A stretch of DNA of 64,000 nt, taken from assembly GCA_012862575.1 (NCBI GenBank), contig BLSF01000026.1, positions 76,657 to 140,656 of the forward strand, written 5' to 3'. A model generated the notes under the pieces. It was not told the origin of the DNA. It saw only the letters and a list, made by a program, of their open reading frames with translations, and did no database searches. This stretch comes from Parietichytrium sp. I65-24A. Taxonomy: Eukaryota > Sar > Bigyra > Thraustochytrida > Thraustochytriidae. Made by a program: the position numbers and the translations under genes. Shown in pieces: positions 1-64,000 of this stretch (the first letter of the stretch is position 1; every line of letters begins with the position of its first letter).

Positions 1-473
1 CGAAGCTCGGTGAGCGCTCCGCTGCGCATGTTGAAGGTCACGCGCGACTCGAACTTTTTACCGTGTTCGTTCGAGGTTGGGTTGAAGATGGCGAGAGCAT
101 TTTGCGCAGCTTCAAACGTCTTTGCGATCTTGGACTCCTCGCGAGCGGCTTCCGTCTCGTGCATCTTGATGCCGACCTGCTCGACGCAGTTTTCGAGGTC
201 CGCCTCCGCCTGAAACTTTCGCGAGCACACTGAGCAGCAGCCGGTGGCCTTGGACTCTTCCAGCTGCCTCGCAAGAAGCTCTAGCGCGCCGGCGAAGATG
301 CAGATGTCCCTTTCGCTGTCGAGCATAATCTGCTCCAGCGCCATGTACTGATCGCTCGGGTTTTCCGGTGCGCCGTGTTTCTCCAGCAGCTCGCGAATCA
401 GAACATCTTCCGACGCATCCAGCTGCTTCTCCTCCACCACGTAGTCCAAGCACGCTCCCATCGGCGGCGCCAT
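1..473 (-). CDS. RAD50 zinc-hook-like protein, 3' part cut by window edge
   Basis: The frame reads from an ATG at 473 to the left edge (157 codons visible) with no stop. Residues about 50-100 resemble the middle of RAD50: a helical stretch, then CCSVCSRKFQAEADLE, which fits the CxxC zinc hook and following helix of eukaryotic RAD50 (human has CCPVCQRVF at this place). In RAD50 two such hooks clamp one zinc ion and join two MRN complexes at DNA ends. An in-frame stop at 534-536 closes the frame upstream and there is no other in-frame ATG, so the N-terminal Walker A half is not attached unless an intron lies here. A TATA-like run (502-512) sits just upstream. It could be the second exon of a split RAD50, a hook-only protein, or a remnant. 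The product beyond the edge is unknown. Confidence 0.5.
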   Translation of the reverse strand, partial: MAPPMGACLDYVVEEKQLDASEDVLIRELLEKHGAPENPSDQYMALEQIMLDSERDICIFAGALELLARQLEESKATGCCSVCSRKFQAEADLENCVEQVGIKMHETEAAREESKIAKTFEAAQNALAIFNPTSNEHGKKFESRVTFNMRSGALTEL

Positions 474-799
474 TCTCACTGCCAGCACTCGCTCGCCGCA
501 AGCATATATATGTCTTGTATATAGATGTACCAATCAATCAATCAAGCAAGCAAGCAATCGATCACCTCGCCTTCTGTGACGCCCAGCGCACTCACCGATC
601 GCCAAAAAAAACTTTGCCACTGACCAAACGCAGCGGTCCTTCCCGCACTGACCCCAGACAGAGCGGGCGCGCGTGTATAGCAAGTGAAAACTTAGCGACG
701 AATGAGAGGCAGGTTGCGCGAGTATTGTGTCTGTGTCTGCGCTGGCAGAGACGCAGAGACGCAGAGTGAGACAGAGAGGTTGTTGAGAGAGGGGCTCTG

Positions 800-1009
800 T
801 TGCTGATGTTGTTGTTTTTGATGTTGTTGTTGTTGTTGTTGTTGCTGTTAGTTTCTGCTCGGTCGGCGCAGAGGAGGAGCGAGGGAGATGGAGTCTCTTA
901 CCTGTCTCACCTGTCGCAAAATGGGTTGATAGTTTGCAGAGTTTGCAAGAGTTGAACAGAGTGCAGAGGACTCGCTTGCTTTTTGTTTTTGTTTTTGTTT
1001 TTGTCTTAG

Positions 1010-1040
<31 letters not shown>

Positions 1041-1200
1041 CACTTTTCTCTCTTTTTCGCTTTGTTTTCAAGGTCCTTATTACAATCGCAATTCGCGGTT
1101 CTCACAGTCGTACTAGCGAGGATAGTAGGAAGTCGATAGGCAGGGCTTTCTCTCCTCTCTCTCTCTCTCTCTTTCTGTCTCTCTCTCTCGTCTCTCTCTG
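800..1200. repeat. Cluster of simple repeats (TTG, TTTTTG, CTTT, CT)
   Basis: Successive microsatellite-like tracts: TTG-rich 800-850, TTTTTG 979-1003, CTTT 1010-1041 and CT 1148-1200. All are pyrimidine/T-rich on the plus strand, so reading frames over them are artefacts. Confidence 0.8.
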
Positions 1201-4200
1201 TAATTAAATGCCCAGAGTTCCTATGTTTCCCTCACAAACTGCGTAGAAGGCGGGAGGACCCTAACAGCGAATAGCAATGGATGGGAGGGTTGTAGGATGT
1301 GATAGGAGCAGGGGTAGAGAGGGGGAGAGAGAGAGATTGATGCAATTCAGTGGTGAGAGAGGGAAAGAGAAGGGGAATTCAGAAGGCGAGGAAAGAAAGA
1401 GAAGAAGAGCCAGAGGGGGGAAGAACTCTCTGAATCACTTAGCGAAGAACATAGAGTTTACTAGTCTCCAGTTCCCCTTTCGTCGCTATTTGCATTTGGC
1501 TTTACCGTTTGGCATAGGTGATAGGATTAAGCATGATATATGCTTTGGAGTAAGACACTCATTATGACATTTTAATAAGAGTGTAGTAGCGGAGCATTTT
1601 CGGGAGCATTTTTGCAACAATTTACTCTGAATTATTTCCGAATTGTGGCCATCTTTTCGTTTAGCTGCATCTATATGTTCCTTAATCGCTTTCCTCGTTT
1701 TCGCAATTCGTAATTTTCACTCTCACTCCGTGGACAGTGTCAAGGACGATGCAGTTGCTCCTGCGGAGAGTAGATACCACTAGTGTTTCGCCTGACTGGG
1801 CGTGGGAAGGTGTCCGTAGGCCATATTCTCCCTCTACAGGCTTCACCTATGATGCTAACAAGTATGTGGGGTGTTGTAAAAGTGGCTAGCCTTGTTGCGA
1901 GGCGTCAAACTTGTTGTGTGTAGCAGGGAGGTGGAACGGCTAAGGGACTTCTTCTTTTCCACCGTCTTTCTTCTTTCCGGTTTTACACCTCTGAAGCACG
2001 TCAAAACATACGCTCCCACTCTTAGGACCCGCTACATCAAACTGGAAGGAAACGAGGACGGCTTAGCGCAGTTTTAACTTAGGCGAGTTGGAGGTTTATG
2101 CACCAGCTCAACGAAACTTCTTTAGAGTATACAATGACGAAGGCTATGCAATTGAGAAGGGACCCAGTAGAGCTGGCATATGAGCTGAAAAGACTATTCT
2201 TGTCGCGCACATTGCGATTCTTTTTTTAATTGACAGTGAGAGGTAAAATAAAATGGTAACTCATAGTATCACGCAGTTTAGTGTTAATGTGGCCGGTAGA
2301 AGCAGTTGCCGGGTTCACATTCCACGTCTTACACACAACAAAATAGTCAGAACAGTAGCGTGCAGGAAAGTGATACTAGTACGAATATTAGCCTGGTCAT
2401 AACAAAACGCTATACGAGTTTACGAACATGAAAAAGAAGCATCGGACGAGTAGGTATAAATCTAGTCCCATTCGTGGCTCGCAGCAGTATCGTTGGACAT
2501 ATATGAATCCCCATAGTTCTCAGTAGGAGTAGAAGGAGGGTGAGTCGTCCCTCTAAGAAATTGGGCCAAAAAATCTACTTGCTCGTTTGGTTCATTTCTT
2601 CTTCTTTTTTTTTGAGAGTTGAAATCATAACAGTTTTCTGCCTCTCTGGTCTCTTTCGTTTCATTTTCCTCCTCCTTGTATTGCTTGTATTGACAATGTT
2701 GACAGACAGTTTTGCTCGCTTGCACAAGTCTCTTTCCTTCTCCGCCAATGCTTTTGAGTCTCTGGGACATCTCTCCCGCGCTCGAAGGTGGCAGTTAGTC
2801 ATAGTGCTAGATAAGACCAGACCTAACCTACTCCCCCGCCCTCTGACAAGTTACCAAGTGACTTTAGCATATTTTAACTAGCTACTCTAGTAGACGTGCT
2901 ATCTAACTAACTATCCGATTGATATTGAAAATAGTAAGGATCGAAAAGTGCGGCTCTGGCGTTTTTGGAGTGTTACAGTCCTAGATGATATTGTAGGCTA
3001 TGGAATTTGGTAGGAATTGCTGAAGCACTGAATGTTTGGCTTGCGCTTTGTGTCTATCAACTCCTACGGTAGCAAGGCATAGCCCATGCACCACACTATG
3101 GCGGAGGCTAATGATCGCTAACTTATATTAGGAGAATCCTGCGCCCCACATCTGCGCTTCTAGTGCATGGGACCAGCTCTACTCTAAATACTAACTAGTA
3201 GTTACAACACCAATGGAGCGAGTGGAACGAGGAGCACTGCAAATGTGGCCGATAAAACCTCCCTATGTTAAACAGTAAGTAATCGGGACTTGACTTGTTT
3301 AGCTTTAGCACTATCTAGAGTCATCAGTGAGGCATGGCTCGTGGAGGAGAGAACCCAACCTACGAATAAGCCTAAGCTAAGTAAGTAGTCCAACTTGTAA
3401 CGTGTGAGCTTTGTCTTCCGAACAATGGACTGGAGTCCCCCTCACAGACATTACCTCCACTCACAAAGCCTCAAGAGCCCTGAAGATTCGCACACTCTGA
3501 CGACAATATTCACTCTCCCTTTTCCTCCGCCGGTAGTCCTGCATAACTGCTCGTATAGCAACGGAGTGCACCTCGCTGCGTCTCAATATACTGAAAAGAG
3601 AGAAGAAAGAGAGAGGAGAGCAAAGTTGGAATAAGGTCGAGAAGGATCACTCTGGGGAGACTGAGGAGAAATGAAAAGTTTTTGGGTTGTGAGGAGCAGG
3701 AGACCAATGGGGCTATTGCTAGCTAAGCTTACAGCATAGACCCACCGAGATTGTAGTCATTCTTATGATTCGCCATGACGGGCGATGACGCCACGAATCC
3801 ATCCACTCACAGCTCTCCTCGTCATCACTAAATGGACTCAGCAGAATCAATAGGCTTGCTCTTACGACGCCTCTGGGCGACGCATGCAACTTCAACTATC
3901 ATTGCTGGCTAGCATCCTGGAACCAGAACTGAACGAAGATTATTAGAGTTCCATGTAAGGTCCAAGAACCTTGTTTTTGGTTAGGCTTCTGTAAGAACCA
4001 GAACCCAAACCACTTTTATCTATTTGGGGTAGTGTTCGGAACCCTATTTGGAATGGAGAACTCGAGTATCTGGTCCTTCGCGGGTTCCAGAACCTTCAAA
4101 CCTTGCGGCTCCGCAAAAATGCATAATTAGAGAATTATCGACACGCATTTATTTGTCAAAGACCCGCCTACCAAATGCTTTGAAAGAGCTTTCTCGAATT

Positions 4201-4916
4201 CCGCAGAGAAAAAGAGAAACACTCTGCAGACTCGTTGCCGCACTTGGAGCGCAGACCTATGCTTTTGCTTTGCTCACTAATCATTACTCACTACCTGGTA
4301 CTCAGTACTCACGCGTTGTGGGATGTTGTGGGAGTGAATCGTTCACAATGTCCATCATTCCATCATGATGACGTTGGAAATCAACGGTTTATTTTCGATC
4401 ACCTATCGGTAGGTAAATAATAAATGTGCGAACAGTACGATCAACGAACTCGCAATGCCAGAACCGAATTCCAGGAGCACTAAACCTCTCTTGCTCCATG
4501 TCGTCATCGTTACTAGCGATTGAGAGTATGAATGTCCACGCATCTGACGTCAGAATGAAAAGAAGGGAATCGGCTTGATGTATGTACGGCAAAGCCCACC
4601 TCACTCTTACCGTCTTTCCTACGCCCCCACGCACCTTCTTCCATAGCCCTTCTTAGCACCACAGAGAAGCCAGCGAGCACTAGCCACTCTCACCGTTTCC
4701 GCTATCCCCTCCGCTACCCTTCAGCCACCTGGAACGCTAATAGGTCCTACCCTACCCGCCACCTACGATTCCGCATAGAGGCGTTTTGTCGGAGCCATTG
4801 GGCTCGATGGTTTGTAACCCCTCTACTAGATACGGTAGGATGCCTTGGTAGAACGGGAGTAGGGAGTCCTACGCGTTCGCGGGGATTGGAGATGAGTGAT
4901 AATTGATTGGAAGGTT

Positions 4917-5141
4917 TTCCATAGTTTCCATAGTTTCCATAGTTCAATGAACGTAGTTTGCCGATTGATTGATTGATTGATTGATAGTTTGATAGTCTGT
5001 TGAGTGATAGTTTTGAAACATTGCGGATAGTTCAGTTTTGAACGCCGTCAATCGCAGTTTGCAGAGTTTGCAGAGTTTGCAGAGCGCGACTGGGAGGAGG
5101 GTGCGAGCTGTGAGAGACGGGAGACAGGAGACAGGAGACAG
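4917..5141. repeat. Short tandem repeats in the promoter/5' leader of the sugar transporter
   Basis: Four different short tandem repeats lie within 270 bp of the transporter ATG: TTTCCATAG x3, GATT x5-6, GCAGAGTTT x3 and GGAGACA x3. The last ends about 45 bp before the ATG and is probably in the transcribed leader. Confidence 0.7.
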
Positions 5142-5184
5142 TGTATCAGCAAAGTCGTGCAGGTCAGACGCAGGTTGGTGAAAG

Positions 5185-6171
5185 ATGGTGACTGTGGCGC
5201 ACTTGGCGTTCATCGGGCTCGGATATGCGATCTCGAGCAGTTGCTTGGTGATTATTAACAAGTGGGCGCTGCTGGAATGGCCGTACTCCAGCTCGCTCAC
5301 GTTTGTGCAGCTGACGGCGTCATGGATCGTGGCAATGCTCATCGGTAAAATCGGGCTCGTGGAGGTGGACGCTCTGGACATGGGCAAGATCAAAGCGTTC
5401 TCGCCTGCCTGCCTCATCTTCTTTGTTGCAATCGCATGCAACATGAAACTGCTGCAGTACGCCAACGTGGACACTTTCATCGTGCTTCGCAGCTTGGTCC
5501 CCCTGGCAACCACTTTTGCGGAGAGAATCGCTCTTGGAACCCCGCTTCCATCCGCTAAAGTCTTTGCAACCCTGATCCTCATCGTGATCGGATCCATCGG
5601 CTACGTTCAGGAGGACAAGGACTTTTCCTTGACCGCGTATTTTTGGGGAGCGGCATACGTTATCTCCATGGTTGTTGACACCGTTCTTGTGAAGAAAGTA
5701 GTCACTGACGTTGAGCTCACCCCGTGGGGATTGGTCCTGTACAACAACCTGATCGCTAGCGTCCTGTACCCTGTCTTTGCTGCTTTTACCGGCGAGCTCA
5801 ACGCCATCCCCGAAGCACTCCTCCAGCTCGCTGGACCTGAGTCGAAAAGCCTTATGGCTGTAAGCGCTTCTTGCTTCTTTGGGATTGCAATCAGCTACTT
5901 CGGCCTCAACGCCCGTAAGCTTCTTCAGGCCACCGCCTTCTCTGTCCTCGGAGTGGTCTGCAAGTTTGCCACTGTCCTTGTGAATACCGTTGTTTGGGAG
6001 CACCACGCGTCGCCTGTTGGAATCTTTTGGCTTCTCGTCTGTATCGCCGGAGGCATCCTCTACCAGCAGGCAGTCAAGAGTGCTGCCGTCACTACAAAGA
6101 GGGAACAGGAGTTCTCCCGCCTCGCCACCGAGGACCCAAGCGAAAATGAAGACGGCGAGCATGCTGTCTAA
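5185..6171 (+). CDS. GDP-sugar (GDP-mannose/fucose-type) transporter, GONST/Vrg4-like
   Basis: A 328-aa integral membrane protein of the DMT/NST superfamily with about ten hydrophobic segments spread over its length and a short acidic cytoplasmic tail. Family signs are NVDTFIVLRS (residues 95-104), the stretch GLNARK (240-245) at the place where GDP-mannose transporters carry their GALNK-type nucleotide-binding motif, and the following WEHHASPVGI then LLVCIAGGILYQQ, close to plant GONST/GFT1 carriers. Such proteins sit in the Golgi and exchange GDP-sugar for GMP to feed glycosylation. The exact sugar (mannose, fucose, galactose) cannot be told from sequence. The start is a clear ATG in a purine-rich context. 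A long open frame on the opposite strand is a shadow. Single exon. Confidence 0.8.
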   Translation: MVTVAHLAFIGLGYAISSSCLVIINKWALLEWPYSSSLTFVQLTASWIVAMLIGKIGLVEVDALDMGKIKAFSPACLIFFVAIACNMKLLQYANVDTFIVLRSLVPLATTFAERIALGTPLPSAKVFATLILIVIGSIGYVQEDKDFSLTAYFWGAAYVISMVVDTVLVKKVVTDVELTPWGLVLYNNLIASVLYPVFAAFTGELNAIPEALLQLAGPESKSLMAVSASCFFGIAISYFGLNARKLLQATAFSVLGVVCKFATVLVNTVVWEHHASPVGIFWLLVCIAGGILYQQAVKSAAVTTKREQEFSRLATEDPSENEDGEHAV

Positions 6172-7804
6172 TCTGCTGATGACCGTGCGCTTCAGTGATC
6201 GCACTTGTAGAACGAAGAATACCTCTGCTCTTACTATCAAAATATAGCCCGCACAATTGCACTAAACATTCACTCTTTCATCCATCCATCCATCCCTTCT
6301 TGTTTTCGTGGGGCGCTAACCTACCGCCTCTCTTATGGTAGCCTTTCGTCGAAGAACGTGCAAATCGTGTTGACTTGATGTCAATGAGAGAAGAAGGCAC
6401 GGCGGCAACAAGAACTACTCAGGTGCAAACTTTCACAGCCTCCTCTCATCTACGCGTCCCCCTGGCCGGTTCGACGTACTAGCCAAGACATCTAACTAGA
6501 CCAGAACCTGGAGCTGCGAACTGCAGATCAGATCATCCGCCACCGTTACTTTCCATCGCATAGACTCGGCGCAGACCAAAGCAGATCGTGTGCGATTCTC
6601 GATTCTCGATTCTCGATTCTCGATTCTCGATTCTCAATTCTCAATTCTCAATTCTCGATAAAAATTTTCACTCTCACGCAATGTTGGGCCGACCATTCGT
6701 GCTCGGTTTTGACGCCTCAATCTGCAGGTCATGCGTTAACAGCACAAGACTCAAACTCTCCGGGCATTGTAACGAGTGTCACGAGACCTTGCAGCATTCT
6801 CAAGGATTCAGCCTCTTCAAGCTTGGAGCAAGCTGATGGACTAGGTGGCGCATTTGATCGAGACATCATAAACCTCGTTGCCCTTGAGAGGCTTTTCGCC
6901 AACACCAGCTCATAGGAAATGCAGAGCGTTCGTTTAAAAAAAATGCCGCTCGACCCTGAGCACTGAACAGCAACCATTGCCTGATATTTGAGTACTGACT
7001 GTGAATACTAACCATATGCGAGTCGGGAATATTGAGACCGTCGGACCACCAGAGAAACGAACGGTCTTGAAAGTAAATAAGACGACTGCATGAAGCGGCA
7101 AATGTACTCACTGTCAGTACACAAAACACCAACTGCCACCCCGTAACCGTCTGACCGTGACTACAAATACGGCAACGGACATGTTAGCGGCTCCTAGAAA
7201 AACAATTTAATTATTGAGATCTATCAAACCCGACGATGACCTGAGACGTACTTTAACTCCAAAATCCAGATTACCCACCGCTCCGCCGACGGGCAATGCG
7301 TTCGTGAAGCTTACGTGAATTGTGTCAAGCCACGAAGTGACAGCGTAAACAAACCCTATCGGAAGGTGGGGTTCATTTGTGTGCCTCGACATTCTCAACT
7401 TCCAATGAAAAGGGAAGCGTTTTGCGTTTCGGAAGTGAGCGTTGGGAAGGCATCGATGATCTCACACAGTCCCATTGTGTGCGTCTCAATCCCTCGATGA
7501 ACAAAAAAATGAGATCCGGTTGCGGAAGTGTGTAGGCGCTGTGAATCGAGAAAAGCAAATGGCTTATAAGAAACAGACACAAAAACACGCATCTGTGGAG
7601 CAACAATCAACCGCATCGTTCGCTCAACCTAGTCCCTGTATTCAGACCTGTGCTTACAATGCCAGGGAACGTAGGCTTCCTTCCGCCCCAGGTCTGTCAG
7701 TGTGGCTTACTTTGCTAGCTTGCCTTTGTGGCCTCGTCAAAACCAAAAGCCAATGACTCGAAAGGGATGATTTCGCGAGTGTCCGGCAAAAGAGCCGCAG
7801 AAGA
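6172..7804. other. Intergenic, 1.6 kb
   Basis: Contains the 3' flank of the sugar transporter, a 7-bp tandem repeat (6594-6656) and the promoter of the first EGF-7TM gene. The last 60 bp (about 7744-7804), including a CCAAT pentamer at 7750-7754, match the upstream region of the second copy. No other gene is supported. Confidence 0.5.
6594..6656. repeat. 7-bp tandem repeat GATTCTC, nine units
   Basis: Six units GATTCTC are followed by three AATTCTC units with no interruption. It is non-coding; the frames across it encode only SRFSILD-like repeats. Confidence 0.85.
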
Positions 7805-8917
7805 ATGGAGGCTTCGAATTGCAGCTCGGTGCAGTGCGGCTCCAAGGCCGTCTGCGCTGAGTCTGCTCTCGGAGAGCCGCTGTGCTTTTGCACGACAGGC
7901 TTTGCATTTGACTCACCTGTGCGAGCAAGTTCGCAGTACATCTGCGTACACGAGTATGCGGACATCATGTTGGCACTTTGGGCTGCGTGGGCCATATTGT
8001 CGTGCGTCTCGCTGGTTATCATGACTGGCATAGTGTTTCACAGGCACTTCACAAGGCGTCGGGCTGGAATGCAAACAAGCAAGAGAATAACGCTGTCACT
8101 CTTCTTCAAGAACACAGCGACTCACGTGCTTTTTCTCTTGGCTACTTGTCGGAAACTTCAGCTGCCAGAAGATCGCTACATCGGATTCGACTTTTGGCTG
8201 ACAAGCATGTCGTACTTTTGCTTCTCTCTTGCTGGCATTGGCGTTCTGAGGGAGGTGGTTCGCTTTTCTAAATACTTTTACCTCAAGAGGCGGCGCTGGA
8301 CCGAGGAGCATAACCTGGACACTGTTATGCTCAGCAACCGAGCGCTTGGCAAATTAACGCCTAAAGCTACGGCGCAGGTCTTTGCAGTCTTTATTGTGCT
8401 TACGCAACAGGCTTTGGCTTGCTTAACTCTTGGAGAGCATGCAGCGTGGTCGTTGCCTGCGTTCACAGTTTCTTTGGCTGTATTTGACGCACTTTTCGCG
8501 CTTCTTCTCTGGCTGTTCGGAGGTCCCGTCTTGCGCGACCTTCGACAGCTCGCCGACCTCACTTGCTTGAACAAGAATGACCGACCGGCTATGGAAGTGT
8601 TGAACAAGCAAATTAAAGTTGCACAATCAACGTTAAAACTCCAAATACTCGTATTAATGGCAACTTGTACGTCATTCTGTCTGCTCAGCATTCTTGCCTT
8701 GGTGTATTCTGGCATCCTGAGAAACACGGAACTATTCTTCCTGTGCTTTGTTTTCCCAGCATTTATAATTACTCAAATGGCGATCTTTCTCTCCAAAGCT
8801 CGCTTGTCGCGAAGCAGGATTCGCAGAAGTAGAGTCCATCCCGCAACATCGCAGCGACAACAAGGCACCAAAACGAGGATATCCACAGTTTCGAGTCTAC
8901 AACCTTTGCAAAGCTGA
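7805..8917 (+). CDS. EGF-like seven-transmembrane protein, copy 1
   Basis: A 370-aa protein of a family I do not recognise. The N-terminus is cysteine-rich: C6, C11, C17, C27, C29 and C47, with CxC followed by T-T-G-F, an EGF-like signature. Seven hydrophobic segments follow (about 55-78, 95-117, 125-150, 188-208, 218-240, 278-302, 309-329). The loop after segment 1 (HRHFTRRR), the loop after segment 3 (YLKRRRW) and the tail (RIRRSRVH) are strongly basic. By the positive-inside rule this puts the EGF domain outside and the tail in the cytoplasm, the topology of a GPCR. There is no cleavable signal peptide. The loop between segments 5 and 6 is long. The role is inferred only as a receptor-like surface protein. 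It is paralogous to the genes at 10167, 13386, 15710 and 18310. Confidence 0.8.
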   Translation: MEASNCSSVQCGSKAVCAESALGEPLCFCTTGFAFDSPVRASSQYICVHEYADIMLALWAAWAILSCVSLVIMTGIVFHRHFTRRRAGMQTSKRITLSLFFKNTATHVLFLLATCRKLQLPEDRYIGFDFWLTSMSYFCFSLAGIGVLREVVRFSKYFYLKRRRWTEEHNLDTVMLSNRALGKLTPKATAQVFAVFIVLTQQALACLTLGEHAAWSLPAFTVSLAVFDALFALLLWLFGGPVLRDLRQLADLTCLNKNDRPAMEVLNKQIKVAQSTLKLQILVLMATCTSFCLLSILALVYSGILRNTELFFLCFVFPAFIITQMAIFLSKARLSRSRIRRSRVHPATSQRQQGTKTRISTVSSLQPLQS

Positions 8918-10166
8918 TCGGTCCAGCTGGAATCCACCAAAGAGAGAAAAAAGACTCTCGAAGGGTGACTTCATAACGTACTCCAGGGTCGGCAACTCGT
9001 GTACTAGGTATCCCAATTCCACGATTCCATGGTTCCATCGTTCCATGGTTCCATGGCAGTGAGCAGAGGTCCGACAAGACGGAAATACTTCTCGAGTTCT
9101 TGTACGATTCGAGCCAAGCTGCCGTATTGGCTGATCCCTCTCTTTCCTATGTTTTCTGTTTACTATTTTCTCGACAAAGTTATTTCGCACGCGAATGGTC
9201 TTGCGGGCGAAAAGTTTAGTGTGATCCAAGTTAATGACAAGCGAGACGCGTCTGAGGGTCCTCACAATTCTGACTCCTCCGGAGGTGGTCCTGTAGGTCA
9301 AGAATCATGCGACACATCTTTATCTTTTTCTTCTTTTCTTCATCCGATCGGAGTCTCCTCCTTCACTACCAAATCTTTCACGTCTATATTTGGATCGTGA
9401 AAACCGACCCAAGCTTCGCTCAAACCTCGAGATTCGGGAAAGGGGACCTGAAGACATACATGTACAAGGTCAGTACCAGAAATCAACTGTAGATTGCAGC
9501 CACCTTTTCGAGGGAGTGGTTTTCTGTCAACCACAACCTCGCCTGATCTCGAAGAACTGCAGAAAAGGAAAAGGGATATGAAGGAAGGTCATTGAATCTG
9601 GTGTGAGTCAGCAGGCCCACAGTGTGTTCCCATTCTTGCCGAATGTGCGGCCAATTCGGAGCACAGTCGGGTGGGTTCGAGCGCGAAAAGAGATTCAAAA
9701 GGTGAAAAAGTCCGATGGTGATCAAGGTGTCGTTTGGCACTTGGTCAGAAGCGTTTATGCACAAGCCACAGAATACGTACTAGCAGAGAAAATTGAATTT
9801 ACGGAGTCCTTATAACTGCGTCAAGTGCCTTAACAAAACTACTCAGTCTTTCGAAGCTCCGCCTCGGGCCGCGCTTTGCATCGCTCTTTGCGCTGGCGAA
9901 CCTGCGGTACTCAGAAACCTTAAAAGTGAAAGAAGTGGGGTCGAGAAAACAGGCAACATAAGACATTAAAAAAAACAGGCAATACCGGTACAGCATCCAA
10001 GCTCGAGTCACACCAGAACTTGAGAAGTATTTCCAAATTACCGGACCTCAGCTCATCGCCAAATATTTTAATCAGCATTCTGCGAAGGTTGCCGACCCGG
10101 GAGTATGTAGAGAAGGCAGCCTTGAGAACGTCTCTTTCACTCTTTGGTGGGTTCCAGCGGGGCCGA
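8918..10166. other. Spacer between convergent copies 1 and 2
   Basis: The first and last ~85 bp are inverted copies of one another (3' flanks of copies 1 and 2). The unique centre contains a GTTCCATG-type repeat (9016-9057) and short non-convincing frames. No other gene was seen. Confidence 0.55.
9016..9057. repeat. GTTCCATG short tandem repeat
   Basis: Four to five imperfect units of GTTCCATG/GATTCCATG lie directly after the duplicated 3' flank of copy 1. CCATGG palindromes recur within it. Confidence 0.7.
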
Positions 10167-11288
10167 TCAGCTTTGCAAGGGATGAAAACTCGAAACTGTG
10201 GAATTCTTTGAAAGTGCGCCTATCGGTCGCGAGGAAGCAGCGGAAGCAGCGGAATGGATCTTGCCTCGGCGTCTCCTGTTGTGCGACAAGCGAGCTTTGG
10301 AGAGAAAGAGCGCCATTTGAGTAATTAGAAAGGCTGGAAAACAAAAGCCCAGGAAGAATAGCTCGACGTTTCTCAGTGCGCCAGAGTACGCCGACGCAAG
10401 AATGCTGAGCAGACAGAATGCTAAAGCAGTCGCAATCACGATGAGCATTTGAAGTTTCAGTGCCGATCGTGCAGCTCTGATTTGCTTGTTCAACAGTTGC
10501 ATGGCCACCCCACTTCCCAAGTTCGACCGAGTGAGATCGGCAAGCTCTCGAAAGTCACGCGAGATTGGAGCCCCGAATAGCCAAACAAGAAGCACAAAAA
10601 CTGGGTCAAATACAACCCAGGAAAGTGTAAACGCATGCAATGACCAGGTTGGGTTCTCTCCAAAAGTTAAGCAAGCCAGAGACTGTTGCGTAAGCACAAT
10701 AAAGACTGCAAAAACCTGCGCTGTGGCTTTAGGCGTTAACTTGTCAAGCAGACGGTTACTGGATACAACCGGTTTCAGGTTATGCGTCTCGGCCCATTGC
10801 CGTTTCTTGCGGTAAAAATAATTGGAAAAGCGAACCACATCCCTCAGAACGCCAATGCCAATAAGAGAGAAGCAGTGGTATGACATGCTTGTCAGCAAAA
10901 AATCAAAACCGATGTAGCGGTCTTCTGGCTGTTGAAGTTTCCGGCAAGCAGCCAAGAGGTAAAGAATAGACGTCGCTGCGTTCTTGAAGAAGAGTAACAG
11001 CGTTTCCCTCTTGCTTGTTCGCACTCCAGCCCGGTACCTTGTGAAGTGCCTGTGACACACCACGCCACCAATGATAATCAGCGAGACGCACGACAATATG
11101 GCCCACGCAGCCCAAAGTGCCACCATGATATCCGTATACTCGTGTACGCAGATGTACTGTGAACTTGCTCGCACAGGTGAGTCAAATGCAAAGCCTGTCG
11201 TGCAAAAGCACAGCGGCTCTCCGAGAGCAGACTCAGCGCAGACGGCTTTGGGGCCGCACTGCACCGAGCTGCAATCCGAAGCCACCAT
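10167..11288 (-). CDS. EGF-like seven-transmembrane protein, copy 2
   Basis: A 373-aa paralogue of copy 1 in inverted orientation. The ATG at 11288 aligns with the copy 1 start; the frame continues 30 bp further to a TTG that is unlikely to be used. Cysteines are C6, C11, C17, C27, C29 and C47, and seven hydrophobic segments lie in the same places. The EGF-like part (residues 6-50) is identical to copy 1 in protein apart from one position, while the membrane part and the C-terminal tail have diverged much more. The basic tail reads RRRRGKIH. The shared ends of both proteins (FHPLQS here, LQPLQS in copy 1) and the shared 3' flank show descent from one duplicated unit. Function is unknown; a receptor-like role is inference from topology. 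Confidence 0.8.
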   Translation of the reverse strand: MVASDCSSVQCGPKAVCAESALGEPLCFCTTGFAFDSPVRASSQYICVHEYTDIMVALWAAWAILSCVSLIIIGGVVCHRHFTRYRAGVRTSKRETLLLFFKNAATSILYLLAACRKLQQPEDRYIGFDFLLTSMSYHCFSLIGIGVLRDVVRFSNYFYRKKRQWAETHNLKPVVSSNRLLDKLTPKATAQVFAVFIVLTQQSLACLTFGENPTWSLHAFTLSWVVFDPVFVLLVWLFGAPISRDFRELADLTRSNLGSGVAMQLLNKQIRAARSALKLQMLIVIATALAFCLLSILASAYSGALRNVELFFLGFCFPAFLITQMALFLSKARLSHNRRRRGKIHSAASAASSRPIGALSKNSTVSSFHPLQS

Positions 11289-13385
11289 CCCCCAAGGCGG
11301 CTTTTCAAGCAATTCCAAACACTCGCGAGATCATTCCTTTCGATCCTTTTGAGTCATTGGCCTCTTGATTCAACGTGGCCGCGAGGAATAGTCAAGTACG
11401 TCACGCTGCCAGACTTGGGCGGGAATAAGCCGAAGTTCAGGTGCCGGTTTGGCGTCGTGAGCACTGCACCGATTATGGCACGGCAAATAACCCAATCACT
11501 AAAGTATGCGCCACCGATAGGTTCATGCTTCACAGGTATATGTGTCCCTTGTTCTATCTTTTCCCCATGCCCACTTAGCCCACAATGGACATAAAGAGAA
11601 AGCGCACATTGGTTTCGACCAGTTCCGTTGGTATTTCTCGGAGCTGAGCGGAGCTGCTCACGAGCACCGACCGACCGTGTTACTCTCGGGGCTAAGGCCC
11701 TGCGATGGTGGAAAAAGTCTGATGTACCGGCGAAAAACTTTGTTCATGCGATGAGCACGAAATAACTTTTTCCATACCATGTCATCAGCAAAAGCTTGTT
11801 CTTGTTCCAATGCTATCATCTGGGATAGAAATAACAAAGAATAAGAAAGTGTTGAACTGCAAGTGGGAAAATCGGCTTCCTACCACCACATGCGAACGGA
11901 GTCCCGCTGTCTTCTCGGCTAAAGAGTGTGAAACAAACAGCATTTTGGTCCGGAATTGCGACCCTTGTCACGGTGCGACCTTTTACAACAGCCAAGTTCG
12001 AAGTTCAACAAATTCAAGTCAATCTCTTAAGTCCGAGTCCGCCCCACCCCTAACGGCTTTGTTCCTGAATTGGCCGTGGGCAAAGTCAGAGGCTTTTTTG
12101 CGCTCTTTGCACCCCGGCTGGTTAGTAGTTTTGTAAAGTAGACTTCGCCAGTCCAAGCATATAGGCTTAATCTGAAGGGGAAACGCAAGGTCGGGTAAGA
12201 AAACATATTTTACAATTTCCATTTTCATTTCATTGTCATTAGCATAGAAGGTGGTGTGTCCAAACAGGACTTAGACGGTTATAGGCGTTCTCACTCCAGT
12301 CTTATCATGACCCTCTATATGCAAAACCACTGGCGAAGTCAGACGGGGGCATGGGGCGACTTTCTCAGATGGGCGTAAGAGCAGCTACCGCCGGGGGGTA
12401 AGAGCAGCTACCGCTTGGGGGATTAGGCAGCTTACCGCTACCTTTTCGCCGTATAGTTTCCACTTACTGGGGGATTAGGCAGCTACCGCGGCCTTCACCG
12501 TACAGTTTCCACTTGCTGGGGGATTAGCGTGTGGTGTTTGAAAATTTGCTTAAAAGTTTATCTATAGAGAGACGGATCTACGAGCCCTTCAAACAAAGCA
12601 CAAGTGGCGCAGCCGCCATGTGGTCTCATATTTTCATATTTTTAGATATGGAAAAAAAAAACGAGCCAAAGTGCGCCGCCCCTCTTCGGCGATGTCTTAC
12701 CACAGCTTTATTCCTCAGAGTTTCCATAGAATGAAACGTACAGAGCCGTAGAATTGGAAGACATTCGCCTTAAAGTTTAGACTTGCTGGGGGTTAGCTCA
12801 GCGGTTTTGCAACGGACACTTCCTGGTATGATCCAAGACACGAAGGTTTTGGCAGGTCCAGGTTCAGAATTTAAACCCAGAATTCAGAAGCTCAGACTTG
12901 ATCGTTCATAGCCCATCATTCATAATCCGTAAGTGGTAATTCATGGTTGGAGATTCACAGTCAGATATCGTATAACTTGTTGAAATTCATGACTCGAAAT
13001 TCAGAATTTTCATACCATGCTTCTGACGCCTGGGTACACCACTCACAGCGCTCACCTCTCAGAGCCGCAGTGCAACATCTCGGCCCTCACAAGATCTCGG
13101 CCCTCACAAGGTCTCGTGGACTACTGCTCTTGAAGGGTAAAACGCAAGAACACTGATGTGCTATTGCGAGTTGTGGAATTGAAGTAGAGTGGCTCGATGT
13201 AAAGCGAGGGAGTCCAGCAAGTTTGATTGATTGCTTGATCGCCTTGGGAATACATAGATCAAACACACCTAGAAGACCTTTCGAGTTCGCGGGTTGCAGC
13301 CCTTGCCGCGAGCAGCGAGACTTGGGCATTGGGAGTCGGGCGGGACGGAATGCACGAGTGCGCGTGAAGAACGCAGTTGCGCTGG
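11289..13385. other. Intergenic, 2.1 kb
   Basis: The first 75 bp (to about 11362) are the duplicated promoter segment of copy 2. It also holds an imperfect ~50-bp tandem repeat (12372-12530) with one detached copy near 12776-12800. The rest contains only short frames without recognisable features. Confidence 0.5.
12372..12530. repeat. Imperfect ~50-bp tandem repeat (GGGGGATTAGGCAGCTACCGC type)
   Basis: Units start near 12416, 12468 and 12518 with GGGGGATTAG; the first two continue into GCAGCTACCGC and AGTTTCCACTTGCT. Two shortened units precede them. A further copy at about 12772-12800 (AGTTTAGACTTGCTGGGGGTTAGC, given here as its end positions) lies 250 bp downstream. No coding potential. 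Confidence 0.65.
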
Positions 13386-14527
13386 ATGGCGGACACCAAC
13401 TGCAGCACAGTGCAATGCGGGCCGAATGGCGAGTGCAGACTGGAAGACTCGGGAGAGCTGTTGTGTCACTGCACCAGGGGCTTTGCGTTCGACACGCCTG
13501 TGCTCCCCAACACGACGCACATATGTGAACACGAGTTCGCGGAGCTCATGAACTTTCTATGGCTGGTCTGGGCAATTTTCGCGGGGTGCGCGATAGTAAT
13601 AGTTTTTGGGCTGGTGATGTCTTCGATGGTGTTTACGAATTCGCGAAATTGTGAGCGGCCGAAGAGAGCGGCGCTCTTCTTGGTTTTCTGGAAGAACTCT
13701 TTGATTTTATTTCTTTTCCTGATCGCCGCATATCGAAAGCTGAGCCTGCCTCAGGAGCGGTACATTGGCTTTGACTTTACCCTGACGACGCTGTCTTACC
13801 AGTACCTTGGATTGGCCTCCCTTGGGGTTTTGCAACATTTGTTGCAGTTCTCAAACTACTTTTACCTCAAAAAAAACGTTGGGTCATGGAGCACAATCTA
13901 CGAACGAGCGCGACCAGGCGCCAGCTATTGTGCAAGTGCTTCACCCCGAAAAGAGCGGCTCAGGTGTGTGCAGCTCTGATCATTATATCTATGCAAGTCT
14001 GTGCGCTTATCACGCTGACAAGCCATCCCGAAAACTCTCTAATGGCTGTGGTCATTGCTTGGGCAGTCATCAACCCAATTTTGACCACTTTGACTGGGCT
14101 CTTTGGGTCTCCAATTCTCCAGGACTTTCGACAACTAACGGACCTTATCTTGGCAGAAAGCAAAAGAATGCCATCTTCAGAAGCGCTTCTCAAGCAAATA
14201 GGTTTTGCAAGAGCAAATCTCAAGATGCAGATGCGCTTAATAATGACCAATTGCGCAGCGTATGCCGCATTGGCCGTTGCAGGTATGATATCGCGGGGCA
14301 CAAGGACACACATGGAGTTGGTCAGCTTGATTTTCGTCTTTCCATACATAATGATCACACAGTTCGCCTTGTTTCTATTCAAGTTTCGAATGGTGAGGAG
14401 AAAAGCTCGGAGAAGTCGAGTTCACGCAAGCACAGAATTACAACAAAAGACAAAACATCACGCTACTAATACTTCCGCAACGTCAGCTGCATCTGTGTCG
14501 AAACATGCTGGCTTGAGTACATCATAA
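13386..14527 (+). CDS. EGF-like seven-transmembrane protein, copy 3, with a frameshift
   Basis: Reading from the ATG at 13386 gives the EGF-like part (C6, C11, C17, C27, C29, C47; sequon NTT before the last cysteine) and three membrane segments, ending in FYLKK. The frame then shifts: the matching continuation (RWVMEHNL, segments 4-7 and the tail RRSRVH) is in another frame and runs to the stop at 14527. The break is at an A8 run near 13868-13877, where copies 1 and 2 have FYLK followed by basic residues, RW or QW, and a short run to HNL. One extra A would restore the pattern. It may be a sequencing error in a homopolymer, a young pseudogene, or a truncated 197-aa product. Both halves keep family motifs, which argues for a very recent event or an assembly error. 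Confidence 0.7.
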
Positions 14528-15709
14528 TTCTTGGCGTTTGGCTCTTGACTTTGTGCATTGATTTTTTTTGAACGAAAAAAGGACAAGAAAACAGAAGGCA
14601 CAATTCATTGATCGAAATTAATTGATTGCTTTCAAGTTGAATGATTTCGTGTCGGGAAATGATTGATAACAATGAAACACAAAGAGAAATATTTCAGGAG
14701 GCATAGAAGCTAGACGTCCACTATCGGACTGACTTTGAAGGCCACTTGAGTTGCGCGAATGCAAATCATATGAGAGCCTGGTCGATAGTCAGCTACCTCG
14801 AAAAAATACCGATTTACTGTTAAACATAACAAGAGGAACTCCATCACTTCTTTCTCCCTATATATCCACACCACGATGGCAGGGGTTACAGCTGCTCACT
14901 GTCGTTCACCTGCTGGAACTATAACCCACCACTCTTGAGGAGCACTCGCATCATGTTGCTTGGAGGTACTGAGCACTACCGGCAAAGCCTGGCAGTAGCT
15001 ACTGAGTGTGAGTAACGTAGCTTTGCAAGCTTTGCACCTTCCTCAAGACCAGAGAGCCGTTAAACATTTCATTTTCAAAGTTCCAAGTTCCAAGTTTGCG
15101 AAGTTCAAGTTTCGAAGTTCGAAGTTTAAGTTAGGGTTTGAAGCTCGGAGCCTAATTGCCGAGAGTGGGCACCTGTCGATGGTCGCTACCGTAATCTTTC
15201 GGCAGCACGTCCGACGCGAGCTTAAGCACTGGCAATTGTCATGGCGGAAGAGTTTTGCTACACTGCTCTTAAACTCCCTCCGCAAGCAATGCCTAGTTGC
15301 TCTCCGACGTGTGATTCTCGGAGGGCCGGACCAACCATTGAGGGAACTTCTCACGTGCAAAGGAGTGATTATATTTGATTACCTGTCATGTCACTCCACA
15401 AACAGGGGTTCCGACAGGAGAGGATGGTTGCTTTCGAAGGCTAGTTTGCGACTGTGAGGAGCCGTCGCTGTTGATCTCGGGCGGATGTGTTGAGCTGGAA
15501 TCTCATGCATCTTGGCCAGGCGATGCTATTAAGTTGTACTGTTAAAAAGTACTGACTCGCAAACCTGTTACAATTAACACCTGAGCTTTGCCTTGAGAGG
15601 AGAGAGTGGGTCGCAATACCTTCGAGCCACTGCAGACATTGCGTACAACTTGCCAGGCGTGACTGCGGTCCGCGGCAACCTGGCCTTCCACTGCGGCCCA
15701 TCCGTCGCC
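14528..15709. other. Intergenic, 1.2 kb
   Basis: A stretch at 15075-15135 repeats AAGTTCNAAGT/TCGAAGTT words. Frames of up to about 150 codons exist in both strands here but have no recognisable features and start at non-ATG or poor sites. The in-frame extension upstream of copy 4 has no ATG. No other gene is supported. Confidence 0.5.
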
Positions 15710-16828
15710 ATGGAAGTGTGCGAAGACGTGTGGTGCGGGGAGCTGGCCCAATGCGTGGTGTCTGATGAGACACCCGCGCAAGCTCTGTGTGAATGCGTCG
15801 CGGGGTTCACGATGGACCCCCCGCAACCACCAAATTCGACTGGACTGTGTCAGTACGAACTGGAGTTTGTCAACGGACTATGGAAATTGCACCTTCTCAT
15901 TGCTTTGGTTGCCTTCTTGGCAGTTTTCATCAGCTTGGTAAAAACCTTCCGCGTATCAGGCGGCTCCAAGGTCGTCTTCATGAAACTTTTGTTGAAAAAT
16001 ACTATTACCTTGCTCATAATTATTGCGGCGGCGTGCCGAAAGCTATTCGCTGGGAAGGAGGTGTATTATGGGGGAGACGCAGCGCTCTCCGGTCTTATTT
16101 TCAGCGTCTCTGGCGTGATTTCGATGGGAACCTCGTACCATGTGCTTCGATTGTGCGTTTATCTCGAGCAAAAGCGCAAAAACTGGGTAGCCACTCACAG
16201 CCTGGAGTCAAGGCTGAAAGCGACAAAGCTGAGGACTTCGTGTTCGCCAAGGGTGTGGGCAGTCACTCTTTTGGTTCTGACTCTAGTTTCTCAAATCGCA
16301 GCCGTCGCAATTGTAGCTCTATACCCCCAAAGGGGTTCAGGGGCGCTGTTTAGCTATGCGTGTTGGGCGGTCATCAATCCCGGCCTCGGGCTCATGGCAT
16401 ATTTCAGCACACAGCCAATAATCAGCGATTTTGAGGCCATGCTCAACCTAAGCGTTGGCACAAGCAAAGTTTCTCCTTCAAATGATCTCACGTCGCGAGC
16501 AAAGTCCGCTCGAAATCTTCTCCGGGCGCTCCAACGCTTGGTGTGCACGAATGCTGCCATTTTTGAAATCAACACCATTCTGCTTCTATGCTCTTCCGGT
16601 TATCGACGAAACGCCGAACTTCAGGTCCTACTAATGGCTTTCCCTTACCTTTCTTGGTCGCAGCTATTTTTATTCTTCAAGAAGAAAGGTCAATCAAACG
16701 CGAAACGGAGGTCTACCCGGGTTGGCGCAAGCAAAACTGCCCATGGTGTTTCTTTTCGTTCGACCTCCCCAAATGTGCTTTCACCAGAAAGTTCGACCGC
16801 TTCTTCAAAGCTCAGCATGGCTTCATAA
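15710..16828 (+). CDS. EGF-like seven-transmembrane protein, copy 4 (second subfamily)
   Basis: A 372-aa protein starting at an ATG in a strong context (GTCGCCATGG); the longer open frame upstream starts only at TTG. Cysteines are C4, C9, C15, C27, C29 and C47, with CECVAGF as the EGF-like CxC-GF, and an N-glycosylation sequon NST precedes the last cysteine. Seven hydrophobic segments follow. Conserved with copies 1-3 are LKNT in segment 2, the RKL just after it, the basic loop around KRKNW...H, and the FP...Q...F pattern of segment 7. The tail carries RRSTRVG. Overall similarity to copies 1-3 is low, so this is a separate branch shared with copy 5. Function is unknown; a surface receptor or sensor is inferred from topology only. 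Confidence 0.78.
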   Translation: MEVCEDVWCGELAQCVVSDETPAQALCECVAGFTMDPPQPPNSTGLCQYELEFVNGLWKLHLLIALVAFLAVFISLVKTFRVSGGSKVVFMKLLLKNTITLLIIIAAACRKLFAGKEVYYGGDAALSGLIFSVSGVISMGTSYHVLRLCVYLEQKRKNWVATHSLESRLKATKLRTSCSPRVWAVTLLVLTLVSQIAAVAIVALYPQRGSGALFSYACWAVINPGLGLMAYFSTQPIISDFEAMLNLSVGTSKVSPSNDLTSRAKSARNLLRALQRLVCTNAAIFEINTILLLCSSGYRRNAELQVLLMAFPYLSWSQLFLFFKKKGQSNAKRRSTRVGASKTAHGVSFRSTSPNVLSPESSTASSKLSMAS

Positions 16829-18309
16829 TCGTGAGACGAGACCTTCTTTTATTGTCGACAGGACATACTTGCAAAGCCAAGATCTTCGAGAGTCATTCTG
16901 CCTTGTTACACCATCGAAGTCCCGGAGCGTCCAAACTTTGCATACGACGTTGCGCACTGATTTGCGGGAGAGGTGTCTATTTGGTATTTAGCATAGTATA
17001 TTTGTTTGCGATACTACTTTCGGGGCAGCCGCCCTCGGCAGGCAAAAAATTCTGAGGTTCTACCGCTGTGGTCCCTCTCCCGTGCCAGTAACGATACTCA
17101 TTACTCAGTACTCGCGGCGATAAGCTGACAACCCATCTCATATTATTCCATCTCATCTCAGGAGCGGATACGATCACATCTCTGTTTCCAGCTTTGACTG
17201 TACCCAAATTCCTTCGCCGATGCCGACCAGGAGGAAATAGAAACTCTGCATATTTTTTGTGAAAAAGCATAAAACCGGCCTCCTTGCCAGTGTAAAGTCA
17301 AGTCTCGCCATTCGGGGAGGGTGGCAACAAAAACGTCCCAGAGCTGACATTCACTGTTACTATTCTCACTTTCACTGTTCTGCTCACTCCCCCCCATTCT
17401 TTGTCTCTCTCTCTCTCTCTCTCTCTGGCAGCTACTCCAGCTCAACGAAGGTTTTCGGGTATTCGCAGTGTCACTTGATGTGACGAGGGCCTTTGGAAAC
17501 TAGCTAGCTAGTAGTTATTTTTAATTTTGTCATCATCCAACTGTGTACATAGACAGCTCTCTTCCTTGTTGACCGAGGGTGGTGCTCTAGTAGGTGTTCG
17601 TTCGTCTTTGCCATCAACTTTGGTTTACAGTCAGTAATCAAATCGTCAAGAAGTGCAAAATTCAAGAATTTAAGAATTAGTACCGTTACGAAGGTGCAAA
17701 TTTTCAGTAGTGAGATCGCATAATCGCGTCTTACACGGCGTGCACGAAAAGTGTTTCTGTTTACTGATCACTGACCAGAACAAGCTGCGCGAAACTAGGA
17801 AGGCCACATAAAGACGTGCTTCGCGTTTCTTGTTCCATCGTCAGGTGGTACGTTTATGCGGCGGTGTTACTCTGCCACTTGAGGAAATTCGGTAGTATTG
17901 ATGAAATTTGGTCTTGTGCTCCGGCTTCATTTGTGGAAAGAGACGAGAGAGAAGCAGAAAGTTTACCGGGACCCTCTCACAGGATGATCTCTCAAACGGT
18001 ATCAGCACTGGGCATTCAACGGAGGAAAAGTAGGTCCAAGCGATTGCAAACACGTCACGATTAACTGAGAGAGGCAACCCGTATCGGAGCCGACTGCACG
18101 GGTTAGTAAGAACGGTGGGGGTGTCATCACGATGCCCTGGCTCATGCTGAGAAGGAAAAAAATAAGCTTTCAGTCGCCATAGGCTGGTTTAATTCAATTA
18201 AGACTGTGAGGGAACGAAATAAGGAAAGTGGTCACTGGACAAATTTGTGTCTGTCCGCGAGAGCTCACTCTTGCGCGGGCGCAGTCGCAGTCACTCGCGA
18301 TCGATAGAA
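16829..18309. other. Intergenic, 1.5 kb
   Basis: Contains the 3' flank of copy 4, a CT tract at 17402-17426 and the promoter of copy 5. Short frames on both strands lack features. Nothing else seen. Confidence 0.5.
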
Positions 18310-19446
18310 ATGTCTGTCTGCGAGAACGTGTCCTGCGGGGTACTCGCGGAGTGCGTGGAGTCGGAGGACGTCCCGACTCAGGCACTTTGCATGTGTCACT
18401 CGGGATACACATTGGATTCACCCAGGGAGCCAAACGCGACGGGCCTCTGCCACTACGAAGTTGAGTTGTTGAATATAATCTGGATAGTGCATCTGGTCGT
18501 TGCCGTTGCCGCAACATTTGCGATCTTCGTCACTTTGGCCATCCCTGTAGTTCGTGGACAAGACAAAATCTCGAACTTCTTGAAGCTGTTGGCGAAGAAT
18601 TCAATCACGTTTTTCGTCATTATTCTTGCAGCATGGAGAAAGCTCACGTCTTCAGAGCCGGTGTATTTTGGCGGGGACCCGTGGCTCTCCATGGCTATAT
18701 TTGGATTCTTCTCTGTCATATCTGTCGGGACATCGTATCATGTGCTTCGATTATGTGTCTATTTAGAAAAAAAACGCAATGGATTGATTGCGTCTCATAA
18801 CCTCTCATCAAGAATATCGGCGTCTAGGCTCGGAAATTCGTGCTCTGCGAGGAGATGGGCACTCACACTGCTTTTCTTCACTGTCATCACTCAATCTGCT
18901 TCCGTGGGGCTCGTCGCAATGTTTCCTCAGGCCGGCCTTGGCTTGATTTTGAACTTTTTAAGTTGGGAGGTTTTGAACCCGGCGCTCGGGTTCATGGCAT
19001 ACTTTAGCACCAAGCCGATAATTAGAGACTTTGAAGCCATGCTCGAGCTAAGCATGGGCCCAGAAAGAGTGAGTGCTACAATGGACTTGTCCAAACGAGC
19101 AAGGTCTGCCAAGAACGTATTGAAAACTCTGCAAAGGCTGGTTTGTGTAAATGCTGCATTGCTGGGAACCAACACGTTCTGTGTTCTGTTGTTTTCGTCT
19201 TATCGGCGGCACGTTGAGCTACAAGTTGTGCTCATGTATTTTCCATACCTGTCATGGTCACAGCTAATTCTCTTCTTTAAAAAGAAAGAGCAGGCAGATG
19301 TGAGACGAAGATCAACCAAAGTCGGGCCAGGAGGGCATCGCGTGAGCGTCCGAGCAAGTTCTGGTGTGGTGTCTTCTCCGAGTCGCACGAGTCGCAGCAT
19401 GAAGGGGTCCAGGACCGAATCCACAAAGGATAAGGGATCTGACTAA
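18310..19446 (+). CDS. EGF-like seven-transmembrane protein, copy 5 (second subfamily)
   Basis: A 378-aa paralogue of copy 4; the ATG at 18310 aligns with its start and the upstream in-frame extension begins at GTG. Cysteines are C4, C9, C15, C27, C29 and C47 with CMCHSGY, and sequon NAT comes before the last cysteine. Seven hydrophobic segments, a basic loop LEKKRNG after segment 3, and the tail motif RRRSTKVG followed by a serine-rich stretch. Copies 4 and 5 share long blocks in the membrane region, for example GTSYHVLRLCVYLE and FPYLSWSQL, and lie in tandem about 1.5 kb apart. The basic RRST tail could be a kinase target, which is inference. Function unknown. Confidence 0.78.
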   Translation: MSVCENVSCGVLAECVESEDVPTQALCMCHSGYTLDSPREPNATGLCHYEVELLNIIWIVHLVVAVAATFAIFVTLAIPVVRGQDKISNFLKLLAKNSITFFVIILAAWRKLTSSEPVYFGGDPWLSMAIFGFFSVISVGTSYHVLRLCVYLEKKRNGLIASHNLSSRISASRLGNSCSARRWALTLLFFTVITQSASVGLVAMFPQAGLGLILNFLSWEVLNPALGFMAYFSTKPIIRDFEAMLELSMGPERVSATMDLSKRARSAKNVLKTLQRLVCVNAALLGTNTFCVLLFSSYRRHVELQVVLMYFPYLSWSQLILFFKKKEQADVRRRSTKVGPGGHRVSVRASSGVVSSPSRTSRSMKGSRTESTKDKGSD

Positions 19447-19781
19447 AATCAATCAAAGTTGTTGGGGCGACGAGAGCTCTTCAAAACAGCCAAAGAGTCA
19501 GTCGCTCGAATCGTATAAGGGATGTTTACGATTTTGTGCGAGAAGTGTCTGTGGTTGGCTGCTCCTCCGTGTGCGGCATTGTGCTGTATTGCACGTAACG
19601 CCTTTGTACTCGACCTCTCTGTCTGCTCATGAAGCTAGAATTCTCAGTTTATCATTTCCAATTTCCAAAATTCAGAAAAAAACGATGGTCAGAAAGGCTT
19701 GTGTGTGTATTCCTATGTTAATTTAGAGGGGCAATGCGAGCAATTGAGAGTTATATAAAGAGAAGAAAAGATAGGAAGCAG
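19447..19781. other. Convergent 3' spacer between copy 5 and phytochelatin synthase
   Basis: 335 bp between two convergent stop codons. It is AT-richer than the genes, with no frame or strong secondary structure noticed. Confidence 0.5.
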
Positions 19782-21649
19782 TTAGACCCTAGAGCAGGAC
19801 ATGGAGCATGTCTTGGAGTAGCAAACCGATTCCACCTCGGCCTCGCTCTCCATCATAGTTCCGATCTGTCTGCGGAGGGATGTAACTTCATCCTTGAGAA
19901 GATCTGAGAAGCCTTCCATGTTTTGCATCTCGCGATACACTGCCGAGTCAGGACCGGTAAACAGTGAGGTTGGGATAGCCATGAAGAGAGCCCAAGCTAG
20001 CAGAGGGTTCTGTGAGGTGTAACCCAGATCGACTAGCGCTTGTTTAACTAATTTGAAGGTGTTCAATTTGGAGATCTCGGTTTTGATCTCCTCCATAGCG
20101 AGCTCATGATCGCGGGGCCGGTATGGGAGGTAGCGATAAGAATACTCGTCTTCGTATGACTTGAGTATCTCGAAGAGCTCGTCGGGCAGACAGTGGAAGA
20201 AGCAGAGCACTGCACGTTCCCTATCTGACACGGTCTTTTCCTGAACAACCGTGATACAGCTTCCGTTCTCGCAGGAAGACCCGCATCCGAGTGGCAGCTG
20301 TTTCTCCTCTTTTTCCAGGTTTCCGAGTTTTTCGAGGAACGAGCTAAGTTTGTTCCAATCTGTTTGCTTCGTCCGAAAAGTGAAAATGATAGAGCCCGTA
20401 TATGTAGATGGCTCCACCACCATGCAGCCTCGAGGCTTGCCAGTAGCCGGGTCAAGGTAGCTCATCGACTTCCACATGTCCTCGACTTTAACCCAGTGGG
20501 CAGGATACTTGAAACGAGCCACGTCAAGAATTAGCACTGCGTCCTCTTCTTCGCAATAGCCACCAATAGGCGAAAAGTGGCCATCTCCAGTTTGCTTGAA
20601 GTGCTGACGAGAGTAAGACACCACCAAGGCGCGTTCGCTGGAGGATACCTTCGAGCAGGCTTTGACCAGCTCGCGAAATTCTTCCAGAGTTCCTCCTCCG
20701 GGGAGGTACTTACGAACGGCAAGCCCGTTGCATTTTGCGAGACAGATCCACTCTGATATTGATATACCGGTTTCCTTTACTTGGTCGAGCGGCGTGCAAC
20801 AGTCTGTGGGAGAAGATTAATCACGATCATAGTTAGTTGTCGCACATACAGACAAACACACAAACACGAGCATGTGGCCATTAAACTAGAAAAAAGAAGA
20901 AGAAAAGTGGGGAGTGAAAGCATGAGGAGACCCGGAAGGAGAGACTTACTTAACATATCTTCATGAAACCACCGCCATGGACCCTTCCATATCTTGCCAC
21001 TGTCAACATTCAGCGCGTTCAACACCATGACCAGCGACGAGATGCCGCAATACGCCGGTTCCTCCTGTGTGCGATACTGCTGCGCCAGGCTAAAGTAGCA
21101 CTTCATCGTTCCTCCAATGAGCGCTTTCTGAAACAAGTCCTCCCCCCGTGGCGAGTCGAACGCAGCAAGCGCTGGCGGCACTGGCAGCTTTCTTCTAAAC
21201 AGACACTTCGGCCTCGCATCTACCACCTCCGCCTGGGTATCCACGCTTTCCTTTCCCATCTCCGCGCTCTTCGTGCGAACTATCGACACCATCTCCGCGC
21301 CTTGCGCAATGACTCCCGCATCCAACCCCATCTTCAGCTCATTCTCTCGCACGACTAACCCCTCCTTCAGCCGCGACGTCGCGCACGACTTTCCATCTAC
21401 TGCGCTGCAGCATTTCGACTTTGCTTCTCCGCCCAATACTCCCGCATTCTGCATCATTTGCACATTCTGCTGCACATTCTGCTGCACATTCTGTTGCACA
21501 TTCTGTTGCACATTCTGCATGTTATGCATGTTCTGTTGCACATTCTGTTGCACATTTTGTTGCACATTCTGCATGTTCTGATGCATATTTTGCATGTTCA
21601 TTTGCATATTTTGCTGCATGTTCTGCTGCATATTTTGCACGTCCTGCAT
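19782..21649 (-). CDS. Phytochelatin synthase (glutathione gamma-glutamylcysteinyltransferase), two exons
   Basis: CDS complement(join(19782..20803,20950..21649)), 573 aa. It makes heavy-metal-binding phytochelatins from glutathione. The peptidase C83 domain spans residues 150-350. The catalytic triad known from plant enzymes is present: Cys201 in EEPAYCGISS, His309 in GDGHFSPIGGY and Asp327 in LILDVARFKY. The spacing of 108 and 18 residues is very near the plant enzyme. The exon join restores MLNCCTPLDQVKETGI, matching the plant pattern. A C-terminal domain of about 220 aa carries extra cysteines, including a CGSSCENGSC cluster likely to bind metal. The N-terminus holds a long run of MQQN/VQQN repeats, unusual for the family. 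An open frame and a possible splice acceptor lie further upstream, so the true start may be in an earlier exon. Confidence 0.88.
20804..20949 (-). other. Spliceosomal intron of phytochelatin synthase, 146 nt
   Basis: On the minus strand it begins GTAAGT directly after ATGTTAA and ends TTCTCCCACAG. A branch-point-like ACTAAC lies about 30 nt before the acceptor. Removing it joins two frames into a continuous phytochelatin synthase domain, phase 1. Confidence 0.9.
21452..21649 (-). repeat. Coding 12-bp repeat encoding MQQN/VQQN
   Basis: About fifteen imperfect 12- to 15-bp units (plus-strand TTGCACATTCTG) encode a Met/Val-Gln-Gln-Asn tract of about 65 residues at the very N-terminus of the phytochelatin synthase frame. 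The opposite strand is also open (HILLHILL...) but is a shadow. Confidence 0.8.
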
Positions 21650-22523
21650 AGCCCACTCGCGCTTCAGGCTGGCCAGCGCGGACCTTGCGCACGCCAGGCC
21701 CCTGCTTTTGCTGCTCCACCTGTTCCCGGCGAACAGTTCGCGAACTGCGCGCGAACCTCGCCACGCCACGAGCGCCAGCTTGCACGCCGGGATTCTCCCC
21801 CCGCACTGAGGGGAACGAGCCCGCCGAGGACACTTGTACGGAAACGCCAACTGTGGGGAGAGAGAGGGAGAGAGGGAGAGAGAGCAGATGAGAGAGAGCA
21901 GAAGCGAGCGCGGATGGGCGGAACGTTCCTGGAACAGCGCTGGAGGGCGGGCGAGCCGGCTCCCGTTCGGTCTCGAATTCGTCGCAGGAAGAAGAAGAAA
22001 AAAAGGGTGCGCGCGGACCTGGGTTGTATTGGCCAGTAGTTATTTGCTACTCTCTTCCCTTTCCTTTCTCTCCTTTCCTTTCTTTCACTTTTGCTTTTCC
22101 CTTTCAAATACATAATTCAACAGTCCTAGTAGTGCGATAGAGGAGACTACGCACGCTGTCGCTAGAGAGCGGTAGAGACTGCTATGGGAGTGTATGTGAT
22201 TGGCGGAAATGCTGAAACTTGCTTTCGCTTCCGGATGCGTCGTGCGCGGGGTTCGTTATTGTACTGTAGGTGTTGTATTTAGGCCCTGAGGTATCTCAGG
22301 GATAGGAGTGGAGGTGACCGATGTAGTACGGAATAGGTGTGGCGGGTGAAGACCTGGCGAGTTGTGCAAGGTTAGTTTTCACTAGATGTGCATAGCATTG
22401 CCTACCACCAGAAGTTGTGCGTGACGAAACCTGTGTGCGCTATGTCTGGTAATGTGAAAACTAGTGGATAAGACACTTGTAGATACACGTGTTGTCGTGC
22501 ATTGACTCGTATAAGACCAAGCG

Positions 22524-22539
22524 CATGCTTGCAAGCATG
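22524..22539. promoter_or_regulatory. 16-bp perfect palindrome CATGCTTGCAAGCATG
   Basis: A perfect dyad located between two divergent genes, about 700 bp from the borealin ATG and 870 bp from the phytochelatin synthase ATG. A dimeric regulator site is possible but there is no direct support. Confidence 0.3.
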
Positions 22540-23008
22540 ACGATTTCACACACCACCTCGTCCAAACGTAGACATCGCTTACCTCTACACTAAGCCTCTT
22601 AATCTCCCTGGAACGAACAACGATGTCTTCGCGAACAGCTCTTCGTACGCTACGTGGACTACACGCGTCTAGCGTTTGGAAAGAGCAGAGACAAAGGAGA
22701 GAAAAGAAACCGTCGGAGTTGGAAGTTAGTCAAAATCGCACTTCAAAAACCCATAACCCATACATTGCTCCTTACAGAGACTGCGGCGACCAAGTCCTGT
22801 CCCCGAGTACCGGTAGCGTCAGCTAGCCTAAACCATAAAGAGCACGCGGGCCGCAGAGAGTGTGCGCGCTGGGCACCATCCGGAGGACAGATCAGATTGT
22901 GTGGCGAGCAGGAGATCGTTGCAAGTTTTTGAACAAACGATTGCGTGTGAAGAAGTCATATATACATATATATATATACGTGGAGAGCGTCGGCAGCGTT
23001 GCTTCATC

Positions 23009-23140
23009 GATTGCATTGTATTGTATTGCATTGCGTTGCATTATATTGAGTTGCATTGCAAAGCATTGTATTGAATTGCATTGAATTGAATTGCGTTGCG
23101 TAGCATTGCATTTCATTGCATTTCATTTCATTTCGTTTGC
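23009..23140. repeat. Imperfect pentanucleotide repeat ATTGC/ATTGT/ATTTC
   Basis: About 26 five-base units of ATTGN type drift into ATTTC at the end. It stops about 95 bp before the borealin-like ATG, so it is probably in the 5' leader or core promoter. Confidence 0.8.
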
Positions 23141-23234
23141 TTGGTTACATACAGCAGCTTGGCAAGCCTCTCCGGGAAACAGGCGTTCGTTCGTGTTGAC
23201 GTGAGACTGAGATTGTCGAAGACAGAAAACAGAA

Positions 23235-24119
23235 ATGGTGACGACGAAAGCTGCTGCGGCGGCAGCAAAGAAGAAGCGGGTTGTGCAGCAGAAGAAGAAG
23301 GCTGGTACGGTGCCTTTGAAGAAGAAGCTGCCGTTCGAAGAGGAAGGCGATGTGATGGGCTTCATCGAGCGCATGGATGTGGAGTGCGACCATAAATGCA
23401 GGTTGATGAAGTTCGCCGCCGAGCGGAAAGCAGATGAATTGCGCAACATCTACAGCAGAGAGCTTCTTAAGCTGCCAAAAAATATCCGCACAATGAACGT
23501 GCGCGAGTTTTGTGAAAAGTACGGCGGGGAGATTAGCACAGTTCTGGAGCAGGAGCGAAAGCTCATTTTGGAGAGTACTGGGCTGTCTTCAGAAGGGAGC
23601 AACAGCGCGGTCATTCTTCGGTCGGCTCAGGCCATCTCTCGCACCATGTCTATGCGCAAGTCGCGGGGAGGCACGCTGAAGAGCACCCCTGGAAAAAATA
23701 TTACTGCGTCACCGATCATCCAACTTCGTACAAAAGCAGCGCTGGGAAGCGCGAAAAAGCACATGACACCTGGCAAAGGAGGAAGTGGTGGCAACAGCGT
23801 CTTCTCTACACCAAGGCTTGACCCGCAGCTGTTGAGCACGCCGGCAACCTTGGTGGCAGGCTCCAAGCCCGCTCGCGCGTTTCGCCGCGGCGAGAGCCTC
23901 ATGTCTGTTAACGGGTCGCCTATTGTTGCCGGAAGCGGGAACAACATTCATTCGGCCCTCGCCTTTGCGCTTGGAAAAGATCCGGAGGAGCTCACCGCTG
24001 AAGACTTGAGCGCCGCAGACAAGGAGTCGAACCTCACCCAACTCGCTCAGATGCAGAACGAGCTTTCATCACTCATGGAGAGGCTCAAGACTGATGGCGC
24101 TGCGAAGAAGGCCGCTTAA
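23235..24119 (+). CDS. Borealin-like chromosomal passenger complex subunit
   Basis: A 294-aa protein with a lysine- and alanine-rich N-terminus. The region about 40-98 has the borealin/Nbl1 signature: a helical segment with charged residues ending in SRELLKLPKNIRTMNVREF, comparable to the LPKALREMNW block of animal borealins that packs with INCENP and survivin. The middle has several TP and SP sites (STPGK, MTPGK, FSTPR, LSTP), typical of mitotic kinase control. The C-terminal 30 residues look like a short coiled coil (LTQLAQMQNELSSLMERLK). Borealin targets Aurora B kinase to centromeres. Plant and algal borealins are divergent, so this assignment rests mainly on one motif block. ATG in AGAAATGG context, single exon. 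Confidence 0.7.
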   Translation: MVTTKAAAAAAKKKRVVQQKKKAGTVPLKKKLPFEEEGDVMGFIERMDVECDHKCRLMKFAAERKADELRNIYSRELLKLPKNIRTMNVREFCEKYGGEISTVLEQERKLILESTGLSSEGSNSAVILRSAQAISRTMSMRKSRGGTLKSTPGKNITASPIIQLRTKAALGSAKKHMTPGKGGSGGNSVFSTPRLDPQLLSTPATLVAGSKPARAFRRGESLMSVNGSPIVAGSGNNIHSALAFALGKDPEELTAEDLSAADKESNLTQLAQMQNELSSLMERLKTDGAAKKAA

Positions 24120-24169
24120 AGAAACACGCACACATATATACGATTATCTATACATACAGAGAGAGAAAA

Positions 24170-24221
24170 GAGGCGGTCGCACGATCTCGCGATGTCGGAG
24201 CACTAGCCTCGTGACCGCCTC
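24170..24221 (+). other. Inverted repeat in the borealin 3' flank
   Basis: GAGGCGGTCGCACGA (24170-24184) pairs with TCGTGACCGCCTC (24209-24221): 13 base pairs with a two-base bulge and a 24-nt loop. It lies 50 bp after the stop codon. It could be a 3' UTR structure or an end-of-transcript signal; function not known. Confidence 0.6.
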
Positions 24222-24773
24222 TGTGTAATGAATTTCACGGCTTTTCTTCGGCAAATGAAAGTTTCATGTGGTGTCTCGCTCGTTCGCTCTTCGGCAGGGC
24301 AGTCAAAGTTTTCTCATTTGTGATATAGTTGGGCTGCAACGCAAGCCTAAATTCCATGGCTGGCCAAAGCGGCGGATGGAGAAGCGCCGCCGGTGGATAT
24401 TGATATTCGTCTTTTCTAATACTCACGAAAATGATCTCCTTCGGAGCACCACCAATAAACCAACAATGAGAGTTGAAGTGCTGTCCCTTGTGTTCGTTGC
24501 TTTACCTGAATTCTGCAGTTCCCCCCTTTGCAAGATAGAAGATCACATTTGGGGAAATAGAGACATCATGCGTGAATCACTCTTCTAAAAGAGCCTCAGA
24601 GCAGAGCAAATGTGTTCCCGTCTTCTTCATTCTACATTCCTTTTACTCACGGACAAATCAGCGCAACATATTGGCAACACTATGAACACTTTGCTTCTTG
24701 TCGTCATACACAAAGAGAGTGCGGCACCAAAAAAAAAAACTTGACGACAAGAGGGCAACCGTCAGAATCAGTG

Positions 24774-24795
24774 AAGGCTTGCGCTTGCAAGCCTT
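24774..24795 (-). other. Perfect 9-bp hairpin abutting the WDR82 stop codon
   Basis: AAGGCTTGC and GCAAGCCTT enclose a four-base loop, immediately after the TAA of the minus-strand gene. On the plus strand it is followed by TTTT and resembles a bacterial terminator, but the surroundings are eukaryotic. Confidence 0.65.
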
Positions 24796-26187
24796 TTAGT
24801 TTAAGAGCTGATTAGGGAGATCCTTTGCCTGCCTGGCTTCTGAATCAGCCATGTCTTCGTCATCTTCATTTGGGTCTTTCTGGCTCCAAAACACCATGGC
24901 GCCTTCGGAGGTGGAGACGAACATGGGCGCAGTGGGACACCAGAGCACGTTTTCGATCGGCGTCTGGTGGTCGTACTCTGGATCGGTCTCGAAGCACGGC
25001 GTGGCGGACCAATTGGCGCAGTCCCAGATTGCCAGTCTGCCCGCGTGTGAGGGCGACGGCGCCAGAAGAAATCTACCCGTGCTGTCGAAGCTGACGACTC
25101 TCCCGCCTTTGCTCTCTGACGGCAAGAGTCTCTTGATGACGTGCACCTCGGCACCACGCAGGTGGGGCGACTCGAACGGAAAAACGTTCCAGCCGTCACT
25201 GGCGTCGACCTTATATATAAATTCACGCGACGCCAGTGCCAAGGTCTTGCCGTCGGGCGAAAAGCACATGTCCAGCGCGTCAAACGGCAAGATGTCCATG
25301 CCGTGCCAGGCTGCGTCAATCGGCTCCTTTCGCGGCGGGAGAATCTCCGACACAGCGGGTGCCAGCTGTGCCAACTGCGGGGTCAGTGACGCCGGTGCGG
25401 GGGCGGCGCGCAGACCAGGCACCTTGCACGATTTGTAGTACTCATAGGGTTGGCGCAGATCGTGCATTCTGACGCACACGCCGCCGGAGACTTTGGAAGC
25501 CACGGCCAGGTCATAGCTTCCTGGGCGAAACTCCAAGAACGGCGCGGACACCATGCTGCCGTAAGCGCAATTCAGCGCCGCGCGCTGCTGGCGCTGCCGC
25601 AGGTCCCACAGCAACACGCGGCCCGTGATGTCGCTGGACGCGAACCCGCGGTCCGGCTCCGTTACTGCTTCTGTTCCGGTTCCTGTTCCGGTTCCGATTC
25701 CGATTCCTTTACCGGCCGTCAACCCCGCTGGCTCTGGGACGGGCGAAGGCGTGTCTGTTGCAATGTGGTATGCCGGGTCCCGTCGCGGCGCCGCCACGGA
25801 TGCCACGCGGCCAGTGTGTCCGATGAACTGCGTGAGCACCACGTGGTCCCACGCCGAGTACAGAGCCACATTCCTTGCATTGTTGTGGCTGGCGCCCAGC
25901 GGCAGCAGTAGCGACATAGGGTGCGGGGCAAACGCCAATGGGCCCGGCGTGAGACCCTCACTAACCTCATCCAGCGACAGCACCTGCGTGTGCCGGGACA
26001 CTTGCGCGGTGGCAGAGTCCACAACGCGCAGTACGCCGCCCACACCGAGCAAACCCACGCTCCGACCGGACGCATGGAACGCCAGCGTGTGCGACGCAAT
26101 CTTGTCGTTCGTTTTCGCGTCTCTGGGCATCCGAGCCCCCCGAGGCACGCGGACCACGGCGCCTGGCCGGTACTCCAATGCGGACAT
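24796..26187 (-). CDS. WDR82/Swd2-like WD40-repeat protein
   Basis: A 463-aa beta-propeller protein. Features seen: NDKIASHTLAFH at about 27-38 (Swd2/WDR82 start with a similar NDKINSFDFS), QFIGHTGRV, GRVLLWDLRQ, VRMHDLRQP, LDMCFSPDGKTLALAS, GRLAIWDCANW and a closing block ending in MVFWSQ, which matches the WDR82 ending SNMAFWLP. WDR82 is a subunit of the COMPASS histone H3K4 methyltransferase and of a phosphatase-termination complex. The protein is longer than the usual ~315 aa because of two insertions, one a GIGIGTGTGTGTE simple repeat near residue 160 and one alanine/proline-rich near 270. The acidic C-terminus is an addition. ATG at 26187; single exon. Confidence 0.75.
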   Translation of the reverse strand: MSALEYRPGAVVRVPRGARMPRDAKTNDKIASHTLAFHASGRSVGLLGVGGVLRVVDSATAQVSRHTQVLSLDEVSEGLTPGPLAFAPHPMSLLLPLGASHNNARNVALYSAWDHVVLTQFIGHTGRVASVAAPRRDPAYHIATDTPSPVPEPAGLTAGKGIGIGTGTGTGTEAVTEPDRGFASSDITGRVLLWDLRQRQQRAALNCAYGSMVSAPFLEFRPGSYDLAVASKVSGGVCVRMHDLRQPYEYYKSCKVPGLRAAPAPASLTPQLAQLAPAVSEILPPRKEPIDAAWHGMDILPFDALDMCFSPDGKTLALASREFIYKVDASDGWNVFPFESPHLRGAEVHVIKRLLPSESKGGRVVSFDSTGRFLLAPSPSHAGRLAIWDCANWSATPCFETDPEYDHQTPIENVLWCPTAPMFVSTSEGAMVFWSQKDPNEDDEDMADSEARQAKDLPNQLLN

Positions 26188-26272
26188 GGCCGATCTCCTT
26201 CCAAATCAACTACCTACCCACCTACCTACCTATCTGCCTTCACTCTCCTCGTCTCCTTGTCTCCTTGTCTCC

Positions 26273-26552
26273 GGCCACTTGGCCACTTGTGAACTTGTGA
26301 ACTTGGCCACTTGTGAACTTGTGAACTTGGCCACTGGTGAACTTGTCAACTTGGCCACTTGTGAACTTGTGGACTTGACAGCTTGTGAACTTGACCACTT
26401 GTGAACTTGTGAACTTGGCCACTTGTGAACTTGTGAACTTGGCCACTTGTGAACTTGTGGACTTGGCAGCTTGTGAACTTGACCACTTGTGAACTTGGCC
26501 ACTTGTGAACTTGTGGACTTGGCAACTTGTGAACTTGGCAATTTGGCCACGT
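26273..26552. repeat. 8-bp minisatellite GTGAACTT with 24-bp higher-order unit
   Basis: About 34 consecutive octamers. The most frequent arrangement is GGCCACTT-GTGAACTT-GTGAACTT, a 24-bp supra-unit, with variants GTGGACTT, GACCACTT and GGCAGCTT. All three minus-strand frames are open but encode only SQVHKFTSGQ-type repeats. It begins 85 bp upstream of the WDR82 ATG. Confidence 0.9.
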
Positions 26553-27120
26553 GCCTCGCACTTTGTCGGCCGTAGAATCGTGCTCCACGTGTGCCAACGC
26601 GAGCTTTCGAGCTCTCCTATTTTACTTCCACTTCCACTTCCACTTCGTCTCCCGATCCCCAGCTAACCTTGGGAGACTCGAGGCGCTCCGTTGTCCTCCT
26701 TCTCCTCGCTTCGTTTGCGTCTCTCTCTGTGACGGGACTTGAGGGGCCTGCCTGCCAGCGACTGTGGGTAACTGTGCGTAGCTGTGGGGACTGTGGGGAC
26801 TGTGAGGGACACTTGCTTCAGGTTGTTTGTAAGTCTCTCTGTGTGTGTGTGGTGGCTGTGTGGCTGTGCGGCTGTGGTGCTTGCTGCGGGAGAGCGGAGT
26901 GTTGCCTTGGTCGATGGTGTCCTCGGGGTGGAGGGGCGCGCGTATGTATTCGTGTCCGCGAGATTGTGGAGGGCTGCGGGAGTTGAAATTCGACGGTTTT
27001 CAAGGCAATAATCAATAATCATTATGCGGCGTGCGAGGATTGGCGTGGTTTTATGAATAAATATTGCTGCTGCCGTCGCGTTGGGCCGGGGATTGGGATT
27101 GGCATTCTTTCCGTGTGTTC

Positions 27121-27231
27121 CATTCCTTCATTCATTCATTCATTCTATCATTCTATTTTTCTTTCCATTGGAGCTTTCTTTCATTCTTTCATTCTTTCAT
27201 TCTTTCATTCTATTTTTCTTTCCATTGGAGC
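27121..27231. repeat. TTCATTC repeats with a duplicated block
   Basis: ATTC/TTCATTC simple repeats enclose two identical 26-bp blocks (27149-27174 and 27206-27231) ending CTTTCCATTGGAGC. A local slippage duplication. Confidence 0.75.
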
Positions 27232-27718
27232 GTATTGGAACCAAACCATCCATCTCGTCAAACATGCATTCAATGGTGTTGTGTGTGTTGTGCGGTGTTT
27301 GTTTGTTCAATGAACATTGGTTGTTGATCATCAAGATCACAAAGTCATAAGTTAACTTTAAGTCATAACTTAAAGGTTTGGAGGTCAAAGAAGAAGAGCT
27401 GAGGGAGGTAAGACCTGCAAAGTGCAGGTATTCAAAGTGGCTATCAGGAGGTCATAATTCTTTATACTGACTCAATTAAGCCCTACTATAGAGATGCTGT
27501 AAGACTTTCGAGAGAAGAAAAATCTTTCCTCACTGGCACTCTTATCGAAAGAACTAATCTATAGAATAACGAAACGACCTACCGTTACGATCCTCTCTCA
27601 GTACTACTGCAGTATTAACAGATCCCGTAATAAATGCTCGTTTGTGGATTTAATACATGCTCTATTGTAACGCGTAGGGAACAGTCAACGCTTGTAACGT
27701 GGCTGGCAACCAAAAGAC

Positions 27719-27736
27719 CGCGAGGACGTCCTCGCG
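27719..27736. promoter_or_regulatory. 18-bp perfect palindrome with GACGTC core
   Basis: CGCGAGGACGTCCTCGCG is a perfect dyad about 177 bp upstream of the carboxypeptidase ATG. The GACGTC core is the classical CRE/bZIP half-site pair. A bZIP site is an inference; position and symmetry are what the sequence shows. Confidence 0.45.
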
Positions 27737-27811
27737 CACTGGCTTCGTTAGCCGTTAATAAAATAGAGAAAAGTATACTGTCAATCATCGATTGCTCCAT
27801 CTAGCCGATCC

Positions 27812-27829
27812 TATCTATATATATATATC
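27812..27829 (+). promoter_or_regulatory. TATA-like run upstream of serine carboxypeptidase
   Basis: TATCTATATATATATATCC lies 84-101 bp before the ATG at 27913, a plausible core promoter position. Confidence 0.4.
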
Positions 27830-27912
27830 CTCAAAACCGATAGCTCAAGATACAACGTGAGGTAAACTGTGTGTATCTTGGCAACCTTGTTTGGAGAGAG
27901 AAAGTGTACGCG

Positions 27913-29618
27913 ATGGCATACGCACGTACGATGTTATCAGCTGCCATGATGATCGCGGCGGCAGTGTTTCTAATGGCTAGCGTTGTGAGTGGCGAAATTG
28001 CAGAGCATAGGCTTCGCGAGCTGCCAGGATATGGAAAGTTGGAGGGTAGACAGTGGAGTGGGTATGTGGCAGTCAACGTAACGGCGGAACGTAATGCGGG
28101 CAAGGCCACGACGAATTATGTGCATTATTGGATGGTGGAGAACGCGGCCAAAGATGCTTCAGCGCCGATGGTCGTGTGGTTCCAGGGCGGACCAGGAGGG
28201 TCCAGCATGATTGTAGGTTTTCAAGGTCCGAAAATGTTTGTTCGCAGGACTGCTATTCATTTTGCGAAAGGTGCTGATGGGGCTTGATTTTGTGTGTGTG
28301 TGTGTGTTTCCGTGGTTGGCAGGGGTTCTTCACGGAGAACGGGCCGTTCACGGTCAATGACTTTTCGTTCGACGGCAGGGACGAAGAGTCCATCAAGGTG
28401 TTTGACAACCCGCTCAGCTGGCACAGATTTGCCAACATGCTCTATGTGGAGCACCCTGCGCCTACTGGATTCAGCAAGTGTGAGCCCGAGCCGTGCGTTT
28501 GGAATGACACCACTCAGTCTCTCGCTAGCTACGATTTCATGGTCGAGTTCTTCAGGCTGTACCCGGAGTTTGCGGACAAGGACTTTTACATCACTGGTGA
28601 GAGCTACGCCGGCGTGCTGGTCCCCACGCTATCCAAGCAGCTGCTCGAGCACCGCAATGAACGCAACAAGGACGTTGCGCCCTGGAACCTTCGCGGGATT
28701 GCGCTGGGCAACGCGTGTCCAGGCAACCGTGTCTACACCTGTACACCGTACAGCGGATGGCTCGGGACTAAAGTGGCATTAGACTTTCGGTTTTATCATG
28801 GTATGATCAGCGAGGCCCTCTACGCCAAGATCCTCCGCACATGCGAGGGACAATGGGATTCTTACGAAGCCCCCTCATCAAAAGCGTGCCGTGACCTCCT
28901 CGAGGACCCCATCCGCCCTGTAATGAGCAAAGCAGGAGACACGTATAACATGGGCGGGGGTTACTTCTTGTTTGATACTTGCAAGCAAGACCTTGGCGCA
29001 GTTGACCCAAGTACCCACACGAGGCCCGCAAACTTGAATATCACCGCCGCTCTGCTGTCTGGTGCGGCCAAAGCCGCCGCCGGCGACTCACGAACAGAGA
29101 TCCTCACGCTAAACTCTCTCGAGTCCGTCGACCACACCCTACCAATCCCCAACAGCGGTGAGTACTGGTGCGGACAGGAAAGGGCAATGATCGTGTATTT
29201 GAACCAACCAAATGTACAACACGCCCTAAACGTCAAGCCGACTAATTTCCAGATGAGCACGAGCCTCAACTACAATTTCACGGCGCATTCCTTGCTGGGC
29301 CTCTACAGGGATCTTCTCGTGGATGAGCTGGATATACTACAGTACAGCGGAGACGCCGACCCCTGCGTACCGTACGTTGGAACCCAACGGTGGATCCAGT
29401 CTCTGAATCTCTCGACGGACATGCCGTGGGCGCCATGGACAACACCGGGCAATCGTCGTTCTCCAGCAGGATACCTTCACGTAATGAACGCCAATCATTC
29501 CAGCCACTTGTTTGCCTTTGCGACTATCCGAGCCGCAGGGCACATGAGTCCGCGCTACAAACCAGAGGAAGCGTCACATCTTATCCAGATGTTCATTTCC
29601 CGATGGAAGAAGGCGTAA
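27913..29618 (+). CDS. Secreted serine carboxypeptidase (family S10), two exons
   Basis: CDS join(27913..28212,28323..29618), 531 aa. The N-terminus is a signal peptide of about 27 residues with a long hydrophobic core (AAMMIAAAVFLMASVVSG), so the enzyme goes to the vacuole/lysosome or outside. The S10 triad is complete: Ser194 in ITGESYAG, Asp444 in YSGDADPCVP and His507 in AAGHMSP. The substrate-site block WFQGGPGGSSM is present, with Gly where most members have Cys (GGPGCSS). Several N-glycosylation sequons are seen. The enzyme cleaves C-terminal residues from peptides; plant relatives also act as acyltransferases. Splicing joins SSMI to GFFTENGPF, the expected family sequence. The frame extends 42 bp further upstream only to a GTG. 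Confidence 0.88.
28213..28322 (+). other. Spliceosomal intron of serine carboxypeptidase, 110 nt
   Basis: It starts GTAGGT after AGCATGATT and ends GTTGGCAG. A (GT)n run lies near the 3' end. Phase 0; removal gives the S10 family sequence across the junction. Confidence 0.88.
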
Positions 29619-30393
29619 TCAAGTAATCAAGACTAAACCTCCCTCAATTTGTTGCGCGAGTCACACTCACCGTCAGTGCATCAGACGAGTCCAGTAAAAT
29701 AAAATGAATGCTCAGAAGCAAAGAAGAAGTGAGAAAAAGGGGATATAGTTTCAGCATTGAAGAAAGAAAAAGGGCACAGTCAGGTCCGGAAGTGCGGTCT
29801 AATTAGGAAAAAAATAGGAGAGGAGGGTGCGAAGGCTGCGAAATGGTGCGACCGCCTAAAAAGTTCATACAAAAATTCAGCGTTTAACTCATCACATCCT
29901 CTCCAGCTTGGCATCTGGCCTCAAGTCTTGACGGAAGTTTTTTATATTGAAAGAGAAGGAGGCGCCCCCTCAACTCCTCTCGCTCGAGACCAATAAATGT
30001 TGCTGTTGTTTGCGTCGCGGGTCTTGGCAACCGCGCATACCTGCCTCATGCGTTCTTCTCTAGGCGGAAGGAGTTCTGCTCGATGAGGTAGGTCAGTGGG
30101 TGGTTTCTCATGATCCTTGATCTGAGGAGAGCACTGCCGAAGCGCTCCATTGAGGCATATTTTAAAACCTCGGAAAGGTTGGCCCTTCTTCAGTCAGGGC
30201 CCACCTTCAATTGCGTGTGACATCGAGTAACGAGGCTTCGATTTGGGAATCGCAATCTTAGCATATGAAACTGTCATGTTCGCGCTGCCCGTCGCCTCGA
30301 GATATTCGATAGTCGTTGCTCGTTGATTTTTTTCTTGGGCCCAGAGAGGAGGGGAGGGGTTGCCCGGTCTGCGCTTGCTTGCACAAACTCCTT
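29619..30393. other. Convergent 3' region, carboxypeptidase / Q-rich protein
   Basis: Holds a polyadenylation hexamer AATAAA (29698-29703) for the carboxypeptidase and a second one near 29992. Nothing else is recognised. Confidence 0.5.
29698..29703 (+). terminator. AATAAA polyadenylation signal
   Basis: The hexamer lies 80 nt after the carboxypeptidase stop, in an A-rich run. Whether this lineage uses AATAAA strictly is not known. Confidence 0.4.
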
Positions 30394-31821
30394 CTATCTT
30401 GGCCCGCCCTGCGCCCACTGATCTTGGTTCTCAGCAGAGGACATGATCTCGACAACTTTGGATTCTGCTATCATCCGAGCTATTTTGCGCTTTTTGGAGC
30501 TAGTGCCTTGCGAATCGTCACCATCGGTACTTTTCAGCATCTTCTCAGCGGACTTTTCTGCGTTGTAGCGGAACCTGCTGCTGTAGAGTCCGAACGAGGG
30601 TGACTGCGTGATGCAAACACATTTGAACATTGCGTCGGCCGATTTTCCACTTCTCTCGAACACGAAAAATCGGAGAAAATGATCACGGCCCTGGCGGTGC
30701 CTGCTGCCCACCCAGCCGTAGTGCCACGCCCTCTCCCTGAATTCAAAAATACCAGTCTCATACAGGTGCCCGTTGTTCTCCGTAACGCTGCATTGCACAA
30801 GCTTGCCTCGAAATAGAGGGAGTAACGGCTCCGAGTGATCCTTCACGCGCTTGAGGATCTCGTCCACGGGCAACACAGCTCCTTGGATGAGCTTTTCGAA
30901 AAACTCAGCATGCTTGGCTTCTGCTCCTTCGTTTTTGGCCTCATCTTGGGCACAGACGAAGCACGCAAACGCGCAGATCGGATGGCGATCAGAATGAAGT
31001 TCTCTGGTAAAGTGCAAGGAGATGGACTGCTTGCACTGCTTTGAATCGCGGTGCTCCGGGCCGCAGAACGGGAAGCAAAGCAAATGTTTCTTGCCCCCCT
31101 TCTTGTTGTTGCGCTGGTATACCCTTGAAAACTTGGCCGCGTCAGGAAGGTAGGCAGTGACAACATTTTCCCGATGCAAAATAGGCGGATGTTGCTGCAT
31201 GTACTGCTGGTGCTGTTGTTGTTGGGGATGTTGTTGGTGCTGCTGCGGATGCATTTGGTGACCTGGCGTAATATGGAGCTGGTGGTTCTGCGGAGTTTGT
31301 TGGTGAAGCTTGTTCTGGCTGACGTTGTGTGCGAGGCGATCAAAATTACACTTTTGCCCGTCAGAGGATATCGGTGCAAACCCGAAGAAAGACGGTTGTT
31401 GCTGGTGATTCTGGTTGTGCTCCACATTTTCTGTATCTTGCGACATCGACTCGGGAATAATGGGGTACTGTGGCAGGAACATATGTTGCGGAACCGCTTG
31501 TGGATTTTCCCAGCTCATCGCGTTGAAAGACTCCTTCTTCATTGGCGCGCCCGAATCCTTCTCCGTGTCAAAGAGCTGCTGTGGCGACAGAAAGAACATG
31601 TCCTTGGATGTGTACTTTTGCCCTTGTTGGAGCAAGTCGGTTGGGTTCGATCCCAATGTCTGTCCTTGCTGTAGAGCTCCTGTTCCCGTCGCGACATGAG
31701 CGCCGTTCCCATGAGATGCGGAGGTGGTGCTTAACAACCTTGGATGTCCTGGCCATTGGCCGCTTGCCGTGCCGTACACGGCAGCGGCGTCCACCTGAGG
31801 TGGATTCGCCGTGGAAAACAT
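30394..31821 (-). CDS. Glutamine/histidine-rich protein of unknown function, probably nuclear
   Basis: 475 aa, starting at an ATG at 31821. The first ~215 residues are low-complexity, rich in Q, H, N and S with a strong HPQQHQQHPQQQ tract near 195. The C-terminal half is a folded-looking region with many C and H: CFPFCGPEH, then KQCKQSISLHF and HPICAFACFVC, a spacing that could bind zinc. A later block YETGIFEFRERAWHYGWVG and FGLYSSRFRYN looks conserved in style, like a DNA-binding or beta-rich domain. It is followed by SSKKRKIARM, a likely nuclear localisation signal. The Q-rich activation-type region plus NLS suggest a transcriptional regulator, but I do not recognise the family. The adjacent carboxypeptidase is convergent and unrelated. 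Confidence 0.7.
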   Translation of the reverse strand: MFSTANPPQVDAAAVYGTASGQWPGHPRLLSTTSASHGNGAHVATGTGALQQGQTLGSNPTDLLQQGQKYTSKDMFFLSPQQLFDTEKDSGAPMKKESFNAMSWENPQAVPQHMFLPQYPIIPESMSQDTENVEHNQNHQQQPSFFGFAPISSDGQKCNFDRLAHNVSQNKLHQQTPQNHQLHITPGHQMHPQQHQQHPQQQQHQQYMQQHPPILHRENVVTAYLPDAAKFSRVYQRNNKKGGKKHLLCFPFCGPEHRDSKQCKQSISLHFTRELHSDRHPICAFACFVCAQDEAKNEGAEAKHAEFFEKLIQGAVLPVDEILKRVKDHSEPLLPLFRGKLVQCSVTENNGHLYETGIFEFRERAWHYGWVGSRHRQGRDHFLRFFVFERSGKSADAMFKCVCITQSPSFGLYSSRFRYNAEKSAEKMLKSTDGDDSQGTSSKKRKIARMIAESKVVEIMSSAENQDQWAQGGPR

Positions 31822-34800
31822 GCACCTACAATGCGCCGCTCTGGATGGGTAGATGTCTCCGTTTTCGAGGCTATTTGGGACTGTTTGCTGGCGTGCGGTT
31901 CTCTGATGTTGTAGCTTGTGACAAGCGAGCCAATTCTGACGTTTGCCAATCTGGTGTGCTCAATGTGCGTCTTTTGCGTGGGAAACCTCGATTGTGACGC
32001 AGGGGATATGAGGTCCTGGTACTCGCTGCACAAAGAGTCCTCTTGTTCTGGCAGGTTGACTATTGGCTGATTGAAAGGTGGGCTCACCTGAGACTCCGTT
32101 CAGGGCGCGGGGAAAGACCGCCACTGGGAGAGTTTTTAGGTCGGTAGGTAGGTATTTCTCACCCTGTTGCTCCTTCAATACAGGCTGTGCCTTCCGTTTC
32201 GCATCAAAATACCCACACTGAAGCGCGCGTGACAAAACAACAACAGCAACAACCAAGACGGAGTGAGAGTTGGAGTTGCGGGTCCGCTTCAACCTGGGAA
32301 CTTCAGGAGGCTGGCTATTTGTGAGGCACTGGACTTTTCTCCTAGTCTTCAGGATTCACAACTCCTACACAAGTAATTCAGAATTCAGGTCCGTGCGAGT
32401 AGCGAGTCTGTAAAACTACACAGCTTCGCACCGAGCAGGGAGGTCCGAGCTAGCTTTTCGTTATTCAGGCCCAACTTGAGTCCAAGACGAGAAAGGCGCC
32501 TTTTGCTGCCCTGCCTCTCTTTTCTTTTCAAGAAGCCTCTTGCAAGTGCGTTATTTTCTTCTTCTCGTGGCCTGCCTTCTTGTCTTCCTGTCAGGTAAAG
32601 ATCGCAGCAACGACGGCGGTGATGACGAGACTAGGCACAGATCAGGGAATGACTGTGAATGTGCACCGCAGACTCCGCAGGCTATGATGCAACAGGAAGT
32701 GTTTTGTTATTCTGTGGACTGCACCTTCCCGGCGAACATCTATATCTACTGACTGATCGCAGTCGACAATCGATGCTACCAGAGCGGATTGCTTTAGCTT
32801 TCACTTTCCCTTTCGCTGGGTATGGAAGACTGCACCTCTTATTGCCCGCAGAGCAGGGGTGACCAGTGTGATGAAGGAGTGAATGAATAAAAGGAGAAAG
32901 GAAGACACAGACAAAGTCAAACAGACAGACCTCTTTTGGATGAAATGAGATCCCTTGATTCTCTGAGCCCTCGTCAATAGATCACAATGGAGGCACTCAC
33001 TCCTCCTGCCCAGGCCAGCGCGATCACCTTGACTTGAATATGGGGAGAACTGCTAACTGGCGACTTTTGCTACGGCACACAGTGGCAGTGGCGCAGGCCG
33101 CGAGAGAAGTGGTCCTTCTCTCAAGCTCTCACGCTCTCTTGGGCCCCAGCAAGTGTGTCTTCTAATTCAAGTACAAGTATGCCTTGGACTCAGACTCGGG
33201 CTCGGAGTATCACGGAGTGGAGGGTGCCCAAACGGCTCAGACGCAGTCAATCACACACGCGCAAGCAAAGGGTTTGGGAGTGACGAATTAACGGAGAGCG
33301 AGCCGCTCGTACAAGTCAATTCAATTTGCACAGTTCGCACAGGCACGAACGAGGCTATGTAACTTCCTTCCTGGTGAGTACTCTGCTGCTGTTGTTCCCT
33401 CAAGGGCTGGCTGAAAGGCAGGCAGGCAGGCGGGTTTTGTATTGTATTGTATTATACTTCACAACGACGGCCAATTCGGGAGGCGCAGTACTGACTCACT
33501 GTGAGTGAGTGAGTGAGTGAATGAGTGAGTGAGAACTCTCCTGCGCGAGGCCTGCCCAGTCCCTCCCTCCTTGCTCGAATTTTGCAAACTTGTCTGTAAA
33601 AACTGTAAACGAAAGAAAGTAAGTGAGTGAGAAAGCCGCAGTGCCTCTCTCTCTCGCTCTCTCGCTCTCTCGCTCTTTCTGAGGTCTGCTAGTCTCCTCT
33701 TTTTCTCTGGACAGTAGCCAACGAAACGAATGCTTCTCCAATGACGTCGAAAGTGCAAGTTGCTAGTTGCAAGTTTGAAAGCCGAAAGTCGAAAGCGCCA
33801 AGTGCTGTACTGCTGTACTGCTGTACTCGAGTACTGCCAAGCTGCCAATCTGCAAGCTACAACGCTTGAGAAACGAGAAAGAGAGAAGGAGAGAGAGAGT
33901 GAGAGAGAGAGAGAGAGCTAGCTGGGAGGCCCGATCTCCTCCTCCTCCTTTTTCCTCTTCTTCTTCTGCTATTTCGCTCTAACTCTTCTTCGCAGGTTCC
34001 TCGCAATGAAGAGGGAGCGAGAGGGGGAGAGAGAGAGAGAGACTGGAATTACTGGAGGGAGTTGGCGCGCATTTTTCTCTCTGTCTCGCGTTCCTTTTCT
34101 CTCTCTCTGTCTCTCTCTCTCTCTCCCGAGTTGTAGTGTCTAAGCTTTTCAGTTCTGGCAACAAGAATGATCTTTCACATCGAATTGCAAAGAATTGCAA
34201 GTTGTCGTTCCAGCTTTCTTTTCTCTCTCTCTCGCTCGCTCTCTCTCTGTGCTTCTCTCTTCCAGGCGAGGCTCTTGCGTATCCCTGTTGATTGATTTCA
34301 ATTGAGTAGTCTGAAAGGTAAGTTATGCTCTTTTTTCTTCTTCTTTTTCTTCTTCTTTCCATGTTTCTGGTTTCGCGGGAGAGGGCACGAGCTTCCCGCA
34401 GCTGGAGCCAGCCTCCTCTCAGGGCCTGCCTCTCTCTCCGTTAGGCCTCCTCTCTCCTCACTGCATGTCTGTCCGTGAGAGGTGAGAGTGCTCGACTGGT
34501 GGGGGATGGAGCGTTTTGAAGGCGAGTCGTGGAATTTAGTTGTAACGAGCGAGCGCTTTTGACGAGACTTTTCCTCTCTCTCTCCTTATCAATCTCTCTA
34601 TTATCTCTGGGTCTTCTCGTTGTTTTTAAAATTGTTTAGTTGTTGTTTTCAATCAAGGAGCTCTTGTTGTCGTGATTGTTCATTACCAAAAGTGTTTAAT
34701 TAATTCAACATTTATAACTGAGGATTGAGAATTGAGAATTGAGGAAAGACGAATGCTGTTCTCGTGTTCTACTGCTTTGAGGACGCAACTTGCAGTGAGG

Positions 34801-36000
34801 TTTGATTGACGTGTGCTTTCGGCTTTTGGCTTTTGGCTTTTGGCTCTTGGACATTTGCTTTTTCTCTCATCGATCGCGAGCACACTCGCTCTTGACGAAG
34901 CGATGCGTTGAGTTCGCTTTACACTTAGCTTGCACTTAGCATTTCCCTTTCCTAGTTGAGCTCCTCAAGGAATACTTTTTGAGTCGAGGCTCTGGCGAAC
35001 CGCGCGAAGAAATGCCCGAATGATTTTTGGCTGTGTGCGTGGGGAAATGTCTGAGCTTTTGACAGTGAAAAGCATCATGGTGACTTCAACTGTTCTTCCA
35101 GAACAGAACCTTCAGAATACTTAATTCAGAGGTTTCCATGGCTGCATGACTTACACTTCACTCTTTCTTTTGAACATGTTTTCCAAAAAAACAGCTGACT
35201 TTTGACGAAGAGTGACCCAAAACGTAACGTTAGAACTCGCTCACATAAAAGCTCACAATCTGGTCCTCCTTCCATAAACACGATACAATACACTTCAAAA
35301 TCAATTCATATGAATTATGGTATCCGCACTCACTGTCGGCACTTGTCCAGACCGATCGCCCAGCACTCAATGTGTACGTACAAAGATCTTCGGCAAAGTG
35401 TGCGGAGGTGGCCCAACGTATCCTTTTCGAGCGAGCCACCGCCATGTTTTGAATGACTGTGAGATCAAAAACTTTAAAGTTTTTCCAGACAAACGAATGA
35501 ATGAATAGTTGACAGTGTTGACAGCAAAGAACGCGCGCGCAAGGTGCGAAAAGTCGTTGTTATTGTCAACCAACACCTCAACATGCTCCCACACAGTCCC
35601 CTGTAAGTGTTCTACCTCACTTCAATGCTTTTCTACCCAAATCATCGCCATCTTAACCGATGCTAGGCGTTTTCCACTTATAGCTTACCTTAAGACCTCT
35701 AACTGCAAACGCCACAAGCAGACCGGGAGAAGGAAGAATGAGAGGGTGGAAGGAAGGAGGACGCAGGAGAAGGTAGAATACTGGCTAGTACGGATACTTT
35801 GGGTTGGTTCTCACAGGCGATTTGATCGGAAGGTTTTTCTCAGGAACAATATATTTTATTTTTATCTTCCAAGAGAATAAAACAATTTAGGAAGGACCCA
35901 CGAGTTAAAAGTTTCGCTTCGTTCGCTCACTTTTATGAGTGGATTAATCATATGGTCGCCCACTCAAGCTTGTCGGATGCAGATACCACGCATGGCTGGG
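31822..36000. other. Gene-poor intergenic region, left part
   Basis: No convincing gene. Simple tracts include GTGA (33507-33535), CTCT/CTCG (33640-33680), GA (33880-33917, 34017-34042) and CT (34076-34126). The tracts alternate between purine- and pyrimidine-rich strands. Frames up to about 130 codons cover these tracts and are not credible. Confidence 0.5.
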
Positions 36001-39000
36001 TGTGTGTTGTGTTTCGTTTGTAACAACACCCTTGGCGATAGCAGTAAGGGAAGTTCCTTTTGCATTCTTTGCAGGCATTCATGATTCACAAATGACTGTA
36101 TTATTTATTTAGGCTTGGGATCAGATGTCTTCAACAAGAAAAGAATATTCCTCAGTCGCAAAGATTTCATGCCAATCACAAGTCAGTTATCGTCGGTTCG
36201 CGAGCTCATGCTGAATAAATATATAATCCTTTGGGTGCAGAGCCGTACTCACGAGTGAGTCAGTGTACTACACGTAGAGCGCAAGCTATGCCGCACGACT
36301 GCCAGCGATAGATTTCCTCTCCCGCTTCCCACGTCTTTTGGTCTTCACAGCTTCGTTTCCGGACTTGAGAGAAGGGCCATAGTGTATGCAGTCCGCACGT
36401 TTGGCGGTGCGCCATCGTCGGCGAGGGATACAAAATGAGGTTGTTACTTTTCACGGGGCCGACCTCTCCGGTCGAAAAGCTACTTCGTGTAGATTACGGG
36501 AGACTTTTTTATTGGAGAACGGGTGAGTCATGGTTTTTCCAAATCATGATGTACACAGATGCAACGCATGCCCCTTCCTTTCCCCAACTCCTCTCCTCTT
36601 CTTTCTCCTCCCGGCTACTGCGCAGTGAGTCAGTCGCCGAATTCGCGCAACGACGATTGTGAAGGTATGAGTAGTAAGTGGGGCTGAATCAACTGTGAGT
36701 GGAGAGTTCCAGGCCTCCTCTTTCTCTTTCTCTTTCTCGTTCTCTTTCGCTTTCTTTCATTCTTTCGCGCCCTTACCTTCTTCCGATGCCGTATGATCGA
36801 CTTAAATACTCCTAACCTTTGCCGGAAGTGAATTTCATATTTCTTTTTAGTAGAGAGGAAGTAAAGGGGAAGATGGGTTTGGCAGAAGTTTTCCTTTTTT
36901 CTACTGAGCAGCTTTTTTAAATTGTCCTACTGTACTAGATTGATAGTCGCTCTGTGGGATGTCTGAGTCTCGTATTGCCATTGTAGGGCTACGGATATTT
37001 GCGACTCACGCGCAATGCATCCTGGATACATTTTCCAAACTCTGGCTTCCAATTCACCTGCCAGTAAAACACTCCCAGGAAAACGTACGATATCGGAATG
37101 CCCTTAATGTGATTCCTTTTAGAGGAGTCCGTCTGGTCTTACGTAGAAGTGACGCCACAACAGCATCGTATTTTGGCGATTCACAACGAGACTATCTCAA
37201 CTACATAATGAATGCAATAGTCGTTAGCTTCAGCTTTCTGCCACAGTTAACGAGGAAGCCTGGAGTCTGCTCTCTGAGGCTTTGAAAGAGCTCGAAAAAC
37301 CTTTCCTTCACCTTTCCTGGATTTTGATTCGGTTTCTTTACTTCGCTATATCTTTCGTGTGGGCACTCTCCTACTTGTCTGCAATTTATTGACTGTAAGT
37401 ACTTAGTGCGATTCCTGGCGTTTGACTCGTTCGAAGCAATTCCGTCAAGCGCTGCAAAATATCCATCTAGCCAAAGTTTCCAAGTCTGATCTAACGAGCT
37501 TTGGAAAAAATTGTTCAAGCGCTTTCGAACAAGCATTATCAGCATTTGACGCCAAAAGCTTTTGATACTGGCACAGCCTGCACAGATTAAAAGCGCTTCG
37601 TTCCATCATGTTCCATCCCACATCAACATCATTCCGCCCAAGTACATGTCCCGGTGGTCCCATCCTCCCACTACTTTGCGATTCACACCCTGGTACGGTT
37701 TTAACACCGAGCCTCCTTCTTTTTCCTCTCAACCTCCCCCTCACATCGCTAGTCTTATTTTATACATAACGGACTCTAGTGAGACGCGGGAAAAGGAAGG
37801 AAGAAGAAATATAAAAAGCGGACTTCAGTCTCAGTTCAGAGCTTCAGTGTCCTTCTACTGACTGCGAGTAGGAAGCTGAGCTCCAGCCTAGCGTGGAGCG
37901 AGCATCAGAGTAAACGATAGGAGACTGCGATAGGAACCAGAGAGGCTCAGAGTTTCTGAGTTGATTGGTTTTGACGCGGAGTTTTGCGACTGTGGCGCAG
38001 CGAGATAGCGGAACGCATTTGAGTTTGAGAAGATCTAGATCAGAGAACTTTGATGATGATCTTGATGATCATTGCATTGCATTGCATTTGGGTTCTGTGA
38101 GATCCGAAAATCAAGCGAGTGGTTCTTTCGTTGAACTGAATCAGACAGGTTTACGCTGGATTTCACATTCTTTGGCTCACGTGGAGGACTGCAGAGTGGT
38201 TCTCTCGAGAGTCCAGCTAATCTTGCAGAGAAACTTGAACAACATCAAGACTGCCGAATTCATTAGAAAACGAGAACCGGGTTTCGGAACGCGGTTCTCT
38301 GGGAACTAGGAGACATGCGCTCAGTTTTGTTTTTTATTTTATAATTACTTCGCAGTGAAAGGCAAGCCAAAGCGGAGCTCCTCTAGACGCCTCTTCGCGA
38401 GCTTTTCATCGCAATACATCTGAATGGACGGAACCGGCTGGAATTTCGAGCCAAGTGCTTTTTGGCGCTGTCCAAGAGCGAGCATCGCACAGTTTTGCTC
38501 GAAAAGGTCGCGAGTTCGACAGAAAGCCTCTACTTCGCCATGACCGGCAGGGCATGCTCAAGAGAAATTTCATGGTTTGTTTACATAAGCGGTGAAAACG
38601 TGTCCTAGCTCGACCTTGAACGAGCTGTAACAGCGCATACTTTCTCACCTTATCTTGAAAGTGGAACGAAGGCACGTTCTACGGCCTTTTCGAAACCTAA
38701 CTCTCTATGTACCTGAACCGGAAGTATGTCATAGGTTAATGAGATGCTCGAATGCGGGACTGCCAAGACATAGCCAAGACTTAGCCACGAAAGTGACAGT
38801 GAAATGGAAGGTCTTGTCCACCAAAGAAAAACTTCGTTCTGGGTATAAAGGAAACGGAAACAATACGTGCGCACGAAAGGATTGTTTGTACACTTCTTGG
38901 GTTCTCTACTCTAAACCGAGTTCGAAAAGATCCGGCGATCCGTCATCAGACTCGGATCTAGCGCGTTGCCGTCGAACGGAATGAACCAAACGCTGAGACT

Positions 39001-41450
39001 CCATCAATCGCTATAAGGGATGAGGTTCGCAGCGTTGGTTATCGCCTCTCTTGAAGGACCCGCTGTTTACCACAGCGCCTTTCCTTTCTTGAAGCTCGAG
39101 GCGATTAGTCGCTGCATCGCCAAAAGAACCCATCACTTTCGCGGCAAGAACCCGTTAATATACACGAAGATGTTCCCACCCATAATCGCCGAAAGAACCG
39201 CTTCTCATAGAGAGAACCCATCTGCTTGTGATGCTTCAATTTCGCGTCTCACATAACTCCTTCGGCGCTCGCGGTGCACTTTCTTGCCTACGGCCTTCTC
39301 ATCGGCTCAAAAATCATATCAAAGTGGTAAATCGATACTTTTGAAGAATCAAGAACATCTGCGATGCAGCGCGTTCGGACTTCCCATTTCTATTGTCATA
39401 TCCTCGTGAGTTGAAGGGTTCTTCTTCTAATTTGCATGTAGAACCCGAATAGAACGGAAAGATTCGAATCGGGTTCCAAATACACGCAAACATACAAGCT
39501 GCCACACCTGTCTCCAGTGTGAGCTAGTGCTGAAGAAGTCGTTCCAGGAACAAGGACTACGCACAGGCTTGTCCGTGGGCTTATGTTATGGGATGCACTA
39601 CACCGTCGCTAAGAGCTGATATTCTTCAGAACTCAGGATTCGCTCGCTCCAAGAGCTCAACTCCCCTTTATTCTATCTTTCAATTCCGCAGTTCGAATTA
39701 CATGTCGTTTAAAGAAGGTTATTTCTTGAAAAGTATTGTTATTCCACTGCCAAGAGAAGGATACTTTCAATTTCGCAGATTTCACAACAGTCAAAACGCA
39801 GTTCGCAATTGAAATGTGTCCATAGTAGAGTGAATAGTACTATCGCTAGCACCCCGAAGACTTGTCTTCTAATCATATAGTGTAAACGTTAAGAAGCAGA
39901 TAGCCCCCAGAAACTGCACTTCTGTTAGACAACGATTAGACATTTTCACCCCTCTCGAGCTCTCGTCGGTCACTTTTGCCGACTAATCTGAGCACACAAT
40001 GTTTAACGTTTACAATAACAGTGCTGGTTCAGGACTGAAAACCGTGAGGGGCTGCAGGCCTACCGCAGCGAGTAGTCAAGACTATAGAGTTCAGCCTGTC
40101 TAAGCTCAACTGCGCGAGCTGTAGCACTATTAGTGCAGTACCGTAGGATTGGTACGCAGACTTCGTTCCCAAAATTTTGTTTTAAACGCTTTGGGAAATG
40201 GAAACTTTAATTTGGTGGATACAAACCGGAGACAATGCGTGGTCTATCAGAATTCAGAAGAGATTGTTTTGTTGATTTGGCCAACACATAAATAAAAAAT
40301 TAATTTACAGTTAATTCATAATTAAATCTTTCAGACTTCATTCTCGATGCATTCAGAATTCAGAACAGAAACTCGTCATCAAAATTCAAAATTTCCTCTC
40401 TTCTTTCCATTGGCGTGTCTTTTACAAGAAAAGGAAGCCAGCACTCTTCTCGTTCATATACAATTACGCTCCCCCGCATTCATACCTTACTAAGCCATGC
40501 AGTGGAAAGGCATTTAGTCCGCTATTACTCGCACTCGTCATTCGTGTGTTTCACAGATCATCAGAATCACATGTGACTCCAAACTCGTTGCCAGCGAAAT
40601 CTAAATCTAGTCTAGAAGAACCTGGAAATAACATAACAAATTCAGACGCTCTTTTTCATTCATTGACTTCATTGACTTCATTCACTCAAAATGAAAGCCT
40701 TTTACCAATCCAACTAAAACGCGCAAAATTTGGAATTTGGAACCTACACATTAGGTGACCTCGCAAAGCTTCAACTCCATTTACCCTTTCACTTTTAAAA
40801 AAGCCATCCATTCCATCCAACATCGATCGACCACGAGGAGCTGAGAACGCGCTGAGCGGTGAGCAGTGAGCAGTGCGTCGAAAAGCTCTGGCGCCCTCGG
40901 TTCTAGTTCGAAGCACCGTCAATCAGTCCCGCTTCATTCCAACATTTTTTTAACATTCTCAAACATTCCAACACTAACACTCGACGCGCCTCTCTCCGAG
41001 TCACCTGCTCTTCCCGCTCGAGCACAGATAGCGCAAATAGCGCAGGTAGAACGGGGGCTGAGTACTGAGTACTGGGTACTGGGTTGGTACTCGAACGGGC
41101 ATTGCATGGGGAGTGAACAGAGTGAACGCTGATAAGAGTGATTGATTGCACTGGCTAATATTTTGACTCGTTGGACGAAGGACCTGTTACTCGAGTACTG
41201 AGGTTGGTACTGAGGTATCTGTTCTGAATTCTGCAATCTGCAAGCCTTGAAGCCGAGTCGGGTCCAAAAGTTTGTGGGATTGCATAGTTTTCGGTGCGGG
41301 GCTTGAAGAGCTTTTGAGGCTTTTGCGCTCGCGGTCAAAAGGAAACGAAATTTGTTTTGCAAGTACGGCGAACGCGGTCTGGACAAGGGAGCAGGGAAAC
41401 GTTGGTTGCATACGGGGCTGGCAATAGACGTGGCGACTTCGAGAAGGGAG
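36001..41450. other. Gene-poor intergenic region, right part
   Basis: No convincing gene. A TTTCTC tract lies at 36717-36760, a 28-nt hairpin at 38272-38299, repeated GAACC/GGTTC words at 38260-39480, GAATTC-containing words near 40230-40390, and AGTACT words at 41058-41215, which precede the Sec14-type gene. The frame upstream of 41451 is open but lacks an ATG. Confidence 0.5.
38272..38299 (+). other. 28-nt hairpin GAGAACCG...CGGTTCTC
   Basis: An 8-bp perfect outer stem, a one-base mismatch, a 3-bp inner stem and a TCGG loop. It lies in the middle of a 9.6-kb region without genes. Confidence 0.5.
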
Positions 41451-43568
41451 ATGGAGGCGCTCTGTACACAAAGCGTGCAGGAGCTGCTGCGGGAAAATGC
41501 AGAGCGCATTGAGGAGCTTCGGGAGGCGGTCGCGGGCACAGCTGGATCAGAAACTTGCACTGCGGACGGGCTGAAGATCGACGACATATTCTACCTCCGA
41601 TATCTCCTCAGTGCGCACGGAAACGTGCAAACGTCCGCGGAAAGAATCGCGGAGTCGTTGCGGTGGCGCAAGGAGAACAAAAAGCGACTAATGTGCCTCG
41701 GGAAAGAAACGCCTGTGGAAAAGGAAATCCGCAAATACATCCTCTCCGCCATCACCGGCAAGCTGAAGGGTGGCGAACCTCTTTCCGTGGTCCGTCTCGG
41801 GGTGTCGGACTGCAAAGCGGTGGTGGCCTCTTTTACTATTGAGGAGATCACTGAGTTCTTCACCTTTGAGAAAGAGGCCATCTTTAGGATGTGCGATGCA
41901 GAGACCAGAAAGTCGGGGCGGTTGGTCAAGTCCATCACCATCATCGACTTTGCAGGTTTTACCCTCTTGGGAGGCAAGTTCGATCGCAAAATACTAAACG
42001 CACTTGGAGCCAGCTCCAAAAAGAGCGCAGAAATTCATCCTCAGTTGCAGGAGAAAACCGTGGCAATCAATCTACCGAATTATGGGAATTGGATTAGCAA
42101 GGCACTCAAGGCGGTCATGCCAAAGTCGGCCATGGAAAAGATGGTCATTTGCAAGGGAAAGAAAGGCGCAAATCCGACCTCTTGCCCATTTGCAAACGCT
42201 TTTGGTGCCTTTGACGCGATTCCATCTTTCTTGGGCGGAAGCGCAGAAACGCCAGCCCACTTAATGACTCAAGACGAGCTGACTAAATTTAACAAGCTTC
42301 ACAAGCACTCGGATCCTGCTGCCTACGCGCCACAGGAGAGTGATCACGAGGGAGGTGACGGGGAAGAAGAGGAAGCCAAAAGCAGTCCAGAAACGTCTGA
42401 CGTAGAGGACTACTCATCTTCCGATGATGAGATTGACGACAGCGACGATGAGCTCGAGGAGAACGCAGAAGAGGTCAAGGTCGAACCTTTCGATTTGCAG
42501 CCCGAATTCGGAACCTCAGTTAGCGAGGTGCAAGCGGCGAAACTCGATGCGCCTGTCGTCCAGAATGCTACAAGCCCGGCTAGCGATCACGGATCCACAG
42601 ACAATTCTTCTGATGGATCGGCAGATGATTTCCAAATCATTGATAAGCCCTTTGAACTCGTGCAGATCTCGAAGCGGTCTTACGCAGTGGTAAAGTACCC
42701 AGTGGCCAATCCCAACTCCATTGTCTCATTCGAGCTCATGGTGGAACAGCACAGCGTTAAATTCAGTGCTCTTTTGCTGCCGATTTCCACGTCGCCTTCC
42801 GGCGGCCCTGTTCCTGTGTCCCCAGCCGGAGCTGACGAAGAGTCGTCGGACGAGGATCGGTCGTCCTCCGACCCAGAGGACGATGTAGAAAACGAGTGTC
42901 CGAACACTTCTCCAAAGATCGCTCACAGGCGGAAAAGGTCCCAGTCCGTGGACGTGCTTCGCAAGTTTGGCTTCTCCACGCTGCACAAGATCGGCACCAC
43001 AATCAAAAACTCATCCAGAAACATCACCTCGCCGAGAGACCGGACAAAGAGCGATCCTGAAGCCAGGCAAGTAGAGGGGCAGACAACCGGCCCCGAAACC
43101 CGCGAAGCTGGTAAGGACTCGCCTCGGTTCAAGGTCCACAAATCCTCTGGCAAGGGCAAACAGCGCCTTCGGGAGGGTTTGCTGAAGCAATCCGGGCCAC
43201 TCACCAAGATTCAGTCTGCGATTGTCCCGCTCAAAGTCTACGCGAAGCATGGACTCGTAAGGGGTGAGTGGGCCGTCACTACGCCGGGAACCCTGGTGTT
43301 CACCTTTGATAATTCCTTCTCCAAGCTCCGCAGGAAGAAGGTTCTATTTCGTGCTACTATTCAGAACTTTGCGCCAAAGAAGTCCGTGACTTTGTCACAG
43401 CGTGCGTCTTTCAGGCTTGAGAGGCCAAGGCAGTTGGCCAGGAAATGCTCCGCATCAGCCTCCCTGTTCGTGTCGAGGTCGCGCGAAAAGCTCTCCCGTT
43501 CCTCCATGCTCATCGCGATGATTGGCCTGGTGTTCTTGACATTTCTTGCCCTTGAAATTTTGCGCTAA
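41451..43568 (+). CDS. Sec14-type CRAL-TRIO lipid-transfer protein with GOLD domain and C-terminal membrane anchor
   Basis: 705 aa from the ATG at 41451 (the upstream open frame begins at TTG). Residues about 45-80 are the CRAL-TRIO N-helical part (LRYLLSAHGNV, RWRKENK). Residues about 105-235 are the lipid-binding pocket (IIDFAGF, AINLPNYGNWISKALKAVMP). An acidic serine-rich linker follows. A GOLD-like region starts near 420 and is interrupted by about 150 residues of S/E/D-rich sequence. It ends with the diagnostic FDNSFSKLRRKKVLF (about residues 625-639). The last ~22 residues are one hydrophobic helix before the stop, a tail anchor. Sec14-GOLD proteins bind phosphoinositides or sterol-like lipids and act in Golgi or plasma membrane traffic. 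Membrane anchoring by a tail is not typical of the family. Confidence 0.82.
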   Translation: MEALCTQSVQELLRENAERIEELREAVAGTAGSETCTADGLKIDDIFYLRYLLSAHGNVQTSAERIAESLRWRKENKKRLMCLGKETPVEKEIRKYILSAITGKLKGGEPLSVVRLGVSDCKAVVASFTIEEITEFFTFEKEAIFRMCDAETRKSGRLVKSITIIDFAGFTLLGGKFDRKILNALGASSKKSAEIHPQLQEKTVAINLPNYGNWISKALKAVMPKSAMEKMVICKGKKGANPTSCPFANAFGAFDAIPSFLGGSAETPAHLMTQDELTKFNKLHKHSDPAAYAPQESDHEGGDGEEEEAKSSPETSDVEDYSSSDDEIDDSDDELEENAEEVKVEPFDLQPEFGTSVSEVQAAKLDAPVVQNATSPASDHGSTDNSSDGSADDFQIIDKPFELVQISKRSYAVVKYPVANPNSIVSFELMVEQHSVKFSALLLPISTSPSGGPVPVSPAGADEESSDEDRSSSDPEDDVENECPNTSPKIAHRRKRSQSVDVLRKFGFSTLHKIGTTIKNSSRNITSPRDRTKSDPEARQVEGQTTGPETREAGKDSPRFKVHKSSGKGKQRLREGLLKQSGPLTKIQSAIVPLKVYAKHGLVRGEWAVTTPGTLVFTFDNSFSKLRRKKVLFRATIQNFAPKKSVTLSQRASFRLERPRQLARKCSASASLFVSRSREKLSRSSMLIAMIGLVFLTFLALEILR

Positions 43569-44910
43569 ATTTGGCCGTTCATTTGATGATCGGAGATGCG
43601 ACGTACTATACAAGGTACTCGAGCACGTCAAAGAAGCCGCGTCGTCGTCGCCCGCGCTCTCCTGGCAATGCCGGGGTAGCATCGTTAAACTATTGACCAT
43701 GTAATGTCCTCTTGAATATATTACACATTTCGCCATATTTCCTCATGGGACCTTCGCTTCGCGCAATCAAATTAATTCGTAATTGGCCCATAACTAGTCA
43801 AGGCATAGTCTTGACACACCTGGACGTATATATTCTTTCCTGTCAACATGCACACGCGCTTTCCAAAAGTTGCATTTTTCGCTGACAACTCGAGTCTGGG
43901 TTCCCCACTCGAGAACCCGCTCCACCCGCCACTCGAGAACCAAGCTCGCCGCGCGTCGTCCGGAGCCCTACACTTTACTTCAATTAAACCTTAACTATTC
44001 CGGTCCTCCTCGGAAGAACCCAATTCCGCCAGCCAGCAAAAAACCATGGCGTCAACACCCCTACCGATAACTCTACCATCGACCGCTCTCTTGCTTACTC
44101 CGGACCCTAAGCGCCATACCTACTAGCAATTACTAACACATTAGGATGGAAGGTAACAAGAAAGGGTTCCCCACTTCCCACTAGGACCTATTACCAGCAC
44201 CTCTAAATTAAAAACGACAGACATACAAATCTCTCTCCACCTAGAAAAACATAGCGATATCATAATCTTTTCATACGACATGATAACACATACTATGCCT
44301 AATCCTCTCATATCATGTTTGCTAATCCCGTGGGAGCTCTTAGGCGAGCGTGACGGCGCGCTAGCAAAAGCGTTGTTACCAAACTCTACGCAAAAACCTA
44401 CAAGAACATGGAACATCGATCACATCATAACTCATCGATCGATGTCCTATTCTAATTTCACTCTAACAATTGATAGGTTTTCCTGTCAATTGATTAAGGT
44501 TGATTGTCGACAAAAAGTGAGTGAGCGATTATGTGATTATGAGATTATGTGATTATGTGATTGATTGATTGATTGATTGATTATGTGATTGATTGATTAT
44601 GTGATTGATTATGTGATTGATTGAATCATTGAATGATTGAAAAGTCAAAGTGACAAAGGCAAGTGCACCCAACGCAAAGCAAGCAACGCAACGCAACGCA
44701 ACGCAGTTCAACCACAGTAAGCAATCACTGTTCCCGCGATTCTCGAGGGCCGCATTACAATCAGTCGAGGTTGATATCGCAGAAGCGGAAAGAGCACTTG
44801 TCGTTGTGTAGTTGTGTAGTTGTATCCGAAAAGGACGCGGGAGATTGTGGGCTTTGAACGGGAGTGCGTAGCTTAGATTGGTTGGCAAGTGCGAGGTTGA
44901 GCGTGGAAAG
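43569..44910. other. Intergenic, 1.3 kb
   Basis: Holds the 3' flank of the Sec14-GOLD gene, a repeated ACTCGAGAACC word (43905-43955), a GATT/ATGTGATT array (44526-44640) and an ACGCA run (44671-44706) in the promoter of the histidine gene. No other gene is supported. Confidence 0.5.
44526..44706. repeat. GATT/ATGTGATT array followed by ACGCA repeat
   Basis: About 115 bp of interleaved GATT and ATGTGATT units, then about 35 bp rich in AACGC. It ends about 200 bp before the histidine fusion ATG. Confidence 0.8.
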
Positions 44911-47439
44911 ATGGCGGACCCAACGCTCAAATTCGTTCGCAGCGACTTTGTCCAGCTGCCTCAATATGCTCCCATCCAGCCCCTGGACGTCGTCGCCGCA
45001 GAGATCGGCGTCGCGGTGGAGCGCCTGGCCAAGCTGGACGCGAATGAGAACCTGTACGGGCCAATGCCGGAGGTGGTCGAGGCGGTTGCAAAGTGCCAGG
45101 GAATGCACATTTACCCGGATCCAACTCAGACGTACCTGCGCCGGGACCTGGCGGAGTACGCCGGTGTCAGCAGCGAGCAGGTGGTCGCCGGAGTGGGATC
45201 TGACGAGCTGTTGGACCTGCTCATCCGGCTGATGGAGCCCGGATCGGGCATCGTCACCGCGCCGCCAACATTCGGGATGTACTCGTTTCTGGGCAAGATT
45301 GCAGGGTCCAGGGTGATTGATGTGCCGAGGGGCCCCGCGCCAGAGTTTGAACTGGATGTGGACGGGATCGTCAAACAGGTCGAGGAGAACGGAGCGAAGT
45401 TGGTCTTCGTGGCGTCGCCCAACAACCCCACCGGAGGGCTAATGACCGAGGAGCAAGTCCACGCGATCTGCGCCACAGACTGCGTGCTCGTTGTGGACGA
45501 AGCCTACGCGGAGTTCTCTGGGGGCAGTGCCGTCAACTTGGTGGAGAAATACCCGAATCTCGTGGTGCTGCGCACGTTCAGCAAGTGGGCTGGGCTGGCT
45601 GGTATGAGAATTGGGTTCTCTGTCGCCCACGCAAAGTTCACGGAGAAAATCTTGGCCATCAAGCAGCCGTACAACATCCCTGTGGCGAGTGAGGCGGCCG
45701 CGCGCGCCGCGCTTGCAGTCAAGGACAAGATTTTCCGCGAACACATCGGGCCGATCTTAAAGGAGAGAGAGCGCATGATTATCATGCTCCAGGAGTTTGA
45801 ATGGCTCCGCCCAATCCCTTCTACGGCCAACTTTGTCTTGTTTCGAGTAGACAAACCCATGGTGGCGTCCAAGGTGTACGCACAGCTCCGCAAGCTTGGT
45901 GTGCTTGTTAGGTACTATCCAAGCGGCGTTCTTGCTGGCTTCATCCGCATCTCGTGCGGCAGACCTTCGGACACCGTGCTTCTCGTGGAAGCTCTTCGTA
46001 CTCTCGTGCACAATGGCTCTATCCTCGACGAATCGCTTGGTGCCGTAAGCGGAGCTCCATCGCAACATAAGACCCCTAAAGCTCTCCTCCTGGACATGGA
46101 CGGCGTCCTTGCCGAAGTGTCCAAATCCTATCGCCAGGCCATCAGTCAGACGGCGCAACATTTTGGTGTCACAGTAACTCAAGAGGACATTACCAGGGCG
46201 AAACTGGAAGGAAATGCGAATGACGACTGGAAGCTCACCCACCGTCTGGTGAGCGACAAGCTCGGAAGCAGCGCTCCGAGCTTGGAACAGGTAACTGAAA
46301 AGTTCCAGGAGCTGTACCTCGGTCAGAATGGCAGCGGCGGGCTCCGAGACCTAGAGTCCCTCATCCCTTCTCGCGCACTCCTCGTAGAGCTCCGCAAGCG
46401 CTGTGAACTCGGTATGGCCATCGTCACTGGTCGCCCTCGCGAAGAGTGCCTTCACTTTTTAGACCTCTACAATCTTCGCGCTCTCGTTTCGGATGGCACC
46501 GGCTCTCCGATCCTTGTCTGTATGCACGAAGCACCTTCCAAGCCGTCACCGGAGCCTGTCCTCCTTGCGCTTAAGCGCCTCGGGGACGTCAAACCTGAAG
46601 ACGCTGTCTTTGTTGGTGACACCCCTGACGATATGAAGGCCGGAAAGGCCGCAGGCTGCTTGCCGTACGGCGTGCTCACCCCCGAAGGTGGAAGTGCGGA
46701 GGTTAAGCAAGCTTTGGAAGCTGCCGGAGCCATCGCAATCATGAAGCCAGGCTTTGTGGAGCTCCTAGACGTGTTTCCGTCTACCTCTGGCAACATGACT
46801 AGCTCCGGAAGCTTTACACCACAAGCATCCGGGATGGGCTCTGTTAGGGCGGGGGCAAGGCAGGCCTCTGTAGAGAGAAAGACAAAGGAGACCAGTATTC
46901 AAGTCAAGGTGAATCTCGATGGTAAGGGAGAAAGCGATGTGAGCACTGGCCTCGGGTTCTTGGACCATATGATTGATGCGCTGTCGAAGCACTCCCGGTG
47001 CGACCTCGTCGTGAAATGCAACGGAGACCTGTGGATCGACGACCACCACACCGCGGAGGATGTCGGAATTGCCTTGGGAGAAGCATTCGACAAGGCTCTC
47101 GGTCCTCGCAAAGGCATTAAGCGCTGGGGCTACTCACTGTGCCCTCTTGATGAAGCACTATCGCGAGCAATCGTGGATGTATCTAGCCGCCCATGGGCGG
47201 TTGTGGATATTGGCCTGAAGCGCGAGATGATTGGCACAATCTCCACTGAAATGCTTGTGCATTTCATTCACTCTTTTATTACTGCAGCGCGGCTCACAGT
47301 GCACGTGGACTGTCTCAAGGGCGACAATGACCACCATCGCGCGGAGAGCGCCTTTAAAGCCTTGGCAGTTGCCATCCGGATGGCCATCAGCGCGGACGAG
47401 TCCGCAGGAGTTCCAAGTACAAAAGGCGTCTTAGCTTGA
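44911..47439 (+). CDS. Trifunctional histidine biosynthesis fusion: HisC aminotransferase - HAD phosphatase - HisB dehydratase
   Basis: 842 aa in one exon. Residues 1-375 are a complete histidinol-phosphate aminotransferase: [27 protein letters not shown] and the PLP lysine Lys225 in [11 protein letters not shown]. Residues 385-625 are a HAD hydrolase with all four motifs: DMDGVL (395-400), TGRPR (506-510), Lys544 and GDTPDD (569-574). Residues 645-842 are a full imidazoleglycerol-phosphate dehydratase with [19 protein letters not shown] and [15 protein letters not shown] metal-binding blocks and the STKGVL ending. HisB, HisC and a histidinol-phosphate phosphatase catalyse three consecutive steps. 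If the HAD domain is that phosphatase, one protein would turn IGP into histidinol. No clear transit peptide is seen before HisC. The frame upstream begins only at TTG. Confidence 0.92.
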
Positions 47440-47461
47440 GCTCCCTCTCCTCACTTTAGAC

Positions 47462-47467
47462 AATAAA
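47462..47467 (+). terminator. AATAAA polyadenylation signal
   Basis: 22 nt after the histidine fusion stop, in the 157-bp gap between two convergent genes. Confidence 0.4.
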
Positions 47468-47596
47468 ATTGGATTTGGAATTCTCTTCTAGTGACAGAAA
47501 CCAAATCTTGAGAGAGCGACTTAAACCTTATTCTATGACCAATGTTTCCTCAGTTCCAAAAAGAAAAATACACAAGTTGAGAGAGATTTCTTTTCA

Positions 47597-50500
47597 TTAC
47601 ATGGGTTTGTCTGTGTACATCCACGCTAGGTTTTTAAATCTGTAGAGCCTGTAATTCTTTTGGATTCGCCGAGCGGCGCGATCTAACCTTTCGCGACGCA
47701 ATAACTCTCTTGCGAAACAAGATCTCCATATACTTTGAATGGAAACAGCAGCGATGTGCCTTGAGAGCTCCGACTCTTTTGAGTGCAGCAGTGTAAGAAA
47801 CTCCTCCTTTGTCCTCTGAGTGACTGGAACCGACAGATCATCGTTCCAATCGTAAAGTGGGATGTAAGTTTCGCCCGGGCCAAGTCTGCTTCCTTGAGCA
47901 CGCAGCGCCTCCTGCTTAACCTTTTGAAGCACAAGCTCTGGTGATGAGCGTGGTTTTGGTGGATTTAACGTTTTTACAGCTTGTCTCCAGCGCTTCTTGT
48001 AGTGCTCCGCATTTAGACTGAGCTCTTTATTAAGAACGGTCGTCACATTCAAGAGCTTGTCTTTCTGCTCCAAGGCACGCTCAAGACGTTCAACTTTCTC
48101 CAACAACGCGAGCTCCTTTGGGTTGGCACTGACCTCGTCTTTTGATTCTCCATTGGAGACCAGAAAATTTCGTAAAATGCTTGCTTGAATGTACTCTCTG
48201 TGGCCAGGTGGGGGCGGGCATCCAAAAACGGGATTCTTGTGTCGATCTGCCGGAAGCAAAGTAAAGCACTGCTCTGGCATGACGGCAACAACTGTGTATG
48301 GAATGTGCGACTCGGCTATGGCTTTCGTTGCAAATTCGATGTGAGGTGGTCGCTTTTTGGAAATCATCGACACTTTTTGGAGGATGACCACGGTTCTCGC
48401 TCGTAGTAAGCCCTGTTGCAGAAGGCCGGTCTCCTCGAGACTTTGCTCGGTGAGCGCAGGGCGTGGCCAGATCCAGCTGATTTGATTTGATTGGTCTAAC
48501 TCGGCCTGCACCCCGCAGGCGACGGTGAAATTTTCCCCATTGTCGAGATCAAGTATGAAATTGAATGCCGAGTTGGACGCAATCATCCATCGAAGTTCAA
48601 ACAGTATACTACTGCTGAATTCAGAGGATTTTGCGGCCTCGAAGATCATCTGCTTTCGTCGCGCGGTTGCATTTCTGCGAACACGTCTGATCATGTCATC
48701 CAAGGTATCTAGTGCTTCTTCGGATGCCACCGGCTGTTCCTTCTTGAGTTTGGCAAGAAGTGTTGACCTGAATCTAACTCGCGAAATTTGTCTCAAAGGT
48801 GGTGGCTTGCGGACTGTAGGCATGTTTTCGATAGCAAGTTGCTGACTCTCTACTTCTGACTTGCGGAGGCCAAACTCTGCTTCGTCTTGTGCCCAAGATG
48901 ACAGCTCGTAAAATGTTCCATCCCACCAATTTTGTCCTCCGAGCATCTCGCGAGATTGTAGCCCTGAAGAGGCAATGAGAAGTGGAGCTTTTAAACTTTG
49001 GTCCGGATTCGCTCTTGAGGGATGGTGCGCACTCAAGAGGCGCTCTAAATGAGACCCCGATGTCTCTCGCGCGTGCAGAACTGAAGCTTCAAGGGCTTCT
49101 CTCGCAGAACCCGAGGAAGCGGAGAATGTGCCCAACACTGCGATTACACTGGAGCAGTACAAGTCTGGACTCTCCAAGCTTTTTAATGACTCTGACGTGG
49201 TGCACGTGAAAACGTTTAGCTTCCCGACCTCTTGCAAATGCCGTGAAATGGATCGCGAAACGTTTCTCTCCAGGTCATCACAGCTGGAGACCACAATCGC
49301 GTCACACCTAGCCGCGCACTGTAGCATGACCTGTCGAAACCAGAGCATAGGACAGCAGTCGAGGGGAGTTCGGTGCTGGACATCTTTGACGAGCAGCGAT
49401 GCACCAAGTTCCAGGAGCAGAGTGCATACGGCTAAGTTACAAGCCTGCATTGCAATGTGCATTGGGGTCTCTCCTCGGTTGTTACACAGGTTTGGGTCCA
49501 CAGGCAAACAAGCAAGGATAGCAAGTATCCATCGGCAGGGAGTTGTCACCGCCATATGCAACGGACCCTGCCCCAGCACCTTGTCCTTGACGTTGACCGC
49601 GAGGTCTCCTATGTGAGGAGCAAGCTCCAGAAGCGCGACGATAGCTTGCGCCTTGACAGCTTGGAGCACCAAGTCCGAGGGAATTTCGCCAATTTGCGAC
49701 GGTGTAGCGTCAAGTGCCCGCCGAACCTTTTCGTTTACCTGCAGACGATTGGCCGTTGTTTCAGAGCAATAGTATTGGACTGAGTTCTCGAGTGAGGCAT
49801 ACACTGTGGCGTTTGTGTCGACTCGAAGGTCAATGATGGTAGAATTGTAGGATGGCAAGGCTTCAATTGCCGAGTAGAGATGCTTGCTTTCCAGAGCGTT
49901 GCCGCGCAGGTCGAGGGTCCAGAGTGTTGTATTTTCCTGAGCAGCTATAGGGAGCGAGTTGAAATCGTCCTGCTCGACTTGAGCGGAAAGGGTTCGCAAA
50001 ATGTCAAACAAGCCATGCCAATCAGAGCCTCCCACTGCCAAGTCATTATCCCTGATATCCAACACTCGCAGGGCCGTGTTTACGGCCAGCAGATTGGCAA
50101 TATGCGTAGCTCCCTTGGACTGAAAGCGATTCCCGAAAAGGTGGAGCGTGCGAAGATGATTATTTGAGCCCAAACGCTGAGCAATGAGCAATGCGCCAGA
50201 CGATCCAAGTCCGTTGTCTCCAAGATTGAGAATTTCGAGCGCGTGGTGCTCGTTGACAGCTGCGAGCAAATCGTCGAGGCCATACTCGGTCTCACCGTAA
50301 TCTGTCGTGCAATTCTCGGAGAGATCAAGAGATGTAATTGAGCGATTTGACCGCAGGGCCTTGGCCAGCGCCTGGATCCCAGACACGTCGATCGTTCTCT
50401 CGCTACTCTCGGCAGCCGTAATAAATGTATTGCGAAGACTCAGCGCCTCCAAGGCGTCGTTCTCTGCTAGTCCAGTGGATAATTGAACGAGGCCCAATGG

Positions 50501-50776
50501 TCCGATGCGATTCTCGCTCAAGTCCAGCTTGACGAGCAGATTGTTCTTTGCCAGCCCACAAGCAAGAGCTCGCGCACCAGCGGATCCCACCCCGCACTTT
50601 TGCAAAGAGAGCTCCAGCAAGGTTATATTCCGCGGCAATCTCTCTCCGATGAGCTTCAAATCGGTCTCGCGAAGCTGGATGCCGTCCAGCGACGCAGCCC
50701 TTTGCGTGGCGTCGTCCTGAAGCTGCTTCACCAAACGCAGCACCTTTCCCTCTTCGCCTTCTTCTTCGTCTCCCAT
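47597..50776 (-). CDS. LRR - ankyrin - TIR-like - coiled coil - IQ-motif protein
   Basis: 1,059 aa from the ATG at 50776 (the frame extends 117 bp further to a GTG). Residues 50-320 are ribonuclease-inhibitor-type leucine-rich repeats (LVKLDLSENRIG, LEILNLGDNGLG, LRTLHLFGNRF, LRVLDIRDNDL, LWTLDLRGNAL). Residues about 365-480 are ankyrin repeats (GQGPLHMAV, RGETPMHIAM, HRTPLD). Residues 490-610 (CDAIVVSS, VIAVLGTFSASSGSAREALEASV, APLLIAS) have the alternating strand/helix look of a TIR or related alpha/beta domain, and a similar pattern recurs later (ARTVVILQKVS, IPYTVVAVMP). Then a coiled coil (ELALLEKVERLERALEQK) and two C-terminal IQ motifs (SIQSIWRSCFA, RIQKNYRLYR) for calmodulin. No NB-ARC P-loop was found. 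A scaffold or sensor is likely; the exact role is unknown. Confidence 0.75.
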   Translation of the reverse strand: MGDEEEGEEGKVLRLVKQLQDDATQRAASLDGIQLRETDLKLIGERLPRNITLLELSLQKCGVGSAGARALACGLAKNNLLVKLDLSENRIGPLGLVQLSTGLAENDALEALSLRNTFITAAESSERTIDVSGIQALAKALRSNRSITSLDLSENCTTDYGETEYGLDDLLAAVNEHHALEILNLGDNGLGSSGALLIAQRLGSNNHLRTLHLFGNRFQSKGATHIANLLAVNTALRVLDIRDNDLAVGGSDWHGLFDILRTLSAQVEQDDFNSLPIAAQENTTLWTLDLRGNALESKHLYSAIEALPSYNSTIIDLRVDTNATVYASLENSVQYYCSETTANRLQVNEKVRRALDATPSQIGEIPSDLVLQAVKAQAIVALLELAPHIGDLAVNVKDKVLGQGPLHMAVTTPCRWILAILACLPVDPNLCNNRGETPMHIAMQACNLAVCTLLLELGASLLVKDVQHRTPLDCCPMLWFRQVMLQCAARCDAIVVSSCDDLERNVSRSISRHLQEVGKLNVFTCTTSESLKSLESPDLYCSSVIAVLGTFSASSGSAREALEASVLHARETSGSHLERLLSAHHPSRANPDQSLKAPLLIASSGLQSREMLGGQNWWDGTFYELSSWAQDEAEFGLRKSEVESQQLAIENMPTVRKPPPLRQISRVRFRSTLLAKLKKEQPVASEEALDTLDDMIRRVRRNATARRKQMIFEAAKSSEFSSSILFELRWMIASNSAFNFILDLDNGENFTVACGVQAELDQSNQISWIWPRPALTEQSLEETGLLQQGLLRARTVVILQKVSMISKKRPPHIEFATKAIAESHIPYTVVAVMPEQCFTLLPADRHKNPVFGCPPPPGHREYIQASILRNFLVSNGESKDEVSANPKELALLEKVERLERALEQKDKLLNVTTVLNKELSLNAEHYKKRWRQAVKTLNPPKPRSSPELVLQKVKQEALRAQGSRLGPGETYIPLYDWNDDLSVPVTQRTKEEFLTLLHSKESELSRHIAAVSIQSIWRSCFARELLRRERLDRAARRIQKNYRLYRFKNLAWMYTDKPM

Positions 50777-51812
50777 CGTACCTCTCTTTGCAAATCTCCT
50801 CCGCTCGACTCTGCACCGCCGTGCACCTCTGCTGCTGTGGACGTGGCGGCCGTCTCTGCATGCCTTCGACGCCGCCCTTCCTGCCTCTTTCACTCGTCTC
50901 TTTCACTCTCGATGGAGGCGAAGCATTTGCAATGAGCAATTTTCTACAAGGTCGTCCATTGCTTGGACTTTGACTGCGTTCGTTGTGGAACAGAAGATTT
51001 TGTTGTTGTTGTTGTTGTTGTTGTTTTTACGATAAAGTAAAGCGTTTGGAACCCATGCAATGTGGACCGCCAGCTTCCAACCTGCTTTACTCAATGCTTC
51101 CCAAAGCAAAGCAAAAGCAAAGCAAGACGAAACGAAAAAGGATACCTTCTGAGACAATGAACGCTCTCTGCAAGTGCTCCAAGTTTTTGTTTTTTACTCG
51201 TATCTTGATAATCTTGATGCATGAATGTTCATTCTGAAAAATCGTGAATTACGTCACAAAGAGCGCCGCCGCTCCCTGTAACGGTTAGGAGAGAGAGCGT
51301 CACGTTCGTACTCTCGTGACAAAGTAGCAGCCTGTAGAAACCACTCCCGCGCCACTGAGAAGCGTCACAGACAGGTACATGTGACGTACTCTGAGCGAGC
51401 GCGGGTTTGGTAGTCGGAGCATGATTAATTTGATAAAGTCGGTTCGAAAGAAAGATATTCTTTTGAACAGAATGCCGAGTTTGGAATTTATAAGAAGCTG
51501 GTCGATCAAGTCAAAATTGGTTTGATTCATGAATGCGCCGGAGTCATCTATCTATCTATCTCTATAGCGTCAGGTCAAATACACGCCAACTTGACGTGTT
51601 GTCGGCGAGAGCGCGAATAATTTAGTCGGATGAATGATTTTGGAGAATCAATGTACCGCGTACCGTCTTGTGGTTTTATACTGTATACAAAAAAGGAAAA
51701 GGAGACTTTCGTCTTCTTTCGTGTTGGTTGGCCTGCTGCTGGTCCTAGTGACACTGATGGGCTAGCAGGGGGTCAAAAATAACTATGCTCGGTCGAGACG
51801 TCTGCCGCTCTT
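50777..51812. other. Intergenic, 1.0 kb
   Basis: A TTG tract (50998-51027) and an ATCT run (51545-51562) are the only distinct elements. It separates two minus-strand genes. The promoter of the LRR gene is expected near its left end. Confidence 0.5.
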
Positions 51813-52808
51813 TTACTTGGAGGAAGCCTTGACCTGATAATTGTCGTCCAACTCGATGTATGCTGCTTTGGGGTCCACGTAATGCCAACGCACAGAACCC
51901 AAGAGGCGTTCAGGGAGCTCCGGCTCCTCCTGTGCCTCAATAATCCACGATGTAGACACGCAAATGCTTGCGGATGCCTTGAGAATAGAAGAGTTGAGCG
52001 AGGATGCCACGAAAGAAGATCCGACATCCTGGTCGATCTCGAGGTAAGACTCGGTCTGATGAAAGTTAGTGGTGAGGGCTTTGCCAATAAGTACTGGTCG
52101 CTCTCCTCCAACCAGTTTTACAGTCTTGCGCAGAGCTCCTGGAGCATCAACGATCTGGAAGGTAAACTTAAATTTGTTGCGCTTGACTTTCTCGTCTCCG
52201 TCCAAGAAGGTCTTGAACGCCCTCTCGAAGCCGGTGGTCGGGTTTTCCACGGAAAACTCGGAGCTGCGGCGGAAGAGATGCACCACAGAGGTGTGTTCCT
52301 TGGACCATGTGGACTTGAACATCCAGGTAACGATGAGAAACTCTGGAGCGCCAGTGGAGCTGGTTGCAGGCGCATTTCTTGCAATGTACTCCTTGAGCGA
52401 AGCCACCTTCGACGCGACGTGGTCGAGCGACTTTTTGGACTTGAACACCTGCACTCCGACGATGCTGTACGCAGGATCCAGGGAAGCCACCTTGGCGGCG
52501 CCCTTCACCTTCTTGGATCCCTCAAGGTAGCCTTCTCCGCGGACCATAAAGTCGCTTCCCAAAGTGTTGGTGTATGTGTTGGCGATCTCCTTTAAGTCCG
52601 TGATCTTGGCTGCAGCTTCCAAGCTCACAAAGCTGGGGATGTTGGCCGTCCATTCCTCAAAACTGTTGCCGGACTCAATAGAGCTGTGCGACGAAGAGTT
52701 CTCCTGCGGGATCTCCTTCAACAAAACCTTCGAGCTGGTCGCTGCGGAAGGCCCTTTGGACGACCTCGACGGCGTCAACGTTGCCGGTTTCACGAGCTGT
52801 GGGGCCAT
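51813..52808 (-). CDS. EDR2-C (DUF1336) domain protein
   Basis: 331 aa from the ATG at 52808. After a ~50-residue serine-rich N-terminus with a W-T-A-N-I-P element, nearly the whole protein is the EDR2 C-terminal domain. Recognised blocks are DFMVRGEGYLEGSKKVKG (residues about 86-103), the VVGGxxPxLIGK-like VKLVGGERPVLIGKALT, the highly diagnostic YLEIDQDVGSSFVAS, and LPERLLGSVRW near the end. In plants EDR2 proteins combine this domain with PH and START domains and act at membranes in pathogen and cell-death control; here it stands alone, as in many algae and protists. Lipid or membrane binding is likely but the ligand is unknown. Confidence 0.85.
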   Translation of the reverse strand: MAPQLVKPATLTPSRSSKGPSAATSSKVLLKEIPQENSSSHSSIESGNSFEEWTANIPSFVSLEAAAKITDLKEIANTYTNTLGSDFMVRGEGYLEGSKKVKGAAKVASLDPAYSIVGVQVFKSKKSLDHVASKVASLKEYIARNAPATSSTGAPEFLIVTWMFKSTWSKEHTSVVHLFRRSSEFSVENPTTGFERAFKTFLDGDEKVKRNKFKFTFQIVDAPGALRKTVKLVGGERPVLIGKALTTNFHQTESYLEIDQDVGSSFVASSLNSSILKASASICVSTSWIIEAQEEPELPERLLGSVRWHYVDPKAAYIELDDNYQVKASSK

Positions 52809-55800
52809 CTCTCCTCTTTATTTAAACCTCAAATATGTGTATCTCGCTTTACCAATTGTACCAATGCTGATTGATCGTTTGCTCTTCTGATCTTCTGGTC
52901 TCGCTTTTGCAATTTTCACTTTGAACTTTTGCAATGCTTTCTTTCTTTGCGTTTTGGGTCTGCCAGTACCTTGGATGTTGCAATCACAGCAGGCACACTC
53001 GAGCTACCCGTAACTATAGCACATACTATGACTTCGCTCCAATCCAGCTCCATCGCAGTAGGGAGTCTTAGTCAAACGGTTAGTTGTCTGTTGTTCGTCA
53101 CTTCTGAATCATAGTACAAGTTCATTCGTTCATACTCTGAATTCACTGTGTGAGACGTGGGGTGCGGGCGTCCGGTAGGAATGCTTATAATAATATGATA
53201 GTCCTTCCTCCTTCCGCTGTGCCCTTCTCCTTCCTTCTCCTCCCGCCCACGGTTTCGGGAAAAGACGGGAGGTAACGCCGGCGTTAAGCGTTATATAGTC
53301 TAAAGTGTATCCGTGGGTTGTATTCTGCGGTCTCAATGTCTGGTTAGGTGACTGGGTAAACGATGAATAGGAGGTATGTCCCAGAAGGGACTATTGTTTG
53401 AGGTAGCCGGCAGTAGCTGGGTTTCCCACCGAAGTGTGGTCGCACTTTGGTCAACGGTAGAGTGCACTGAGACGCTTCTGAGTGGTGCGTTAGCGCCACC
53501 CAGAGTAAACTATAGCCCTCGAGTCCCTGTTTGCTTGAACTTTAGTATTATTAGAGTATTTTGTAAAGGCATTAGCGCTGAATCGATCGAGCTCTTTCGC
53601 CAATCTGAATTCTGAATTCTTCGTTGCCTTCTTCGTACATTTACTATTTTTTAATTTAAAAAACTGTTGGAAATGTGTTTCTTGATCGAAACAATTGCAA
53701 TACATCATTATTTGAATGAATCAATTGAAGAATGCAGACCGCACCCACTGAGACCCTCGATTCGTTTCGTCGTCGCAGATGATCCTGATTCTGAATCACG
53801 GTGCTATAGCATTCGACTACTCAATTACTATGAACCAGGACAACCGAGGTCATCCACCAATCAAAGCAACGAAAACATCTGAATAGACCGAGCTACCAAA
53901 AACACTAGTACTCCAGTCGGAAGCCTCCTAGTACCACTTGTCATCATCGCAACCGTACTGTAGCTAGTGAAATGAATGGAAAGCACAGTAGCAAATTTCG
54001 AACCAGCGCCCATCAATAATCGATCGATCAATCAATTGAAAAACAACTTGAGAGACAACAAGACTGACAAAGAGAAAGGAAGAAAGGACGAAAGGACGAA
54101 AGAAAGGAGGGCCCGTGATATCCCGTGACATCCCGTGACAGCAAATTTTAATTTACTGTTATGTTAATAACCAATAACCGGCGAATCGGTAACTCGGTGG
54201 CTCGGCGAATCGGTAGTTCCGTGAGACGCCTAAGCGCGCAATTACCAACCTCGCACATTTGCAAAATTCAAAAAATTCAAGGCGCATAATTACCAGCGGA
54301 CTAGCCAGAGCTAGCGCTCGGCAAGGAGCGGAACGAGTTTTCTCGCTCGGGGAAACTTGTCTCGCGGTCACTCATTCGCCCTACTTTACTTGCGGAATCT
54401 CAAAGTTTCTTACGTCTTTCTCTCTGACGCGGCAACCAAAATGCATCGTGCACTCAGTACTGAGGACTAAATACAAAGCCAACAGCCAACAGAGAGAGCA
54501 AACTTTGATGATGCATGATGCATTGAAAGACTGAGAATCCCAGTCGGTCTTCCAGAACGAGGACTGTCGAAACTACTTGAGGATCCAATGACTGGAAAAT
54601 TCACAGCGTCAGTCCGAGACTTTCAGTTAGTTCTGTATCCCAGTCGTAGGAGTGCGAGCCGCCAAATACAAGTACTACTGTTAATTTAGTACTTGTTCTT
54701 CACATTCACATGTCAATTCAAACTTTCTTCGAGCCTTCAATTGTTTGGAACACACTTCTGTCGATTCGATTCACTTTACTCATTGCAAATTATCATAATG
54801 ATGATAATTTAACTAACCGTCCCTCGATTCCTGGGAGCCAATGCAGCCACGTTTCGCGAGTTGAATCGCGCCTTGACAGAGAATTTTATTCTGTTCTGAA
54901 AATTCTGAGTTATTGTTCCGTAAACGTTTGAGTGACGGAAACTCGAGCGAAAAAGAGCGACGAAGGTCTCATTGCTTCCTACGAGAGCCCTGGAAAACCT
55001 TTCAAATCTAAGAATTTCGTTCTCGGAATGCTAGGAACCTGCCCTTCCTTTCCTCAATGTTTCACGTATGCGTATCGGTATTGGTACCAGTATTCAATGA
55101 CAAAACTCACTCTTCACGTTATCGTACCTCCCAATGGAGGTTTCCCCGTCAATGGGAGGAGTATAGGGGTAAATAAGGAGTTTTGTAGGGTTTTGGGGTG
55201 GTTTCGGTGAAGTTCTTTGTTCGCAAGTCAGGCGATACTAACATTTTTGTTAATACTCCAGTTCTCGAGACTTCTTTTCATTCATCCAACTATAGCACAG
55301 TTACTGTTATAGTCAAATTAATAGGTATGTGGATGATGCTTGATGATGCACCAGGCGTGAACTTAAGGTCCTATCAATTTGAATAATAGTTCGGTAGGAC
55401 CCTGTGTCGAATGCAATTTGGACAAGAGAGAGAGTGCCGGGAAAACATTCAAGGTTGCAACTGGGTTGCAGGAAGGTTTTCCCGAAAGTACAATTGCAAT
55501 CTCGCACTTTTTGTTTCCCCGGTCGGTAGAACCTACCCATTATAGTAGCTTTGCCCTTATTGCAGCAGTACGAGTCTGTCGCCCCTTCGTCCTTCAAAAA
55601 GGAGGTTAGTTCCACGACCGTTCTTCTTTTGTTGCAGTTTGTAAAGGGAATACCTCAAGTCCGAAAAACCCTTTAACAATTCATTCAAGAATGGAATCGA
55701 CACTCTTCCTTGCTCTTTCGACCACTGAAGAACAAATCAAGTGAAAAATTAAGGAGGAAACTCTCGGTGGAACCACTTCCCACAAGTTGGCCACTAGCTG

Positions 55801-56000
55801 TGGGCCGCAACGTCTACTACTCCATCAGCTGATAACCTAAGAGTCGCTGGGTTTGGTAAGCCTGAGTATAATAAGGCGTATGTATGGTATGAATCAGCAT
55901 TGATCCCTCTATTCTCTATTCCCTCTCGCAGGTTGATTGGGGTATTCCCGAGGTAGTACATTGGGATTCACCAGACTCACCAAAGCATGTCAAAGCTCAT
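52809..56000. other. Gene-poor intergenic region, left part
   Basis: No convincing gene. The DNA is AT-rich with scattered short words (GAATTCTGAATTC at 53607-53620, repeated ATCCCGTGACA at 54118-54142). Frames of up to 100 codons are not credible. Confidence 0.5.
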
Positions 56001-56140
56001 CAACCAACCAACTCATGCAATTCCAATCAGTCAATGTTCATTGAAAAACAGTCAAACATTGGATCAGATCTCGCCCGCTTTTAACGCTCAAGTAGCACGA
56101 AGCGCCAATCCCACGCGCAAGCCATGAGAAGAAAGGACCT

Positions 56141-56175
56141 GTTCTGAGTTCTGAATTCTGAATTCTGAATTCTGC
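56141..56175. repeat. GAATTCT tandem repeat
   Basis: Four consecutive TCTGAATTC-type units, each containing the GAATTC palindrome. Related words occur at 40230, 40370 and 53607. Confidence 0.7.
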
Positions 56176-57489
56176 GCGATCAAATGAACAATAATCAACG
56201 ATCAACGATGTTGCAGACGCCTCATTGCCCAGTCACTCTCCATTCGTGAGCCGATTGGAAACCTTTCGCCGTCCTCTCTCGGTCCTTTCGCCAGCACCGC
56301 ATCTGGTCATAGTCGACCGCGTACGAGAACCGGTCTTCGCTGACTTTTGCCATCTCGAAATCGGCATTTACGGTTAATTTGACAGCAAAAATCAACGCTG
56401 AGAATTTCCCGAGAGTAGGAATCCACCGACCTCGAGGCACCTTGGGGATCGTCAATCGCCAGAATTTTCAGAACACACGTTATGTACTTACAGTCAGTAT
56501 TATGTTAATCAATGTGCGGTTTGGCTCATTCCGCTCCTTGCGCTTCGAGGTGAATGAACGTTGAACGTTGTTTTCACTTGGCAATCGAAGCCTCTCGCAT
56601 TCTTATTTACAGTTACTACTCATTTATCAGGTGTGATGTTCTTTCACCTTCCATTCAAGGATTCGATAAAAGAATATTATGAATTCTGAACCAAAAGTGA
56701 AGACTTGCTTGGCTCTGCCCCGCTTTAGCACTTTGCTGCGTCGTAGTGGTGACATGGAAACGTTTTTCTGTGAATGTTCTGCACAGTCTGGAGACGCTGG
56801 CTGGGATGGTGTTATCAATCGTTCGTACGAGAACGCTCTTTTCTTCTCACCATCCAAGATTGATTAATGAGTGGATGGACTTCCGTCCCATTCCACTCAC
56901 TTTCAGTTGCTGAGTATTGAGTACCCATCGGCGTGACAACGGGAAGTGGGGATCGCGGAATCACGATAGATTACCGGCGTTCGCACTTCAGACGGTGCCA
57001 GAGACGTCAATTGTCAGATTGTCTTTTTTTTTAATAGAGAGAGACTGTTTTGCCGCTGCGTTCTCCAGAGAAGCGCCCAATTGCATTGTATTCGGGAGCT
57101 GTCTTGCATGTTGTGGCGCATTGCATCTATGTGTGACCGATCCTGATCTTCGTCATGTTCTTCTTGGTTGTGAACCGCGTTTGGGTCACTCGTAGCTATT
57201 CACTGAACCGGTCGCAACGGGACTGGCAGACAATGGCACGTCTGACAGCCTGCATTTTTGGGTTCTAGCTAACTACTCGGGGTGAGCGGGTTGCAAGACG
57301 GTCGCCTAAGGTGGCAGGTGGCAGACGGCAGCGCCGACCCGTAGAGGCCGGCGTTGGGTGTACTTGAGAACGCCCGCATCTAGATCGAGTTCCTCGTTCG
57401 TACGACGACAGATGACCTGGGAGGACTGAACGCATCTGATGTTTTTGGTGCCCCGAGAAGGCATCGGGCCACGTGGGAAACACTGAAAG

Positions 57490-57530
57490 TGCTGTGCTGT
57501 ACTGTACTGTACTGTGCTGTGCTGTGCTGG
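57490..57530. repeat. CTGTA/CTGTG pentanucleotide repeat
   Basis: Eight units in a row, the first and last of CTGTG type and the middle of CTGTA type. Confidence 0.75.
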
Positions 57531-59256
57531 GAAGTGCTCAAACCAACGCATTTCGCACCTCGAGTCCTCCCGGAAAGGGTTGCATGACACTTTTTCTTCT
57601 TATTGCTGGGGCCTCATCACCGAGACCTATATGGTGTAGCACGGCGCGCCGCTCTGTGTAGATACGTTCGCTCGACAATTTATAAAAGTTCCGCCAAAGT
57701 CTGCTGTTTCATTTCGCAATGGCCCGTGGCCTCATGACGAGAGGGCGGACTCGAGGAACGCTTTTTGATGTTGGGACATCAGAAATTCACTGAAAATTAT
57801 TGAAAAAGATAGTGTAGTTTTAAGTTCGGGCTTTCAACACTTCCACAAGCAGCGAGACAGACGTGAGAGGCAAGCCAAGTTGAGTGAAATGCCTCCATGA
57901 GAGCGACGGAAGGGCAATTGCTTCAAGATCCCATGAGTCCGTCCACCCTACTGTACACTGTTCGTTTGTGATTTCTTTACCTTGTGATTGCAAGTACCGA
58001 GAACGGGAACGCCGCCTTTGTTGCGGTAATTTGCCTTTCCCAATGCATAAGTTAGTACTCGGCTCTCGATCGAGCCTTTTGCGCACCGCAAAAAGACTAG
58101 CCAAACTTTGTCGCAGTTATTCTTTCGAAGAGCGTAGAAGGGCTGGAACAGAGCCTTATCTCTTATAATCACTGTTTGTAAAAATCTGAACTCTGAAATG
58201 AGAGGTCCAACCTTTCTCGACCGCCGCTTCTACCCGCCCCGGCAGTCTCCTCGTCCTCCTCATGCATTCCCAACTCTTCTTTCGAATAACATTCAGAGAT
58301 CTTCTGCCCAGGACAACGGAGTGCATACCATCTCGCGCGATCAAACACGAGTAACCCCGAGTGCTCGCTGTCACATGTCAATTCTTGCGCAAGCTCCAAA
58401 ACAACTATCTCAAGTCAAACAACAGGCTCGGTCGAACGTCAGAGTATAGGCGACTGGCGTCGGCATTTCTCTCGTCGAACCGCTTTGAGTAAGCAAACTT
58501 CCATCGCCCTGCGAACAACATAACAAAAGCGAGGCCAACGTACAGTTCACAGTCCAAATCAAAAGCTAGAAACATCGCTCAGCTCTCGATCGGCCAATCG
58601 GAAAAGCAATTCAGTTCACACTCTCCAAAAACACGTGCAATCAATCAAAATTCACTACAATCAATGTTCATGTTCATCGAAAACTTGCAGCCAAGTCGCA
58701 CAAGGGTATACAAGTGTGAGTCGCTCTCACTGCTACACTACAGTAAACAGCATCTTCCATTAGGTGGGTCCGAGGCATTGCCATTCCAATACCAACAACA
58801 CAACGTCACACAAGGAAACATCACTGCCATTCCTGTCATCACACAGACTCCACAGACTCCGCGACATACAGAAACGTTTTCGCCATCCTACCTGTTCCCC
58901 TAGCACAACCTTACTGCCCGCGCCTCCCGTCAAGATAGACCCTCGCGAGTGCTAGCGCCAGCTACACTTTAATCCTAGCAGTGGGAGCGGAGTTGTGTAG
59001 CCCGGGAGAAAGAGATTCTCGGACCTGCTGACTGTGGAGACAGAGACAGACAGAGACAGAGAGAGCGAACGCGGGCGAGCGGTCCCTGTGCGAAATTGGT
59101 GAAGGACGAAGCGTTGCATTTGCTCGGAACGTGTGCAAAGTGTGCAAAGTTTGCAAGGTGGATAGTGCGGTCCGGGAGCGAGGGACGGATTTCGGACGGA
59201 GAGGTCGTGTCGCCCGGCGGAGGTGGAAGGTGGAAGGTGGAAGGTGTGGAGAGAGA

Positions 59257-60573
59257 ATGCGAAGGGCGCTGGCGCAAGTAGGGCGAAATGCCGGTGGATC
59301 GCGGGGATGGAATGTGGTAAAGTCAATGTCCAAGTCCATGTCCACGGCTTCAGCTTCGGCCTCGGAAAGAAAGGTGGAAGAAGTGCGCAAGCCGAAGGCG
59401 GTGATTAATACTATTTATCCGGAGGGAGAATTCGCGCTGGCGAGCAATCCGAAAGTGACTTTGCCGGACGGTTCCATGAGGATCAAATATGCGACGCTGG
59501 GTGACCCTACCAAGCCGAAGATTCTCGTGTGCCCGTCAATGTCGAACTCGGTGCATATTGTCGACGGCGAGGAAATAGGCGAGGACGGTAACGTGAAAGA
59601 GTTCACCGGCTGGTGGCGCGGCGTCGTTGGGCACGGGCCTAGCTATGGCATTGACCTCGACAAATTCCACGTCATCGTGGGGGCCCCAATGGGCTCCCCA
59701 TTTGGCTCCACTTCTCCGCTGACTCCTCGCTCAAGAAGTGATGATCGCCCGTTCAGAAACAAGTTCCCGCAGATTACCCCGCTCGACCAGGCAGCGCACC
59801 AAAAACTTCTCCTGGATGAGCTTGGCATCGACAAGGTCTTTGCTGTTGTTGGTGGCTCCATGGGTGGCATGCAAGTTCTGCAATTTGCCGCGAACTTTCC
59901 TGACATGTACGACGTTTTCTGCTCCATCGCTTCAACTGCCCAGACGTCCCCTGGAACCGTGGCCTTGCGATCCGTCCAGCGCGCTGCGGTCCGCATGGAC
60001 CCGGACTACCAGAATGGAGACTACACTGTCAACCCAACTCGAGGCATGGCAGTGGCAAGGCAATTCGGGACGATTTGCTACCGCAGTCCAACCGAGTTTG
60101 ACTCTAGGTTTGACTGGTACCCAACCATCATGGAGAATACTGGAGAAGTGTCTTTCGAGGTCGAGAGATATCTGCAGCATCAGGCCTACAAGTTTACCAA
60201 GAATGTCAATTACGACGCTAACTGCTATTTGCTTCTGTCGCAAAGCATGGATATGATGGACATTGGCGACGGCTTTGGCTCTTTTGAAGGAGGCGCTTCC
60301 CGCATTCCCGCGGACAAGCATGGGATGCTTCTGTCCTACAGCACTGACCGTCTCACTCCGCCCCAGGACCATGAGAGACTTGCCACGGTACTTGGCCGAA
60401 ACAACGTATCGGTTCATTTCGAGATTCTTTCTTCCACTTTCGGTCATGATGCCTTTCTCATCGAGAACCAGGCTCAGCCTTTGAACGTCAGGTTGCGCGC
60501 GTTCTTGGAAGCTAAACAAGGAGGCCACAGCGACGCTCTGCAGAACCTCATGAAGGAGATGTACGAGCACTAA
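59257..60573 (+). CDS. Homoserine O-acetyltransferase (Met2/MetX type), probably organelle-targeted
   Basis: 438 aa from the ATG at 59257; the frame continues upstream only to a GTG. Residues 1-40 are basic and serine/alanine-rich with no acidic residue (MRRALAQVGRNAGGSRGWNV...), a likely plastid or mitochondrial transit peptide. The rest is an alpha/beta-hydrolase of the homoserine acetyltransferase family: the nucleophile serine in VVGGSMGGMQ, the Asp in YSTDRLTPPQ and the His in FGHDAFLIEN. The MetX blocks FPQITPLDQAAHQ and LGIDKV...GGSMGG are also seen. It makes O-acetylhomoserine for methionine synthesis. Land plants use phosphohomoserine instead, so this gene points to a fungal/bacterial-like route. 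Serine or another acyl acceptor cannot be excluded. Confidence 0.85.
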   Translation: MRRALAQVGRNAGGSRGWNVVKSMSKSMSTASASASERKVEEVRKPKAVINTIYPEGEFALASNPKVTLPDGSMRIKYATLGDPTKPKILVCPSMSNSVHIVDGEEIGEDGNVKEFTGWWRGVVGHGPSYGIDLDKFHVIVGAPMGSPFGSTSPLTPRSRSDDRPFRNKFPQITPLDQAAHQKLLLDELGIDKVFAVVGGSMGGMQVLQFAANFPDMYDVFCSIASTAQTSPGTVALRSVQRAAVRMDPDYQNGDYTVNPTRGMAVARQFGTICYRSPTEFDSRFDWYPTIMENTGEVSFEVERYLQHQAYKFTKNVNYDANCYLLLSQSMDMMDIGDGFGSFEGGASRIPADKHGMLLSYSTDRLTPPQDHERLATVLGRNNVSVHFEILSSTFGHDAFLIENQAQPLNVRLRAFLEAKQGGHSDALQNLMKEMYEH

Positions 60574-60794
60574 CACAAGACTCCGGAAAGTGTTTGGATG
60601 CTGATATAAAGGTCTCTATTTTGTTATGTTTCTTTCGTATCCAAGTATATACAATATTGTACGTTTTAATCTCTCGCCGTTTACGGCATATAACGCCGTC
60701 GTTCACACTCTATCCGTATCTACGTAAAATAGTTTACATAGCGCACCTGAATTCTGCAATCCGGCTTCCCAAACGTTTTGCTATCGCTTGGGGG

Positions 60795-63700
60795 CTACCG
60801 GCCGCCAGGGCGCAGCGACAAACTTCGGCATAAGTTTGCCCAGACTATGCCAGTCTTCCTCATCTCGAGGCCCGGAACCATCTGTCTCAAGTTTGCTGCG
60901 CCCTTGAGCTCGTTGAAAAAGTCTAGCAACGGTCTACCGTGGTACGAAAGCGCGACTTTGCGGGCCACAATCAATGAGATCCCTGGGTTTCTCACCAAGA
61001 ACTTGACCACTCTAGTTGTGTGTTCATCCAACTTGTTGCCATTGACCTCACCAAGACCCAGGCTTTTTATGTCACAGCCCTGTTTCGCCTCGTCAGATGC
61101 GATGTCCAACACTACTCTCGCCGAATGCTCGGCATTCGCCGTCAACACCGTCTGAACCCCTTGAAAATCCTGAATATACATGAGGGCATTGAAGAAGTCC
61201 TCTGCGAATATGTACTCCGTGTTGTGCTGAAGATCCGGCTCGTCTTTCATGTTTTGCACGATTACGATTGCTTTCGAGTAACGAGCGCAAACCTTGTACA
61301 AAAGCGACTCGAGGTCCTTGCCGTCGCTTTGTTGCGCATTGCTGCTAGGCACCAATCCGCTTTCAAGTGAACGCTGCTCGTTTTGGTACCGCTGCCACAG
61401 CTTAAGCAGGCCGTGCTGAGAGAGTACCAAGACACACACCCTTGTACTCAACACAAAGTCTGCACCTTGAAGGTCAAATTTGCGCTGGACCTCTACATGA
61501 ACAGTATCGGTACCGCGAAGCACGCGACCAACATCCATTACCACGGAGCGCTGCGAACGAGAATCGCTCCATATAATGTGTGCAGCTCTTGCCTTCGATG
61601 TACTCTGGACAACGCCATCTTCTTCTGCTTCCACGGCATCTCTGCACACAGCTGGCATGGCCGACACCGCTTTCTCCCGTGCCTCCTGCACCTTCGACGG
61701 TTTTTCTGGTGCACCGATCGGAGCGCGAGTGGATATCTCGGCGGGCTTTCGAGCGGAGCTATCGACAGCCTTTCGAGTGAACGAGCGAGATCCACGGGCA
61801 GGTGTAACAAAGTCATCCATCTCATCATCGTCGCTCGAAGCGCTGGCACATTTCCTCTCAAAATCTGAATCACCCGCATCCTCGTCTGCCCCTTCCTCCT
61901 CCTCCTCCTCATCATCATCATCATCACCATGCGCGTCATCATCATTGTCGCGCTCGAGCTCTGCAAGGACTTCAAGCCTCTCGATGACTCTGGAGAGCTT
62001 GTTACCTCTCCTCTGAGGCGGCGTCTCCAGGTGTGGGTTTGGGCGAAAGGGCGACTCGTGGTTCGTACTCGCGGTGTGCTGGCTTGAGTCATCAATTAGC
62101 CCACTTATATTCATTTCTGCGTCGTCTGCGCCCTCGTCATCTTCATCTTCATCGCCATCATCCCCGCCTGAACCTGACACGCTGGCTTCCTCCTCTGCAA
62201 AAATAAACTTCTGTGACTTGTGCGGCCGTTCCCTAGGCTGTGCCCGTTTTCTCTTTCCTGCAACAGTGGCCTTCTCTTGTTCGACCTCGTTTCCGTGGAG
62301 ATCGCTTGGCGTACGTGGCGTGCGTTTTCTCAAAAAGCGTTTGCGAGGACGGGTTGATTCGATGGAAGACTGAGAGCTCTCCGCAGCCTCCTGGCCGCTG
62401 GTGCCACGGTGGCTATTGATGTTAGACAAAGGAGACTTGGCGCTCCGCACTTTTTGCCAGCGCCGCGGGACTATTATCCCATCCGATTCACTAATTGGGC
62501 TTGACGATGCAACCTTCCCAGATACAGTGTCCGAAGTAAAGCTTTTTTTCAACTCTTGAAACTTGCGACGGTTCCGGGGCAAGATGATCCCGTCAGATTC
62601 ACTCAATGGGCTCAAGAGCGTTGGCTCGAGCAGTTTCTCGGAGCCCGTCTCAAGGGCCTGAGCGGGTGGACTAGTGGAAACGTTTTTGGCAGAAGCAGAG
62701 CTCTTTTCTTCAGTTGCAACATCCCTGGGCCTCTTCTCGCGTGATTCACTCAGTTCTGAAGTTTTGAGAATCGGAGATACCTGCGATAATGTTTGCTTGA
62801 ACCGGCTCTCGAGTTCTTCAGGCTGCTGCGGTGGCATTGCAAGCACTTTCTTCCGTACTGGCGTGCTTGCCGTCAAGCTAAGCATCCCGCTGACTGGGTT
62901 TTGCAGACGGGCAGCGGATTCCAGACTTTCCACTGGCAACAAAGATGTGCTTGAGGAATGCATCAAACACCGGACGCCTTGATCTCCTAGCAGCGGTACA
63001 TCGCAGCCCAAGCTTGCACAGGACGCATGCAAATTGGCAGTACAACCTGGCCAGGAGCACGGGATACAAGCTCCCAGATAACTTCGGCAAGTACAACACC
63101 TCTCGACGTGAAGGAGGAGCGCCCCGTTCTTTAGACCGCTCTCCAGGGATACGGATGCGATTGAGCCTTTTCGTTCCCCTTCTACAAACTCTACGGACGG
63201 ATTGTGCGCAATACAGGCCACATGAACCCAGAAGTGGTGCTCCACAGGATGCAAAACGCCATCTTTGCGAGGACACAGCAAGCAGCTTCGGTACACCACT
63301 TCCTTTGGTGGAATGTTTGCTTCGCAAGGTGGGCATTTCCAACCTGCAATTTGGTCATTGGATATGCCGTAACAGCTCTGATGGATTGAAGCTCGACAGC
63401 AAGATTCCAAGCACTGGACCAAGGCGTCATCTGGGCCAAGGTCTCCGCTTCTCCCGCATCTGGAGCAACGCTTCTTGAGAGTGAGGGCTAGGGTATTCTT
63501 TCGGGACGGCTCGATCCCAGGAGGCAGAGGTATTGCCTCACCAAACAGCGATTCTTCTGAGTCACTTTCGACCCCTGCGTCATCCATGGCATTGCTTGAC
63601 TGGTGCTCGGACTTTCTTTGCGGAGTCGACATTACCCAATTACACGAAGACTCTTGTTTGCTGGATTGCGCAGTGTCTACAATTGGTGCCATGGTAGTCT

Positions 63701-64000
63701 CTTTCTTCGCCTCATCAGAACGTAAGCCCCCATACTCCCGAGGACCGTCTTCGGATTCTTCATGAGAGACTACATTCTGCAGGGTTTCACTTTGCATCGC
63801 CTTGCTCGAGTGCGCAGGTGTTGCATTGAGTTCAGATGCTTTCCCAAGGGCGAACAAGTTGCCTTCCGCGCTCTTCTCCGTTGCAAGGTCGGTGCTGCTT
63901 GATGTTGAACTCAACTGTGCCCGGGAAACGACTTGCGCCGCATGGCTGGAGGAGAGAGATGAGTTGGACGACGACTGGGTTGGACTCTCAATGATTCTTG
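60795..64000 (-). CDS. PHD/extended-PHD protein with C-terminal XPF-like and helix-hairpin-helix region, 5' part cut by window edge
   Basis: At least 1,068 codons; the frame is open through the right edge. A PHD finger (CSRCGRSG...QCLESC...IHQSC...KCPPC) and an extended PHD (CLLCPRKDG...HFWVHVAC...CCTC...CSWPGCTANLHASC) lie at about 62,950-63,470, so it should read histone tails. A long acidic, basic and serine-rich middle follows with several RKR clusters (NLS) and D/E runs. The C-terminal ~260 residues (60,795-61,575) look like an XPF-family nuclease fold: VEVQRKFDLQGADFVLSTRVCVLVL, a block ending LLYKVCARYSKAIVIVQ, FFNALMYIQDFQGVQTVL, then an HhH pair (FLVRNPGISLIVARKVALSY). The catalytic ERKxxxD is missing, as in SHOC1/ZIP2 and ERCC1-like non-catalytic members. 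The combination is unusual. The start lies outside the window. Confidence 0.75.
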   Translation of the reverse strand, partial: RIIESPTQSSSNSSLSSSHAAQVVSRAQLSSTSSSTDLATEKSAEGNLFALGKASELNATPAHSSKAMQSETLQNVVSHEESEDGPREYGGLRSDEAKKETTMAPIVDTAQSSKQESSCNWVMSTPQRKSEHQSSNAMDDAGVESDSEESLFGEAIPLPPGIEPSRKNTLALTLKKRCSRCGRSGDLGPDDALVQCLESCCRASIHQSCYGISNDQIAGWKCPPCEANIPPKEVVYRSCLLCPRKDGVLHPVEHHFWVHVACIAHNPSVEFVEGERKGSIASVSLESGLKNGALLLHVERCCTCRSYLGACIPCSWPGCTANLHASCASLGCDVPLLGDQGVRCLMHSSSTSLLPVESLESAARLQNPVSGMLSLTASTPVRKKVLAMPPQQPEELESRFKQTLSQVSPILKTSELSESREKRPRDVATEEKSSASAKNVSTSPPAQALETGSEKLLEPTLLSPLSESDGIILPRNRRKFQELKKSFTSDTVSGKVASSSPISESDGIIVPRRWQKVRSAKSPLSNINSHRGTSGQEAAESSQSSIESTRPRKRFLRKRTPRTPSDLHGNEVEQEKATVAGKRKRAQPRERPHKSQKFIFAEEEASVSGSGGDDGDEDEDDEGADDAEMNISGLIDDSSQHTASTNHESPFRPNPHLETPPQRRGNKLSRVIERLEVLAELERDNDDDAHGDDDDDEEEEEEGADEDAGDSDFERKCASASSDDDEMDDFVTPARGSRSFTRKAVDSSARKPAEISTRAPIGAPEKPSKVQEAREKAVSAMPAVCRDAVEAEEDGVVQSTSKARAAHIIWSDSRSQRSVVMDVGRVLRGTDTVHVEVQRKFDLQGADFVLSTRVCVLVLSQHGLLKLWQRYQNEQRSLESGLVPSSNAQQSDGKDLESLLYKVCARYSKAIVIVQNMKDEPDLQHNTEYIFAEDFFNALMYIQDFQGVQTVLTANAEHSARVVLDIASDEAKQGCDIKSLGLGEVNGNKLDEHTTRVVKFLVRNPGISLIVARKVALSYHGRPLLDFFNELKGAANLRQMVPGLEMRKTGIVWANLCRSLSLRPGGR

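Follow-up and report, generated by a model that had tools for sequence, protein, structure and literature searches.

We propose that five genes at positions 7805-19446 of the window (i.e., the whole 64,000-nucleotide stretch of DNA analyzed here) encode GPCR-like surface receptors with a single membrane-proximal EGF module and without a GAIN domain, and that they belong to an expanded family unnamed in the libraries searched, a reading to which we give a probability of roughly 0.6. A preliminary description of this DNA, whose parent assembly comprises 42.5 Mb in 172 contigs, had announced five genes in this array. All five were found there, although only four are intact, the frame of the third copy being broken at a run of A, and the second copy lies on the minus strand. 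The copies are arranged as follows.

7805..8917, plus strand: copy 1 (c1), 370 aa, with an EGF-like module (7820-7945), seven transmembrane segments (7TM) and a basic tail, as read from the ORF, the EGF pattern and TM hydropathy
10167..11288, minus strand: copy 2 (c2), 373 aa, ATG at 11288; an inverted duplicate, 73% identical to c1
13386..13880, plus strand: first piece of copy 3 (c3), with an EGF-like module (13401-13526) and TM1-TM3 by alignment
13869..13876, plus strand: frame break of copy 3, a run of eight A
13886..14527, plus strand: second piece of copy 3, in a different frame, with TM4-TM7 and a basic tail
15710..16828, plus strand: copy 4 (c4), 372 aa, ATG at 15710, EGF-like module 15719-15850
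18310..19446, plus strand: copy 5 (c5), 378 aa, ATG at 18310, EGF-like module 18319-18450

With c1 as the query and an E value limit of 0.001, the genome search returned these five copies, every one of them on the contig of the window. Copies c1 and c2 form an inverted pair (73% protein identity; 82% DNA identity over 1211 columns by blastn), and their dN of 0.17 with a dS of 0.35 is counted as constraint between them. Copies c4 and c5 share 54% identity with each other and 23 to 29% with c1 and c2, and the pieces of copy 3 are 37 to 46% identical to c1 and c2, the first piece reaching 46% amino acid identity to c1, and likewise to c2, over 159 residues. The local expansion suggested beforehand is thus borne out by an array of related copies. 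In copy 3, the first frame matches c1 residues 3 to 163, from the EGF module to just beyond TM3; the match ends at the eight-A run and resumes in another frame, which may reflect a real frame shift (pseudogene) or an assembly error, and the two pieces were analyzed separately throughout. The likely start codons place a methionine 3 or 5 residues ahead of the first cysteine in all five copies, the starts given in the ORF list for copies 2 to 5 sitting further upstream, at TTG or GTG.

The pattern C-x4-C-x5-C-x9/11-C-x-C-x2-G-[FY]-x13-C matched exactly five times in a six-frame translation of the 64-kb window, once per copy, so that the six cysteines in fixed spacing noted earlier hold in 5/5 copies. 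A chance origin of the pattern was rejected, as no match arose in 30 shuffles of 4-base blocks. N-glycosylation sequons lie within the EGF region of c1, c3, c4 and c5.

The family extends well beyond the array. Outside the array, c5 had a weak genomic match (E 0.55) that corresponds to a 394-residue frame with a six-cysteine N terminus and seven segments, to which the profile of the window copies aligned with an hhalign E value of 1.3e-5 over 120 columns. With this relative and its successors used as queries, further relatives were found on many contigs, and 33 loci were read in the genome: the 5 window copies, 9 loci of an "R" clade, 13 of a "K" clade and 6 very divergent single loci, two further arrays being included. 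The R clade is marked by W-[TS]-G-x-S-[DH] or a similar stretch beyond the fifth cysteine, and the K clade mostly by G-K-[TS]-[DE]. K members form arrays of four on contig C73 and six on C69, and single copies lie on C1, C3 and C172, the last of which is close to one of the C73 copies and might be an unplaced allele. Five further candidate places (C7:517047, C50:72777, C39:231081, C9:608813 and C2:1167476) scored E values from 0.0045 to 0.30. All family counts are lower bounds because the search scores the best candidates only. Five collected loci were judged not to be members: L029 and L030 (TnpB-like), L048 (a carboxypeptidase with EGF), and L022 and L023 (cAMP-receptor matches). The 27 uninterrupted members entered an alignment in which members share 11 to 34% identity with a central member; omitted from it were the broken copy 3 and, on C69 and C1, five loci with interruptions, whose pieces were read separately (27 + 6 = 33).

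The common ancestry of these groups was examined with profiles of the whole proteins and of the seven-helix part alone. R and K matched each other on the seven-helix part with an E value of 5e-13 (reversed control, 0.004). The window copies matched R at 7.2e-6 over 234 columns as whole proteins and at 0.037 on the 7TM part, worse than the reversed control at 0.011; the corresponding values against K were 0.041 and 0.22, so that neither pairwise 7TM-only test of the window copies, with R or with K, was significant. When the 7TM parts of 19 dispersed members were pooled into one profile, that of the window copies matched it over 75 columns in TM1-TM3 with a score of 43.8 (E 2.2e-5), whereas the reversed control gave 31.4 (E 0.0015) and 60 block shuffles gave at most 24.5; with the pool restricted to R plus L024 and L025, the score was 33.3 (E 0.00098). 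Two further marks point the same way: the last Cys-Cys spacing is 17 residues in 22 of the 27 members (15, 16 or 18 in the other five), and an aromatic residue follows the last cysteine at +11 in 25 of the 27, and at +12 in c1 and c2. The script locating that cysteine required a nearby aromatic residue, so its presence was partly selected for, its exact offset not. Since cysteine spacing and aromatic offset are independent marks that agree with the 7TM profile match, sequence comparison places the window copies in the dispersed EGF-7TM family, on support thinner than that for the R-K kinship. In the tree, c1, c2, c4 and c5 form one clade (support 100/99) next to L024 and L047 (91/86), in a topology that carries a long-branch warning and whose deeper order is weak. 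The five-member array of the preliminary description was therefore correct as a clade and too narrow as a family.

At the family level, the N-terminal module is best described as an EGF-like domain on the basis of profile comparison. The curated Pfam EGF cut-off was passed by 8 of the 27 members (L027, L028, L032, L034, L036, L038, L039 and L041), the window copies taken alone staying below every curated Pfam cut-off, and the family profile matched EGF modules of teneurin-2 (7e-7) and notch-1 (3e-6) in the PDB. All six cysteines are present in 24 of the 27 members, the module being eroded in part of the K clade (4 cysteines in L042, 3 in L046 and L052), where the helices persist. These data bear on a rather unlikely alternative, namely, that the proteins serve adhesion or structure, the EGF module attaching to other cells or to surfaces and the helix bundle acting only as an anchor, without G-protein signaling. 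EGF modules are frequent in adhesion proteins, the best solved relatives of the profile are the teneurin and notch modules, and [YF]V, a possible PDZ-type anchor, is the C terminus of five of the 27 members, all from the R clade. Nevertheless, the seven-helix layout and the basic inner loops are kept at 11 to 34% identity to the central member, the EGF module decays in the C69/C1 subclade while the helices stay, and the G-alpha set of the genome is large (see below), all of which argues against this alternative.

Seven hydrophobic segments were counted in each of the four intact copies at a hydropathy threshold of 1.15, as the preliminary description had claimed for all five; the broken copy 3 gave 2 + 4 segments at the same threshold. 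Although robust in c1, c2, c4 and c5, the count depends on the threshold in divergent members, with seven segments in 23 of the 27 at 0.75, 13 at 1.0 and 11 at 1.15, the others having mostly six. In the window copies, net charge is -2 to -8 in the acidic N-terminal regions and -1 to +1 in the almost neutral outer loops, the inner loops are basic, and the basic tail mentioned earlier carries +9 or +10 in c1, c2, c4 and c5. Moreover, in 23/23 of the members with seven segments at threshold 0.75, positive charge is higher in the inner than in the outer loops, in L034 only barely (5 versus 4). Hydropathy and the charge rule thus predict seven helices with the N terminus and the EGF module outside, in agreement with the topology first suggested. 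In L027, L032 and L034, an outside module is also expected because a signal-peptide-like hydrophobic stretch, judged without a signal-peptide predictor, precedes it. Inspection by eye revealed no signal-peptide exon upstream of the window copies, and with the ATG this close to the first cysteine (3 or 5 residues), a cleavable signal is probably lacking, so that helix 1 would have to export the N terminus.

Two AlphaFold models of modest confidence (pTM of about 0.5) each consist of an EGF-like hairpin and seven long helices. Except for one designed protein, the best 50 fold matches listed for each model were GPCRs and microbial rhodopsins, with a Foldseek E value of 0.011 at best. The comparison with the GPCR fold called for initially thus yielded bundles resembling GPCRs and rhodopsins, on modest support. 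AdipoR/CREST structures were not among the best 50 matches listed, an absence that carries no weight against them. For both models, the highest VIA Z (14.6 and 16.6) came from microbial rhodopsins. A retinal-binding lysine in helix 7 marks microbial and animal rhodopsins; no lysine was found in the predicted TM7 of c1, c2, c4 and c5, and a retinal protein was rejected. With no lysine in the helix 7 core and 5 to 12% identity, at most a common helix arrangement links the family to microbial rhodopsins.

None of the 27 members matched a Pfam GPCR or 7TM receptor family at E 1, where HMMER filters can drop weak matches, which agrees with the initial view of an apparently undescribed family. The same approach recognized the genome's own cAMP-receptor-family protein at 39 bits. 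Pfam scans were run member by member because an alignment-wide scan showed 25 of 41 families. Subthreshold non-EGF matches in single members (TMEM208_SND2, Sec62, COX4, QCR10, TMD0_ABC, CrtO and others) were dismissed as noise. A class A reading was likewise rejected, NPxxY occurring in 0/27 members and the [DE]RY of c1 and c2 sitting in outer loop 1. Class E cAMP receptors (Dicty_CAR), RSF and GPRch1-3 resemble the family as seven-helix proteins of single-celled eukaryotes with short termini. The Dicty_CAR family is also present in this genome, yet its cAMP-receptor protein has no profile match to the EGF-7TM family. For RSF and GPRch1-3, no extra domain is listed in the relevant part of PMC12716839, and by that description they differ from the EGF-7TM family.

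A close architectural parallel lies in the adhesion GPCRs with EGF modules (EGF-TM7: CD97/ADGRE5 and EMRs), which likewise combine an outside EGF-like module, seven helices and an outside N terminus. It could therefore be argued that the proteins are degenerate adhesion GPCRs, i.e., true family B2 receptors after loss of the GAIN domain, all the more so as a GAIN-less latrophilin-like receptor has been noted in the thraustochytrid Hondaea (a passage of PMC10445921). We consider this origin very unlikely, since 7tm_2 was not matched in the 27 members at E 1 and just 29 to 81 residues lead to the end of the EGF module, leaving no room for a GAIN domain; together with the lack of a Pfam GAIN/GPS match in these members, this length upholds the absence of GAIN reported previously. 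A single EGF module fixed to TM1 and a protist host further separate the family from EGF-TM7 receptors.

The combination of EGF and seven helices is also found in the TMEM8/PGAP6 proteins of the CREST superfamily, and the low-confidence fold leaves room for a seven-helix protein that is not a receptor, e.g., an intramembrane enzyme of the CREST kind related to this EGF-bearing group. Such a function appears most improbable: no intramembrane histidine is common to c1, c2, c4 and c5, in line with the earlier remark that CREST-type histidines were not seen, H-x3-H occurs in 3 of the 27 members, none from the window, and no such Pfam family was matched by the 27 members at E 1. CREST members conserve three histidines, one aspartate and one serine, as stated in a passage of PMC9436119.

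The reading as GPCR-like receptors gains from the signaling context of the genome. PF00503 was found over the cut-off at 17 of 24 places, i.e., about 13 G-alpha loci by position, and a cAMP-receptor-family GPCR is also encoded; with about 13 G-alpha loci, coupling of the EGF-7TM proteins to G proteins is plausible. The host may be a thraustochytrid, a tentative placing with indirect support from part of PMC6050695, where G-alpha and class C GPCR domains are reported to be enriched in this group; the word EGF is absent from its main text. Of the receptor-like family first described, the architecture and the membership hold up, while a receptor function is what we infer from them and the predicted fold is modestly supported.

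We propose a model in which one six-cysteine EGF-like module would stand outside the cell at a fixed distance from helix 1, followed by a seven-helix bundle whose inner loops are basic, as is the inner, Ser-rich tail. The module would bind a ligand that is secreted, exposed on a surface or part of the matrix. Given that the linker between module and helix 1 is short and does not vary in length, binding could shift helix 1 and with it the bundle, and the inner loops might relay this change to a heterotrimeric G protein, of which the cell has many. A repertoire of ligand specificities could then have arisen through tandem duplication and rapid divergence, by analogy with other chemosensory receptor families.

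More tentatively, and short of what we would claim for the window genes themselves, the family could represent a new eukaryotic GPCR class, with dozens of divergent receptors, each with one EGF module held at a set distance from helix 1 and without GAIN, and could form a main chemosensory or cell-recognition repertoire alongside the expanded G-alpha set. If true, EGF-7TM receptors would have arisen outside animals by an independent route. The family of at least 33 loci supplies candidate receptors feeding the many G-alpha proteins of this genome, would add an EGF-plus-7TM design to those of animals, and offers a test case for mechanical coupling between EGF and helix 1. It also illustrates how much of a family may lie hidden behind a local array of five copies when its members share only 11 to 34% identity with a central one.

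No relatives were found in the viral collections (for c5, L032 and L041) or in the prokaryotic collections (for L032). Among the literature matches listed, none describes a protist EGF-7TM family in its title or the start of its abstract, within a coverage that mostly leaves aside subscription papers, and the passages of PMC12221091 and PMC10101102 concerned are silent on such a family. Two weak profile matches in the PDB were set aside, one to the EGF part of ADGRE5 (E 0.18) and one to a GPR4 construct (E 0.12, TM6-7). As for other traits of the genome, an algal host was set aside, the light-harvesting families PF00504 and PF00502 having no match in an exon-by-exon search of the assembly, from which organelles may be missing. 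Of 11 matches to the carrier domain PF00550, which neither prove nor disprove a PUFA synthase with carrier domains in tandem, 3 share a long frame on C7, 5 share one on C66 and the remaining 3 lie elsewhere.

Among the nine loci read in the R clade, a dispersed subgroup of the GPCR-like EGF-7TM family, five members (L026, L032, L034, L035, and L036) have an acidic tail with a [YF]V end, and this C terminus could possibly serve as a PDZ ligand. In the K clade, likewise a dispersed subgroup, seven loci located at C69:60475-76011 and C1:1215817-1216919 (contigs of the same assembly) carry a decayed EGF module; five of these seven are interrupted by a stop near TM5 at a similar site, which we read as a shared intron. 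Within the array of five EGF-7TM genes, a short direct repeat lies between copies 2 and 3, at about 12416-12527 of the window; its units agree at 87% in an alignment of 63 columns.

Three loci read in the same genome are not members of the family (coordinates within each locus):

L029, 1118-2707, minus strand: long frame matching the Cas12f1/TnpB TNB domain (1e-12)
L030, 357-2129, plus strand: long frame similar to that of L029
L048, 334-1980, plus strand, contig C18: serine carboxypeptidase carrying an EGF module, above the Pfam cut-off, at its C terminus

TnpB-like genes of eukaryotes are named Fanzor. The carboxypeptidase locus L048 is about 28 kb from the EGF-7TM locus L027 on contig C18.

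Further genes were found in the window and on contigs C7 and C66:

Window 19782-21850, minus strand: phytochelatin synthase, in two frames
Window 28284-29618: further S10 carboxypeptidase
Window 44878-47439, plus strand: class I/II aminotransferase, HAD-type hydrolase, and imidazoleglycerol-phosphate dehydratase, joined in one open frame
Window 47597-50893, minus strand: large protein containing leucine-rich repeats as well as ankyrin repeats
C7, about 19.8-27.6 kb: single open frame, 4460 residues, 3 carrier-protein domains
C66, about 8-23 kb: single open frame, 5583 residues, 5 carrier-protein domains

The frames on C7 and C66 are perhaps giant PKS/NRPS genes, and the aminotransferase-containing frame is probably a three-part histidine-pathway fusion. 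The split of the phytochelatin synthase probably results from an intron; the first of its two frames bears a long NMQQ-rich N terminus.
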